64,000 nucleotides of DNA from Adenophora triphylla var. japonica. Its lineage: Eukaryota; Streptophyta; Magnoliopsida; Asterales; Campanulaceae. The stretch is from assembly GCA_022495995.1 (NCBI GenBank), contig JAFEMH010002577.1, forward strand, positions 265,661 through 329,660. Reading direction: 5' to 3'. The position numbers and the translations under genes are program-made. Shown here piece after piece: positions 1 through 64,000 of the stretch (within the stretch, counting starts at the first letter, position 1; every line of letters begins with the position of its first letter). A model generated the notes under the pieces. It searched no databases and had not been told where the DNA came from. It saw only the letters and a program-made list of their open reading frames with translations.

Positions 1-255
1 TGATGTTTTGGCAGCTCATTATGGAGAGGAAGGTATAAGTCATATCAGTTTCTTGTTTCTGATTTCCAATCACATGCTTGTTGTCTTCTTATACACAAAG
101 AAAAATTAAGATGTGCTTGTGGTCCTTGCATGCACATAAAATCTATGCATGCTTGTGTAGAGAAAATCTGATTCACAGAGTTTAAGTTTGCATTTGAATC
201 TCATGTTGATTTACTATGGTAATATAGAGGAGTTGTGTCCATTTACGGAAGGAGT

Positions 256-327
<72 letters not shown>

Positions 328-2488
328 GCTCAATGATTTGAGGAGGGATGGGGAGGCAGCTATAATTTGATGTCGGATTTATGTAATTTTCTTCATTATG
401 GTGATGGACGCCTTGTCCATCTGTTTTGTATTTTGAGACTCATCTAATAAAGTTTTTTTTTCCTATCAAAAATAAAATAAAAAATAAATATACACACACA
501 CACACACATATATACACAAATATATATACATATATATATATATATATGTATATATATGCACTTTTTTCATTCCATGTAAAGAGTCCACATTTCAAAGTTT
601 GACTTGTTTATTTTGTACTTTTACGCCCATCTATTTTATAAATTTCGTATTTAAGTTATAATGCAATAAAACTTTTTTTTTTCGACATCTTTTCTTTCAT
701 GATGACATGAATATTCATGTTAGTCGACCCCAAATTATTTTGGGACCAAGGGCTTTGTTGTTGTTGTTGTTGATGCAATAAAACTTTCATATGTTTTGAA
801 CATGATTTTATTTTTAAAGAAAAAATAAATTTTGAAAGCTTAGTTTATGAAAGTGGTCTCTTGATATGGAACGTCCAAAAAAGAAATAATGGACTAGTAA
901 CATGGAATAGAAGATGTATTATTTTACTTATACAATGAACAAGAGGACAATATGTCCTTCGAAAGAGAAAAAGGAAAAGAGAAACAGTAAAAAAGAAAAT
1001 TAGAAAGGTATAATTTGAAATGTGAATACTGATAACTAACAAACTACAAAATCTAGACTAATGTATGGTTGCGCTTCAATATGAATGTTCAAGATTAGAC
1101 GAGACCCTTGTATCATCTGTATATGAATATGAGCTAGCCAAATTAACGTTGTTTTGTGTTGCTGAAAACTTCGAGGAAGGAAGAAGAGGAGGAATGGGAT
1201 TGTCGGTGTTGACTTGCAATTTATCTAACAACAATTACTTTACCTAGTCAAAACCATTTTTTCAATCCTCTACAAAATCCTCTTCTCCCTCATCTGTGAA
1301 GTCTGTCCCAATCAAGCTATTAGCACCCAGATCACTTCCTGGTAGAGGTTTGACGCACTAAGTGCTAACTTCTGCACAAAAGTGTGGCGGTTTTGTGACA
1401 AAACTTTAGATTTTGTCCTTCATGTTTGCGCGAATCCAACCAATCTCATATGTATCAACTCCTTCCTTCGTATCTGTGGAATTTGAATTTTGTTTGGGAA
1501 TTTATTAAAGAGTACAAGTGAGCTTGCATATGTTTCTGTTTTATCATCTGTTGAAGGGTAGTCTTACGGGGCCTGTATCACTGTTCTATAGCTAGCGTTA
1601 CACGAATCACCAAAGAGATATATAGAGGAGCGATAATAGGGACTAACTAGGCTAAGGAGAGAACAATTATTATGGGACAAGTCAAACTGAATTACTGTAG
1701 TTGTCTCAATAAATGAGCTGAGGACATGCTTGTCAAATGCGTCGACTAGGTGACGGCTACACGGTGAGGCGGGGTTCATGTAAGAGTTTTCTCCTTTTCT
1801 CGGTTTCTCTCTCTCTCCTTTTTGCGCTGTTTTCTGCTTAGGTTCTCTTTTCCCGTCTTTTCTACTCCCAATTCTCGATTTCTCCTCTATAGCAAACATA
1901 TAATATATATAAACATCAATTGCTTGTATATGTACCATAGTTGTCAAAGGCGAATACCCGCCTCGCCTTTTTGTCGCCTTGGGGGGTCAGTCGCCTTTTT
2001 ATAGCCAGGAAGACGAATGAACGCCTTCCTTCACAAGGCGTTCGCCTTGCTCGCCTTTTTGCCGCATGCCTCTCCCCCTTGTCCCCTGTTTTACAAATAT
2101 TCATTTACTTTTGTATGACTTTAGAACTTGATTTTTTCTCCATAATGTCTAAAGGTTTAAGTTTATTTCACTTGCTTAAACCAGTACTTGTTTTGTTGAT
2201 TTGAACGTTGTAATTTTAATTCATGCGTCTTTTGTGTTAGAATTCTTAAATTTGAGGTTTAAACTATATTATAATACTATTATATGCAGAATTGTGAAAT
2301 TTATTTTAATGTTTTATTCTTGTTCATAACATGTTTTATGCTTTGTTTATGTATTGCATGTATATAGATATATATTTTCTGTTTTTACTATTTTTTTGGT
2401 CTATTTTCCTCCTTGTCTTTTTGCCGCCCGCCTCTCGTCTCTTCTTTCACATTTTCCAAGTACTTCTCACCCGCCTCTCGCCTTTCGC

Positions 2489-2539
<51 letters not shown>

Positions 2540-5500
2540 TACTTTAACTATTTTTTGTTCTATTTTTACCCTTGCTCGCCTTTTTGCCACCCGCCTCTTG
2601 CTTTGCCTTTCACCTCTTTTAGATGCCTCTTGCCCGCCACTCGCCTTTCGCCTTTGACAAGTATGGCCGAGTATTTATAGGTGCTAAAGCGAATGTCTCC
2701 GTGCTGCTCACGTGAGGAGTCACGTGTAGTCTTGCACGCTGACACCTTTTCATTGGCCTGCCCATTCAGTTTTGGGGAATGGTGCTGATTGTCTCTTGTG
2801 GGGCTAATCCTGCAACTCTCATTTTTAGGTCTAGCTGTCCTGCCATTGGGCCACATAACTAACTCCACTTTTATAGCCTCCAATCCACAGCTTCTCATTG
2901 GTGGTGTTCTCATTTGCGGAATAAGCTTTCTTTGGCCTTGTCCAACTAATTACTTGAATTACTAATGCTTTATTCGCGGAAAGAGCGTACACGAGAAAAG
3001 GTCGATCGCAAGAAAAGGACGGCTCACGCTAAATTCTTCAAGGAGAATACATGCGGGCAGAGAGTGTTACATTCGGGATGTCTAACCGATACGTGTGCAG
3101 GACCCGTGTATCCCACATAGTATAAGAGAAATGAAATGAACACATTGATGGTCGCAAATTTGAGTCCGGTTGCCTCATAACCTTGATTCTAGAGTTAGGA
3201 AATTATTCTTCAAAGTTTTTTTTTTTTTTTTAAAAAAATTCTTGATTCGAAGCCCAAATCCTTCTCGTTTTCCCCTTCTTTCCTTCATTTGAAAGTCAAA
3301 AATTCCTTTCAAGCTCAAGGCTTTTGTGTGGACACTAGTGCTCAACAAACTTACTACATACGACAAGATGCAGATTCGACGACCTCTTAAGTGTATTTCG
3401 CCTACTCGTGGGTTACTTGTAAGTTCTCAGACAAGTCACATGATCATTTGTCTCCCCATTGTGTTATTGCTCGTTATCTTTGAAGTCATTTATTTGAGGT
3501 GATGGGGAAAAGCGGGTGTGCTCCAACTCGTTGATTTCTTTTTAGCAAATTCATTTTTGACGTTTTGGGAGAGATGAAATGTTGTTTATTTATGGTACTG
3601 TAGGGTTTCAACTATCTTTTGGTGTTTATGGATGGATAGGAATAACAAGATTTCACTATGGGAGTGAGTGATTTTTATAGCTTCTCTTTGGGTGACATCC
3701 AACATGGCTTTTCGGGGATTGTCTATTTCATATGTGAAGCGGGATTCGGCTCGTTTTTTTGGTTCCGGTCGGCATTTTCAGTTTTCTTGGTTTTTTGCAC
3801 ACCCCTATCGTTTTATATTTTTCAGTTTAATCTAAAAACCTCTTTTCTTATCAAAAAAGAAGAATGAAATGAGCCGATTTCTCACATGGATTGACCTGAC
3901 CCGGTGCACAGAAATGGTTAATATATCAGCTAGCCCATGCCCACACACAACCTTAATCCCCTTTCCATTACCACGCCCCTATTATTCTTTTTAGTCCCAT
4001 ACCTACTGTCTGCTTAATTCTTTACCTTAGGCCTTACTCCTTACTACTTGCTACTGGGCCCATTACATAGCGAAACAATACTTCCTTTATCTTGACCCAG
4101 ACCTGCTCCCATGAATAACCACAACTCATCAATAATCCCCCCTCCCTTGGTGGCAATCTCCAATGTTAAATATGTCACAAAAGCAACTCTTACTCCACAG
4201 GTGGAGCGGTAACGCTTTTATCAATAACCAACATCCTGTCTAACCATTGACTTGACACAACTTGTCGAACATGCCTACCAATGAAGCCAAATAATGAAAC
4301 ACCATCTTTAGACTTAAATATATACTTTGAATATGCGATCTGCTTCCATCTAAGACTGTAGTTTGAATAACAACTTTGATTCCGACAATCTCCTAATCTT
4401 AACTCCAACTACTGTCTTTATAGTCCTTATTGCCCCTGATGCGATATTACTTTTGAAATGGGAAAATTATAAAATTTGCTACTGTACTTTTGGTTCGCCT
4501 ACCAATTTTAAATTTTGAACTTTATTTTCGTCGATTTTGCCATTGTACTATGATTTTTGCCGTCATTTTCTTTATTCAGTCTAAAGGCCTTAGAAATTTA
4601 GCATAGTTGTTAAAAAATGAACAAACTGTTTAAAACTTAACAGAAATGTTAAAATTTTAACTAAGACCTTAAAATATTAAATTATTATTATTAAATCATT
4701 TTCAAAAAAATCTAATTTATTTAGTTATTTCGTCATTTTTTAATTTTATTTTTAATATCAATTTATAATATGATTTAAGAAAACAAAACAATGGTATTAA
4801 AATATTTTTAAAAATATTATTTCTAAATTACTTATAAGTAAATATTTTAGAAATATTAATGACTAGTAACTAATTTTAAAATACTTATGACTAAAACATT
4901 AATTTCTAAATAATAATAAAAAAAGATAATATTAAAAATAATATTTATAAATAGTTTTAAAAACTAATTATTTTAACAAACTAGCTAAAAAAATTTAAAT
5001 TATTTCCTCAAAAATAATTTAAAAAAATATATATTTTAACACAATTGTTAAAAATTGAATGTTTCTGGTAAGTTTTGATCATTTTGCTAATTTTTTAACA
5101 ATTTTGTTAAATTTCTAACATTTGTGAGGGTGAAGGGAAAAAGTTATTTTCCTATAAAAATAGTTATGGTTAAGGAAAAAAATGATGGCAAAAATCATAG
5201 TACATTAGAAACTCTTTAAATTAATACTCGATAAATTAATAAAACCTCTAAAATTATAAATTTGTTCGATCCCGACTTGGGCAAGTTGAAAAAATTACAA
5301 AAATCGATAAAATAGTAAGATAATAATTTTCCGGGAGATACTTTTATAATTTTAGGTTCCACGAAAATCATAAATTAATAATTCTTAAAAAATGAAAAAA
5401 TAATTATTACAATTTAATGAAAATATGACTATATGGTTGTTTGTTTTCTTTAAAAGTTCATATCTAATTGGAATTCGTCTCTAATTTTTCTTATTACATC

Positions 5501-8500
5501 CAATAGTTATGGTGTTGTTTTTTTGCATTGTATAGAATATGGTTGAATATTTTAAAGTCTTCATGTCGTTTATATACAAGATTTGTTTAAAAAATATATT
5601 GAATATAGTTATTCTTTTTGTGTACAATGAATTCAAAATTATCATCAACTTCCAATGCCTTTCAACTTATTATTTACACACAATGGATTTAGTTTATACA
5701 AAAATTTGAAATTCGTCGAATATGCTAAAAACTCTTCAAACTAATAATTATTAATAACTCTATAACTTAATAAATTTAACAGGTCCCAATATTATTAATT
5801 TATAGAGTTTTTAATGTACAATGGCGAAATTGAAGAAGATAAAGTACAATGACAAATCTGTAGGTAAACCCAAAGCACATTGACAAATTTTATAGTTTTC
5901 CCCTTCCGAAACCCACCCACCTAGTAAAGCGACCAACCAAGCAGCATTCAAGAGAGACAACCTCTAATAAACCCCTTGTCAATCTCAATCTTCACTCGGG
6001 AGTTTCTTGCCACAAACCACGAACCGCCTTCCAGAGCTAGCAATGGAATCTAAAGATACTCGCATACGACATTGCCATAACCCTATATCCTTATATGGTT
6101 TTAGACCCATTTCAATATAATTAATGTTTGATTAATTGTTTTAAATACTACTTATTAGCACCAATCAGCACCAATTGCAGATTTTGTTGTTGTTGGGAGG
6201 GTAATAATGTCGCTTAAAACTTCAATTGAAGTTGTTGATCATTCCCATTTTCATTTATCCGATAACAATGAATCTATTGTGTGCGATATAGATGGGACGG
6301 GGACTTATTCTTGTTACCCCTTTCGATCTTTTTGTTCTCGAATCCCTAACCCTTCATTTGTTTGGCTTCCTTTTTGTATTTGGAAGTATGTGGCATCCTT
6401 TTACAATTCGAGCCTTCATTTGGACTCTAGCTGTGCATTAACTCAATACCACCAACAAACTGCAGCGTAGGTTGGAAAAATATTTTTCTGAACTGGTGTG
6501 TGAACAGTAAACCTTATGAGAACTATGATCATCTATTCCTTCATTGTAGCAGAGCTTGTTATTTGTCTTTCAATTGGATGGAGCACTTTGAGGGGATCTT
6601 TAAGGGTGAATTGCTTCCAAGATCATTACGTTTGGGACATAGTTGTGTTTAGCATATTTAGGGGCTCCTGCTAATGGTGCATTATGGGTGGATTCCTCTT
6701 TCAGATTTGAAGTGGGATTGAATGGCTATTATTACTTACTATAGGCTGTTTATCTAATAATACAACTTGTCTTTTGCACTTTTACCTTATATGTATGGTT
6801 GTTCTTTGTTAGATGTCCTACGATATGCTCTTTTGCTATCATACATTTAAATTTGTGAGCTAACAGCATTACTTGCACTTCACATGTAGTTGGTATTTTG
6901 CGACTGCACTCCAAATGTATATGCTTTCTGGAATTTCACTTACAGGAGTGAAAGCCTTTTTATTTGATGAAACAACATGGTCTTAAACATTATGAGTCCA
7001 ACTTATTTGTTTATTTTGTTTTTCCAGACGAAGATGGCCCAGCAAAAGTAGCCAGAGTCGAGATTCCGTCTTCTCAAGCCAGTCATGGTGTAATACCTGG
7101 ATCAATGTATCCTCCTCAGTCATATGGGGCAATGCCATCTATGTATACCCTCTCTTTCTCTCTTCTCAAATGCTTACCATAATTTATACTGTGCTTGAAG
7201 TGCTTGCTGCGTCAGAAATATGTAGGTGCTTTTTTAATTTGGTTAACTGTGGGAAATTGGTTGCCTGAGATGGGTAATGACCTGTGCCTTGTTATGCTTT
7301 AGTACTGTGGTACACATGTTCTTTTGTTTGCTGCGAGGAAGTTCTCTGTATTCAAATTGCTGGAGATGTCCAAATACTAATAAGTGCATGTTGTGTCTCT
7401 CATTCACATCTCATGGAAGCTTTCAGAGTGTTTAGATATGCTAGATTATTTTTGCATGTGGGTACTCAGTTGACTATCTTGCTCTAGCTGCTATATATGC
7501 CCAAAGTCTTTTTCTATATCCAAATTTTACTCTAGCAGAGTCATGAAGTGTTTCTCAACTGTTTTTTTTCCTCTGTATGCAGGTATAATCCCGCATTGCC
7601 AGTCCCTCGTGCTGGTTGGCCAGGGATGCCTCGTCCACAACCGTGGTATCCACAGCATCCAGCTGTCTCAGCTCCACCTTCTGTACCATTAGGAATGGGA
7701 CAACAGCCGTTATTCCCTGTACAGAACATGAGGCCGCCTTTGCTATCCACTGCGCCACCAGGACTTCAACCATCATTCCCAGTTACTCCTCCAGGACTTC
7801 CTGCGTCCACGACGTCGCTTACTAACTCTCAACCATTGTTCCCAGTTGTTGCTAACAGTAATCTTCCTCAAAGTTCACCATTTTCACCTCCTATGCCTTC
7901 TGCAAGTATTCCATCAAGCTCCCCTGCAGAGGTAAAAAGTTTGATCGACCCCCAAATGAGCAGTAACATAAACTTGGCAAATAGCTACTACACCCCAAGC
8001 TTTCAAGGTTCGATTTTCTTCATACTATCTAGTGTTCTATAACATGATTTGCCATTTTTCTCTGATAATAATAATGACACATTCTGCAATTCATGATATT
8101 GAAATTTATTCAAGGGCTTAGAGTTCTCAATCCATTGATATGTCATGGAGTTAAAATACACTACAAGCATGCAAGTATTTGAACATAAGTATTAATGAAA
8201 GATTACCTAGGCAAGAGCTAGATTGACAATAACAGTTAAATAGAAAATAACGCGAAGTACCAAAGGCACACACACAACAGTTTATTGTTCATCCGCCAAC
8301 AGTGTTGGTTATACCCACAGCTGACGACTAAAATATTAAAGTTGGAATTGGTTCGGCCTGATTGAAAATAGCTGGAATGGTGCGGCTTAAAAAAGGCATT
8401 TGAGCATATATTGGTTGGAAATGAACTGGTCCATCCACCCCTACGTTCACAGTTGGGAGCTGTGCTGGAACGGAAATTACATTGCATTTTGTGGTGATTT

Positions 8501-11425
8501 GTGTTTGTTACATGCAAACTTTGACTAGAATAGACAAAAAGTGAGAAGGGTCTATGAGAAAACGAGGAGAGAAGTCAATATAGGTCGGAGGTTTGTGTCT
8601 TATAGAAAGGGCATTTTACTAATAAGGCAAAATATGTGAATACTTTTTCATCTTAAAAATATCATTTTGGCAATGGATTTTGGATAAAAAATCTGATTCT
8701 GTTCCGTCTTTGAAGGTTTAGGGAATTTTCATTTCATTAGTCACCATCCTGGTCAAGTTAGCAAACCATATACATGAATTGATTGTTCCATGAAATCAGC
8801 CATTCCATTCTTGCCGCTATCTCGATGTAGTGAAACACCTCCTTGTGAAAAGAGGTTGTAACAGATTTCCAGCAGTATTTAGCCAAAGTACACTAAAGAA
8901 TGGTTGAGAGTTTCAAGGCTGTAAGAACGTGGTAGAGTTTCAAAGCCTAAAACACATGGTAGGCAGTTTCAAAGCCTTTGCATGCTCCTATTCTCTGTAA
9001 ATGCTAAAAACTTAAATGAAGATCTTTCCCATTATTTTTCTTTTAGCTCATCCTCTTCTGCAACTTAGAATCACTGGTTGTAATTGTTATAGCTTTATTT
9101 TAATATAACTTGTGACTTTTGCTGCATTGCTATTATTTTCAAGATTACAGATACTCATCCCAATTGTTATTTGTACTTTGAAGAGTGATTGGGTCACTGC
9201 CATCGTTTGATATTAGCTTCTTGTTTTCTGTATTTTTTTCTTCCCTTTATGATGAACCCATATCCATCCTATGTAATCTAATCTTATTTTAATAAATCTT
9301 TTTTCTTATCAAAAAAAACAGTGATCAAGAGTGTGAGAGTGGCGGTAGTTTCTTAGCCGTCATCTCCACTCTTCCTTTCTTTTTGTGCTTGCATGCTGGG
9401 ATAGTCTAGGATAAGAGTGCATCAAACGGTTGCTCGAAAACTCATGCCTGACTTTCATGTGTAGTCTCTTAGTAGTTGTCTGTTTACTTGGGTCTTATAA
9501 GGATTTAGGGACAGAAGAGCTATTGTTTCAATTAGTAATCACCAAGTAAAATCTTCAGGCAGGCTTTTGGCTATTTAATTTGTAGGCAGAATAATAAGGG
9601 CATAAAGATCTGGGTTCTGTATGTCTAGATAGGTGACTTGACCTTCGTCATATGTCAGTATGTGGCAAGTAATTTTGGCATTTTCCTTTGACAACTTTGT
9701 CCATTTGTCAAAAGGTATTAAGAGCAAGTTTGGCATTATGCATATATAGTTAATTTACAGTTAGCTTGTCTTAACTAAGGCACTTGAAAACATTTGACGA
9801 TTTTGTCCTATCCCTATACAGCCCCTGCTCTATAATACACTCTTCAATGAATTTGTTGGGATCGTTGTATTTGAAGTCTGATAGAGAATTTCAATGTTCA
9901 TGAATAATGTAACATTGCATCAAAAAGCAATCGAGTCTTGATTCCTAAAACTGTGTTGTAAACAGAATTACCCAAGTTGACACACCTTTATTATGGTGTG
10001 ACAACAGTGAGTTCCTTTTGTTATCCCTCAGTCCATGTAATTTGTGAGAACTGTAATTAGAACTGCATTGTAATGTATCTTTTTATTATTTTAGGTGGGG
10101 CACCCGTTAATTCGCATTCTTATGCCTCTGGCCCGAATACTGGCGGTCCTTCAATTGGCCCTCCTCCCGTTATCGCAAACAAAGCTCCTGCCAACCAGCC
10201 CGCTACAAATGAGGTCTATTTAGTCTGGGACGATGAAGCAATGTCCATGGTCGGTACTTTTTCCTTGTATAAATTTGTATCTCAAATGTGTTTGCTCCTA
10301 AATTTTTGTTTGAGTTGTTGTATGGTAATGATTAATAAGTATTTGTTTACAGGAGGAAAGAAGGATGTCCTTACTGAAGTATCAGGTGCATGATGAAACA
10401 AGCCAGGTAAGTGATAATTAGCTTATTTTATGTTCTTCCACTGCGTTATGGAGTTGCTGCTTTACCATCTGACCAGATGAGTAGGCTTGTTCACCTTCTG
10501 CGATTTCAGATTCAGTTGTTTATGCATTGTTTCTTATTTTAAAGGTATTTCTGTATGCCTTTAAAATGTTTTTCTTCGTCTTTGAACTTGTACTCCTTCC
10601 GTTTCTAAATGAGTGTCTATTTTTGTTTTTGAGGGAAGTTCGAGAAAGTTGACATCTAAACACATTTAGTAGCATATGTACTTAATTACCTTTATCAGCT
10701 CTTCATATAACATCATGATTTTAAGTGTAAGATAGAAAATCATGATTGGCAAGGAGGATTTAGTAAACTCACAAAAAATGTACATTTATCTTGGACAATT
10801 TTTTGTTTTGCAAAAATAGATATTCATTTAGGGACAGAGGGAGTTACGTACTGCAAAGGATATCTGAACCTTCTGTTCACATATCACTCACTGTCTTTCA
10901 ATCCCATTGTTTGATGGGCTTTTCGGTCTTTCTCCATTTGGCAAGCAGTCCCAACAATTTTTGTGAAGTAGGTATTTACATTTTTTTGCTGGTAGCTAGC
11001 TTTTAATTGTATATATCTGTCAAGCTTGCGCAACCGGCTCGAGGAATCTCCAACTGAAGAGTATGTATTTACTCTTAGAATTATTTATTCATTTGATGTT
11101 ATAAACTTGTCCACATGATTTATTCTGAAGTTTGGGTGGATCGTGAACATACCCAACAAATTTATGCTCATTTAATTTTAAGCTCAAACAGTGACTTCAA
11201 ACTTGGGTCCAGGTCAGCTTCCTCTGAAAAGTTCAGATCTCTTGCGCAAAAGCAAGTTGTGATAATACCAAGTATTTATATTGTACACATGATAGTCATT
11301 AGTCACTCATTTTTTGTTCTAACAACATACCATTGGGGTTGCTTGTGTTTCAGATGAGCTCAATTGATGCAGCCATTGACAGGAGGATATCTGAAAGCAG
11401 GCTCGCTGGTCGTATGGCTTTTTAG
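1..11425 (+). CDS. SUF4: SUF4-like C2H2 zinc-finger protein, 3' part (six exons)
   Basis: Exons are 1..32, 7028..7142, 7583..8007, 10095..10249, 10353..10406 and 11354..11425 (stop TAG). All have GT-AG borders and the phases agree throughout. The first piece reads [10 protein letters not shown], the stretch after the two zinc fingers in SUF4. Then come an AKVARVEIP segment, a Pro-rich middle ([12 protein letters not shown]; repeated PLFPV), a [17 protein letters not shown] block, [19 protein letters not shown], and the end [17 protein letters not shown]. This C-terminus is diagnostic of SUF4 (ZNF207/BuGZ-related). In Arabidopsis SUF4 works with FRIGIDA to raise FLC expression and delay flowering in the nucleus. 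The zinc-finger exons lie left of the window, so activity cannot be judged. No frame break is seen. The visible introns carry inserts: about 7 kb in the first, and a MITE in the last. Confidence 0.92.
256..321. repeat. (TA)n microsatellite
   Basis: About 66 bases of nearly pure TA dinucleotides, interrupted once by tg, lie in the first visible SUF4 intron. A smaller TA/CA mixed tract follows at 490-560. Confidence 0.95.
404..476 (+). repeat. L1-type LINE 3' tail (first of three)
   Basis: The segment ends with tctaataaagttttttttt followed by cctatcaaaaataaaa. Very similar A-rich endings (..aataaa..cttttttcttatcaaaaaa) occur at 3,772-3,865 and 9,225-9,322. This suggests three 3' ends of one polyadenylated LINE family in the introns of SUF4. 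The body is too short to show protein. Confidence 0.45.
676..772 (+). mobile_element. 5'-truncated RTE/SINE-type retroposon with (TTG)5 tail
   Basis: A 97-bp insert is flanked by a perfect 15-bp duplication, atgcaataaaacttt, at 661-675 and 773-787. Its end, gtcgaccccaaattattttg then ggctttgttgttg, is the typical 3' end of plant RTE LINEs and Au-type SINEs. The TSD plus TTG tail shows target-primed reverse transcription. The same 3' end is seen at 15,211-15,272 and, inverted, at 24,953-25,010. Confidence 0.85.
1935..2666. mobile_element. GCCT-rich foldback element with inner TA tract
   Basis: The ends form an inverted repeat: ccatagttgtcaaaggcgaa at 1935 against tatgg..ttgtcaaaggcgaa on the other strand up to 2666 (19 of 20 match). 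The interior repeats cgcctttttgccgc and cccgcctc-type phrases. It also contains a (TA)n tract at 2491-2537 that splits two similar ttttactattttttgttctatttt segments, so part of the interior is duplicated. No clear TSD and no protein. It looks like a non-autonomous DNA element. Confidence 0.6.
3772..3865 (+). repeat. L1-type LINE 3' tail (second)
   Basis: The piece ends in aacctcttttcttatcaaaaaagaagaa, matching the tails at about 440-476 and 9,264-9,322. Just upstream, 3,615-3,660 reads roughly [13 protein letters not shown], the kind of sequence found near the C-terminus of plant L1 ORF2. The insert may therefore start before 3,600. Confidence 0.4.
6504..6620 (+). pseudogene. LINE ORF2 zinc-binding (zf-RVT) remnant
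   Basis: One frame reads [20 protein letters not shown] then [11 protein letters not shown]. This resembles the HLFLHC segment of the reverse-transcriptase zinc-binding domain at the C-terminus of plant L1-type ORF2 proteins. The first Cys pair and everything upstream are lost. It lies in the SUF4 intron just before exon 7028. Confidence 0.5.
8008..10094 (+). other. SUF4 intron with LINE tail
   Basis: The 2.1-kb intron between the Pro-rich exon and the SYASGPNT exon has donor GTTCGATT and acceptor TTTTAG. The only recognisable piece is an L1-like 3' tail at about 9,225-9,322 (cctatgtaatctaatctt, then aataaatcttttttcttatc and an A run). I see no gene in the rest. Confidence 0.6.
10593..10843. 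mobile_element. Stowaway-like MITE in last SUF4 intron
   Basis: The inverted ends are ctccttccgtttctaaatga at 10593 and ctccctctgtccctaaatga on the opposite strand ending at 10843. The 5' flank is TA and the 3' flank is tTA. Pairing extends about 32 bp. The element is non-coding, 251 bp, and lies in the intron between 10406 and 11354, leaving splice sites intact. Confidence 0.8.
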
Positions 11426-13565
11426 ATTCATTGATGGAAGATCTCCTGTGGAAGGTGCGGCTCCTGACAACGTTTGGAACCTGTATGCGATTTATATTTA
11501 TTCGAGACTTTGGAGCTGAAGATTTTCAACTGTTAGTAGTTAATTTACGTGTCTTTTGTCATAGTTTTCATTATGGCCTGTGTAACTGTATGCCTTGGAA
11601 GATGATGAGTTTAGGAATCAACCAAAAGGGTTCGAAAGTGGATAGCAGTTTTTGTGCTACTTGTAACTTGGTATTTATCTTTTATGATAAATATACTAGA
11701 GAGTTTTCATATTTCATTTTCATGTCTTCCCTTTCAGTCCTACAGGTCCTCCATATATAATGTAACATTCATCCCATAATATAAATTTTTAGAATTTCCT
11801 TGGGATTATTAGATTGATATTAATGCTTCGCTCGCTCGCTCGAGTTGACTATCAAAAGTTAAATAGACAATTTATAGTTACATTATGTTTGTTTTTTTAG
11901 TTCCATTTTCATTTTGGTTCCTTTTTACATTCTTCTTTTCCATCTATATGCCATAACAATATCTCATAACAAATTTATTATCCCAAAATGTTAACTGAAC
12001 TCATTTGACACACAACAACAATCCATTTACTATTTTCTACTCACAATATCTTATTTTTTCCTTTAATTTTTGTGGTATTCAATTTTAGTAACGTTTATAA
12101 TTATGTGGTACCACAAAATTTGACCAAAAAGAAGCAACCACAAAAGCGAGAAAATCTAAAAGTGTTGAAGACAATACAGAAACTTAAGGGTGCTATTGGA
12201 AATACTTCTCTACAGGGTGTTGCTTGTAAATATACTTATCTTCTTTCACCTTCATTAATCCAAAAGCAAGCAGCTAGGGTTTTGAATTGAGATTCTTCCT
12301 CAAGCAAAATTTTCTGTGGCTCTCTTGATTTTTCACTTATTCTCTCCCCCTTTCTCCCTGCGCAGCTTCTATCGCAGAAAGGGGAGAGTGATATGGGCAA
12401 TTGCAATGAATTCCAGTGAACCGGTATTGACGTCCTTGTCCTTCATAAAAGTTCTGTGATTTATTGTCAAACTCTCCTCAACATATTTCAATTGTTTTCT
12501 TCACATATTTGGTGCTCATCACAGGAATCTGTCCAAAACCCAGAAACTGATTGGTCGGAATTTGCTTTTGTTCTTTGTAAACCATCCAATTTTGTTCTAT
12601 TGTATTGAAGAATCCGTCCATGGGTCTTCATTACTTGTTTTTATACCTCAATCTTGCTGAATTCCAGCAAAGTTGATCTTTTTTTGGTTTCGGGATTGAT
12701 TGATCAACTGATTGGTAAATAGAAAGGGCAGCGTAGAGAGAGAACGGTTGAGAAATCGAGTTTTAAGACTTGTGACAAATAAGATATGACATGGATTATG
12801 AGAAACTGTTTCAGACATTCATTTTGACACGTTTTGGAAAGGAGGGAGTAAGTACAGTTCGCTGGGAACGATACCTACTCACTCAACCACTGTATTACTT
12901 GTTGGCCGCATAAATCTTGCACAATGCATGAACATTAGAGCCAACAATTTTACCAACAGACCAATATCAAGAGCAAATATGATTTTTTTTTTTTTTTTAG
13001 ATCATTCATTTTGGGATGGGGAAATACCAACTAAGCACTTGATCTCCACCAAAAAGAACAGTAAATTCATAATAGCGACAAGTACAATCCAATGTGTTCA
13101 ACTTAAAAGAGATGGGTCAAGTAAGAAAGAAGAAAGCGGAAAGATGTGGGCGCGGAAGAGGGTATTTCTTGACCTGCCAAGTCTATTAAATATGTATGGT
13201 TGGTGCAACTCTACAAGGAAAGGAGGGCAAGGCAAAAACTCACAATGAAAAATAAATAGGGGAAGCAATCTCTTGCATGTAACTGCAAAGAAAAACTCCA
13301 TGTGGGCCCAACCCTTCCTTCGACCCCACACATCGTGCGAGCTTTTGTAGCACCAGGTCCCCCTTTTAGGAACCCAAATACCAACGACCTAATCTCCAAG
13401 GCTCAAAAGTTTGCTAGCCAAACCCAAAATCAGAACTAATCAAGAAACCATACCTAAATTTAAACAGGCCAAATCCTTCGAAATTTCTCTTCCCTCTAAA
13501 GCTAAACTAAGCATCTATTTGGGTTGGCAATTTGATCAAATACAAATATAAAGAACTACCCGTAG
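11426..13565. other. Intergenic gap between convergent genes
   Basis: This gap holds the SUF4 3' UTR (to about 11,760) and the PTAC14 3' UTR (upward from 13,565 on the - strand). Between them is AT-rich sequence without a supported gene. A lone Stowaway right end (ggaaaggagggagta) lies at 12,837-12,851. An (A/T)16 run lies near 12,981. I cannot place exact poly(A) sites. Confidence 0.55.
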
Positions 13566-16500
13566 TTAGAAGAGTATCCTCTCCTGATAAATGTCCAATG
13601 CCTGGATCACCTTCTCTATGAATAACTTCCGATGCAACCTATACCTGCATTCAGATGCAAACATAGGAAGGAAGTAAATGGTGTGTTTGGAATCTTTTTG
13701 AAACAGACAACTGATATGAGGACTACGTACTTGATTGCAACTTCACGTGTCCTACTACATTCTGGCATAGAATCTGTCGGCAGTGATGACAAGAGTTAAC
13801 AAGAAGAGAGATAAAAAGAAAAATGAGAAAATCAAAATGTTGAATAAGAAACTAAAATTGTTAATTAACTTTAGTAGTATTTGTAGCAGAGTTGTTCCTA
13901 AACGAAGCGAGAGAGGAAGCAAATGAAGATTTATGTACCCAGAAAAACGCAAATGCTCAAAGGTTTTGTTCGTAAAGAAAAAAATAAAGGGAATAAAATC
14001 CCCTAAATAATAAGAATACTAGGTCCATTTTTGTCTTAACTGCCAAGCTTAAGCTTTATCTATATGGACCGACCACTAACGGAAACATGTTAGTTATATG
14101 GACACTTATGATTGTCTTTGCCAAAAATATGGGTAATTATTGTTCTTTCATTTATAGGAGTTTATTTGGTCAGCAATGTTGTTTCATACTCCCTCCGTCA
14201 CACAATGATCTTCCTGCTTTTTTTGTTCTCACTACAAAAGTACTTTGAGCAATAATTTAATGTTAATTTTATTATCATAATAAAAATCTAAAAAATTGTT
14301 AGTGATAGTATTTATAACGGTGTACCAATAACAAGTTTTAAATTTCTTTAGGATAATTAAATTTACCTAAATTAATTGCTCAAATTACCTTCGTAGTGAG
14401 AACAAAAAAAAGCAGAAAGATCATTTTGGGACGGAGGGAGAAGTAGGTAATAATAGCCACAGTCTAGAAGTATCCTCAATGATGAGAGTAGCAGGAGACA
14501 GTACTTAAAGACTGGAATCGGTTCAAGTTAATTAAAATCGATTGTTGATCTTGAGAATTGAGCTTATGAACTCTCTGCGCTCGGGACCACCCGGATCCCA
14601 CGAGTGAATCGAAAGTGCTACAAGATCTTGCACAATGGAACCCAGGGTTATGGACTTGGCTGAACCCCTGGTAGGTTCTTACATTCTCTTAGTTCTAAGT
14701 TTGTTTGGTACACATTTCTCGTCAACAAGTCTCGAGGAAATCATCAAATCGGCACAAGCATAGTCTGGGCTAGACATTTATTTATTTATTTTCTTCACCT
14801 AATTGAACTCGACTACTCCGGTACTCCGAAACAGAGAATGTGTGTCAAGACAGGTGTACTCCCCTCGTCCCCCAAAAGTAGTCCCTCTTAACTTTTCTTT
14901 GGTCAACTTGATTAAACTTTGATAAAGATTCATAAAAATGTACTCTCTCCATTCCAATAAACAGTTTCTATTCCTTTTTAGGCCATCCAATAGAAGAGTA
15001 GCATTTCTTTTTTCCAGAAACTTTTTACAGCAAATCGACTAAACCATCATTATGAAAACATGGCGTTGAAGAGAGCGGAGTGGAGGGAAAAAATCCATGT
15101 GGATGACGGAGTTGGATTTTCCTTTTTTCCCGAAATCCCCCCCCCCCTATTTCTTCTTTTAGATTTACTTCTTAGCCTTTTCTTTTCCTCACATCTTTCC
15201 ATTGATGATTAAATATGACAATTCATGCTACCCGACTCCAAATCATTTTGCGACTAAGGCTTTGTTGTTGTTGACTAAACCAACATCCATTTCCCGCTTA
15301 CTTTGAATTAAAATATTGTCTATTAATTTGAATTCATATGTTTGAGGTGGAATTTAGATAGTCTTAATATTTTCTTAATTTGCATGTTTCGTCAATTGTT
15401 ATCTTCTTTAAAGGGATGGAGGGAACTAGTTGAGAAAGAACAATTTTCGTCCTTAAAGTACTTTAAGGTTTACCTTTTCGATCCTTAAATAATTATTTTT
15501 ACTTAAGAATCCCTAACCTATCATTTTAAGGATAATGTAGTCCCTCCATTTGACGGTCGTTAAAATATCCGTTAAACTCGCTGATGTGTCATAGTGATAT
15601 GGCATTTTTGCTTATGTGGAATCATCATTGGAAAATATTTGCTGATGTGGATATTTGAAAGGTAAAATTGCATAATGATAAACTAAAGGGGTGGATTTGT
15701 AGGGGGTAAAGTGTATAATTCAAAAAACATTTATCCAGATTAATAAAATATTCATAAACAAATGATATTATAATTATAATAACAATTAAAAATGAAAAAA
15801 ATAGTATTACATAAAACAATAATTTTTTAACAAATATTTTTGAACAAATATTTGTATTAATATGATTTTAGGAAAGAATATTTATAACAATTTGTTAAAA
15901 AAACTAAATTTATATTAGAATTATATATTAATTTAAAAATAATGACAATTTTTTTATAAATTTTATTAAACTTTATCGCCAACCACATCACCCAACCGCC
16001 ACTCACCACCATCTTAAAACCACACTAACCGCCATTACAACCAACAATCACACAGATACAAAAAAAAAAAAAAATCTGATTAAAGGTTTGAAGAGGCTGG
16101 ACCGGCGTCGTCAATGGAGAGGAAAATGAAGAGGGCACCGGGCATCGGCTGGGGAAGATGGCGATGGAGGATGGTGATGACAGGGGTTGAGTAGTGGGGC
16201 GGCGCATAGGTAGAGAGAGAGAGAGATTGAAATTGTTCCAAACCCAAACCCAAATCCAAATCCTAGACCAACCCAAATTTCAGTTTCATCAGAAACACCC
16301 AAATCCCAAGAACCAAAATCTCCAGTTGTTTGTCGTCACAGTTCGCCGCCGACCACAAACAAAGATCCAGAGAGAGAGAGAGAGAGAGAGAGAGATTGAA
16401 ATTGATCAAAACCCAGAAAATTCGAAGCAACAAAAAATTTCAAACATTCCAAAATCAAACAACCAAAATTTAAACTCAGATTCATCAACAACCATTGCAT

Positions 16501-19500
16501 TTCATCCTATTTTTCCAGATCTGATTTTAAAGTTTGGTAGCCGAATCGGAAGCCGTCGGAGGAGATTAGGATGACGACTGGGCGAGAGAGTTTGGTGAGT
16601 GGGTGGGTGAGGTGGTTGGCAGTCGGAGTTATGGTGGTGGGCGGTGGAGAAGAAGAGGAACGCAAAGGAGGAGGCGGCCATGGGAAGAGGAAGAAAGGGG
16701 GAAAGAGAGTGATGGGGAGGAAGGAAGGGTTTCAGGTAATTGATTTCTTCCTCTTTCTCTTTTTAGATTTAAGTATTTTTTTTTCTTTTTTCATTTAAGC
16801 CCTTACACTTTTTTCATTTAAGCCCCTACACTTTTTTCAAAGATAAAAATGACCAAATGGATGCTTACTCATCGCCACGTAGGATGGAAGACGCCAGGTA
16901 GGTGCCAACTCAGACGAAGTTAACGAATTTTTTAACGACCGTCAAATGGAGGGACTACATTATCCTTAAAATGATAGGTTAGGGATTCTTAAGTACAAAA
17001 AATTTGTTTTAAGGACGAAAAGGTAAAACTTAAAGTACTTTAAGGACGAAAAAGGTACTTTTCTCGGAACTAGTTTGTACAAAAAGCTTTCAAGTTATTT
17101 ATAGTTTTCTCATATTCTTTCACTTTTGTGATGTATATAACATAATAAATGCATGTTAAACAGTCATTTGATTTGGTCCTTGGTTGACTTTTCAAACAGA
17201 AAGTGAAATTATCTTATGGAACAGAGATCGTATCTTTTTCCTTTTTGGGGTAAAGAAACCAAAGTAGATCCGTTTTCAATAAAAATATAACTCCTGCTCA
17301 TACAAATCTAAAAGGCCAACCTTGTCCCCAGGAATCGAAACATTGGTTATTAGCATTATTGAAACAAAATAGAAATTTGAGCATATAAATTATATTTTGG
17401 AGATTATGGGCGATTAGTAGTTGAATACCCAAATAAAATACCTAGAATCTGTCTGTCTTGTTCGAAGTTGTGGGGAACTCGGCTAGCATCTGGTGGCACT
17501 CTTCCTGCAGGCTCCTTCACAGCTTTTCTTTACGTGCTTGGGATAGGAGGAATAGCCCCTTCGACCGTGTGGGCGGCGTTCTCGCATTGCTATAACCGCT
17601 CCATCGACAAAACTATCTCCACCATTTGAAAGCTGACACTGTACAAGTTTTATAAGTGGTTATGTTTTGCAAAAAGAGCTTTCAGTTTATAACAGAGTTC
17701 CATAAGGACCAACTTATAAAGAAAGTTCATATAACCCTTACGGTTATGATAATATTCTCCAGGAACGTCAGCTATGTTGAAGACTGATAAGAAAGAATCC
17801 AAATGAATCTGAGCCTTGCCAGAAAATGGGAGTACATCCCAGGGGTTCTGCAAACATTCAAGCAGAAGACACCAAGCTTTTAATCCAACGAAACATCAAC
17901 AAATAGAAGTCAAGTTCAAAAGAGGCAAGGATCAAGCCAGGTGATTCTATTACCTGGATTTGATCAATCAAGAAACTATAAGATGGCAAAAAGTGGTGAA
18001 GACAAAAATTTTTGGGAAGCGGGCCGAGATTACTTGGGGATAAATTATACTCCCTCCGCCCAGACTAAGAGTCCTACTTTTGTTTATGGTACGTTATAGA
18101 CTAGGAGTCCTACTTTGCTTTATTCTCAAAATAGCAAATAATGAATAGTGTTTTGGACATACATATCCTCTTCTTTGTAGAATTAAAAAAAAAAACTTGC
18201 TACCCTACTTTTTACCAACTTAAATCATCAATAGTGTTGGACAATTATGTCCTCAACCCACTGGCAATTGTTTATTCATTCCATAATGTTTTCTTATAAT
18301 CGTGCAAACTCTTGGTCGGACTCTTAGTCTGGTACCGAGGGAGCACTTATTTTATAAAAAAATGGAATAAAAGGGGATCAAAATGATATCATAGTACAAA
18401 TTTCACCAAATATAAAGGGGGGGGGCGAAATAGAGAAAAATAATATTTTAGTGTATTTTTTTCAAAATTTTGAAGTACTAAAATGACATTTCCCAAAAGT
18501 TAAAGGGGTTGAGTGACCCTATCTCATGTGTGTGGCGAAGGCTTTGCAGCTGATGGAAAATTATTAGAAGAACAAAAATTAAAGCTACCCCTCCCCACTC
18601 ATTCTCGTTTCACATATACATTACTTTGCACATGATCTTTAGTGAGCACGGTGAAAAGCAAAAGTAACGTGTAAGCCTATTATACTGATTTTGTAATCAA
18701 TATGCGCTAGGCTAATATATGTACTTTCATTGCACAACTTGAGTAGAGCATCAAGAACTACTTGCCAAAGAGAAACATGGTAAAAAATATGGCCAAAATA
18801 CGTTTACACCCCTAAAGCATACACCCATTCCCACTTTGCACCCTTACGCGAATTTTGTCCCAAGGTGGCACCTTAATTAACCATGAATCCCACTTTACCT
18901 CCTAGCACCAAACGTCGTTAGGAATTTAAAGGAAAATGATCATGTACATGCCAAATGAGGGATATTTTAGTCATTTTCCTTGAAAAGAGAAGGGCATGAA
19001 TGTCAATTTTTATTGATGGTGACAATTCAATCCTCCACCCAACTCCACCACCAATTTCCACTACCACCATCTCTACATAACTTCGACTCCACCATCATCA
19101 CCACCACCACCCAAATCCGTCCACCACCACCATCATCCAAATCCGCTACCACCATCACCACCACCACCACCACCATTTGTCCTAAAATCAACAGTTTCAA
19201 AAAATCAAAGAACATAATTAGCAAAAGATATCGATTGATTTCTCCCCAAATCACTAATTTCTCCCAAACCCAACCAATTTATCCCAAAACGAAAGATCAA
19301 ATAAACAAAAAAATCCCAGGATCTAGTGATGGATGAAAGGAAAGGGACAGTCGAACAAGGATGGAGAGGGTAATGAGGGAAGATCTGGGAACAAAAAAGA
19401 CGGACATGGAGCTGTGACGGGGAGAAAATACGGAGATAAGTCGTGTGTCAAAGAAGAGGAAAGGAACACAGGAGAAGGGGTTGGGAAGGGAAAGGGGTGG

Positions 19501-22500
19501 GGTAGTTCAGAAAGTGGGAAAGGGAAAAGAACTGGTTTTGCTTCTTTTTTATTTTTATTTTCCCTTCTTTTTACATCTTTCTTTCTTATTTTTGTGTTTT
19601 ATTTGTTTCTATTTGATTAGGAGTATCTTTTATTTAAAATAATAAAAAACTTAAAATTGAAAAAAAATCATTTATTTAAATGGTAGAAATAAATAAAAAC
19701 AGCTAGATAGTAATTTGTTTGTATATTAATTAATTAATAATATAAAATATATATTCAAATTATAATTGGATAAAATATTAATATAATAAAATCAATTTAG
19801 ATTTTTATAGGGCATTCATTATTAATTTTATTTATATAACACTGAATATTTTTTTTGACACCATAGAACAATAAATAGATCAAAAATAATATATTAATAA
19901 TTTAATTTGATAATTTAATTTAATTTTAAAATGAGGTAAAATTTGAGGAAGGGTGTAAAGTGGGATTTGGTAGATACTTTGGGAGGATAAACATATCCTA
20001 AAAAGACTATGAAATGACCAAAATAACCTTCACATGACCATTTTCCGTTAAATTCCTCATGTCGTTTGGTGTGAGGGGGTAAAGTGGGATTCATGGTTAA
20101 TTAAGGAGCCACCATGGGACAAAATTCATGCGAGGATGCAAAGGGGAATGGGTGTATACTTTGGGGGCGTAAACGTATTCTGGCCTAAAATATTAATTAA
20201 AATCTACTACTCCATCCCAAAATGAATGTAAAAAATTCGAATTTGCTCTTGGTCAAGAGCAAATTTAAATTTTATTGGACAATCATTTTGGTACGGAGGG
20301 AGTACTTGATTCCACATTATGTTCTTAGCCAAGAAAGCATCTGCATCTCAAATGAACTCTTTCTGTCATTAGCATGCTTGGTTCTTAAGCTTCCCGGAGT
20401 TGCAGAATACCTCAAATTAAACAGCATAAACTCATAAACCAACAATTTATAGTAAAGCGAAAAATGCAGTAGTGACCTCTGGGTAGACAGATTAACTCTA
20501 GACAACTCCTAGAAGCCATATCCTTCAGCTAACAGCAAATATTGCAGTGGAAAACAAAATATGGAACACATTAAAATACTGAACCTGCATAGAAATGGTA
20601 AGCATTTGAAGCAATTACACAGACTTTGCAGTTAAGGAAGAGCTAAATCAAATTGTAGAAGTGTATCATTCCACAATATATGGAGAGTGTAGCGAGACTC
20701 TCTCTCTCTCCCTCTTCCCACCTCTCGACTTTCTTCTTTACTGTTCTTCCTATCCTCTGTTTTCTCACTATTTCAATACTGATCACATCTTTCATGCAAA
20801 ATGTAAGGCTGTCAAGCTTGAGATGAAATCCAGGGAGTCCAAGCTCTCAGGAATGAACTTCAGCTTGAGGCAACCTCCAAACCATCGATCTTTATAAGCC
20901 TTTTAATTTATCGGTTCAGTTATCAACAGTGCCTCATCTACTGAGTAGAAGTTCACTAGTGCAATTACGTATACACCAAAGTGGTCTGCAGAAAAACTAA
21001 CTGCATACATCACTTCACAGACCAAAGTCATAAGTGGGCATGCAAGGTTGCAATAGGGTGTCTACTCCTATACTGCTGTCCTTGAGCTGCTAAAGTATTC
21101 TCTGAGGAAGGACCAAGGCGTGATTGTATGGAAACATTTTCCCAGTGAGATTGAGTAGCAACAGACGCATGATTATCTCATTGTCAGTGCAGAGGGAAGG
21201 TTTTTCCGTACCCATGATTATCATGGGAAAACATCAATGAACCCAAATGCATATGGACTTAGTATTTAACCATAAACCTATTCATTTACCCACAATACAT
21301 TAATGCATCACATACTAATTTTCAGAATCTGCACAACTCAATAACAGAAAAAGAGACCATTAATGATTATTTTTGTAAAATAAGGTTGAAGAGCAAATTA
21401 CCACAGGAGATGAAAAGCCATATATTTCCATGAGCTTGTTATTTTGTAGTCCATTCATGTAATTGATGGTCATCTGGATAAAATCATGTAAATAATAGAT
21501 TATATTCATACTCCACGTTATTCTGACAAACATGGCTTTCTCTACGTTTACACACATACTAAGGGTTTGACCACATATATACTTTTCATGTTAGTGATTG
21601 TGAGAATTTTGAAGATGAAGGAAATTAAGACAGTGAAAGGCCAACTATAAAATTAAAATACCATAAGATAGGATGCCACAAGATAGAACATTCGTTGCAG
21701 CTTACTTAACAATAAAGCACTGGTTAAAGAGCAAAAAGATCAGAAACTCATAAAAAGTGGGACTTGACTCATCTCGTGGCGACGTGAATTTCTTCATTAC
21801 TTGACTTCGTCCATGGTGAATCATATATGATATAAGTTTCTTCTGAAGGCAAGAAGGCTGCCGTGCTCTGCATCAAGCTTGCTCTATATAAGATTTGTGA
21901 GGTAATCTTGCTGCCATATTTTTTTGGGCACTCACCGATCTTTAATTTTAAGCAGATGTGACATCTGCATGTATCTATTGGGGCGTGTACTATCGCATTA
22001 TTGTTTTCCTTTTGGGGTAATATAGCTAGAGAACTCCGGCTGTAATTTTCCTTAATTAATGGAAATTCCCGTTCTGAAAACATACGAAGAAAAATGCTTT
22101 ATTCTCTTTTAAGTTTTTGTTCTCTCAATCTTTGTTCCCCCGTTAAGGAGGAGGGGCCTAGTATATGTAAGAAACAGGATTAGAACAGGGAGGGGATCTA
22201 TTCTTACTTCATCACCCTTTTTAATCTGATGTCCAGCATTTATCATCACCTCAAGCATACGGTCTTTGCCACGCCAAAGGAAAAAGCAATTTGGCTGAGA
22301 GGAATGGTTCAGCATGTCTGCAGATCATGATATGCATTCAATATTTAACCTTTACTAAATCAAACAGAAAAACAAATAAATGAAAATAACAATAACAATA
22401 CTGCTAAAAGAAAGAACATCAGAATCTGACAGTTAACTTGAAACAAACACCCTAATGTAAGGTTCTAAAAATCGCTAGGCGGTTGCTAGGCGTTGGAGCC

Positions 22501-25500
22501 GGACCAAGCGCCTAGGCGGGGCCTAGGATTTAGACACATTCATAAATGTATTCCGTATTTCCATCACTCCACAACATCAACAGCTTCCAAATGGAAGTCA
22601 AATTCAACTATATTACTTTAAGGAATGTAAATGAAAGAAGTATTTGATACATCTCCTTGCCTCATGGCTTGATAAATCGTCAAAAAAAAAGAAGTCAAGA
22701 GCATTGGTGGTACCCTTTAAAATAGTTATTTTTATTTACAAAAAATTGATAAAAGGAGATAATAAAATTAAGGGGAAATGACAAATTAGGCTCCAAAGTA
22801 TAGGGGGTGTGCCAATCGGCGTTTGATATTCCAATTTTGTCAATTTAGGGTCCAAAGTTGACAATGTTAGTCAATTAGGGATTTTTTGACGGAAATGCTA
22901 ACAAAATCTAGGTAAGTACATGTGCTTTGCACATGGACTTAACTGGAGTTTGTTTTGATTTTTTCATGGGTATATCTTCATTTCACACGGAGAAAATTAA
23001 TCATAATTTTTTAAAAACAATTTAATCATAATTTATTGAAATATTAAATTTATTTATAATATTAAAAAATAATTATACACTTCCTAAATTACCCCACCCC
23101 TACCAAATACTCATCCTCTTCACCTCTTCCCTTCCAGTCACAAACTCTCCACACCATGCTCAACCCCTCACTTCAACTCCGGCAACCACTTCCGCCTCTG
23201 CCGCGATCATCTTCTCATGTTGTTGTTGTTGCTCTCACGGTGCCTTAAGCTATACCCACTGCTCCCCTTTTCTCTTTGTCTCTTCTCCGCCTCTCTCTTC
23301 CCTCCCCGTCCTCCACCTCTCACCCACTGCCTCTCTACTAGTCTCTCTCAACATGCAAACGCTATTATTTTCGCCTCCCTCTCTTTTATTTTTTGGTCAG
23401 AATTTTCGCCTCCCTCTCAATCTCTTCTAAATTTGTTTTTACATTTTATCTCAATATCTCCAAAAACTTAAAAATGATTTTCATTTTCTTACAGATCTGG
23501 GTTTTATTTTTCAAGATCTGATTTTGGCTTATCAATGGAGCTTGAGAGGGGGTGGGGGTTTATTGAATGATATGAATGTTTAGATGATTTATCATTTTTT
23601 AAGATCTGAGATCTGATTTTGAATGTAAACCAAATGAAGATTGGTGTACTACGGTATGGGTTTTGTTTTGATTCTTACTGGTAGGTTGAAGATGGGCAGT
23701 GGTTGGATGATGGTGGTGAGATTTGGCTGTGGTGATTGCCGGATTTTATGGTGGTTGCCGGATTTTATGGTGTTTGCCGGAGTTTATGGTTGTTTGTTGC
23801 TGAGTTTTATTTTATGGTGGTGGTTTAGGAGAATAGGTGGTGGTGGGTTAACTTAACAAACATTATTTGTGAAATGACGAAATGCCCAAGCCAAAGATTA
23901 AAACAAATCCCACTTAAGCGCGTGTGCAAAGCATGTGTGACTTAATTGGATTTTCTTTGCAATTTCATCCAAAAACCATTAAATGACTGACATAGTCAAC
24001 TTTGAACCCCAAATTGACAAAATTGAAACATCAGACCCCGATTGGGACACACTCCCTAAATTTTGGACCCTAATTTGTCATTTCCCCTAAAATTAAATTT
24101 AAGATTAGCACTTATTCAAATTTTAGGGACAATAAAATGAATCCCCATTCCCTCCCTAACTAGTCTGCACGCCCCATTAAAAAAAAAAAAACTAGTCTTC
24201 ACCCCAAAGGCCCGTCATTTACCCTACCACATTATATAACTTCTCATGCCCACACTCCACTCAACAACCTGTCTCTCTCCGCCTTTACGAAAACCGCCCC
24301 CTTCCCCTCCCTCTCCCACATCTCCAATCGTGGGTTGCGTCCATGAAAACAATCCTCCCGTCGGCCGTCGGGAAATCAATCGAGCATAACTACTCCAAAA
24401 TGACACTCTAGTTTTCCACACCAACAAGAAGATCCTCAAATAGATCGAAGTCATCCCTTCCCAAGCGCTTTCACAACAAGATCGCCGGATTCTCAACCCA
24501 GCTCGGCGGTCAGCGCGCCTAGAGCGTCTACACAACGCCTAGGCGGTGATTATCTGCTTTGAGCGCCTAATTTGGCCGATTTGTTGTTATGCGCGGCGTT
24601 GTGCTGCCACCTAGGTCAATTTTTAGAACACCACCCTAATGTGGTGACCAAAACATTTCCTTAAATTAAAATCTAGACATGGAGATTTCTTCATGAAGCG
24701 GTTTCATATCTGCCCCTTGAGCTCAACATCCACATTCAGACTTTTAATTTACAATGTTAATCGAGTCATACAGTAACATATCCCTTTTCTAAATGTTATC
24801 AGGTTAACGTGAAAAAAAGGTTAATGATCCCTAAGCTTTATCCAGAAAGAATTCATTTTTTATTTTGAAGGGTTTGAGGTTAAGTAGGATATCTAAGTTA
24901 CATAAATAAGGACCAGTTGACTTGTTGATGCTAACATACCCTTTCAAAAGCACTAAAACAACAACAAAGCCTTTTATCTCTAGGTCGACTGCGTAAACCA
25001 AAAGCAGAATCACATCACGTTAGGTGCAAGTATTAATCTTCTCTACGTGTGTCTCTCTTTTTAACCATATCTTCATTTAATCATCTATCCTCCATATGTT
25101 TGTGTATGACCTCTATCCAAGTCTTCTTTGGTCTCCCACGTGCTCTCCTAGAAGGACTGAAATCCATCAACTCCACTCGCCAGATAGGGGCATCTATAGG
25201 CCTGCATCATACATGTCCAAACCATCGTGAACAGATCCAATTAGAGGTAGGATAACCTAACCACTCACATATATCCTAGTTCTTTTGGATGGCTATTAGG
25301 TGTACAGAATTCCACTCCCCCCCCCCCCTCTACGAGTAATCGCTATATTCAGAGTTTTAGAGAAATCTAATACCCAGAAATGAAGCACCCAATAATTGTA
25401 TTCAAGTCCATGGTTAAAGTCCACGTTCCAGAGAAAACTTGCTAGCAATTAATTTTGCACTTAATAAGTAGTCATTAATGTTGTTGGTTCAAGTAGTCCC

Positions 25501-28500
25501 ATGAAGGGTCTTTCAAATTTCATGAAATTATATGTTATACTATTTTCTATGCACTGCTTGCTCTGATCAGGATCACTGTGGAATGTCATTCACCTAACCC
25601 TCCCAGAAACATCTTTTAATGTTCAGTGCACAGAGTGTCCCTGGTCCCTACCATAAATCAGATAATATGTCCAAGAATTTCAATCACTGTTAACAATATT
25701 CAGAATGCTTTATATAGCAACTTATAGAATTTCATAAAACAGGTATATTTTTAATCAAGTTGACCCCAAAATGTCAAGGTAGGTCAATTCTTTAGCGACC
25801 GAGGGAGAAATAATCTAAGGACACAGGCAAAAAAGATTACCAACAAATTACAACTCGCATTATTTTAATTGGTCCCGAATCCCATCATATTTTCACTTGC
25901 AAGTCTACTGAGTTCTTTACTTTTCATGTTGCTCAATATACAAATGCATCTTCTTCTATGATTCCTTGATCTACAGGGAAAACGCTAGTTGAAGTTAAAG
26001 ATTTTGTTTGGTTCATGGTTTCAGAAAAGCTAAAACCTCCAAAAATGTGGAAAAAATCTACCTAGAACGTTACTCCTGGGATATAGTTGTTTAGGATAGG
26101 AATACAGGAATTTTAAGCACCTCCATCTGCTCTGTCGGATTCCTTGTGGATTTAGCCATAGTCTGTTAAGAGCAGATTCTAATTTACTGTTATTGGTTTT
26201 GATAGTGCAAAGAAGCTAAGGTTCTATGTAGTGTCCATCTTTGCTTGAGGGGAGGGGGTGTTCTATGTTTGATTCTATGATGGTTGGAGCAAGTTTCCCA
26301 TTGTTCTTTGTCGGACGTTGTCTTTTATTTGCCTACTTTATTCAGCAGACAGCAGGTCCCATAGTTTTTTGTTTTGTATATTAATTTCTCGCTCAAAAAT
26401 TCCGTGTCACCAAAAAGTTTTTACTTTTAAAAGAACAACTCCACAGGACTGGGAGTTACAGTCTTCAGATGAGATTCTGATTACAGCAGAGTTCTTATAC
26501 AGATTGACAAGAGCAAGTGGCTAGCAAGCTCAAGAGTACACACTAGCTTCAAGGTGACAAATAACAAATATAAAATAAAAACACTTTTTGTTTTGATTTT
26601 AACAAGAAGCAAAATACTGATGTCTGTTGATTGTTATCGGAGGCACTTAAATAAGAAGAGATGTTAATTACTTCTGCATGTCTTAAAATAAAAAAGTCAA
26701 AAGCATACACAATGTTCCAAGGATAAACCGTGCATTTGGCTTAAAGATTAATATCTTTACCATTTGAATAGCATATATATGTCCAAATGACATTAAGTCG
26801 GAAAGCATAGAGTCAGTTTTCTCAAGAACACAGTAGTTTCGTGTTGCTTTCTTTTCACCGTAAATTTGCTTCTCCTTCATCGCATATGATTTGAAGCTAC
26901 AGCCAATATACTATGTATGTGGACCAAGGGATATAGAACTAATATTCATCCTATATCTTCTTTACTCTACATATAAGAAGAATCAGTCAGTGGACCAAGA
27001 TCCAAGCCACCCATAGCAAGTTAATGTTCAGTGAGTGTCCCCATACGTGGGCAAGGCACAAGAGCCGGTTCATTGCAGATCACTGAGCTAAGGCATTACT
27101 CACCCCACTATAGTGAGTTAATCGAACCCAAGATCTGGCAAAGAAGTAAGATCCCTCATACACCCTGCAACCGATGGTAGAGTGGCTATTTCCATAACTT
27201 GTACTAAATAGTTCTATTAACTTTTGACTTTTTTAGGCCCTATGAACCTGATACTCTAAACTAAAACTTTGGAGTTCTTTTTTATGTTATTGCATTACAT
27301 AAAGCTAGCTGGATGGCTTACGAAATAAGAGGGGCAAACCAGCTCTATTTTCTTTAAGCAGCAACAAATTTGCTTGTTCCACCAAGTCATTAGTTAGTTT
27401 AGCAGAATAAACAAAGAGGACAGGGAAGATTATTACAAAATAAGATAACGAGAAAACCTCAGTGGTAAAAGCTCACCAGCATAAGGAACAAACATATTTG
27501 CATCTTGAACTAATGCCCCAATTCTCAGTTGCATGTTAATGTTTCTACTCTGTGCCATTCCAAGTGCCCAAATGAATCGCTTTGGTTCAGGAGCAAGGCG
27601 CTTTACTTTAAGAGGTACACCAGAATGCTGAAAACAGAAGCATGTCCAGATAGTGGACAAAGAGCTCGTGTGCGTAAGTTAAAATTCATAAAGGACGGTA
27701 GAGTCTGTACTAGCTATATTAGAGAAACAATGCTAGATACCCAATTTTTCTCCCAAAATACGAGGGCCCGTTTTTGCAGATCTTTCATGGTCGAAGCAAG
27801 ATCCTCATCGTGTAGCTCGCTAAGGTCCTCCTATAGAATATACACGAAAAAAGAGAAGAATTCCAGTTATGCAGCAAATCAGGAAACGACTAACGCAAAA
27901 TGATTAATTAAACAATTTTCCAGGAAGTAAAGAAAGTGATTAGCGGTAAGACGTCCACGATCAGTGACATGACTAACGAAACATAATTTTACAAGAAATT
28001 AAGCAAGTGATCAATTGTAAAGCGTCCATGATCAGCTTTTAAATCCAAGTTTACACTGAACCTATCAAAACTGCTACTGTACTATTAAACATATCCGATA
28101 CGTAATTCATTACAAAGAAGAGGCCCAATGGAAATTTGTGAAGTAAACACTTCAATACTTCTTCATTGCTGAGACTTAAGATGGAGCACTGCTATTCAAG
28201 AGCATGTTGAGGCTAGATTAATGAGGCCTAGGTCGAATTCCCACTTACACACACACATGCATGAATGTTGCAGACAACGGAAAAAATTAAGTATGCTGCA
28301 ATCTACTCAAACACAAACCTCTGTTGCAAGAAGCAAGCTAGTGCACTCCTCTACACTAGGCAAAAAGTCACCATAGAGCTGCCAAAAGTTATCTTCACGA
28401 TCAAATGCATATAGAAGAAGACATGCTAACCGCAAGTCCCAATCCGTCTGCAATAATTATTAGACAATATGATCAAAACTGATAAACATAAAAGGTACAA

Positions 28501-29992
28501 ATATGGCTGAAGAACAGGACTGAACAACTAATAATTATCACTTGAATTAAATCATTGGACCATTATCAAACTTAATAAAAGTAGAAGAAGAGAAGAAGTA
28601 AAACTAAAAGCATGAATAATGATTGAAGTCATTCAAGAGAAAATCAGGTCAGTAAGATGATTACCTCCGGATCGGTTGAGTTAATAATGTCAAATATTGG
28701 ATGTCCGACAGGTATGATATCCGGGAAAAACATCCATGGGAGTTTTTTGCTTATGGTTAACATTAATTCCAACGGAATTTCCATGATCATCTGTGAAATC
28801 AAGTAGAATATTGAATAATAATAATATATTGCAAGTCCCCGTATACTATGTGCTCAAGAAATTCAGAGTTTTCAAAGGCATAACGGATAATTCTTGGCAT
28901 TAGAAATACAAAAGAACACCAAAACAAGCAAATAATCCAGAATCTTAATACATAAGCCTGAATGAATGCAACTCAACCTAGCCTAACTCCCAATCACTTG
29001 GGCTGGGCTACATGAATCTGTTTTGTGCAATTCAATTTGCAAACCTAAGATGAATGTAAACAGAAAAATAATAATATACAAAATAAACAGATCACCCTGG
29101 CTCGACGTAGAGGCTCAATGTCTCTGGATGCAAAAACTCCAAACCCATCCGGGCCTTCCCTAAATTCGACCCCATAGACACGAACACTTCGAACATAGCC
29201 AATCTTATAGAAGTCAGGGTCTGCTGCCTCCAACTGTTTGTGAAAATGTCAAGGTGAAGAAATGAATAAAACTAAAAATAAAATTAAAAAATCTACTCTG
29301 TGTCCCCATATGAGTTGTGCATTGTTACTCAAGTTACTAAATTCCCCTTTGACAATTACCACATTCCAATCTATACTTATAACAATATAAGTGCTCGTTA
29401 GATACGCAACAATGACCATTCCATTACAGGATGTTTTAGTATAAATTCCATTCCATGATAGTGCAAATAGCATGGAATAGAATCCTGATTTGCTGGTACT
29501 AAAGGTACTTGTGCATCCTTGGTAAATACTAAAATTGCTTAAAAAAACTTTCTTAAATCCCATCAGAAATGGACACTCAATTAAGGGATGGAGAGACTAT
29601 ATTTGATCAAAGTAATCAAAATTACCTGGTGGGTAAATCAGCTACTTAACAAAATTCAAAAATAAAACAAGTAATAGAACCTGCGAAGCCGGGGTATCAT
29701 TAAGCTGGCGAGGAGGCTGTAAGAGGGGGTAGGAAGAAGGCAAACTCGGAGCAGATGTCTGAACAGAAGCAGCAACTCTAATTGGGTTTTGAATTCTACA
29801 ATTATTTACTGTTTTGGAACAAGGAAATTGCTTCAACCCTTTCACCAACTGTTCCACATCAACCCAAATAAGTATTCAAAACCATACTCAGACAAAATGT
29901 GTGAAAGGGAATGTGAATAGAAGCAAATTACGAACCTGGGGATTGGAGATGAAGCAATGAGAGGGTTGCTGAAGAAGAACGGAGGAAGACAT
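13566..29992 (-). CDS. PTAC14: PTAC14/PAP7-like SET-domain plastid transcription factor
   Basis: There are 13 exons on the - strand: 29992..29936, 29848..29681, 29233..29096, 28790..28665, 28447..28319, 27830..27741, 27627..27477, 22317..22208, 21473..21402, 17847..17742, 17638..17442, 13773..13731 and 13644..13566 (stop TAA). The start is MSSSVLLQQPS, a Ser-rich transit-peptide-like leader. Family landmarks are ADPDFYKIGYVRSVR, EGPDGFGVFASRDIEP (SET start), PWMFFPDIIPVGHPIFDI, GALVQDANMFVPYADMLNHS (SET NH-S motif), the Rubisco-LSMT-like region and YQERILF at the end. PTAC14 is a subunit of the plastid-encoded RNA polymerase complex needed for chloroplast genes. Length (about 490 codons) fits. 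Oddity: exons 17,742-17,847 and 17,442-17,638 together contain about six 1-2 base frame breaks, while all other exons are clean. Confidence 0.9.
14189..14440. mobile_element. Stowaway-like MITE with about 60-bp TIRs
   Basis: The element starts with ctccctccgtcacacaatga and ends as the inverse of ctccctccgtcccaaaatga. The arms keep pairing through tttttttgttctcactac and beyond, giving a 252-bp hairpin. Flanks are TA and aa. It lies in PTAC14 intron 13,774-17,441. Further single MITE ends occur nearby at about 14,860 and 14,941. Confidence 0.85.
15047..15272 (+). mobile_element. 5'-truncated RTE LINE copy with TSD
   Basis: It is flanked by gactaaaccatcat (15037-) and gactaaaccaacat (15273-), a 14-bp duplication with one change. 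The 5' part encodes ALKRAEWREKIHVDDG in one frame, matching the C-terminal region of plant RTE-clade ORFs. The 3' end has ccgactccaaatcattttgc and ggctttgttgttgttg. A C9 run lies inside. This copy ties the short TTG-tailed inserts of the window to an RTE LINE. Confidence 0.8.
15432..17065. mobile_element. Non-autonomous Mutator-like element A
   Basis: It is 1,634 bp, flanked on both sides by ggaactagtt (15422-15431, 17066-17075). The ends are gagaaagaac... and ...gtacttttctc. The inverted arms match over roughly 150 bp (cgtccttaaagtactttaag; cctaacctatcattttaagg; tagtccctccatttgacggt). The 9-10-bp TSD and long TIRs indicate a MULE. The interior has no transposase. It holds CT/GA-rich, CCAAAxCC-rich and G-rich gene-like tracts, including a (GA)n run near 16,370-16,395, which may be captured host DNA. 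It lies in a PTAC14 intron. Confidence 0.75.
17742..17847 (-). other. PTAC14: PTAC14 exon 10 with frame anomaly at its 3' edge
   Basis: The exon reads NPWDVLPFSGKAQIHLDSFL and on to EYYHN. It matches the family exactly in register, then the donor GTAAGG leaves one extra base (106 bp where phase 0 needs 105). The following exon (17,442-17,638) opens in register from its first codon, so the extra base breaks the joined frame. Confidence 0.65.
18050..18343. mobile_element. Stowaway-like MITE
   Basis: The ends are ctccctccgcccagactaag and the inverse ctccctcggtaccagactaa. The interior repeats gagtcctacttt twice near the left end. It is 294 bp and lies in PTAC14 intron 17,848-21,401. The left flank is TA and the right flank has drifted. 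Confidence 0.75.
18791..20185. mobile_element. Non-autonomous Mutator-like element B
   Basis: It is 1,395 bp with TIRs of about 190 bp. The left arm ggccaaaatacgtttacacc and ttaattaaccatgaatccca recur inverted at the right end (ggccagaatacgtttacgcc). Imperfect flanking duplication aaaaatat / taaaatat. The interior begins with a CCACC-rich segment (19,030-19,180), passes a G-rich segment (19,330-19,530), then a T-rich one. This is the same layout as elements A and C. No transposase. Confidence 0.7.
20210..20302. mobile_element. Short Stowaway foldback MITE
   Basis: A 93-bp perfect-looking hairpin, ctccatcccaaaatgaatgt ... attttggtacggagggag, is flanked by TA on both sides. The loop lies in ttgctcttggtcaagagcaa. 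It belongs to the same subfamily as the hairpin at 38,462-38,572. Confidence 0.85.
22459..24631. mobile_element. CTAGGCG-type foldback element carrying a nested MULE
   Basis: The 11-bp direct repeat caccctaatgt occurs at 22448-22458 and 24632-24642. The ends are inverted copies of (aag)gttctaaaaatcgctagg and gttctaaaaattgacctagg. Both arms are rich in gcgcctaggcg words (22,470-22,530 and 24,515-24,615). The interior is interrupted by the 1,316-bp MULE at 22,772-24,087. Without that insert the element is about 0.86 kb. It lies in PTAC14 intron 22,318-27,476. Confidence 0.7.
22772..24087. mobile_element. Non-autonomous Mutator-like element C (nested)
   Basis: It has a perfect 9-bp TSD, taaaattaa, at 22763-22771 and 24088-24096. 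The termini are ggggaaatgacaaattaggc and its inverse. TIRs extend about 150 bp (ccaatcgg..gtttgatatt; caattttgtcaattt). The interior has a CT-rich leader-like tract (23,090-23,460), acagatctgggttttattttt, and a GGTGGT-rich tract (23,690-23,850). No transposase is visible. Confidence 0.8.
24953..25255 (-). pseudogene. RTE LINE 3'-terminal remnant
   Basis: On the - strand three frames together show the RTE C-terminal signature around RRARGRPKKTW / IEVIHKHMED, then a non-coding 3' end gtcgacctagagataaaagg with a ttgttgttgtt tail. Frames are broken by several indels. It lies in PTAC14 intron 22,318-27,476. Confidence 0.7.
25256..27476. other. Remainder of PTAC14 intron
   Basis: Non-coding AT-rich sequence. 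A C11 run lies at about 25,316-25,327. A lone MITE right end, gcgaccgagggagaaa, lies near 25,795. The rest shows no protein or structured element that I can support. Confidence 0.5.
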
Positions 29993-30286
29993 GGGCGGCA
30001 AAAATTGTGTGTGAAATTGAAGTTCTACAAGAATTTGGCGTGCAGGTTCAACATCGTCTTCTTCCTTGCTTCTCAACTGTTTGAATGTTATAAATGCTTG
30101 AACTAACTGTAACAGATAAAATTAGGGGAAGAACAAAACCTTATCTACAATTTCTTTCTTTCTTTCTTTCTTTTATTTATTTTTTATTTTTTTTATTTTT
30201 AAACCAAAGCCTACACTTAAAATGAGTCCTAAGAATTGACCGATTTGGCCATAGCAAAGCAATGCAATATAATTTATTTTTGTATA
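29993..30286 (-). promoter_or_regulatory. PTAC14 5' leader and proximal upstream DNA
   Basis: The frame before the first ATG (29,992) stays open upstream to about 30,076, but that stretch has no ATG, so 29,992 is the best start. A CTTT/TTTA-rich tract (30,150-30,205) lies further upstream. No clear TATA box could be fixed. A MITE begins at 30,287, so the un-inserted upstream region is only about 290 bp. Confidence 0.4.
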
Positions 30287-30567
30287 CTCCCTCCGACCCA
30301 ATAAGAGCTGTTCAAAAAATGCCTTGCACGCAAATTATTAAAATGGATGGAAAGAAAAAATGTTGTGAGTGTAATTTGAAAATAAGAGAGAGAATGAGTG
30401 GAGGGAATAGTAAATTATAATGGTGTTGTGAGTATTAAAATAATGTAAGAGAGAGAATGAGTGGAGAGAATAGTAAAAATTCCTTTGCCAAAAAAGGAAA
30501 GTGGAAGCTATTAACGGGACACCCAAAATGGCAAAATGGAAAGCTACTATTGGAACGGAGGAGGGAG
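30287..30567. mobile_element. Stowaway-like MITE upstream of PTAC14
   Basis: Ends ctccctccgacccaataaga ... gagggag flanked by TA/TA, 281 bp. The interior repeats gagagagaatgagtggag twice. It is related to the element at 30,719-31,005. Confidence 0.85.
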
Positions 30568-30718
30568 TATAATGCAATATACAGTACAATAGTTTAATAT
30601 AACATATTTTCTTAATTAATGTAAACCCATTGTATAATTTGTATTCCGAATTAGAAAATACATTTCATATTGAACTGCGACTAGTTAATGTGCTTCTTTA
30701 TTTATGGTTTAAGGTATA

Positions 30719-31005
30719 CTCCCTCCATCCCAGCGAAAGAGTCGGTAAATTTGTCCGACACGCAAAATAAGAAATGTGATGTAGGAAAGAGAAAAAGTTT
30801 AAATGTTGTGAGTATGAAAAATTAAATAGGAGAGAGAATGAGTGGGAGGTGATGTAAGAAAGATAATGTTGTGAGTGTAAAAGTAAAGTAGGAGAGAGAA
30901 TGAGTGGAGAGAATAGTGATTTAAGGTTTCCTTTTTGGGAAAGTGGCTTTTTAAATGGGACGCTCAAAAAGAAAATAAATGGCTCTTTCGCTGGGACGGA
31001 GGGAG
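30719..31005. mobile_element. Stowaway-like MITE, second upstream copy
   Basis: Ends ctccctccatcccagcgaaa and the inverse ctccctccgtcccagcgaaa, flanked by TA/TA, 287 bp. The interior has the same gagagaatgagtgg repeat as its neighbour, so both belong to one subfamily. Confidence 0.88.
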
Positions 31006-31351
31006 TAATATATTATACTTCATTTGTCTCAGTTGAAAATGCACAAAATGAATCTTACCCGAGAATTAAGGAGAATGTAAAGTGGATTAAGAGCCCGTGT
31101 TTGGGAGTGATTTTTAGGGCCCAAACGCGTGTTCAACAAGGATATCACGGCAACTCAACGCAATCCAAGGTTTGGCCGACGAAATAGCGTATGCGGTTGG
31201 AGGCCTCAAGACGCGAAAATGTGCATTCCTTAGAATCAGTTCTGCGCCTGCTTTTCTAAGTAATCAGTTTCAAAAAATCAGCTTCAACAGCCAAATCCTG
31301 GATTTGCCCTTATCATTCTCGTTATGCTCTGTTATATAAAGGATATTTCAG

Positions 31352-32608
31352 GAATTTTTTCTCAAATAATACTTTTTTAAAATTTTATTTATCAAAATGA
31401 CTTATTGTTCAAACTTTTTCCCAAAATGTCTCATTTTTTGAAAACTCGCTACACCGTGTAGCGAGTTTATAATTTTTCAATTAAAATCGCTACACGGTGT
31501 AGCGATTTTAAATTTACTAAATTTTATTTAATATTTATGCTTAAAAAAAAAAAAAAACCAAATTTGAAATCGCTACAGCGTCTAGCGATTTCAAATTGAC
31601 ACATTTCTTCCTCAACCAAACAAACAACAAAGTCCATCACGCACACTCAATACTAATAATAATACTAATAATAATAAGTACTTCCTTCGACTCTAAATTA
31701 CAAAATAATAATATAAAAATTATATATTAATAATAAAGAAAACTAAATAGAAATATTATTTTTTCCATCTCAAATAAATATTTTAAAAAATGTACTTCTA
31801 TAAAAAAATATTTTTCATTTCAAAAATAAATATTTCTTTCGACTCAAAATTAATAATCAAAAAATAATACTACATTTTTTATCTAAAAAAATGAGCATTA
31901 CTTCCTTCGTCTCAATGAATATTTTAAAAATTAATACTACTTCATTCGCCTCTAAAATTAATGTTTGTAATGTTAGTGCTTCGTCTCAAAATATGATATT
32001 AATTTTTGAGGCAAATGAGAGTATTATTTTATAAAATATTCATTGAGACGAAGGAAGTAATGCTCATTTATTTGGACAAAAAATGTAGTATTATTTTTTG
32101 ATTATTCATTTTGAGTCGAAAGAAATATTTATTTTTGAAATGAAAAATATTTTTTTATAGAAGTACATTTTTTAAAATATTTATTTGAGATGAAAAAAAA
32201 TAATATTTCTATTTAGTTTTCTTTATTATTAATATATAATTTTTATATTATTATTTTGTAATTTAGAGTCGGAGGAAGTACTTATTATTATTAGTATTAT
32301 TATTATTATTGAGTGTGCGTGGTGGACTTTGTTGTTTGTTTGGTTCAGGAAGAAATGTGCCAATTTGAAATCGCTACACCCTGTAGCGATTTCAAATTTG
32401 GTTTTTTTTTTTTTTTAAAGCATAAATATTAAATAAAATTTAATAAATTTAAAATCGCTACACCGTGTAGCGATTTTAATTGAAAAATTATAAACTCGCT
32501 ACACGGTGTAGCGAGTTTTTAAAAAATGGGACATTTTGGGAAAAAGTTTGAACAGTAAGTCATTTTGGTAAATAAAATTTTAAAAAAGTATTATTTGAGA
32601 AAAAATTC
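31352..32608. mobile_element. 1.26-kb foldback transposon with six internal hairpins
   Basis: The direct repeat gatatttcag (31342-31351, 32609-32618) flanks a near-perfect palindrome centred near 31,980, with arms of about 610 bp. The termini gaattttttctcaaataata / inverse and the 9-10-bp TSD fit a MULE-type foldback. Each arm has three short palindromes: 31444-31466 (actcgctacac core), 31483-31509 (aatcgctacac core) and 31563-31595 (aatcgctacag core). Their partners are at 32494-32516, 32451-32477 and about 32364-32397. No protein is encoded. Confidence 0.85.
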
Positions 32609-32618
32609 GATATTTCAG

Positions 32619-34459
32619 TGTGTCAAACTTGAATCACATACTTGAATCACATAAGTTTCTTCTGAGAATACAAGGCTGGGTAAGCAAGTAAGTTTATTTA
32701 TCATTTTCGTATACAAACTTCATATAAATAGATTTTTTTTAGATGTATGTAGCTGAATTTTTGTTCAAGAACAATATATGTATGCATTGCATTGAAAAAT
32801 CGAGTCTTCAATTCATGTTTGTTTTGCTTTTGGATAATGCACTCTATGTGTTTGTGTTTTTGCCTAAACCAATTCTAAAAGTGTGTTTTTTACCATATAT
32901 TATGTTTCTGTAATGGTTCAGTATAATCTCTGTTATTGGGCTTGAAGTAAACTTTTGTGGTTGAAATTTTATAATGGATTACCCATATATTATGCGTCTG
33001 TAATGGTTTATGCGTCTGTAATGGTTCAGCTTTTTTTTTTTTTTTTTTTTTTTTTTTGGTTGGTACAATAGGAAAGGAAAGAAATAGAAAAGCATAACTT
33101 AACTAAGGACTATCATTTTACAGAATACTTTTTTATAGTTCTATAATTTGATGCAAAAAAGTATGTGCAATGACATAGGTTGATGCAAAAGCTTCTAATG
33201 ATACAAAAGCTTCTAATGATGTAGCTTTAGGTACAATCCAAATTTGATCTCGCAAGCTTATACCCTACCTAATAGTTCATGATTTTACATAATACTCCCT
33301 CCGTCCCTAAAAGATTGTCCTATCGTACATTTTGCAATTATTAAGGAAGAGCTTCACCTTCTAAAGGCACATACCATATGACAATAAACTCGAGCTTTTA
33401 AACACTAGAATCTTGATTAAAATCATTTCGTCAAACATGAATGATGAAAAAGATGCACTTGTAAATTTTATTCCTTTTAGTATTCATCATTTTGATGCTA
33501 ACTTGGGTTTGGTTATGAACAATTAGCTTTTTGTCATACTACGATAAATTGTTTTGATAAAGTTGTGAAATTTAAGATTCATGGCCATCCTGAATTCGAT
33601 TTTGTGGTGGTAAGAAGAGCAAACTTCAAAATTTTGAGATTTAATTGAGATTTTTTAGTACAAGGGTGGAAAAAAATTTGGTGGGTGGGAGAAAACAGGG
33701 GTGTAATGTTTGGGGTTGTTCGATGGTGGTTGGGAAAAATAAATGGGGGTATGTATGGGCATCTCAATGCAAATGCAAGGTCATTCGTCATAGGTATTAA
33801 AATAAAAATTTGATACATATGGACCACTATTCACACAGGGTATCAAATTGTATCTATAATGATAGATATCAAAATCAAATTTTGTTATCTATTTAAAAGA
33901 TACTAGCATCTACAATAGCCAGTATCAAAATAATAACTCAAATTTTTATTTTCACATTATTAATTTTATTAATCATTAAAAACATTTTTAATAATTAAAT
34001 ATTTGTAATAATTAAATATGAATAATTTTAAATAATCATTAATAAAATTAAGTTTAAATAAAAAATAAACAATCTTTTTGAAATGTGAAATGGTATTATT
34101 CGGTAGCTAGATTACATTTGATAAGATAATAATTGAATTTAAATTAAAAAATAAAATAAAAAATCCAATATCTTATCGTTGACACGTGACATGTTTTTAT
34201 TTGTTAGCAAGATTACTATTAAGATAAAATAACTTACCAGAAATCTTTTCAAAAAATTTTATTATCCTTTAAATATGATATATCATATCATTAGTGTCAA
34301 CTATCATTTCAACATTAAAAATCGTTTTCTATCATTTTATCTTCTCATGAACTTCCTACGAATTTTTTTGGTGAAGCATGATCAAGATGATGACAATAGG
34401 CGTCGTCGTTCGAGCAAAGCTATTGCTCTAATCACTGCTACTCATGTAATTCAAGAATA
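32619..34459. other. Non-coding AT-rich stretch
   Basis: A T27 run lies at about 33,031-33,057. A lone Stowaway left end (tactccctccgtccctaaaa) lies at 33,294 without a visible partner. A run of short tatcaaaat/gatactagc phrases (33,790-33,950) may be the 5' subterminal part of the PIF/Harbinger element that follows. No gene seen. Confidence 0.5.
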
Positions 34460-34710
34460 GGAAGAAATGTCCCCATGGAATGGTTCGGTGGGTGACCATA
34501 ATTATATACGTAGTCATATAGAGAGAGTGCAAATGCACTTTTACATGAACAATACTTTGCTAATCCATGTATGTACATGTCTGATACATTTCAACGTCGT
34601 TTCAGAATGCATAAACATGTATTTGAAAAGATCATGTGTGACGTTTTCAACCACAATGACTATTTCATTCAGAAAGATGATGCTGTGGGCTGACCCGGAT
34701 TTTCCACAAT
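34460..34710 (+). pseudogene. PIF/Harbinger transposase relic, 5' piece
   Basis: With frame changes, this reads like the N-terminal part of plant HARBI1-like (DDE_Tnp_4) proteins: a GDHNYIRSHIER segment, then FQRRFRMHKHVFEKI and FNHNDYFIQKDDAVG. Stops and shifts show that it is dead. The match stops exactly where the CACTA element begins and resumes at 40,024 and 60,206. Confidence 0.7.
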
Positions 34711-35105
34711 CACTACAAGAAAACTGGTCTTTCGCGATTGCTTTTGGCGATGGCAAAAAAAGCAGTCATGTTTGAGTATATAAGGAGACGGCCTTTGTGA
34801 CTGCATTTAGTGCAGTCACAGTAGGCTAGCGTGATGGCTAAGCATTCACGGATGCCATCACATTATATATTTTTTCCTCTAGCGCCAACAACGTAGTCCG
34901 GGCGGGAATGCAAAATTCTAATTTTTATCAAAGGCGATGGCTTTAGCAATCGCGTTTTATAAAAATATTAAATTAAATAATTTTAAAATTGGATTTTTAA
35001 TTTTTTTAAGGCGACTGCTTTTGCAATCGCGTTTAAATTAAAAAATTCAATTACACAATTAAAAAACTTTTTTTTTTTTAACTTATTCACGAATCCACAA
35101 CTGAT

Positions 35106-35340
35106 TTGATTTTTAGAAAACCCTTTGTTTTCTTTTCTCTCTCACTCTCGTTACCTCTACCTCTACCTCTTCCCTCTCAGGCAGGCAACGGCGATTCCTC
35201 TGGGGCAATTCCTCTAGGGCGATTCTTCCTCCGGCTCCGGCGTTCTTCCTCCGGGCATCAGGTGACTCTCTCTCTCTCTCTCTCTCTCTCTCAGGGGCGG
35301 ATCCAGGGCAGAGGTGGGTAGGGCTTTTTCTTATAATTCA
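35106..35340 (+). promoter_or_regulatory. Leader-like CT-rich segment of the CACTA element
   Basis: The sequence holds ctctctctcactctc, cctctacctctacctcttcc, a (CT)n run at 35,266-35,293 and several cctccggc phrases, like a plant 5' UTR. It lies directly upstream of the captured RAE1 exon at 35,491 and could drive or lead a chimeric transcript. No TATA box is assigned. Confidence 0.35.
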
Positions 35341-35490
35341 AATCCCAACAATTCTACCGAGGTACAATCTCTTTATTTTATGTTTTCCATTGTTTATTTT
35401 GATTTCTGGTTATTGCAGTTGAATGAACTGAGACGTAATAATTGAGAATTCGTTTGTTTGATTGGTTTATATTTTATGTATTTTGTGTAG

Positions 35491-35577
35491 ATTATGTCGC
35501 CTCCTACTGATTCTGTATCAAGCCTTTGTTTTAGTCCCAAGGCCAATTTCCTCGTTGCTACTTCTTGGGATAACCAG
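35491..35577 (+). pseudogene. RAE1: Captured RAE1 exon (first WD repeat)
   Basis: The exon lies between AG and GT and reads SPPTDSVSSLCFSPKANFL then VATSWDNQ. This is the start of the WD40 propeller of RAE1, a nuclear-pore mRNA export factor. Both splice sites are intact. The second RAE1 piece is at 36,852-36,992. Confidence 0.8.
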
Positions 35578-36157
35578 GTTTGTTCTTCAACCACTCAGTT
35601 GCAATTTATTTTTCCGTTTTGAATGTTGTTTGTTTAATTTAATCCCCAAATACCTAATTGCAGCAATCATGTTTGGCTTACTACCTTATTTCTTAATTTA
35701 TGCTGCTTTTATTTCATGCTTTTTGTATTTATTGTTGGCGTACAGATATTCCTGAAAATTTTCAGTTAGTGGTACGGTCAATAATCTACCTTTTCAAGTT
35801 GTATGAGTATCTTGTTTTGAGTTTTTCGCAGCCTAATGGGGGTTGTGTGATACTGCGATCAGGCCACATCCAGCTTTGATTGGTCATTCGTTGTACTTAT
35901 ACTTATAGCTCATTAAAATTGAAAGTTTTAGTTATTAGTATGGGCATATCTAGTTTCCAATGTCAAATTATTGTTGATAATATGAAAAAACACTTATTTT
36001 GAGCTTTCTGCAACTTATAGCAAGGTTTTCATGTGTTTATGGGGACCTAAGTTATTTCATCTCTTTCCCTCACATTCACATGCACTGGGAGCTACTTATT
36101 ACGGTTCCACAATTTTTTTGTTAATATGCTTTTATTATACACTGTTGATGAAATTAG

Positions 36158-36734
36158 GTATATTGATAGCAGTGGAGTGAGTGGAACGATTCCTCAAGAA
36201 CTGTCAAATCTGAAATCCCTCATCACTCTGTAAATATCTCTTCTTCTCGAAATAGACACCTTCAGATCACTAATTTAACGAACATGTTGATTCTTATCGT
36301 GATAATCTGAGTATACGGAGTTTCTGCAGGTGGGCATCTGATAATCTGTTTACTGGGAAACTGCCCGAGTTCTTTGGAACTTTTACAACCCTTGAAACCC
36401 TGTAGGCAACCCGAGACGCAATTTTTTTGTTTGTTTTGACTTATAACTGTTTTAGTATTGTCCTAACAGCCTTTTGGAGTAACAGGAGGCTCGAAGGAAC
36501 AACTCTTGAAGGTCCGATTCCTAAAAGTTATGGTGCTCTAACAAAACTCAATGATCTGTAAGATGCCTCACACTTCCTATAATACTTCCATTACTTCAAC
36601 ATCGAGCAATTTCAGTAAAGTAGATTCATTCTTTTCGTGTTGTTTAGGAGAATTGGTGATCTCAGTAAAGAAGATTCGTCTCTTGGTTTCTTGGTTAACT
36701 TGACAAGTCTAATATGTTCGAATTGCAAAACAAG
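36158..36734 (+). pseudogene. Captured LRR receptor-kinase exons
   Basis: There are four exons with intact GT-AG borders: 36158..36229, 36330..36401, 36486..36557 (each exactly 72 bp, one leucine-rich repeat per exon) and 36648..36734. They read YIDSSGVSGTIPQELSNL, NLFTGKLPEFFGTFTTL, RLEGTTLEGPIPKSYGAL and RIGDLSKEDSSLGFLVNL. This is the pattern of the extracellular LRRs of the At1g56130/At1g56140-type receptor kinases (LRR VIII-2). No signal peptide or kinase is present. Confidence 0.8.
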
Positions 36735-36851
36735 GTCAGTTTTCTCCCTACAGAGATACTCTGGGCAGTCATCAAGTGTTGTGCAATTATTTTTCCATAT
36801 GTCTCTGTGTTTTTCCTTGCTCTCTTAAACCACATAGCTCCTTTCCTTTAG

Positions 36852-36992
36852 GTACTGGGACTTGAGACAACAAACTCCAGTGCATACTCAACAACTTGCT
36901 GAGTGCTGTTATACACTTTCAGTGAGACATCCTCTGATGGTTGTTGGCACAGCAGATAAAATCTTATAGTGTTCAACTTGCAGAACCCTCAG
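36852..36992 (+). pseudogene. RAE1: Captured RAE1 exon (later WD repeat)
   Basis: The exon reads YWDLRQQTPVHTQQL and LSVRHPLMVVGTADK, typical of a middle RAE1 repeat, then loses one base so that the following residues shift and meet a TAG. Splice borders are intact. The exons between this and the 35,491 piece in a real RAE1 gene are missing and are replaced by the LRR fragment. Confidence 0.82.
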
Positions 36993-38086
36993 GTACTGTT
37001 GTACTGACTCTTTAACTACAATGTATGGCCAAATCTGGCGTATCTAGTCACTGAATAAAAGTTAACTGCATGCACTGAACTCCATTCCTTCTATTGAACA
37101 AAGAATACATGAAATGGAGTCTGTGGGATGAACAATTGCAGGAAGGATATTTTTGTTGAGGAATTATTTCCCGCAGAAAGGGAGTAAGCTTTTCTTTCAT
37201 AATACCCATAATACTTCCTTATGCAATATGTTAATTATTCTAGCTAATGAATTCCGTTACTTTGGCAGGTAAGCCACATCGAAAAAGGAACCAATCCATC
37301 ATCCCTGAATGAAATTTATTTCACCGGAAACTACCTTGCCACAGGTTAGACTCACTTTCTTTCTCTCTTTTTTTTTTTTTTTTTTTTTTGGTAAATTTAC
37401 ATTATTTTTAAAACCATTTTTCGGATGATTTCTTGCAGGATCTTTTTCTCGTTCTGCTGTTAACTTCATGGCTGGTTGTAATACAGCAGTATCTAATATT
37501 GTGATGTCTATGGTTGTTTTACTAACTATATACGTAATTACCCCATTATTTAAGTATACGCCAAATGCCATACTCGCTTCCATCATCATATCAGTCGTGG
37601 TGGGGCTCATCGACTTTGATGCAGCCATTCTCATCTGGAAAATCGATAAACTTGATTTTATAGCTTGTATGGGAGCCTTTTTTGGTGTGGTTTTTGTTTC
37701 TGTTGAAATTGGCCTCTTAATAGCGGTAAGAATTGCAGCTCAGTTTTATTTATATGTGTGTTTATATGTATCATTTTTTGTTATTTTTTTAATGAATATT
37801 TGATCTGATAAAACCAGGTCTCGCGAAATTCTCTTACAAGTAACAAGGCCTCGGACTGCAGTACTTGGGAAGATCTCAAGGACCAGTGTATACAGAAACA
37901 CACTGCAATACCCTGATGCAACTAAGGTTCCCGGAGTTCTGATTGTCAGAGTTGACTCTGCTATCTATTTCTCCAATTCCAACTATATCAAGGAGAGGTA
38001 TAATAATTCGCTCTTTTTTATTCTTCACAGTCATTGGAAATACACTCCGTAGAGTATTTCAAATATAGTGTACGGAGTAGTATATA

Positions 38087-38317
38087 CTCCCTCCATCCCA
38101 TTACAAAAATCACAAAATGGGTTTTGTACAAAAATTAAGTGTATAGTGGAGCAAGTGTAGTATGAAAAGTGGGGTAGGGACTAATAAGTTGATAGATGAT
38201 TATGACAAGTGGGCCCCATGAATAAAAAAGTATTAAAAAAATTTCTTTTTGGGCTTCCCTTTTGTAATAGTACATCAAAATGGGGCTTTAGTGCCTTTTG
38301 TAATAGGTCGGAGGGAG
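38087..38317. mobile_element. Stowaway-like MITE in captured SULTR intron
   Basis: Ends ctccctccatcccattacaa and the inverse ctccctccgacctattacaa, flanked by TA/TA, 231 bp. Confidence 0.85.
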
Positions 38318-38461
38318 TATATCTTACACTTCATTATATTTCATCGTTTTTGCAGGATTTTGAGATGGCTAACTGAGGAGGAAGAAGCATTGAAAGAACA
38401 TAATCAACCTAGCATCCAATATTTGATAGTCGAAATGTCACGTAAGCCGCATTTTCAACTA

Positions 38462-38572
38462 CTCCCTCCGTTTCCTCTGTCCTAAAATGAATGTCCAATT
38501 TTTATTTTCAAATTTGCGCTTGAACAAGAGCAAAGTTGAAATTTTTTGGACATCATTTTGGGAGGAGGAGGG
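38462..38572. mobile_element. Short Stowaway foldback MITE
   Basis: The hairpin pairs ctccctccgtttcctctgtc...aaaatgaatgtccaa with ttttggacatcattttggga. The left flank is TA. It is the same subfamily as 20,210-20,302 and lies just downstream of the SULTR exon ending 38,441. Confidence 0.7.
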
Positions 38573-38585
38573 CGCATATCTTGTG

Positions 38586-38848
38586 CTTCCTCCTTCCCTT
38601 TCATATTGGTCACATTTTCTTTTTTTTCTGCCACATTTCTTTGTGGCCACTTACAAAACCCAATGCACATTAATGGCTCACTTTCCTATTACATCCCTAC
38701 CTGATAAAGAAAATTACAATCTTTCACCTTCACAATATTAAGTAAAGCAAGGGTATATATGTAAAATGTTAAGTTAAAGAAATCATCTATTATACTTTGT
38801 TAATCCTAGAGCTTTTGTCTAGTGGCCAAAAAAGTGGGACGAAGGGAG
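38586..38848. mobile_element. Stowaway-like MITE
   Basis: Ends cttcctccttccctttcata and ...aaaagtgggacgaagggag, then TA. The arms include ttggtcacattttctttttt against aaaaaagtgg..gccaaa. It is the third MITE in the same captured intron. Confidence 0.6.
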
Positions 38849-39063
38849 TATTTTCTTTCATTATATATTTTCCATGATTTTTCAGTTAGAAAGATTCAAT
38901 CTTGATTCAACTGCTTGTTTATTTAACTGATATTTGCAGCTGTTAATGATATAGACACGAGTGACATTCATGCTTTGGAAGAATTATATAGGAATCTCCA
39001 AAAGAGAGATATACAGCTAGTTCTAGCAAATCCTGGGCAAGCTGTGATTGATAAGCTTCATGC

Positions 39064-39231
39064 ATGTTGGTGGCAGTGTTGCTCCTGTTATAGTTTCTAC
39101 ATCTTCTGCACCTCCAGTATCTGCACCTGCTGCTATTGAGGAGATTGATTGATGAAAACAGCAAATCTTGTTGATGATGATATGGGTGATGAACACATGG
39201 GTGATGAGCACTTAGGTGATGATGAAGACTA
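39064..39231 (+). pseudogene. Unassigned low-complexity coding-like tail
   Basis: One frame reads GGSVAPVIVSTSSAPPVSAP then a stop. Another, just after, reads MGDEHMGDEHLGDDED and stop. The Asp/Glu-rich end could be the last exon of the parent CACTA transposase. I am not sure. Confidence 0.3.
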
Positions 39232-39555
39232 GTACAATATATTAAAATATTTTGGTCTCTAGTGGTATTATATTAGGAAGATAACTGTTGATTTCTGTTG
39301 ATCGAATTATGTGACGGAAGATGTCCATTTTTTTGAGTTTATGATGGTGGATGTGGATGCCACTCTTGAACAATTTTAAACCTTGATGTATGCTTTTGAA
39401 AATATTATATATTTACTAGTTATTATTATTTATGTATCAATTAATAGTATTGTTTTGAATATTAATCATCATTATTTTTAGGAGAAAAATATTTTATATA
39501 AATAAGCAGTGAGTTTACGTGATTGCAAAAGCTCTTATATTACATTGATATTTGC

Positions 39556-39775
39556 GATTGCATTTGCCGTCTCCTTTTCAAACCTAAGGCGATTGCATTT
39601 GCCGTCACCTTTTCAAAACCTAAGTCGATTGCATTTGCCGTCTCCTTCTTTAAAACCTAAGGCGATTGCATTTGCCGTCTCCTTTTTCAAAACCTAAGGC
39701 GATTGCATTTACCGTCTCCTTCTTTAAAACCTAAGGCGATTGCATTTGCCGTCTCCTTTGCTGATCTAAGGCGAT
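39556..39775. repeat. CACTA subterminal tandem repeat, 35-37-bp unit
   Basis: Six copies of a unit containing gattgcatttgccgtctcct and aaaacctaaggc start at 39556, 39591, 39627, 39664, 39701 and 39738. Subterminal repeats bind TnpA-type proteins in En/Spm, so these may be the transposase docking array. Confidence 0.85.
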
Positions 39776-40023
39776 TGCAAATGTAATTAAAATAATTAAA
39801 TAAATAAAATTTTAAAAAACTCTTACGCGATGGAAAAAGCAGTCGCGAAAAATAATTGACAAAGGCGACGGCTTTTTTCAGTCACCTTATCTTTTTCGCG
39901 ACAAGGCTTTACGCGATTGCCATTGCGACGGCTTTTCCCGTCGCGTTAGCCTTCCGCGACGGCTTTAAGGGTTTACGCGACGGCTTTTGGCCATCGCGAA
40001 AGACCAGTTTTCTTGTAGTGAAT

Positions 40024-40112
40024 GTAGAACGTGGCATGTGCCCTTAGACAACTTGCATATGACACTGTTGCAAAACTATTTGATGATTCATGGTGGATAG
40101 AGGAATCAACGG
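40024..40112 (+). pseudogene. PIF/Harbinger transposase relic, middle piece
   Basis: The frame reads CALRQLAYDTVAKLFDDSWW, the segment that follows the N-terminal part in HARBI1-like transposases. It lies between the CACTA right end and the Athila left LTR and continues the relic at 34,460-34,710. Confidence 0.72.
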
Positions 40113-40116
40113 GTAT

Positions 40117-41398
40117 TGGTAGGCTTTATCGCAACACCTACAAATTACTACAAGGACTCCTAAAAATGTAGATAGTGAAAGTCCAGAATCGATCTCAGAG
40201 AACAGTATTGCTTACGAACTAGTCACACAAATGGGGGTTTTTGTTTGTTAAATGATTAAAATCCTAAGACGGGAATTAAATTCTAAATTATAAATGATAA
40301 TGTAAAAGAACACTTTGGACAAGCAAAATTATCCCCGTCTATCAGTCAATATCACCGGAATGATTCTTTCTTTCTTTCCCCTAATTACTTGATCACGAGA
40401 TATAAAATCTCTATCTCTTTTTTGATAGTAGTTAATAGCGGCGACACGCTCAACTAAAAATCCTAATTAATAAATAAAACCTAGCCGACACGATCAAGGT
40501 TCTAAATAAAAATTGATGCAATTCTAAGAGATGAAGATCAAGGAATTAATCTATTATTATTTCAAATAGATTTAAAGCCAATTTTACTTTAATCACCATT
40601 CAAGATGACACATACATGAATAACGAAGATGCTACAACGACAACCCTAGTCCGACACGATAAAAGGGAAATCTAGCAATAATCAATTAAAAGGATTAAGG
40701 GATTGATCAATTTCTCAAAACCCTAGAAATTGATTTGAAATAAGAACAAGTAAAATTGCAATTAGGAAAATTAAAAAGAAAGTACCAAACCTCAATTGAT
40801 GTTCAAGACGGTTCAAAAGTTACAAATCCAAAGCAAGGGAGAATTAGCCTTCCATGGAATTCAAAAGCTTGAATATTCTTTAGGAAAAACTAGGGGAAAA
40901 GATGATAAAGAAGAAACCTAAAAAAAATAATGTTTAGGAGTTTTTATACTCCTTCCCTAATAAAACCTAAAAACTAATAATAATAATAATAATAAGAAAA
41001 AGAAAATAAAACAATTTTTAAATCCTCTCCTTCACGTCACTACCAATTTGCCTCGGTCAAAGTGTTACCCTCGGTCAACGCCTCACCTCCTTGGTTCACG
41101 TGAGTCCACAGTAGTTGTTGAAAGTGCAAATTCAATTTCCCAATTACCTATTTTTACTTTGGTCACCAAGCTTCCATCTTTCATTTTGGTCACTGAAGTC
41201 TTCTGCTCTGTTGTTTGATCCCTGAACTTCTGAAAATTACAAATCACTCAAAATATCTCACAATTACAAAGCTTTCCCACAGCTTCACCAATTCATAGTT
41301 CACTCAAAATTACATCAAAACTAATCTAAATTACATTAAAATAATAATAAAATGTCTAGAAAATTAGGGAAATAATGCATACAAAATCCACCACATCA
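40117..41398 (-). repeat. Athila 3' LTR
   Basis: The LTR begins tgatgtggtggattttgtat on the - strand and ends at tggtaggc (+ strand 40117). It follows the polypurine stretch gcgtgggggaattt. It is a copy of 58,895-60,201 with few changes over most of its length but a strongly diverged patch at about 41,205-41,300. Confidence 0.92.
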
Positions 41399-41411
41399 AA
41401 TTCCCCCACGC
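41399..41411 (-). promoter_or_regulatory. Athila polypurine tract
   Basis: On the - strand gcgtgggggaattt abuts the 3' LTR. It is the expected plus-strand primer. It follows an 820-bp non-coding region (41,412-42,233) with no feature besides ct/tt-rich tracts around 42,000-42,100. Confidence 0.75.
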
Positions 41412-42233
41412 TTAGACCATTACTCGTCCCTGAGTAATATCCTAACCCCACTCTAAGCACCGGTCTAATCAGCGTAGCATGGGAGGAAAATGATCCCTAA
41501 TCTTCTCTAAACCTCCAACTCAAAAGTCAACAACTCAAACACTCACTCAATGTACTCGGAGAATGGAACTCCGCTCCTTATCACTCCAAAAATAATAATG
41601 GAACCAATGGCCTTAGCTTGACCCCAACTCCAAAGATGCAAAAAACGGGACATCCAAGCTAAGGCCCACACATCAAAAAGCCAAGGGGAACTAAAGATGT
41701 CCTAATTTTCCCCCACGCTTATCTCACACTACAATCCCCCTCAAAAAATAAAGTCAATGCCCAAGCAAAGACTTACCTCGTGAAATACGTCAACCCCCCT
41801 TATATCACCACAAGAGAAACGAGGATTTTCTATCTTACCGCCTCTAACCGAGCCTCCTACACCAAATATGAACATCCTAACCCGAGACTCCTAACCACCC
41901 TTATTACTCCAACATCGGTGATATAAATGATAGAAAGTATTTCACTCACTCACCTTTTGCCTAGGTGCCGTTTCCGGTTTTCACCTAGCCACTCGTTTTT
42001 TTTTTTCATTTTTTCAATATTTTTTTTTACACACTCTCTCCTTTTGCCTAAGTGCCCTCTCGGGTTTTCACTTAGCCTCTCTCTCTCTCTCTTTTTTTTT
42101 TTTTTTATAAGAAAGCAAAACAGCATATACAACAACAAACATACACCCCACCCCCTCACTAAATCATGCATAGTCCCATATGCATCACAAAAGAATAAAA
42201 TAAGTAAGACAGGGGTAGGGCTACCTCTCGGCA

Positions 42234-43469
42234 CTACTGTGGCGGCCTGAAATGATAGTCCCACGGACCATGCGGACTGGAGCTGCTCTCTGGAAATGGC
42301 CACCTCTGCCATCTCCCGTCGTCATGTTGTGGTGACATGCGCACCATATAATCGTGAAGCTGCTCCTGCCGATCCATAGTAATGGCAAACTGCATATCCA
42401 TACGAGCCATAAAACGATCCACGTCACTACCACCAAGACTCGCAGCCCCAGAACCAACGCCCTCAGCATCCTCCATATAATCATCATCATCATCATCGTC
42501 GTCGTCCTCCTCAACATATTCCGCTTCTTCCTCCACCTGCTCTTCAACAATTCTAACGTTCATTCCTCTAACCTCCCTCTTATTGCTTTCCAGAGAGTCT
42601 CGAGATATGGGCCTAATTATCTTCACCTTCTCACCCCCAAAGCTCCACTGAACCCCCGCAGCTTTTACCAACCCGGAAATCAATGATGGGTACGGAAATC
42701 CATTTCGCTTACTCTCTCCCATAGCTTGCATATTATCAGAAATGATGTGCCCCAAAGAAATATTTCCCCCGTTGATAATCAAATGAATCAATACTGCATG
42801 CTTCCATGGAACTTTTACATGCTGCGTTGTCGGAAGGATCCTATAGTATACAAATTTATTCACTCCCTTTGCCACTATGTTAAACTGTGTCTCCTTCACA
42901 TACTTGGGCGAACCATCCGGGTCGTTAGTCCATTGGAGTCGGTTACCCTCCAACGTCCTAACCACATCAGCAAAATATACCCGCCAATCCCCAGTTGTTG
43001 CTTTAAAATACTCACATTCCTCCAGTTTCACTCTAGGGAGCCCGTAGAATTTATTAATATCCTCACTCCTGAATTTAATCGTCTTACCCCTCACAAAAGA
43101 ATGCTCTCGGTCCATGGGGATTTTATTCATATTTGAGTAAAATTCCTTCACAATCAAACCATTACCCTCCTCAATAGGCTCGTCACAAAATTGTTTCCAC
43201 TTTCGAGTCCCAAACTTAGATGTAAGCCCGAATGATAAAATGTTAAATTGCCTCTCCGCAATTATGGCTCTATCAGAATGGAAATAAAAGTAGTTTTGAG
43301 ACATGTAATAATTAAACCTCGAGGAATCATGGGTATCCTCGCAACGCAAAAATGATCCGGGGGGAAGGGGAGGAACACTAGATGAACTCTCATCAACCCT
43401 TTGCTTTTTCTTACTTCCCTTTTTCGATTGCTCTTTCGTTTTACCCATTATAAATTCAAGCACAATCAA
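42234..43469 (-). CDS. Env-position ORF of Athila (plant transposon protein family)
   Basis: An unbroken 411-codon frame follows integrase in the same sense. A second Met at codon 9 (MGKTKEQSKKGSKKKQR) may be the real start. It has a basic N-terminus, an aromatic globular middle (YYMSQNYFYFHSDRAIIAER; FVRGKTIKFRSEDINKFYGL) and an acidic run of nine Asp near residue 325. The middle resembles the putative plant transposon protein domain common in Athila-group elements. I see no signal peptide and no convincing transmembrane helix, so calling it an envelope protein is positional only. Confidence 0.75.
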   Translation of the reverse strand: MIVLEFIMGKTKEQSKKGSKKKQRVDESSSSVPPLPPGSFLRCEDTHDSSRFNYYMSQNYFYFHSDRAIIAERQFNILSFGLTSKFGTRKWKQFCDEPIEEGNGLIVKEFYSNMNKIPMDREHSFVRGKTIKFRSEDINKFYGLPRVKLEECEYFKATTGDWRVYFADVVRTLEGNRLQWTNDPDGSPKYVKETQFNIVAKGVNKFVYYRILPTTQHVKVPWKHAVLIHLIINGGNISLGHIISDNMQAMGESKRNGFPYPSLISGLVKAAGVQWSFGGEKVKIIRPISRDSLESNKREVRGMNVRIVEEQVEEEAEYVEEDDDDDDDDDYMEDAEGVGSGAASLGGSDVDRFMARMDMQFAITMDRQEQLHDYMVRMSPQHDDGRWQRWPFPESSSSPHGPWDYHFRPPQ

Positions 43470-44583
43470 GTCAAAGCAACAAAACCCAACTACTCAATCA
43501 AAAGGGAAACTTCAAAGATAACAGAGAGAGAAGGTAGATTTGAACCTTTCAAAATTCTGGAAAAATCTCACCGGAGACTTCAAAACTTCGCCGGAAAATT
43601 CAACCCTCCCCGGAATCTGCAAACTTGTCGCCGGAATTCTCAAGGGTTGGAGAAGAAACTGCCCGAAACTGAACAATTATCGGCTAATCTGAAGGTTTAG
43701 GGTGAGAGGAAAGATTTTTGTGGAGGAATGGTGGTGGGATTTGGGTGGAATAGGGATGACTCGCCGGATTTTATGGGGAGATTGGCCGGAATTTAGAGAA
43801 GGAATAGAGAGAGGGTAGAGAGAATTCTGATGGGTGTTGTTGTTTATGAGGGAACGACGACCCAAAACAATTTAATACCTTGACCCAATTTCAATCACCC
43901 GACCCACTCCGTTTCTCATTTGGACCCAACACAAACCTGGACAAACCGACCCGTTTCCACAGCTGCCGGGCTCGCCAGGCGGGCGCTTGAATGATCTTGA
44001 GGCGGCCGCTTAATTGGCCGAGGCTTGGGGTTGGCTGTGAGGGGATTGAGGCGAGCGCACGGGAGCATACGAGGCGGCCGCATCAATGCCAGGAACTCGG
44101 CCACAATTTCTTTCAACGCGAGGCGGCCGCATGACGATAACGAGGCGCACGCCTGAAATGCCGTGGGTTTGGCTTGGATTCTTGGCCTATGAGGCGGGCG
44201 CAAGGACTATAGTGGGGCGGGCGCCTTATACTCCTTCGTGCTGCTTTTTTTTTTTGAAATAGGAGTATAGGCCCCAGGCATTTTTTTTTTTTTAAACAAT
44301 AAAGAAATAGGCCCAGGCTGATTTTGCTTCTCCTCCTTGCTTTTCCTTTTCCTGCACAACACCATAAAACAAAAACCCTTCAGTAGCACCTATTTTAGAC
44401 ATGAATAAAAATTTGCAAAAATTAAAAACGAAATGTACAAAATGACTAATAACAAAAGAAATTAAATCCCGGGTTGCCTCCCGGTTAGCCGCCCTTCTTT
44501 AACGTCTTTAGCTAGACCAAATGCCGGGTAAGCCCCCGGCTAGCATCAAATTTTAAGTCTTTGACAAGACTCAGAAATACGGT
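43470..44583 (-). other. Athila spacer with GC-rich motif array
   Basis: Non-coding on the element's strand. Positions 43,975-44,225 hold at least six copies of a gaggcggccgc / gaggcgggcgc motif. T-runs lie at 44,245-44,295. At 44,468-44,560 is a cccgggttgcctcccgg phrase of the kind often seen upstream of this ORF in Athila-like elements. Confidence 0.6.
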
Positions 44584-46614
44584 CTACTCATAATTAGGAT
44601 TTTGGAGATAATGCACCTCCATATCCTCATTTATTCCCACGCCATCATGATACATTTTTAGGCGTTGACCATTTACCTTTAAAACTTTGTCTCCGGAGAG
44701 ACTACCAATCTCAACCGCACCATGCAGATATACCTCCCTCACAATAAAAGGTCCGGTCCACCGCGACCTTAGCTTTCCGAGAAACAACCGGAGACGGGAA
44801 TCAAATAAAAGGACTTTTTGACCAACCTTAAAGTCCTTTCTAATGATCAATTTATCGTGCCAAATCTTCGCTCGCTCCTTATAAAGGAGGTTATTCTCAT
44901 ACGCATCCCTCCTAATCTCATCCAATTCACTCAAGTGTAATTTTCGCTCCTCACCGGAACCCTCCAAGTTCAAATTGAACTTTTTGATCGCCCAATAGGC
45001 TTTGTGTTCAAGCTCAACCGACAAATGACAAGGTTTACCAAACACCAACCGATATGGTGACATACCAATTGGTGTCTTGTATGCAGTCCGGTAAGCCCAT
45101 AACACATCATCAAGCCTTTGACTCCAATCCTTTCTATTCGGGTTCACAGTTTTTTCAAGGATGGATTTTATTTCTCTGTTGGATACCTCGGCTTGGCCAT
45201 TTGTTTGGGGGTGATAAGCAGTCAACACCTTATGGGTGATATGATATTTCTTGACTAACGCTTCGACTGTTTTATTGCAAAAGTGTGTCCCCCTATCACT
45301 AATAATGGCCCTTGGCATCCCAAACTGACACAACACGTTGCTCCTAAGGAAGTTGACCACCACTTTAGAATCATCAGTGCGGGTAGGGATGGCTTCCACC
45401 CATTTGGACACATAGTCAACCGCCAACAAGATGTATAAGAATCCAAATGAATTGGGAAAAGGACCCATAAAGTCGATTCCCCAAACGTCAAAAATCTCAC
45501 AATTTAAGATATAATGTTGTGGCATCTCATCACGGCGACCAATATTACCAACCCTTTGGCACCTATCACATGCCTGACAAAAAGTGGCCGCATCCCGGAA
45601 CAAAGTTGGCCAAAAGAAACCACACTCCAAAACTTTCCTAGCTGTCTTTTTCACACCAAAATGACCACCACACGCATGCTCATGACATAATTTAAGAATA
45701 GAGGACACCTCACTATCGGGAATACACCTCCGAATGACTTGGTCGGCACAATGCCTCCACAAGTTGGGCTCATCCCACACATAATACTTGGCATCACTAC
45801 GGACTTTGTCTCTTTGAGATTTTGACATCCCCGGAGGGAATTTATTAGAGACAAGAAAATTTACCAAGTCCGCATACCAAGGAGCAGCTGAATTAATTGC
45901 CCAAAGAACCTCATCAGGAAACTCACCCCGGATTGGGGCTTGTTTATAAGGCTTGTCCTCCTCCATAACAAGGCGACTCAAATGATCGACAACTAAATTT
46001 TCAGCCCCCTTTTTGTCCTTTACCTCTATATCAAACTCACTCAACAAGAGAATCCATCGAATGAGTCTTGGTTTAGCCTCTTTTTTAGACATCAAGTACT
46101 TGAGAGCAGCGTGATCGGTGTAAACAATGACTTTAGTGCCCAACAAGTAAGACCTAAATTTCTCTAGTGCAAAGACTACTGCCAACATCTCTTTTTCCGT
46201 AGTGGAGTAATTTCTTTGTGCCCCATTCAAGGTCATAGACGCATAGTAAATCACATGCGAGGCACGCTCCACTTTTTGACCCAAAACAGCCCCCACAGCA
46301 TAATCACTCGCATCACACATGATCTCAAAGGGACGAGACCAATCGGGTGCTTGAATAATGGGGGTGGTTGTCAACCTAGACTTCAATTCATTGAAAGATT
46401 GCTTGCAATTATCATCAAAATTAAAATCAACCTCTTTTTGCAACAGAGTGCATAGAGGTGAAGCAATCTTTGAAAAATCCTTTATAAACCTCCGGTAAAA
46501 CCCGGCATGACCAAGAAATGACCGGACTTCACGCACGTTGGTGGGGGTAAGGAAGTGAAGAAATGACATCAATCTTAGCTTTGTCAACTTCAATACCCCT
46601 TTTTGACACAACAT
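44584..46614 (-). pseudogene. Athila pol, RNase H and integrase part
   Basis: A 676-codon frame. It opens with the end of RT ([20 protein letters not shown]), then RNase H ([24 protein letters not shown]), the integrase zinc finger ([18 protein letters not shown]), the DDE core ([36 protein letters not shown]) and a C-terminal domain ([10 protein letters not shown]). All catalytic residues are visible. It is out of frame with the upstream RT: one shift at about 46,535-46,550 and a TGA at 46,649-46,651 separate them. Confidence 0.9.
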
Positions 46615-46648
46615 GACCTAACACGATGCCTTGCTCGACCATAAAATG

Positions 46649-48622
46649 TCATTTTTCAAAATTTAGGACCAAATTAGTTTCAATGCATCTATCCAACACT
46701 AGTCCTAAATGAGCAAGGCATTCATCAAACGAGTCTCCATGGACAGTGAAGTCATCCATGAAAACTTCCATAAATCTTTCCACAAAATCGGAGAATATAC
46801 TCATCATGCACCGTTGAAAAGTTCCAGGTGCATTACATAATCCAAACGGCATTCTCCGATAGGCAAAAGTGCCGAAGGGGCAAGTAAATGTAGTTTTCTC
46901 TTGGTCTTCCGGGGCGATAGGTATTTGAAAATACCCGGAAAAACCATCAAGAAAACAAAAATACGCCCTTCCAGCTAACCTTTCCAACATCTGATCAGTA
47001 AAGGGGAGGGGGAAGTGGTCTTTAAGAGTTACCTCATTTAAGCGGCGGAGGTCAATGCACACACGAATCCCCGTTTGCTCCCGGGTTGGAACCAACTCTC
47101 CTTTCTGATTACGGGAGACTGTGATCCCGCCCCTCTTGGGCACACATTGCGTGGGGCTCACCCACTTACTGTCGGAGATGGGATAGATGATCCCCATCTG
47201 TAGTAGCTTCAGGACCTCCTTTTTCACCGCCTCCATCATTGGCGGGTTAAGTCTCCGCTGCGGTTGTCTCACTGGCTTCGCACCCTCCTCTAGGTTGATC
47301 CGGTGCATACACAAAGATGGACTAATGCCCTTAAGATTGGCAATAGTCCAACCAATCGCAGATTTTCGCTCCCGGATCACCTCAATCAACCTCTTCTCTT
47401 GATCCTCAGTCAAACTACTAGAAATCACCACCGGAAGCGTCTCTCCCTCACCTAGATAAACATACTTAAGGTGCTCAGGGAGAACCTTCAAATCAAGCTC
47501 CGGTGCCTTCTCTATTGATGGAACAAGCTTCTCTACCGGAACCTCCAACTTCATATGACCATAACCCGGTTCTGTAGCAAACATGGCACTCTCTGTAAGA
47601 CCCATAACTGCTTCCTTCATCGAATCTGAGATGTCAAACTCCAAACTAGCATACCCCAAAGCATTCTCTAATGCGGTCTTGAGATCATCATCTCCACTAG
47701 ACACCTCAAATACCTCCTCTACCAATGGCTCGACCACATCAATGAAGCACAATGACTCCGTATCCTTAGGATATCTCATAGAGTCAAAAATATTGAACTC
47801 CATCACTTGGCCATCGAATTCCATTGTCAAGGAACCATTCGCCACATCAAGCTTTGTCCTTGCAGTCGACATAAAAGGCCTCCCCAACAGTATGGGAGCC
47901 TTGGGATCCGACTCCATCTCTAGCACATAGAAATCTGCGGGAAATATCATCTTCCCCACTTTAACCAGAACATCTTCCACCAATCCCTTCGGGTAGGCAT
48001 TCGACCTATCCGCTAGCTGTATCACCACTCTGGTGTCCTGCAATGGTCCCAACTTCAGAGTTTCGAACATCGAATAGGGCATGACGTTGATTGACGCCCC
48101 CAAGTCTAACATCGCCTTGTGCTCAGAAGCATCCCCCAAAGTAACTGGAATCACGAACATCCCTGGGTCACTACATTTCTTAGGCAATTTCCGCTGATAC
48201 ACTGCAGACACATGCTCACTAACCTTACCCTTCTTCTTACTCCTCTCCTTCTGATTCCTCTTCAGAGTACACAACTCCTTCAAGAACTTCGCATACCTCG
48301 GGACAGTCTGAAGAAGATCCAAGAAAGGAATATTAACCTCCAACCTCTTGAAGGTATCATAAATCGCCTTGTCAGGCTCCGGCTTTCGATGCTCTTTCAA
48401 GGACTCGGGGAATGGAACCTCAGGCTCATATATAGGAGCCTTAACCTCTGGTGTACTTTCTGTCTGATCGGGTACCTTCTGTACTGGCTCTGAAATATCA
48501 ACCTCAATCTCCGGTTCCTCTGCTACAACCCTGTCCTGCAGCTCCTTACCACTGCGAAGAGTGATCGCACATGCATTCTGCTTTGGATTCGGTTCAGTCT
48601 GTGAAGGCAGCTTTCCCGAATT
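46649..48622 (-). pseudogene. Athila pol, protease and reverse transcriptase part
   Basis: The open frame runs from just after the TAG at 48,623 to a TGA at 46,649-46,651 that replaces a codon inside RT. Counting from the Met at 48,400, the protease motif LDLGASINVMP is near residue 98. RT motifs are VCIDLRRLNEVTLKDHFPLP, FLDGFSGYFQIPI, MPFGLCNAPGTFQ and the active site FMDDF near residue 545. Typical of the Athila lineage. Confidence 0.9.
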
Positions 48623-49800
48623 CTAAGCCTCCATCCTACCCACAACATCTGCTATCTGTCCCATCTGTCTCTCTAAACCACTGATACTCGTATCAGTCCT
48701 CTGCTGATACTGCTGAAGATTGCTAATACTCGTATCGGTTCTCTGCTGATACTGCTGAAGACTGGTGGATAAGGTGCTCATACTCTGAGCCAGTGTACGG
48801 AACATATCTTCTGTAGATTGTCCCCTGCTTTGCGGTTCTTTGTGCCTTTGTGGCTGCAGTGGTTGCGGTGGTGGCTGTCCAAATGGTGGTCTATAACCCT
48901 GATACTGCTGCTGTTGGTAACCCTGCTGATTACCAAACTGCTGTCCGTGACCACCCGGCTGATTCTGCTGCGGACCTGTACCCCATCTGAAATTAGGATG
49001 ATTTCTCCAGTTGGGGTTATAAGTGTTACCCATCGGTCTCTGTCCCTGCTGCACAAAACCAACTGCATTGACATCCTCCATCTCACCCGTCTGCAACGAA
49101 GGGCACGAATCTGTAGGGTGCGTAATGTCATAGCAAATCCCACACTGCTTCGGTGTCTGTCCTAGAACCAACTACTTTACCATACCCTTAAGATCCTCCA
49201 TATCTGTCTCGAGCTTACTAGTCACCCCACTGCTAGAACCCGCTGCGCTAACCTGCCTCACAGTTGACCTCTTGCCATGGGTCCTCGTACTCTTAGCTAG
49301 CTCCTCGATCAATTTTTTAGCTTCATCAGTGGTCTTATTCAAAATACTTCCCCCACAGCACGAATCCACCAACCTTTTATCCTGAATGGTCAACCCTCCA
49401 TGAAAATAGACGATCAGCTGCTCCTCAGTAAACCCATGATATGGACAACTCCTACAAAGCTTGTGGAAGCGATTGTAGTAGTCGTAAAGAGTCTCATCTG
49501 CCTTTTGCTCCATATTGCTGATGTCTCTCTTCATTATATTAATCTGGTCCTGAAGGAAGAACTCTTCTAGGAATACTTCTTTCATCTGCTGCCATGTCGT
49601 GATGCTATTGGGGGGCAAGTGGTAGTACCAACCATTCGCGTTATCTTTCAGTGTGAAAGAAAACGCCCTCAATAACAGGTGCTCTATCGGAATCGACACC
49701 GGCTTCATACTGGCTGCATTTGCACAAATTGAGAGATGTGCTGATTGGGATCCTCTCCGGGCATCCCTGTGAAGTGCGGTAGCTGATTGAGTAGCCCCGG
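48623..49800 (-). pseudogene. Athila gag, 3' part
   Basis: The capsid-like segment LLLRAFSFTLKDNANGWYYH..TTWQQMKEVFLEEFF (49,708-49,175) ends in TAG at 49,172-49,174. The same frame continues with one zinc knuckle CGICYDITHPTDSC, a Gln/Pro-rich region and two copies of QQYQQRTDTSIS, to a TAG at 48,623-48,625. A shift at about 49,735 separates the first GEDPNQHISQFV segment. The upstream part of gag lies beyond the inner element at 58,469-58,743. Confidence 0.82.
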
Positions 49801-52582
49801 TGTAACGACCCCAACCCTAGGCATCAATTTTTAATATTATATTAAATGCTTTTAATATTCATATTTATTTTATGTGTTCAATTATGTCTTTAAATTCTTA
49901 ATTTAAGATAATTTGGGTGAGAAGTGAATTTGGAACCTCTTGAGAATTTATTGGATATTAAATAAAGAAATTTGGGGAAATAATAAAAATGGAAAAATGA
50001 TAAATAGTGCAAGGAGGTGAATTGAGTAGGATGAATTATTTGGATAAATGAGTTAGATTTAAATTTAAAATGGTGAGGGAAAGCCTTAGTAGAGTTTCAT
50101 GGGGGGCCAAAGTTGTAACCTTCCCTCCCCTTGCCAAGTGTCTTCCCCTAAACCCTCCTCTTACTTTCCCCTTGACCGGCCCCCCCCTCTCTTCATCCTC
50201 CTCACTCTACTTCCTCCTCCTTCATTCATACTTCCTCCTTCCTGAAAGCTTTAGAAATTTCATGGGAGCTCTCAACCCCTCTCCATCACCTCCTCTTACT
50301 CCCTTCCCTCCTTCTCCTTCATTCACTACCATTCTTCATTCTAGAGTAAATAAAGAAAACCTCCATTGAAGTCTCCTTTGCCCAAGCTTTGAAGTCAAGC
50401 ATTTCTTCACCAAAAATCAAGTCTAAGGGCACCATTGAAGTTGGATGACCTAGAGGAAGCCATCTAGCTAGAAAGATCAACATTCCCTTATAAAATCCAA
50501 AGGTGAGTTATTATGATTTCCTTTCTTTGTATGCTCATCAATGAATTGATGTTGTTATTGTTATTAAATGATTGTTTAATGCCTTAGAATGAAAGTATTG
50601 TTCACAAAGGTTGATTAAGAATGTAAGAAAGTGGATTGAACTAGATTTAGAAACTAAGTGTGAAATGTGATATTGTGATGGTTGAATGAGTAGTAAATCC
50701 AAGAGTGAGTAACCTAGGTTGATGTTATTTTGGAGATTTAAATGATCTATAATGATATGGATGAAGTTAGTAAACCTTTTTATGTTCACAAAATAAAGGA
50801 AACTTGGGTTGGGATAAATTGGTATAGCTACATAGGTATTTCCGGCCTTGTTCGAGTGCAGGTTCGGGGCACGAGTCGTGCCACGTGGCACGAGTCGTGC
50901 CTTGGATGGGGACGAGTCGTGACCAAGATTTAAGGGAAGTCGTGCTGGTTGGGGACGCCGAATGCAGGGAAGGTTAAATGGGCACGAGTCGTGCCACGGG
51001 GCACGAAGTCGTGCCACTGGGGCACGAGTCGTGCCCTGCTGGTTACTTTGCATCAATTTCTAAGTCGTTTAAATCAAATCAAACTGGAACCAAAATGAAA
51101 TCTCTTTAACCTAGATTAAAGTAGAATACTTTGGCTATACAATGACATCTTAAGGGATCAAAATGGAATTGTGGAAGTAGTTTAATTATTGTCCCGAAAA
51201 TGGTTGATAGGTTTGAATTGTAACTTCATCAAAATAGTTCCAACTTGGGAAATAGATCTTGAACTTTTATTAAGGTTGTTCGAGGTGGTATAATAATTAT
51301 GTAAGAATGGTTTACGATTCATAGTGGCCTCACCTACTCCATACCTTTGGTGAGTAGTTGCAATAGAGTAAAAGCTATAGGTTTCACTATTGAGCTAATT
51401 GGTAATGGGTATGTATCACTTTGTGGCATGGTTATTCCAAGTTGTGGAATTATTGATTATAGGGTTACCTTAATATCCTAAGTATGGACTATTTGACAAG
51501 TTGTTATGTTATCCCCATGTGTGGATATGTTACTATGTAGTTGTATGGTTATTCCATTTGTGAATTTACTTGTTATCATTCATATTTGTTGATGATACTA
51601 TGCATAGTGTATTACTTAAATGTTGCATTATGGCATTGATTGGCATGAGTATACATTACCATGTTGTTATATTACTATCCCAGTTTGTGGATTTATCTCA
51701 AGTAACTATCATGTGCTTGAGCGTGTTATGTTCGGGTGGGTATGATGGATGCCAATCAATTATTGATTTGTTCAATAAGTGATTGAAGGTACATCATACC
51801 GGTGACCCTTCCCCACTCTGTGGCCACGGGGTGGGGCTTTGCTAACGACCGTATTGACCCAAAAAGCTTTACAGTCTGTTGCGATAGTTGTAAGGAGGGA
51901 CGATATTATTTTTGGGATATTCTAATATAGGTATCCTTTCTTATATGGATCTACGGGGTATGAGACCTATAAGAGGTGAATGTCTTTGGAGGCAATTCAC
52001 CAAAGAGTGGAGTTTTACTCCCACGTTGTACGACTTATTGTTCGGACGGGAAAAGGTAAAATGAGGTAACGTAAGGTGTTTACCGCTTTCATAATGTGTT
52101 ATGTGCTACCATGCTATGTGTTGCACTTTGTTTGGCATCTTCTTTGCATATCATAATAGCTCATTGAGATTTATTCTCACCCCTCTCCCTTTACTGTTTT
52201 AGATTCCGAGGCAGGTGAACCGAACCAGTGAGGCCGGGGATATCATTGTGGACTTTTGCTTTTGGGGCTTGACAAGTTAAGTATAGGAGTGGGTTGTTAG
52301 GAGTATTGGTTAAGTATTCCTCTTTTATAATTTGTATGGAAAACCCTTTTGTTAAACAAATGTTAATTAAGGTTTCCAATGTAATTGATCAGATTATGGT
52401 TTATTAAAGTTGTGGTTGGATTTCCTCTAAGCAGAGATATTACCAATTGATTTTTATTTGGAAGTTTGAAAAATGGTTTTCTTTTAAAGGCAAATAAATG
52501 TTTCAAAAATTTAAATGGATTTTCTTAGTTTGAGCTCCTCTAGCTCGGGATACGCGTTAGGTCCCGGGTTGGGGTGCTCACA
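49801..52582 (+). repeat. 5' LTR of nested element
   Basis: It starts tgtaacgacc and ends ggttggggtgctcaca. It contains a CT-rich leader-like tract (50,110-50,345) and a cluster of ggcacgagtcgtgcc palindromes at 50,868-51,040. The downstream part (51,060-52,580) is AT-rich. It matches 55,676-58,468. Confidence 0.95.
50868..51040. repeat. Palindrome cluster gcacgagtcgtgc in LTR
   Basis: At least five copies or variants of ggcacgagtcgtgcc occur in 170 bp, each able to form a hairpin. The 3' LTR copy is at 56,752-56,925. The two LTRs differ inside this cluster more than around it. Confidence 0.88.
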
Positions 52583-52584
52583 GT

Positions 52585-52600
52585 TGGTATCAGAGCTTAG
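52585..52600 (+). promoter_or_regulatory. Primer binding site, tRNA-iMet
   Basis: tggtatcagagctta starts two bases after the 5' LTR. It is the standard plant initiator-Met tRNA primer complement. Confidence 0.9.
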
Positions 52601-52665
52601 TTTAGAGGTCAAGGGTAGATGTCTAGACTAAGTGGGAATGTGTGGAAATTGACGCCGAGTGTTTT

Positions 52666-53834
52666 ATGCAGGAGTCCGTTCTAATGGCCGGAAGCAAGGA
52701 TGATCAGCGGAAAGTTCTGGGAATTGAAGAAGATTTGGGTATAGGTGGAATTCAGGATGAAGAGATGATGAAATTATTCAGGAAGTTTGTACAGGATATG
52801 GAGACTAGAGGATCAGTTCCGAATCAGCCTGAGGAGTGTCAAAGTGATGGATGGGAAAGGTTTGTGAAGATGAATCCATCGAGTTTTAATGGATATCCGA
52901 ATCCGTTAAAGGCAGAAAATTGGTTAGCGAAATGAATAAGATTTTCGAGGTTATAGAAAGTCGCAACGAAGAGAAAGTTAGGTATGCCGTTTTCAAGCTT
53001 GAAGGTTCAGCTGATCAGTGGTGGCAGAAGTTGAAGGAAAGTTGGGAGCGGGATCATACGCCCCAGATTTGGGATAAGTTCACTCAGCAGTTCGAGGACT
53101 ATTTTATTTCAATGGTTACAAGGGATAAGAAGGAGATTGAATTCTTAAGACTAAAACAAGGAAACATGACGGTGAATCAGTATTCGGTCCGGTTTGAGGA
53201 ATTAGCTAAGTGTTGCCCTCATTTGGCATCGCATGAAGTGAAAAGGGTTCAGAAGTTTGTAACAGGGTTGAGGAGTGAGTTTAGGAAAGAATTATGGATT
53301 GATAGTTTCATCAATTATCAGACAGCCTTAGATAGAGCATATAAGGTCGAGAAGGACATTGAGGAAAATAGTGGAAGGTCCGGAAGTGGGATTAGAAACA
53401 AGCCAAAGTATCTAGGACAAGGATCCAAAGTCATTAGAGGACAGCCAAGTGTTTTAACTTCAGGAAGTGTGAGGGGGAAACTTGTTGTAGCTTCTTCGTC
53501 TAGGCCAATATCCAAACAGTATGGGATGATTTGTAAATTTTGCAAGAAGGTTGGACATACCGAAGATCGGTGTTGGAGTAAGCAAGGCAAGTGTATTAAT
53601 TGTGGAGAGATAGGACACTTTAGGAGAAATTGCCCAAGGTTGCAGCGGGGACGAGCTTCAAGCAGCAGTCAGCAAGGTGGACGACAAAGAGGTAGTACCA
53701 AGAGAGATAGCGAAGGGGAACCAAAAGAGAAGGTCTATGGGCGAGTATGCGTTTCGGGTTCAGGAGAGATAGATCCCTCAGAGGTCACTAGAGGTATATT
53801 CCCTGTCTCAAAAGTTAGGGGTCACATTTTATAG
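52666..53834 (+). pseudogene. Gag of nested element
   Basis: Met codons at 52,666 and 52,684 are possible starts. The reading is KAENWL, then a one-base loss at about 52,925, then SEMNKIFEVIESRNEEKV, LEGSADQWWQKLKESW, FISMVTRDKKEIEFLRLKQG, and two zinc knuckles, CKFCKKVGHTEDRC and CINCGEIGHFRRNC. It ends at 53,834. This is the gag of chromovirus-like Ty3/Gypsy elements. Apart from the single shift it is open over 390 codons. Confidence 0.88.
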
Positions 53835-55660
53835 ATCCTGTTGCATATCATTTATGTTTGGCATCACATTTTGCTTATATATGACATACATTGTTGAAAA
53901 TTTGTTTTATTGTTAGAGGTTACGCTCTTATGAGAGAATACCTTGAACCTCCTTTGGTTTACCACGGTGGTGATGTGGTTATGACTGAGCATGTATTGCC
54001 AGTTAGTTTGGTACGATTATTAAATTATGATTTTGAGATATATTTGACATGTATGGTTAAGTAATTGTTGTATAATGGTAGACTATCATAATAAGTGAGT
54101 CTCCTCTTTCCATGCCAAAATTGTTTATGATGGTGTTTGAGATAGGTAAACCTTAATGTGAAATTCTTGTTGTTTACGGGCGTTTAAGGTGAAACTTTTG
54201 AATTAAGTTGTGAAGAGTAATTGATATATGCTAGACTTGCATAAGGAGTCTTTTCCAAAAATTTTATGTGCTAGTTGTAAGTAAATGGTAAATGTGCTCC
54301 CGTCGGTATATTTCATGTGTTGGTTTTGAGTAGGATAAGCAGAATTGTAATCCTTATTTTGATGGCTTTAGGGTAATTAGAACTGATGATCTCCTTGTTA
54401 ATTAAAGTTCCGGGAAGATCGTGAAAATAATTTGAGAATTAGGTTAATGATTCCTTGTGAGGAGTCCCTGTATGCAAAGTTTGGTTAGTATGAGTTGGCT
54501 CGAGAAGATTTCAAAATTTTGAGTTCTATAGTCTTAAACTCGGATGTTACCATGGATCTTGTGAGGGTTGAGACCGTGATCTTTAAGTTGACAAGTGTTA
54601 CCGAAGAAATTTAAGGAATTCTTAAGAATTGTAAAGTCGTTGCTTTGGTTGACTCTAAAGGACGTGTAAATGGTGTAGGAAGTAATGAGGATGAATCGTA
54701 TTGATAGTGATAGAGAATAGATGGGGGTGTGGATCCGATCCTTACCTTACCTAGTGGATGTGGGGATCTCGTGAAAATTTAAGTGTGTATTACCGGAAGA
54801 TCAAGGTGTAGTGTTATGCAAAATGGGAAAGTGATAGCGTACGTTTCGAGGAAGTTAACTTGGATGGAGCGGAAATTTCTTATCATTTTTCGAGAGCGGT
54901 TACAATTGGTTGTGTGATTTAAATGGAATCTTATCTTTTGAAGTTCTCTTTTTGGGGTTGGTTACCGATCCTAAGAGTTGAAGGATTTAGTAGTCGAAAG
55001 GAAGAGGTTTAAAGAATACCAAATTTCTTGAGGAATAGGTTGTGTTGTGTGACGGATTTTCCTTCGACTTGAGAAATTTAATTAACCTTAGCGGGTTTGC
55101 GTATAATAGCAGTTATCATTCTAACATTGAGATGAAACCGTATGAATCTTGGTTCAGTAAGATATTATCGATCTCCAATTTATTGGGATGGAATTAGTAA
55201 AGTTAGGCCTAAGGTAATTTAGCGCCAAAGTTTGTTAATCCAATTGAAGTTCTAGAAAAGATTACGATTTGACTTATAGACCGACTTGGATCAACTTATA
55301 GAATATTTGAAGTTTTAAATATAATATCGTGATATATTTGGTAACTTAAGTTGTAATACTTTTATTTAATGGTACTTTCTTGAGGTTGTGGAAATTCGGG
55401 TAGTAATAGTTGTATGGTATTCTTGGGATGTTGTGTCGTAGAATCGTATTATTAATGAAATTAGAAATCTTGGGAAGAATCATAGAAGTGAAGAGAATAA
55501 TTGAGAAGTGAAGTTCTAGAGTACTCGGGTTATGAGAATGTATAGTAGAATCTTGCCCTTGAAACGTCTAATTGAAAATATTAAGCTAGAATGTGTGAAA
55601 GGTAACCTTTGCTTTTTGAACCTTAGGGTAAGTGACAATCAAATTCGGGACGAATTTTCT
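53835..55660 (+). pseudogene. Decayed pol remnant of nested element
   Basis: No long frame. Around 54,805-54,915 short frames give GKVIAYVSRKLTWMERKF, like the RNase H motif GKVIAYASRQLK of Ty3/Gypsy pol. Protease, RT and integrase motifs cannot be read. The length is far too short for a full pol (about 3.5 kb), so large deletions have occurred. Confidence 0.7.
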
Positions 55661-55671
55661 TTAAGGGGGAG
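55661..55671 (+). promoter_or_regulatory. Polypurine tract of nested element
   Basis: ttaaggggga lies a few bases before the 3' LTR (tgtaacgacc at 55,676). It is the expected plus-strand primer. Confidence 0.75.
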
Positions 55672-55675
55672 TGAG

Positions 55676-58468
55676 TGTAACGACCCCAACCCTAGGCATC
55701 AATTTTTAATATTATATTAAATGCTTTTAATATTCATATTTATTTTATGTGTTCAATTATGTCTTTAAATTCTTAATTTAAGATAATTTGGGTGAGAAGT
55801 GAATTTGGAACCTCTTGAGAATTTATTGGATATTAAATAAAGAAATTTGGGGAAATAATAAAAATGGAAAAATGATAAAGAGTGCAAGGAGGTGAATTGA
55901 GTAGGATGAATTATTTGGATAAATGAGTTAGATTTAAATTTAAAATGGTGAGGGGAAAGCCTTAGTAGAGTTTCATGGGGGGCCAAAGTTGTAACCTTCC
56001 CTCCCCTTGCCAAGTGTCTTCCCCTAAACCCTCCTCTTACTTTCCCCTTGACCGGCCCCCCCCTCTCTTCATCCTCCTCACTCTACTTCCTCCTCCTTCA
56101 TTCATACTTCCTCCTTCCTAGAGAAAGCTTTAGAAATTTCATGGGAGCTCTCAACCCCTCTCCATCACCTCCTCTTACTCCCCTTCCCCTCCTTCTCCTT
56201 CATTCACTACCATTCTTCATTCTAGAGTAAATAAAGAAAACCTCCATTGAAGTCTCCTTTGCCCAAGCTTTGAAGTCAAGCATTTCTTCACCAAAAATCA
56301 AGTCTAAGGGCACCATTGAAGTTGGATGACCTAGAGGAAGCCATCTAGCTAGAAAGATCAACATTCCCTTATAAAATCCAAAGGTGAGTTATTATGATTT
56401 CCTTTCTTTGTATGCTCATCAATGAATTGATGTTGTTATTGTTATTAAATGATTGTTTAATGCCTTAGAATGAAAGTATTGTTCACAAAGGTTGATTAAG
56501 AATGTAAGAAAGTGGATTGAACTAGATTTAGAAACTAAGTGTGAAATGTGATATTGTGATGGTTGAATGAGTAGTAAATCCAAGAGTGAGTAACCTAGGT
56601 TGATGTTATTTTGGAGATTTAAATGATCTATAATGATATGGATGAAGTTAGTAAACCTTTTTATGTTCACAAAATAAAGGAAACTTGGGTTGGGATAAAT
56701 TGGTATAGCTACATAGGTATTTCCAGCCTTGTTCAGAATTCTGGGTTCAGGGCACGAAGTCGTGCCCCTGGCACGAGTCGTGCCTTGGATGGGGACGAGT
56801 CGTGACCAAGATTTAAGGGAAGTCGTGCTGGTTGGGGACGCTGGAATCTGGGGAAGGTTAAATGGGCACGAGTCGTGCCCTGGGGCACGAGTCGTGCCCT
56901 GGGGCACGAGTCGTGCCCTGGCCTGGTTACTTTGCATCAATTTCTAAGCTGTTTAAATCAAATCAAACTGGAACCAAAATGAAATCTCTTTAACCTAGAT
57001 TAAAGTAGAATACTTTGGCTATACAATGACATCTTAAGGGATCAAAATGGAATTGTGGAAGTAGTTTAATTATTGTCCCGAAAATGGTTGATAGGTTTGA
57101 ATTGTAACTTCATCAAAATAGTTCCAACTTGGGAAATAGATCTTGAACTTTTATTAAGGTTGTTCGAGGTGGTATAATAATTATGTAAGAATGGTTTACG
57201 ATTCATAGTGGCCTCACCTACTCCATACCTTTGGTGAGTAGTTGCAATAGAGTAAAAGCTATAGGTTTCACTATTGAGCTAATTGGTAATGGGTATGTAT
57301 CACTTTGTGGCATGGTTATTCCAAGTTGTGGAATTATTGATTATAGGGTTACCTTAATATCCTAAGTATGGACTATTTGACAAGTTGTTATGTTATCCCC
57401 ATGTGTGGATATGTTACTATGTAGTTGTATGGTTATTCCATTTGTGGAATTTACTTGTTATCATTCATATTTGTTGATGATACTATGCATAGTGTATTAC
57501 TTAAATGTTGCATTATGGCATTGATTGGCATGAGTATACATTACCATGTTGTTATATTACTATCCCAGGCCAGGATTTATCTCAAGTAACTATCATGTGC
57601 TTGTTTGAGCGTACAGCGAGGTTCGGGCTGGGTATGATGGATGCCAATCATTATTATTGATTTGTTCAATAAGTGATTGAAGGTACATCATACCGTGACC
57701 CTTCCCCACTCCGTGGCCACGGTGGGGCTTTGCTAACGACCGTATTGACCCAAAAAGCTTTACAGATCTGTTGCGATAGTTGTAAGGAGGGACGATATTA
57801 TTTTTGGGATATTCTAATATAGGTATCCTTTCTTATACGGATCTCTGGGGTATGAGACCTATAAGAGGTGAATGTGCCGAGGCAATTCACCAAAGAGTGG
57901 AGTTTTACTCCCACGTTGTACGACTTATTGTTCAGACGGGAAAAGGTAAAATGAGGTAACGTAAGGTGTTTACCGCTTTCATAATGTATTATGTGCTACC
58001 ATGCTATGTGTTGCACTTTGTTTGGCATCTTGCATATCATAATAGCTCATTGAGATTTATTCTCACCCCTCTCCCTTTACTGTTTTAGATTCCGAGGCAG
58101 GTGAACCGAACCAGTGAGGCCGGGGATATCATTGTGGACTTTTGCTTTTGGGGCTTGACAAGTTAAGTATAGGAGTGGGTTGTTAGGAGTATTGGTTAAG
58201 TATTCCTCTTTTATAATTTGTATGGAAAACCCTTTTGTTAAACAAATGTTAATTAAGGTTTCCAATGTAATTGATCAGATTATGGTTTATTAAAGTTGTG
58301 GTTGGATTTCCTCTAAGCAGAGATATTACCAATTGATTTTTATTTGGAAGTTTGAAAAATGGTTTTCTTTTAAAGGCAAATAAATGTTTCAAAAATTTAA
58401 ATGGATTTTCTTAGTTTGAGCTCCTCTAGCTCGGGATACGCGTTAGGTCCCGGGTTGGGGTGCTCACA
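55676..58468 (+). repeat. 3' LTR of nested element
   Basis: Copy of 49,801-52,582. Long runs are identical. Differences cluster at 56,725-56,935 and 57,565-57,650 (for example ctatcccaggccaggattta against ctatcccagtttgtggattt). Confidence 0.95.
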
Positions 58469-58743
58469 CCCGGCTTCAACTCAAATGTCACCCCGGCAGG
58501 TAAGGCCGGGAATTGGACGGCATGTGGTTGCTCATTCCAATTCGGGGCAGTCCTTTGCCTCAATGTCTGTGGTGGAACTGCTTGTTCTCCACCACCACCA
58601 CCATTATTATTTCCGTCCTGCATCTCTTCAGCAAATAATATCCCCTTGATTCTCCTGCTTTGTTGTCGACCTTTCCTGAAAGATCTTTCAATTTCTGGGT
58701 CAAACGAAACAAGTAAATTATTAGTAAAACGGGTGTGAACCAT
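58469..58743 (-). pseudogene. Athila gag, 5' part
   Basis: It starts at ATG 58,743 with MVHTRFTNNLLVSFDPEIER and continues through a Gln/Asn/Gly-rich stretch to LPAGVTFELKPG, where the inner element cuts it. It continues at 49,800 on the other side. Confidence 0.8.
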
Positions 58744-58871
58744 GCACGGTTACACACCACAGGGGATCAGGGGAAATCACTTAGCAGATAACACAAATAC
58801 TAAAATAAAAAGAAATAAAATGAAAAAGAAATAGATTAAGAAAAGAATGAGATCGTAAACAATTACACCGT

Positions 58872-58889
58872 TCCCCGGCAACGGCGCCA
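58872..58889 (-). promoter_or_regulatory. Primer binding site, tRNA-Asp
   Basis: On the - strand tggcgccgttgccgggga is complementary to the 3' end of plant tRNA-Asp(GTC). It lies 5 bases inside the 5' LTR. This primer is usual for the Athila group. Confidence 0.88.
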
Positions 58890-58894
58890 AAATT

Positions 58895-60201
58895 TGGTAT
58901 GCTTTATCGCAACACCTACAAATTACTACAAGGACTCCTAAAAATGTAGATAGTGAAAGTCCAGGATCGATCTCAGGGAACAGTATTGCTTACGAACTAG
59001 TCACACAAATGGGGGTTTTTGTTTGCTAAATGATTAAAATCCTAAGACGGGAATTAAATTCTAAATTATAAATGATAATGTAAAAGAACACTTTGGACAA
59101 GCAAAATTATCCCCGTCTATCAGTCAATATCACCGGAATGATTCTTTCTTTCTTTCCCCTAATTACTTGATCACGAGATATAAAATCTCTATCTCTTCTT
59201 TGATAGTAGTTAATAGCGGCGACACGCTCAACTAAAAACCCTAATTAATAAATAAAACCTAGCCGACACGATCAAGGTTCTAAATAAAAATTGATGCAAT
59301 TCTAAGAGATGAAGATCAAGGAATTAATCTATTATTATTTCAAATAGATTTAAAGCCAATTTTACTTTAATCACCATTCAAGATGACACATACATGAATA
59401 ACGAAGATGCTACAACGACAACCCTAGTCCGACACGATAAAAGGGAAATCTAGCAATAATCAATTAAAAGGATTAAGGGATTGATCAATATCTCAAAACC
59501 CTAGAAATTGATTTGAAATAAGAACAAGTAAAATTGCAATTAGGGAAATTAAAAAGAAAGTACCAAACCTCAATTGATGTTCAAGACGGTTCAAAAGTTA
59601 CAAATCCAAAGCAAGGGAGAATTAGCCTTCCATGGAATTCAAAAGCTTGAATATTCTTTTAGGAAAAACTAGGGAAAAGATGATAAAGAAGAAACCTAAA
59701 AAAAAAATAATGTTTAGGAGTTTTTATACTCCTTCCCTAATAAAACCTAAAAACTAATAATAATAATAAGAAAAAGAAAAAGAAAATAAAACAATTTTTA
59801 AATCCTCTCCTTCACGTCACTACCAATTTGCCTCGGTCAAAGTGTTACCCTCGGCCAACGCCTCACCTCCCTTGTTCACGTGAGTCCACGTAGTTGTTGA
59901 AAGTGCAAATTCAATTTCCCAATTACCTATTTTTACTTTGGTCACCAAGCTTCCATCTTTCATTTTGGTCACCGAAGTCTTCTCGCTCCAAGTTGCTTCG
60001 ATCCCCGAACTTCCTCGAAAAATTGCAAATCACTCAAAATATCTCTAATAAATTACAAAGTCACTTTCCTTAATAAAAACTCTTCACCAATTCATATGTA
60101 GTTCACTCAAAATTACATCAAAACTAATCTAAATTACATTAAAATAATAATAAAATGTCTAGAAAAATTAGGGAAATAATGCATACAAAATCCACCACAT
60201 C
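58895..60201 (-). repeat. Athila 5' LTR
   Basis: Partner of 40,117-41,398, 1,307 bp. The outer end is at ccacatc (60,201). It differs from the 3' LTR mainly in the stretch 59,980-60,090 (scattered short insertions). Confidence 0.92.
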
Positions 60202-60205
60202 GTAT

Positions 60206-60740
60206 AGATATCCTAAAAAAGTTTGCACTAAAGCGATTGTTAATGTTTAATACGGAGCAAAAATACTCCTGGGTCAGTTCGACTATGAGCATACTTGCAT
60301 CACTGCCGCGGCTAAAGCCGAACAAAGAGGTTTCCCGAGTTGACGATGACAAAATTTGATCGTGCATGCACCGGAGGTGGAATGCATGCCTAAAAGGATG
60401 AGATGAACAATTCCCATCGGCTACAAAGGATCTGCAACCATCATTCTCGAGGTTGTGGGCTTCTTATGACAACCATTGGATATGTCATGCATTATTTTGG
60501 ACTGGGATCTCTTAATGATCTAAACGTCATTGCGAAGTCACATTTTGTTTGATGATGTATGCATTGGGAAAAAATCACAAAGTTACCTTTTTGAAACAAA
60601 TGGAAAATAATAGTGTAAAGTTCATACTGTTTAATGATGATATATACCCCGCAAAGGCTACTTCTTTGTTAAGACTCATATCTCAGAGATGTACCACTCC
60701 AGAGCACCAATATTTTGCCAAGATGCAAAGAGAGGGGATT
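60206..60740 (+). pseudogene. PIF/Harbinger transposase relic, 3' piece
   Basis: Read with shifts, it shows the catalytic-region phrases of HARBI1-like proteins: GSATIILEVV, ASYDNHWICHALF, NDLNVIAKSH, then DDIYPAKATSLLRLISQ and TTPEHQYFAKMQREGI. Several frameshifts and an early stop mean it is dead. It continues the pieces left of the Athila and CACTA insertions. Confidence 0.72.
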
Positions 60741-63700
60741 TAACATGAAGAAGCACTGAAATGGTGGCATTTGATCCGTATGAGATACCGAAGCTCACAA
60801 ATTCTATGGACGACCGTCGATGGGAAGTAGATGTGGAGCGAGGCGGAATACACGTGACATACTGGGATTCAATGGAGAGATATCACATACTTGAAATGTC
60901 TAGTCATATCAAGAAGCTTCTAACAATGGTGTAGCTGAAAGCGCTTGTTAACAATCCTCAAAAATATTTGACTTTGTTGAAAGTACACCAAAAATAAATA
61001 TTTATATCAATAAAAGCGTAAAAATAAATAGATAAATTTAACAAGGCTATGTGATCACCACATTATCGTATCCGTGTAATTTTCCCAAATGATACAGTTG
61101 GTTGGCCATTTTTAAAGATGCACTATAATTACGCATTCTTTACAATTTTCTTCTATGCGTGAACTACAACTTTTTAATTTTCTCGTATAAACCACCTGCA
61201 TTCTGGCCAACATGTGCATCATGTAATGACGTATGGAATTTTTTTCTCCACAAAGTGGCATCTTTTGTTGATTCCAAACTCGTGATCACCTCCGATTTGA
61301 CATCTAGCTTCATAAAGTGCTACATTTTCTACCGCTTTCCAACCATTTGTGCTTATGTTTGGTGTCATTTCTTATGAATTGTCAATTTTTTTTGTTCTTG
61401 AATAAGATGAGCAAAAGAGAAAAAGAGTGTATAAAAAAAAAAATGTATAACTCTCAATATAGAAAAGTGTACATATTTTTTTTAAAGAAAACAAACATAA
61501 GAAAAAGAAAAGTTGTTTCGACATATTACCGTTGTTGGCCCTTCAAAATTTTGAGAGGAGCATTTGTCAAGTTGAAAACTCTGACTTGATTGATTCAAAT
61601 GGGGACCAGACTTTGTGGTGCAATTTTCACCCCTTTTCACTCTCTGCCAAATTCTTCCACTTCCGTACGTGTGTCTCACCGTCCAAGGTCCTTAGCAAGG
61701 TAGCAAATACGCTACATTTGTTGTAGACCACAATTCAAATTTTGATACCCTTATTTTTTCAATTGAAGATGCAAGGATTTTCATATTGGCATCAAAATTC
61801 TGATTTTTGTATCCACTATTGGAAGTTGCCCTCAAAGGAGGGTGATGTTAGGGTCAAAAGGTGGATAAAGAAGGGCGTTTTTTAGGTAAAAGTAGGATTA
61901 AATGGGAAACCTGAGGGGGTAATTAAATTTTACATTAAGCACAAGAGCCACTGTTGTTCCCCGGTTAGGTTCTGTAAAAGTGAAAAAGAAAAGAAAAGTT
62001 ACAATCCCGAACAATTTGGCCTCGTGTTGGCCGACCACAATGTAAATGCAGCCACATTCAACACTTTATCAAGGTTAGCCTAATTTGAAATTATCTTTTC
62101 AATTTGGTTTGAAAATGTAATTCACTCATTCCATCTCACACCGTATCTAATGGTCAAACAACATGTAACTTTCTGATCAATATCTAAATAAAAATAATGA
62201 TTATAATAACAAATCTAAAATTTGTTATTGAAAGTTATTATCGATGTCATACAATAATAATTTTAAATGTTTATTAGACTTTGGACGTGGTGGATAGGCA
62301 TAAGATAGGAAGAGAAATACTCCCTCCCGTCTCGCCCTCTCTCTTCAAAATCATATTATTTTTTCGATATAATGACTAATGAAAAGTGAGATATTAAAAA
62401 AAGTAGTAAGTAGTCCGTCCACATACTCGACTTAAGCATATAAAGTTCAATTACTTAAATATAAGTAAACATATATACTTTTTGAAATGTTTTAAAATGC
62501 ATCTCTAAAGTTAATTGAAATTTTTCATAAATATGACCCCAACCTAACGCTGCAAGAGATATATATATCGTTTTTAAAGTCTTACGTTAATGATGCTCTT
62601 ACACTCGCATATTTGGGTAGACAAACTTTAATTCCATTAAATTTTCATCTAATATAAGGCAACTTAAAATGCTAACTTATCTCGCACAAATGAATTATTT
62701 ACGCTCAATCGATAATCATTTAATAGTAACATTAATAATTTAATAATAATGTTAATAGTTTAATAAAGATATGATGTATACGAGTATTCTTTTTTACCAA
62801 ACAAGGCTTAAACAATAATTTATTTTACAACCCTAAACAATTCCCACCTTCTTCATCTTTCTCTCAAACCAACTTACCACCCAATTCTAACTTTACACCC
62901 ATATTTCTCTCACTCTTGCTCCCCCCACCCCACCACCACCTGTACCGTCACCACCAATATTGATGTCTCTCATTAACTACTCAAACACGTCTTTGATGCA
63001 CTCCTCCTTAGACTGCCGTAACTTCCCAAACCATTAACTCTTCCTCACATATGTTTTCCTTAAGGTGAAATCTATTGCCATTATCCTTTCATATTGCCTT
63101 AGTCCCTTTAAACTTCCTTATTTTCGTGTGTCACTCCATGAAGCTCTCCCTTCGGGAACCCCTCGTCACAACATGGTTGTAGCTCCATTATTATCGACAA
63201 AAACACTTATATGGTCTTCGACCGAAGCACATGAACACATAAATTGAAGCCTTCGTAATTTCCTAAAATCGTTGTGACCTCCGTATTTATCATCGACTAC
63301 CAAAATCGTTTTAACCTCCGTACCTAAATATCTACATCTAAAAATCAATCTTTTCTCACATGGTCTAAAGACCCCTGGTTTTGTCTTCTTTTATTCAGCG
63401 CTCCATCTCAACAATAGTTTCTTTAATATCACCAAGTACCAATTTAGTACATACACTTTGATAGAAAATGAATACTCTGTAAAATTATCATAGAAATAAT
63501 TACTCCTTTTTTCCAAAATTACTCTTTTTTTCTTTCCAATATGAATATACAGGTAAATTTGATCTTGATTTAAAAGAAAGTTTGGACATTCATATTTAGG
63601 ATGAATGAGAAATTCTTTTATCAAACATTAAAAATAAAATTAAAAAGGCATGCTTAATGACAATAAAAATTGAAAGAATTTGGTTACCTTGCAAAATGAA

Positions 63701-63780
63701 GATGCAGATGGTCTACTAGGGCATTAGTCTTTTTTTTTTTTTTTTTTTTTTTTGTGTAATTTCCATCATAACAATACATA
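60741..63780. other. AT-rich stretch without recognisable gene
   Basis: The first part may be the 3' non-coding end of the PIF/Harbinger element. The phrase cactattggaagttgccctc near 61,810 resembles the ends of Harbinger-type elements but no matching left end was fixed. A lone Stowaway left end lies near 62,321. A T24 run lies at 63,731-63,753. Otherwise nothing supported. Confidence 0.5.
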
Positions 63781-63791
63781 TAATTTAACTC

Positions 63792-64000
63792 ATATATAAG
63801 ATGCTCCAATGCGTTCCAAACGTATCCTTAACACACACACACCGAAAACCCATTCTCTCTTTCTTCCCTTCTCACCGCCTTCTTCATTCTTCCTGCCCTT
63901 TCTCTATTAGATCCACTCAAGGTTTAATTAGGTTTGTTCTTCTTTTCTTTGGTAATTTGATTGTTGTTTTGGCTTTGATCAACACAATTTTTTGTAATCT
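63792..64000 (+). promoter_or_regulatory. Probable promoter and leader of a further gene
   Basis: A TATA-like tatataag at about 63,793 is followed about 40 bases later by cacacacaccgaaaacccat and a CT-rich leader (ctctctttcttcccttctca; ttcattcttcctgcccttt). The end caaggtttaattaggtttgttc looks like an intron beginning in the 5' UTR. No coding sequence is reached, so the product is unknown. Confidence 0.45.

What the first reader, a model, noticed from the sequence alone, without database searches (positions are those of the whole stretch)
34711..40020. CACTA element that has assembled exons of three unrelated host genes
Within exact 28-bp CACTA ends and an aat duplication lie exons of RAE1 (mRNA export), an LRR receptor kinase and a SULTR sulfate transporter. 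All are on one strand with GT-AG borders kept, downstream of a leader-like CT-rich tract. The gene content is seen directly. That capture was by transduplication is known for CACTA (Tgm, Pack-CACTA). That a chimeric spliced RNA is made is inference.
Basis: partly seen in the sequence, partly recalled or inferred. Interest (0 to 1): 0.9.

Follow-up and report, generated by a model that had tools for sequence, protein, structure and literature searches.

The report
Jumping gene assembled from host-gene pieces
A plant jumping gene carries copied pieces of three known plant genes plus a scrap of a fourth locus, and relatives in the same genome appear to show it before and after one of the pieces arrived, so the pieces were likely copied in step by step during DNA repair; the mixture is predicted to make no working fusion protein.

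Summary
34711-40020 is a CACTA transposon with 28/28 exact inverted ends, an AAT/AAT duplication and family-specific subterminal repeats. It carries exons and introns of RAE1, an LRR-VIII-2-type receptor-kinase gene and a SULTR1 sulfate transporter. (1) The order is RAE1-LRR-RAE1-SULTR: the LRR piece sits inside the RAE1 piece. (2) A fourth locus gives 132 bp. (3) The CT-rich leader is the transposon family's own 5' end. (4) One native splice donor is lost, and frame breaks rule out a long fusion protein on the one full-splice transcript tested. Searches of the window's own 2.48-Gb assembly found donor-type loci in place and four more elements with the same RAE1 capture junction. They form a series: long RAE1 piece (C213); RAE1 with a deletion (C324); LRR in that place (C476, C5059, window). 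The SULTR/3'-end junction was found only in the window copy. Joins carry 3-7 bp of microhomology, together more than chance. I favour stepwise, microhomology-guided gap filling and remobilisation; the timing of SULTR is unresolved. Multi-gene Pack-CACTAs are known (Tgm-Express1), so this is a new member of a known kind; its value is the base-resolved series. Expression could not be tested.

The parts
34708..34710 (.). left target-site duplication AAT
40021..40023 (.). right target-site duplication AAT
34711..34738 (+). 5' terminal inverted repeat, 28 bp
39993..40020 (-). 3' terminal inverted repeat, 28 bp, identical
34711..35040 (.). 5' subterminal region with 6 GCGAYKGC motifs
39501..40020 (.). 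3' subterminal region with 13 GCGAYKGC motifs, including a 37-bp direct repeat
35041..35325 (+). family's own 5' leader with the CT-rich tract (35258-35294); 18 other places besides C5059 match unbroken to element base 604 or 615
35335..36123 (+). captured RAE1 piece 1: 27-bp tail of exon 1 (35335-35361), intron 1, exon 2 (35491-35577), part of intron 2
36117..36123 (+). 7-bp microhomology TTTGTTA at the RAE1/LRR junction
36117..36711 (+). captured LRR piece: exons 36158-36229, 36330-36401, 36486-36557 and truncated exon 36648-36711; donor-type locus C1774:267816-268407
36708..36711 (+). 4-bp microhomology TCTA at the LRR/RAE1 junction
36708..37019 (+). captured RAE1 piece 2: intron part and exon 36852-36992 (frame broken)
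37009..37140 (+). 132-bp piece matching a fourth locus, C6876, nature unknown
37141..37174 (+). filler of unknown origin, also in element C324
37175..37178 (+). 4-bp microhomology AGAA at the start of the SULTR piece (C324 shows the site without SULTR)
37175..39063 (+). captured SULTR1 piece: exons 37269-37344, 37439-37725, 37818-37997, 38356-38441, 38940-39063; 271-bp internal loss at TTGCCA; frame broken in the third exon
39065..40020 (+). family's own 3' end (39065-39161 and 39159-40020 both found in places without SULTR)

Best explanation
This is a 5,310-bp CACTA transposon without a transposase gene of its own that carries DNA copies of pieces of RAE1, an LRR receptor-kinase gene, a SULTR1 gene and one unidentified locus, most likely added one after another when breaks inside the element were repaired by copying host DNA joined through a few matching bases. 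Shown: one RAE1 5' junction is shared by five elements; one RAE1-to-LRR junction is shared by three; loci matching each piece remain elsewhere; the window and 10 of 12 other copies examined have both ends with matching 3-bp duplications. Inferred: (1) RAE1 entered an ancestor and was later deleted internally; (2) a break in that piece was filled with 0.6 kb copied from the LRR gene; (3) SULTR was added on the window lineage, or earlier and lost from its sisters; (4) after capture the element was moved in trans by transposase from a relative such as the 12-kb copy on C1025; (5) the 5' end was swapped with that of another subfamily. The cargo reads in the direction of the element's own gene ends, so a spliced chimeric RNA would be possible but is predicted to encode no long fusion protein.
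For: Ends, duplication and motifs. Junction searches in which all candidates were scored: RAE1-to-LRR, 121 bp, whole in 3 of 7 places (window, C5059, C476); the other 4 hold only one half (RAE1 side C324, C2639, C149; LRR side C1774), the halves overlapping by 7 bp between C324 and C1774. RAE1 5' junction in 5 of 8 places; of the other 3, two are the RAE1 loci on C149 and C2639 and one (C3703, 92%) was not examined; their match begins at base 26 or 28 of 111. SULTR/3'-end junction whole in 1 of 7. Base-level joins with microhomologies of 7, 4, 4, 3, plus 6 and 5 bp at two internal deletions; summed 29 bp against a simulated mean of 4.5, reached by 5 of 20,000 simulations. C213 keeps a long RAE1 stretch, C324 an internally deleted RAE1. 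The RAE1 tree groups window+C5059+C476 (76%), these with C324 (99%), C213 next, the two RAE1 loci together (98%); derived sites shared by five, four and three copies number 3, 3 and 2 of 722 columns, two sites conflict. C1025: Transposase_21, DUF4218 and DUF4216 segments, AGT/AGT, 95% identical in the 3' end. RAE1 and SULTR loci lie 168 kb and 145 kb apart on two contigs.
Against: SULTR does not look youngest: the window differs from both best SULTR loci at 33 of 1,680 sites against 13 of 765 for RAE1, and at 6 sites of 1,322 the two loci share a state that neither the window nor C6075 has, so the true SULTR donor may be unsampled or the capture older. One SULTR join has only 3 bp plus an extra base (P 0.067 alone). 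The microhomology test was made after seeing the joins; the RAE1 5' start and the RAE1/C6876 join were not in it. Support for window+C5059 is weak (55%). Genome hits are lower bounds (40 of 3,971 and 40 of 615 candidates scored). The LRR/RAE1 3' junction, the filler/SULTR junction and the empty site were not searched genome-wide. No expression, small-RNA or transposition data.
Confidence: 0.8

Rival explanations
1. Neighbouring-insertion fusion (the Pack-CACTA model): two CACTA copies flank a host gene, inner ends are lost, and the outer ends move the gene piece.
For: Proposed for Arabidopsis Pack-CACTA and other Pack-TYPE families (PMC8903248 section 9; PMC13317346 section 7). RAE1 and SULTR loci are linked within 145-168 kb on two contigs, fitting local hopping. 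The window's 5' end belongs to a different subfamily from that of C324/C213, joined close to the RAE1 start, as a hybrid element would be.
Against: The LRR piece lies between two RAE1 pieces with 7- and 4-bp microhomology and takes the place of 94 bp present in C324; no exact CACTA end lies inside and the core has 0 GCGAYKGC motifs. It may still explain the first RAE1 capture and the 5' end.
Confidence: 0.2
2. A Helitron or Pack-MULE carrying the gene pieces is nested inside the CACTA element.
For: Helitrons often gather pieces of several genes in one orientation (recalled).
Against: No CTRR-T end with an upstream GC-rich hairpin on either strand of the element by my scan (5 in the whole window). 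The inverted-repeat list shows no long pair around the cargo other than the CACTA ends, and a 41-bp pair inside a SULTR intron (25 of 29 pairs shown). The cargo junctions are spread differently over the copies.
Confidence: 0.03
3. The element is a functional chimeric gene (protein or regulatory RNA that acts on the donor genes).
For: Same strand, 21 of 22 native splice dinucleotides kept, own 5' and 3' ends of the family around the cargo; Tgm-Express1 cargo is spliced (PMC1947982).
Against: On the full-splice transcript the RAE1 frame ends two codons after the LRR junction; the longest ORF (118 aa) is SULTR running into a frame break; RAE1 exon B and SULTR exon 3 are frame-broken; the joint LRR/RAE1-B frame has no ATG before codon 130 of 147. 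No chimera among the 360 proteins listed by three searches, which found 292, 2,337 and 832 matches. An RNA role is untested.
Confidence: 0.06

Closest known systems
Tgm-Express1 of soybean (CACTA, wp allele; PMC1947982: outline and sections 3, 4 part 1 and 6 read)
   Same: CACTA element of similar size (5.7 kb) with exon and intron pieces of five unrelated host genes.
   Different: Tgm-Express1 lies in a gene and its cargo is shown to be spliced into F3H transcripts; here the site is not in a recognised gene, expression is unknown, and related copies that look like earlier stages were found.
Pack-CACTA / Pack-TYPE elements (PMC8903248: passages and sections 9, 10 read; Catoni 2019 not held, seen only as cited)
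   Same: Non-autonomous, CACTA ends, multiple donor loci; that paper also shows a family with a second added insert (Zm-Pack-PIF cluster 18).
   Different: Here the second piece replaces DNA within the first, with microhomology at both ends and a copy without it; the cited model is fusion of neighbouring insertions.
Animal Pack-TIRs, gap filling and FoSTeST (PMC8277862: passages read)
   Same: Template switching to host DNA guided by microhomology (median 2 bp there), multicopy elements with distinct duplications.
   Different: Animal elements; the authors call application to plant Pack-MULEs worth exploring.
Chenopodium CACTA elements with captured Neprosin and AP2 pieces (PMC8978399: outline, sections 6, 9 read)
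   Same: CACTA with host-gene pieces and repeated subterminal motifs.
   Different: Single-gene captures in the 5' region; other ends and motifs (e.g. CACTAGTAGAAA and TATTTGTAACTA in C. pamiricum).

Membership tests
CACTA superfamily | terminal inverted repeats beginning CACTA | tested here: met
   28/28 identical, CACTACAAGAAA...
CACTA superfamily | 3-bp target-site duplication | tested here: met
   AAT/AAT here; of 12 other copies examined, 10 have both ends with matching triplets; C213 lacks an exact 3' end and the C643 stretch shows one end only
CACTA superfamily | repeated subterminal motifs | tested here: met
   19 GCGAYKGC in the two ends, 0 in the core
CACTA superfamily | relatives encode a tnp2-type transposase | tested here: met
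   C1025 copy: Transposase_21, DUF4218, DUF4216 segments; same ends. Activity and intactness not tested
Pack-CACTA | host-gene pieces between CACTA ends, no transposase of its own | tested here: met
   family ends (bases 1-615 and 4355-5310) and cargo account for the element, and no transposase domain was seen in the pieces scanned
Pack-CACTA | cargo is copied, donors remain | tested here: met
   matching loci on C149, C2639, C1774, C6876 without an exact CACTA end in the stretches taken; the exact SULTR donor may be unsampled
Pack-CACTA | element moved after capture | tested here: met
   same RAE1-LRR junction at three sites with AAT, GGA and TTT duplications
Pack-CACTA by neighbouring-insertion fusion | captured DNA bounded by remnants of inner CACTA ends | tested here: not met
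   LRR and SULTR joins show microhomology to host or earlier cargo, no end remnants seen; not decided for the first RAE1 capture
Tgm-Express-like expression | chimeric spliced transcripts | not testable with these tools
   no RNA data; only splice borders and frames checked
Helitron | 3' CTRR with upstream hairpin, no duplication | tested here: not met
   none in the element by my scan; 3-bp duplication present
Pack-MULE | long TIRs and 9-11-bp duplication (recalled) | tested here: not met
   28-bp CACTA TIR, 3-bp duplication

The most novel reading that the evidence does not exclude
Plant CACTA elements take up unlinked genes by serial, microhomology-guided gap filling inside the element, so that later pieces sit within earlier ones and one genome keeps the before and after states of a capture at base resolution; this would be the 'yet undiscovered' route for unlinked genes that a 2026 review allows for (PMC13317346).
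Probability: 0.55. Interest if true: 0.55.

Novelty: new member of a known kind. Interest (0 to 1): 0.4.

Why it matters
How plant DNA transposons pick up pieces of distant genes is still debated. Here one genome holds copies of an element with and without a captured piece, loci matching the donors, and the exact joins, so the repair route can be read from sequence and tested in other genomes. It also shows that apparent 'exon shuffling' can leave tidy splice borders yet no long fusion protein in the predicted full-length transcript.

Tried and rejected
Other collections: the 27-bp end was not found in viral contigs or genome contigs. Protein searches gave no chimera in the listed rows (120 rows each shown of 292, 2,337 and 832); one search listed no RAE1. 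Flanks: joined, they read on in the same frame and look to me (recall) like a decayed PIF/Harbinger gene, but Pfam gave nothing for the join or the right side and one chance-level hit for the left, so I do not claim it. Helitron and Pack-MULE nesting rejected. My first guess of an Amaranthaceae host (recall) was dropped: the first named rows are Escallonia, Lonicera, Camellia and Nyssa (asterids by recall), the top row of each list is unnamed, and the species stays unknown. The C6876 piece and the 34-bp filler could not be tied to a gene; an ORF about 2 kb downstream of the C6876 piece reminds me (recall) of ACD11-binding-partner-like proteins, but Pfam and NCBIfam gave nothing usable. Divergence could not date the SULTR capture. 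RAE1 piece 1 alone matched generic WD40 chains in the PDB; the RAE1 call rests on both pieces together, on a recalled RAE1 probe and on the C149 and C2639 loci, which carry further RAE1 exons by that probe.
Full report
The element. The stretch 34711-40020 has 28 of 28 identical terminal bases in inverted orientation and AAT on both sides. The motif GCGAYKGC is found 6 times in the first 330 bp and 13 times in the last 520 bp, never in the 4,460-bp core, and once in the remaining 58,690 bp of the window. The short end motif alone would not convince: 9 of 100 shuffles also give two matches. The interior pieces gave LRR, Sulfate_transp and STAS matches above cut-off, WD40 just below it, and no transposase. 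In the window's own assembly (G000, 2.48 Gb) many places share its ends: for the first 620 bp, 40 of 615 candidates were scored and all 40 match over at least 480 bases; by the RAE1 5' junction search three of them (window, C5059, C476) lead into RAE1. Of 12 other copies that I took out, 10 have both CACTA ends with matching 3-bp duplications; C213 lacks an exact 3' end, and the C643 stretch shows only one end. One of them, on C1025, is 12,067 bp long, has AGT on both sides, is 86% and 95% identical in its 5' and 3' ends, and has Transposase_21, DUF4218 and DUF4216 segments. It is a plausible helper; activity was not tested.

The cargo. RAE1 exon 1 tail (35335-35361) and exon 2 (35491-35577) come first, then four LRR exons (36158-36711), then a second RAE1 exon (36852-36992), then five SULTR1 exons (37269-39063). 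The two RAE1 pieces together align collinearly to RAE1 chains in the PDB (E 2e-13). SULTR is closest to group-1 transporters (88% over 229 aa to P0121), LRR to the At1g56130/At1g56140 type (88% over 93 aa to P0241). So the order is RAE1-LRR-RAE1-SULTR, not three genes in a row. Introns are kept, so capture was from DNA. A further 132 bp (37009-37140) match locus C6876 at 96%, whose nature is unknown.

Borders. Ten GT donors and eleven AG acceptors of native exons are present. LRR exon 4 stops eight bases before its native donor and continues in RAE1 DNA that offers another GT at 36735. Within SULTR, 271 bp present in locus C149 are missing at a 6-bp repeat. The tract that looked like a host leader is the family's own 5' end: 39 other places match, 18 of them besides C5059 unbroken to base 604 or 615.

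Coding potential. On the one full-splice transcript that I assembled there are 8 ORFs of at least 20 aa. The RAE1 frame stops two codons into the LRR piece. The longest, 118 aa, is SULTR that runs into a frame break. RAE1 exon B is frame-broken in the window but not in the C149 and C2639 loci or in C324. LRR exons and RAE1 exon B share a frame, but it has no ATG before codon 130 of 147. Other isoforms were not tested.

Donor-type loci. RAE1 is at C149:812-815 kb and C2639:68-71 kb, LRR at C1774:267.8-268.4 kb, SULTR at C149:642-644 kb, C2639:216-218 kb and C6075; none of these stretches has an exact CACTA end, and they carry further exons of the same genes. RAE1 and SULTR lie 168 kb apart on C149 and 145 kb apart on C2639, so two of the donors are linked; whether the two contigs are homeologs or haplotypes I cannot say.

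The series. All candidates were scored in the junction searches. The RAE1 5' junction is in five elements (window, C5059, C476, C324, C213); three other places carry only its gene side, two of them the RAE1 loci, the third (C3703) not examined. The RAE1-to-LRR junction is whole in three (window, C5059, C476), with its halves separately at C324, C149 and C2639 (RAE1) and C1774 (LRR). The SULTR/3'-end junction is whole in the window only, 1 of 7 places. C213 holds a long RAE1 stretch; C324 holds RAE1 with a 1.7-kb internal deletion at 5 bp of microhomology. In the window the LRR piece stands in place of the 94 bp that C324 still has, with TTTGTTA and TCTA shared at the joins. C324 also shows the site without SULTR, with AGAA shared. 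Six microhomologies sum to 29 bp; 5 of 20,000 simulated sets reach that, mean 4.5 (the test was made after seeing the joins, and the RAE1 start and the RAE1/C6876 join were left out of it). A tree of RAE1 piece 1 has window+C5059+C476 at 76%, with C324 added at 99%, C213 outside these, the two RAE1 loci together at 98%, and window+C5059 at 55%. In 722 columns, derived sites shared by all five number 3, by the four without C213 3, by the three with LRR 2; two sites conflict. An LTR element that entered C476 has LTRs differing at 35 of 2,507 sites, and one in C324 at 1 of 178, with 5-bp duplications; since the LRR junction is shared with copies lacking the C476 insert, the LRR capture is older than that insert.

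What does not fit. If SULTR were the last capture from C149 or C2639, few differences would be expected. I find 33 of 1,680 sites different from both, against 13 of 765 for RAE1, and 6 sites of 1,322 at which the window keeps the state of C6075 while the other two share another. Either the true donor is not sampled, or SULTR came early and was lost from C5059 and C476, or it was brought in by recombination. I leave this open.

Mechanism. I favour break repair within the element with template switching to host DNA, because the LRR piece is internal to RAE1, is bounded by microhomology on both sides, stands where a related copy holds other DNA, and a matching LRR gene is still in place. The published Pack-CACTA model, fusion of neighbouring insertions (PMC8903248 section 9), may explain the first capture and the swapped 5' end: C324 and C213 share only the first 378 or 368 bases with the window's 5' end, at 81 and 84%, and differ up to the RAE1 start, whereas the window's 5' end belongs to the large subfamily. 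A gap-filling model has been argued for animal Pack-TIRs, and its authors call its use for plants worth exploring (PMC8277862, passages). A 2026 review says that the route for unlinked genes may be undiscovered (PMC13317346 section 7).

Standing. Tgm-Express1 (PMC1947982) is a CACTA of 5.7 kb with five gene pieces spliced in chimeric transcripts; Pack-TYPE elements in maize often hold DNA of more than one locus, Pack-CACTA most of all (PMC8903248 section 10). So the thing is a new member of a known kind. In the listings of six searches of the held library I saw no CACTA series resolved at base level like this, but I read only the listings and the sections named, and one paper shows a two-step family.

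Noticed in passing
window 44584-49708, - strand: Ty3/Gypsy-type retrotransposon ORFs: gag, protease, reverse transcriptase, RNase H, integrase (Pfam).
   Followed up: partly
window 42234-43469, - strand: ORF with Transposase_32 (putative plant transposon protein) domain, E 8e-30.
   Followed up: no
window 50538-51056 and 56419-56940: Two ORFs with the same C-terminal sequence, perhaps parts of the two LTRs of one element around a gag ORF at 52920-53834.
   Followed up: no
window about 31340-32620: Long inverted repeats about 1.2 kb apart, a possible second TIR element.
   Followed up: no
L012, L014, L015: In the three SULTR loci a MITE-like stretch (69-79% like element bases 3764-3851) ends exactly where the match to the captured SULTR piece begins, so the capture breakpoint lies at the edge of a MITE. 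The C149 alignment also runs through the MITE-like stretches of the later introns, so these seem to predate capture.
   Followed up: partly
L036 (C4460), L032 (C6231): Other family members: C4460 has a proline-rich ORF of unknown origin, C6231 a Transpos_assoc domain (probably a deletion derivative); more Pack-CACTAs may be found in this family.
   Followed up: partly
L010 3532-5674 (C476): The C476 element holds about 2.1 kb between RAE1 and its 3' end with no match to the nine copies compared.
   Followed up: no
L034 677 (C2239): A second CACTACAAGAAA lies 0.8 kb upstream of a complete copy; not checked whether it is the same family. On C1025 a similar extra end 6.3 kb upstream has different following bases.
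   Followed up: no
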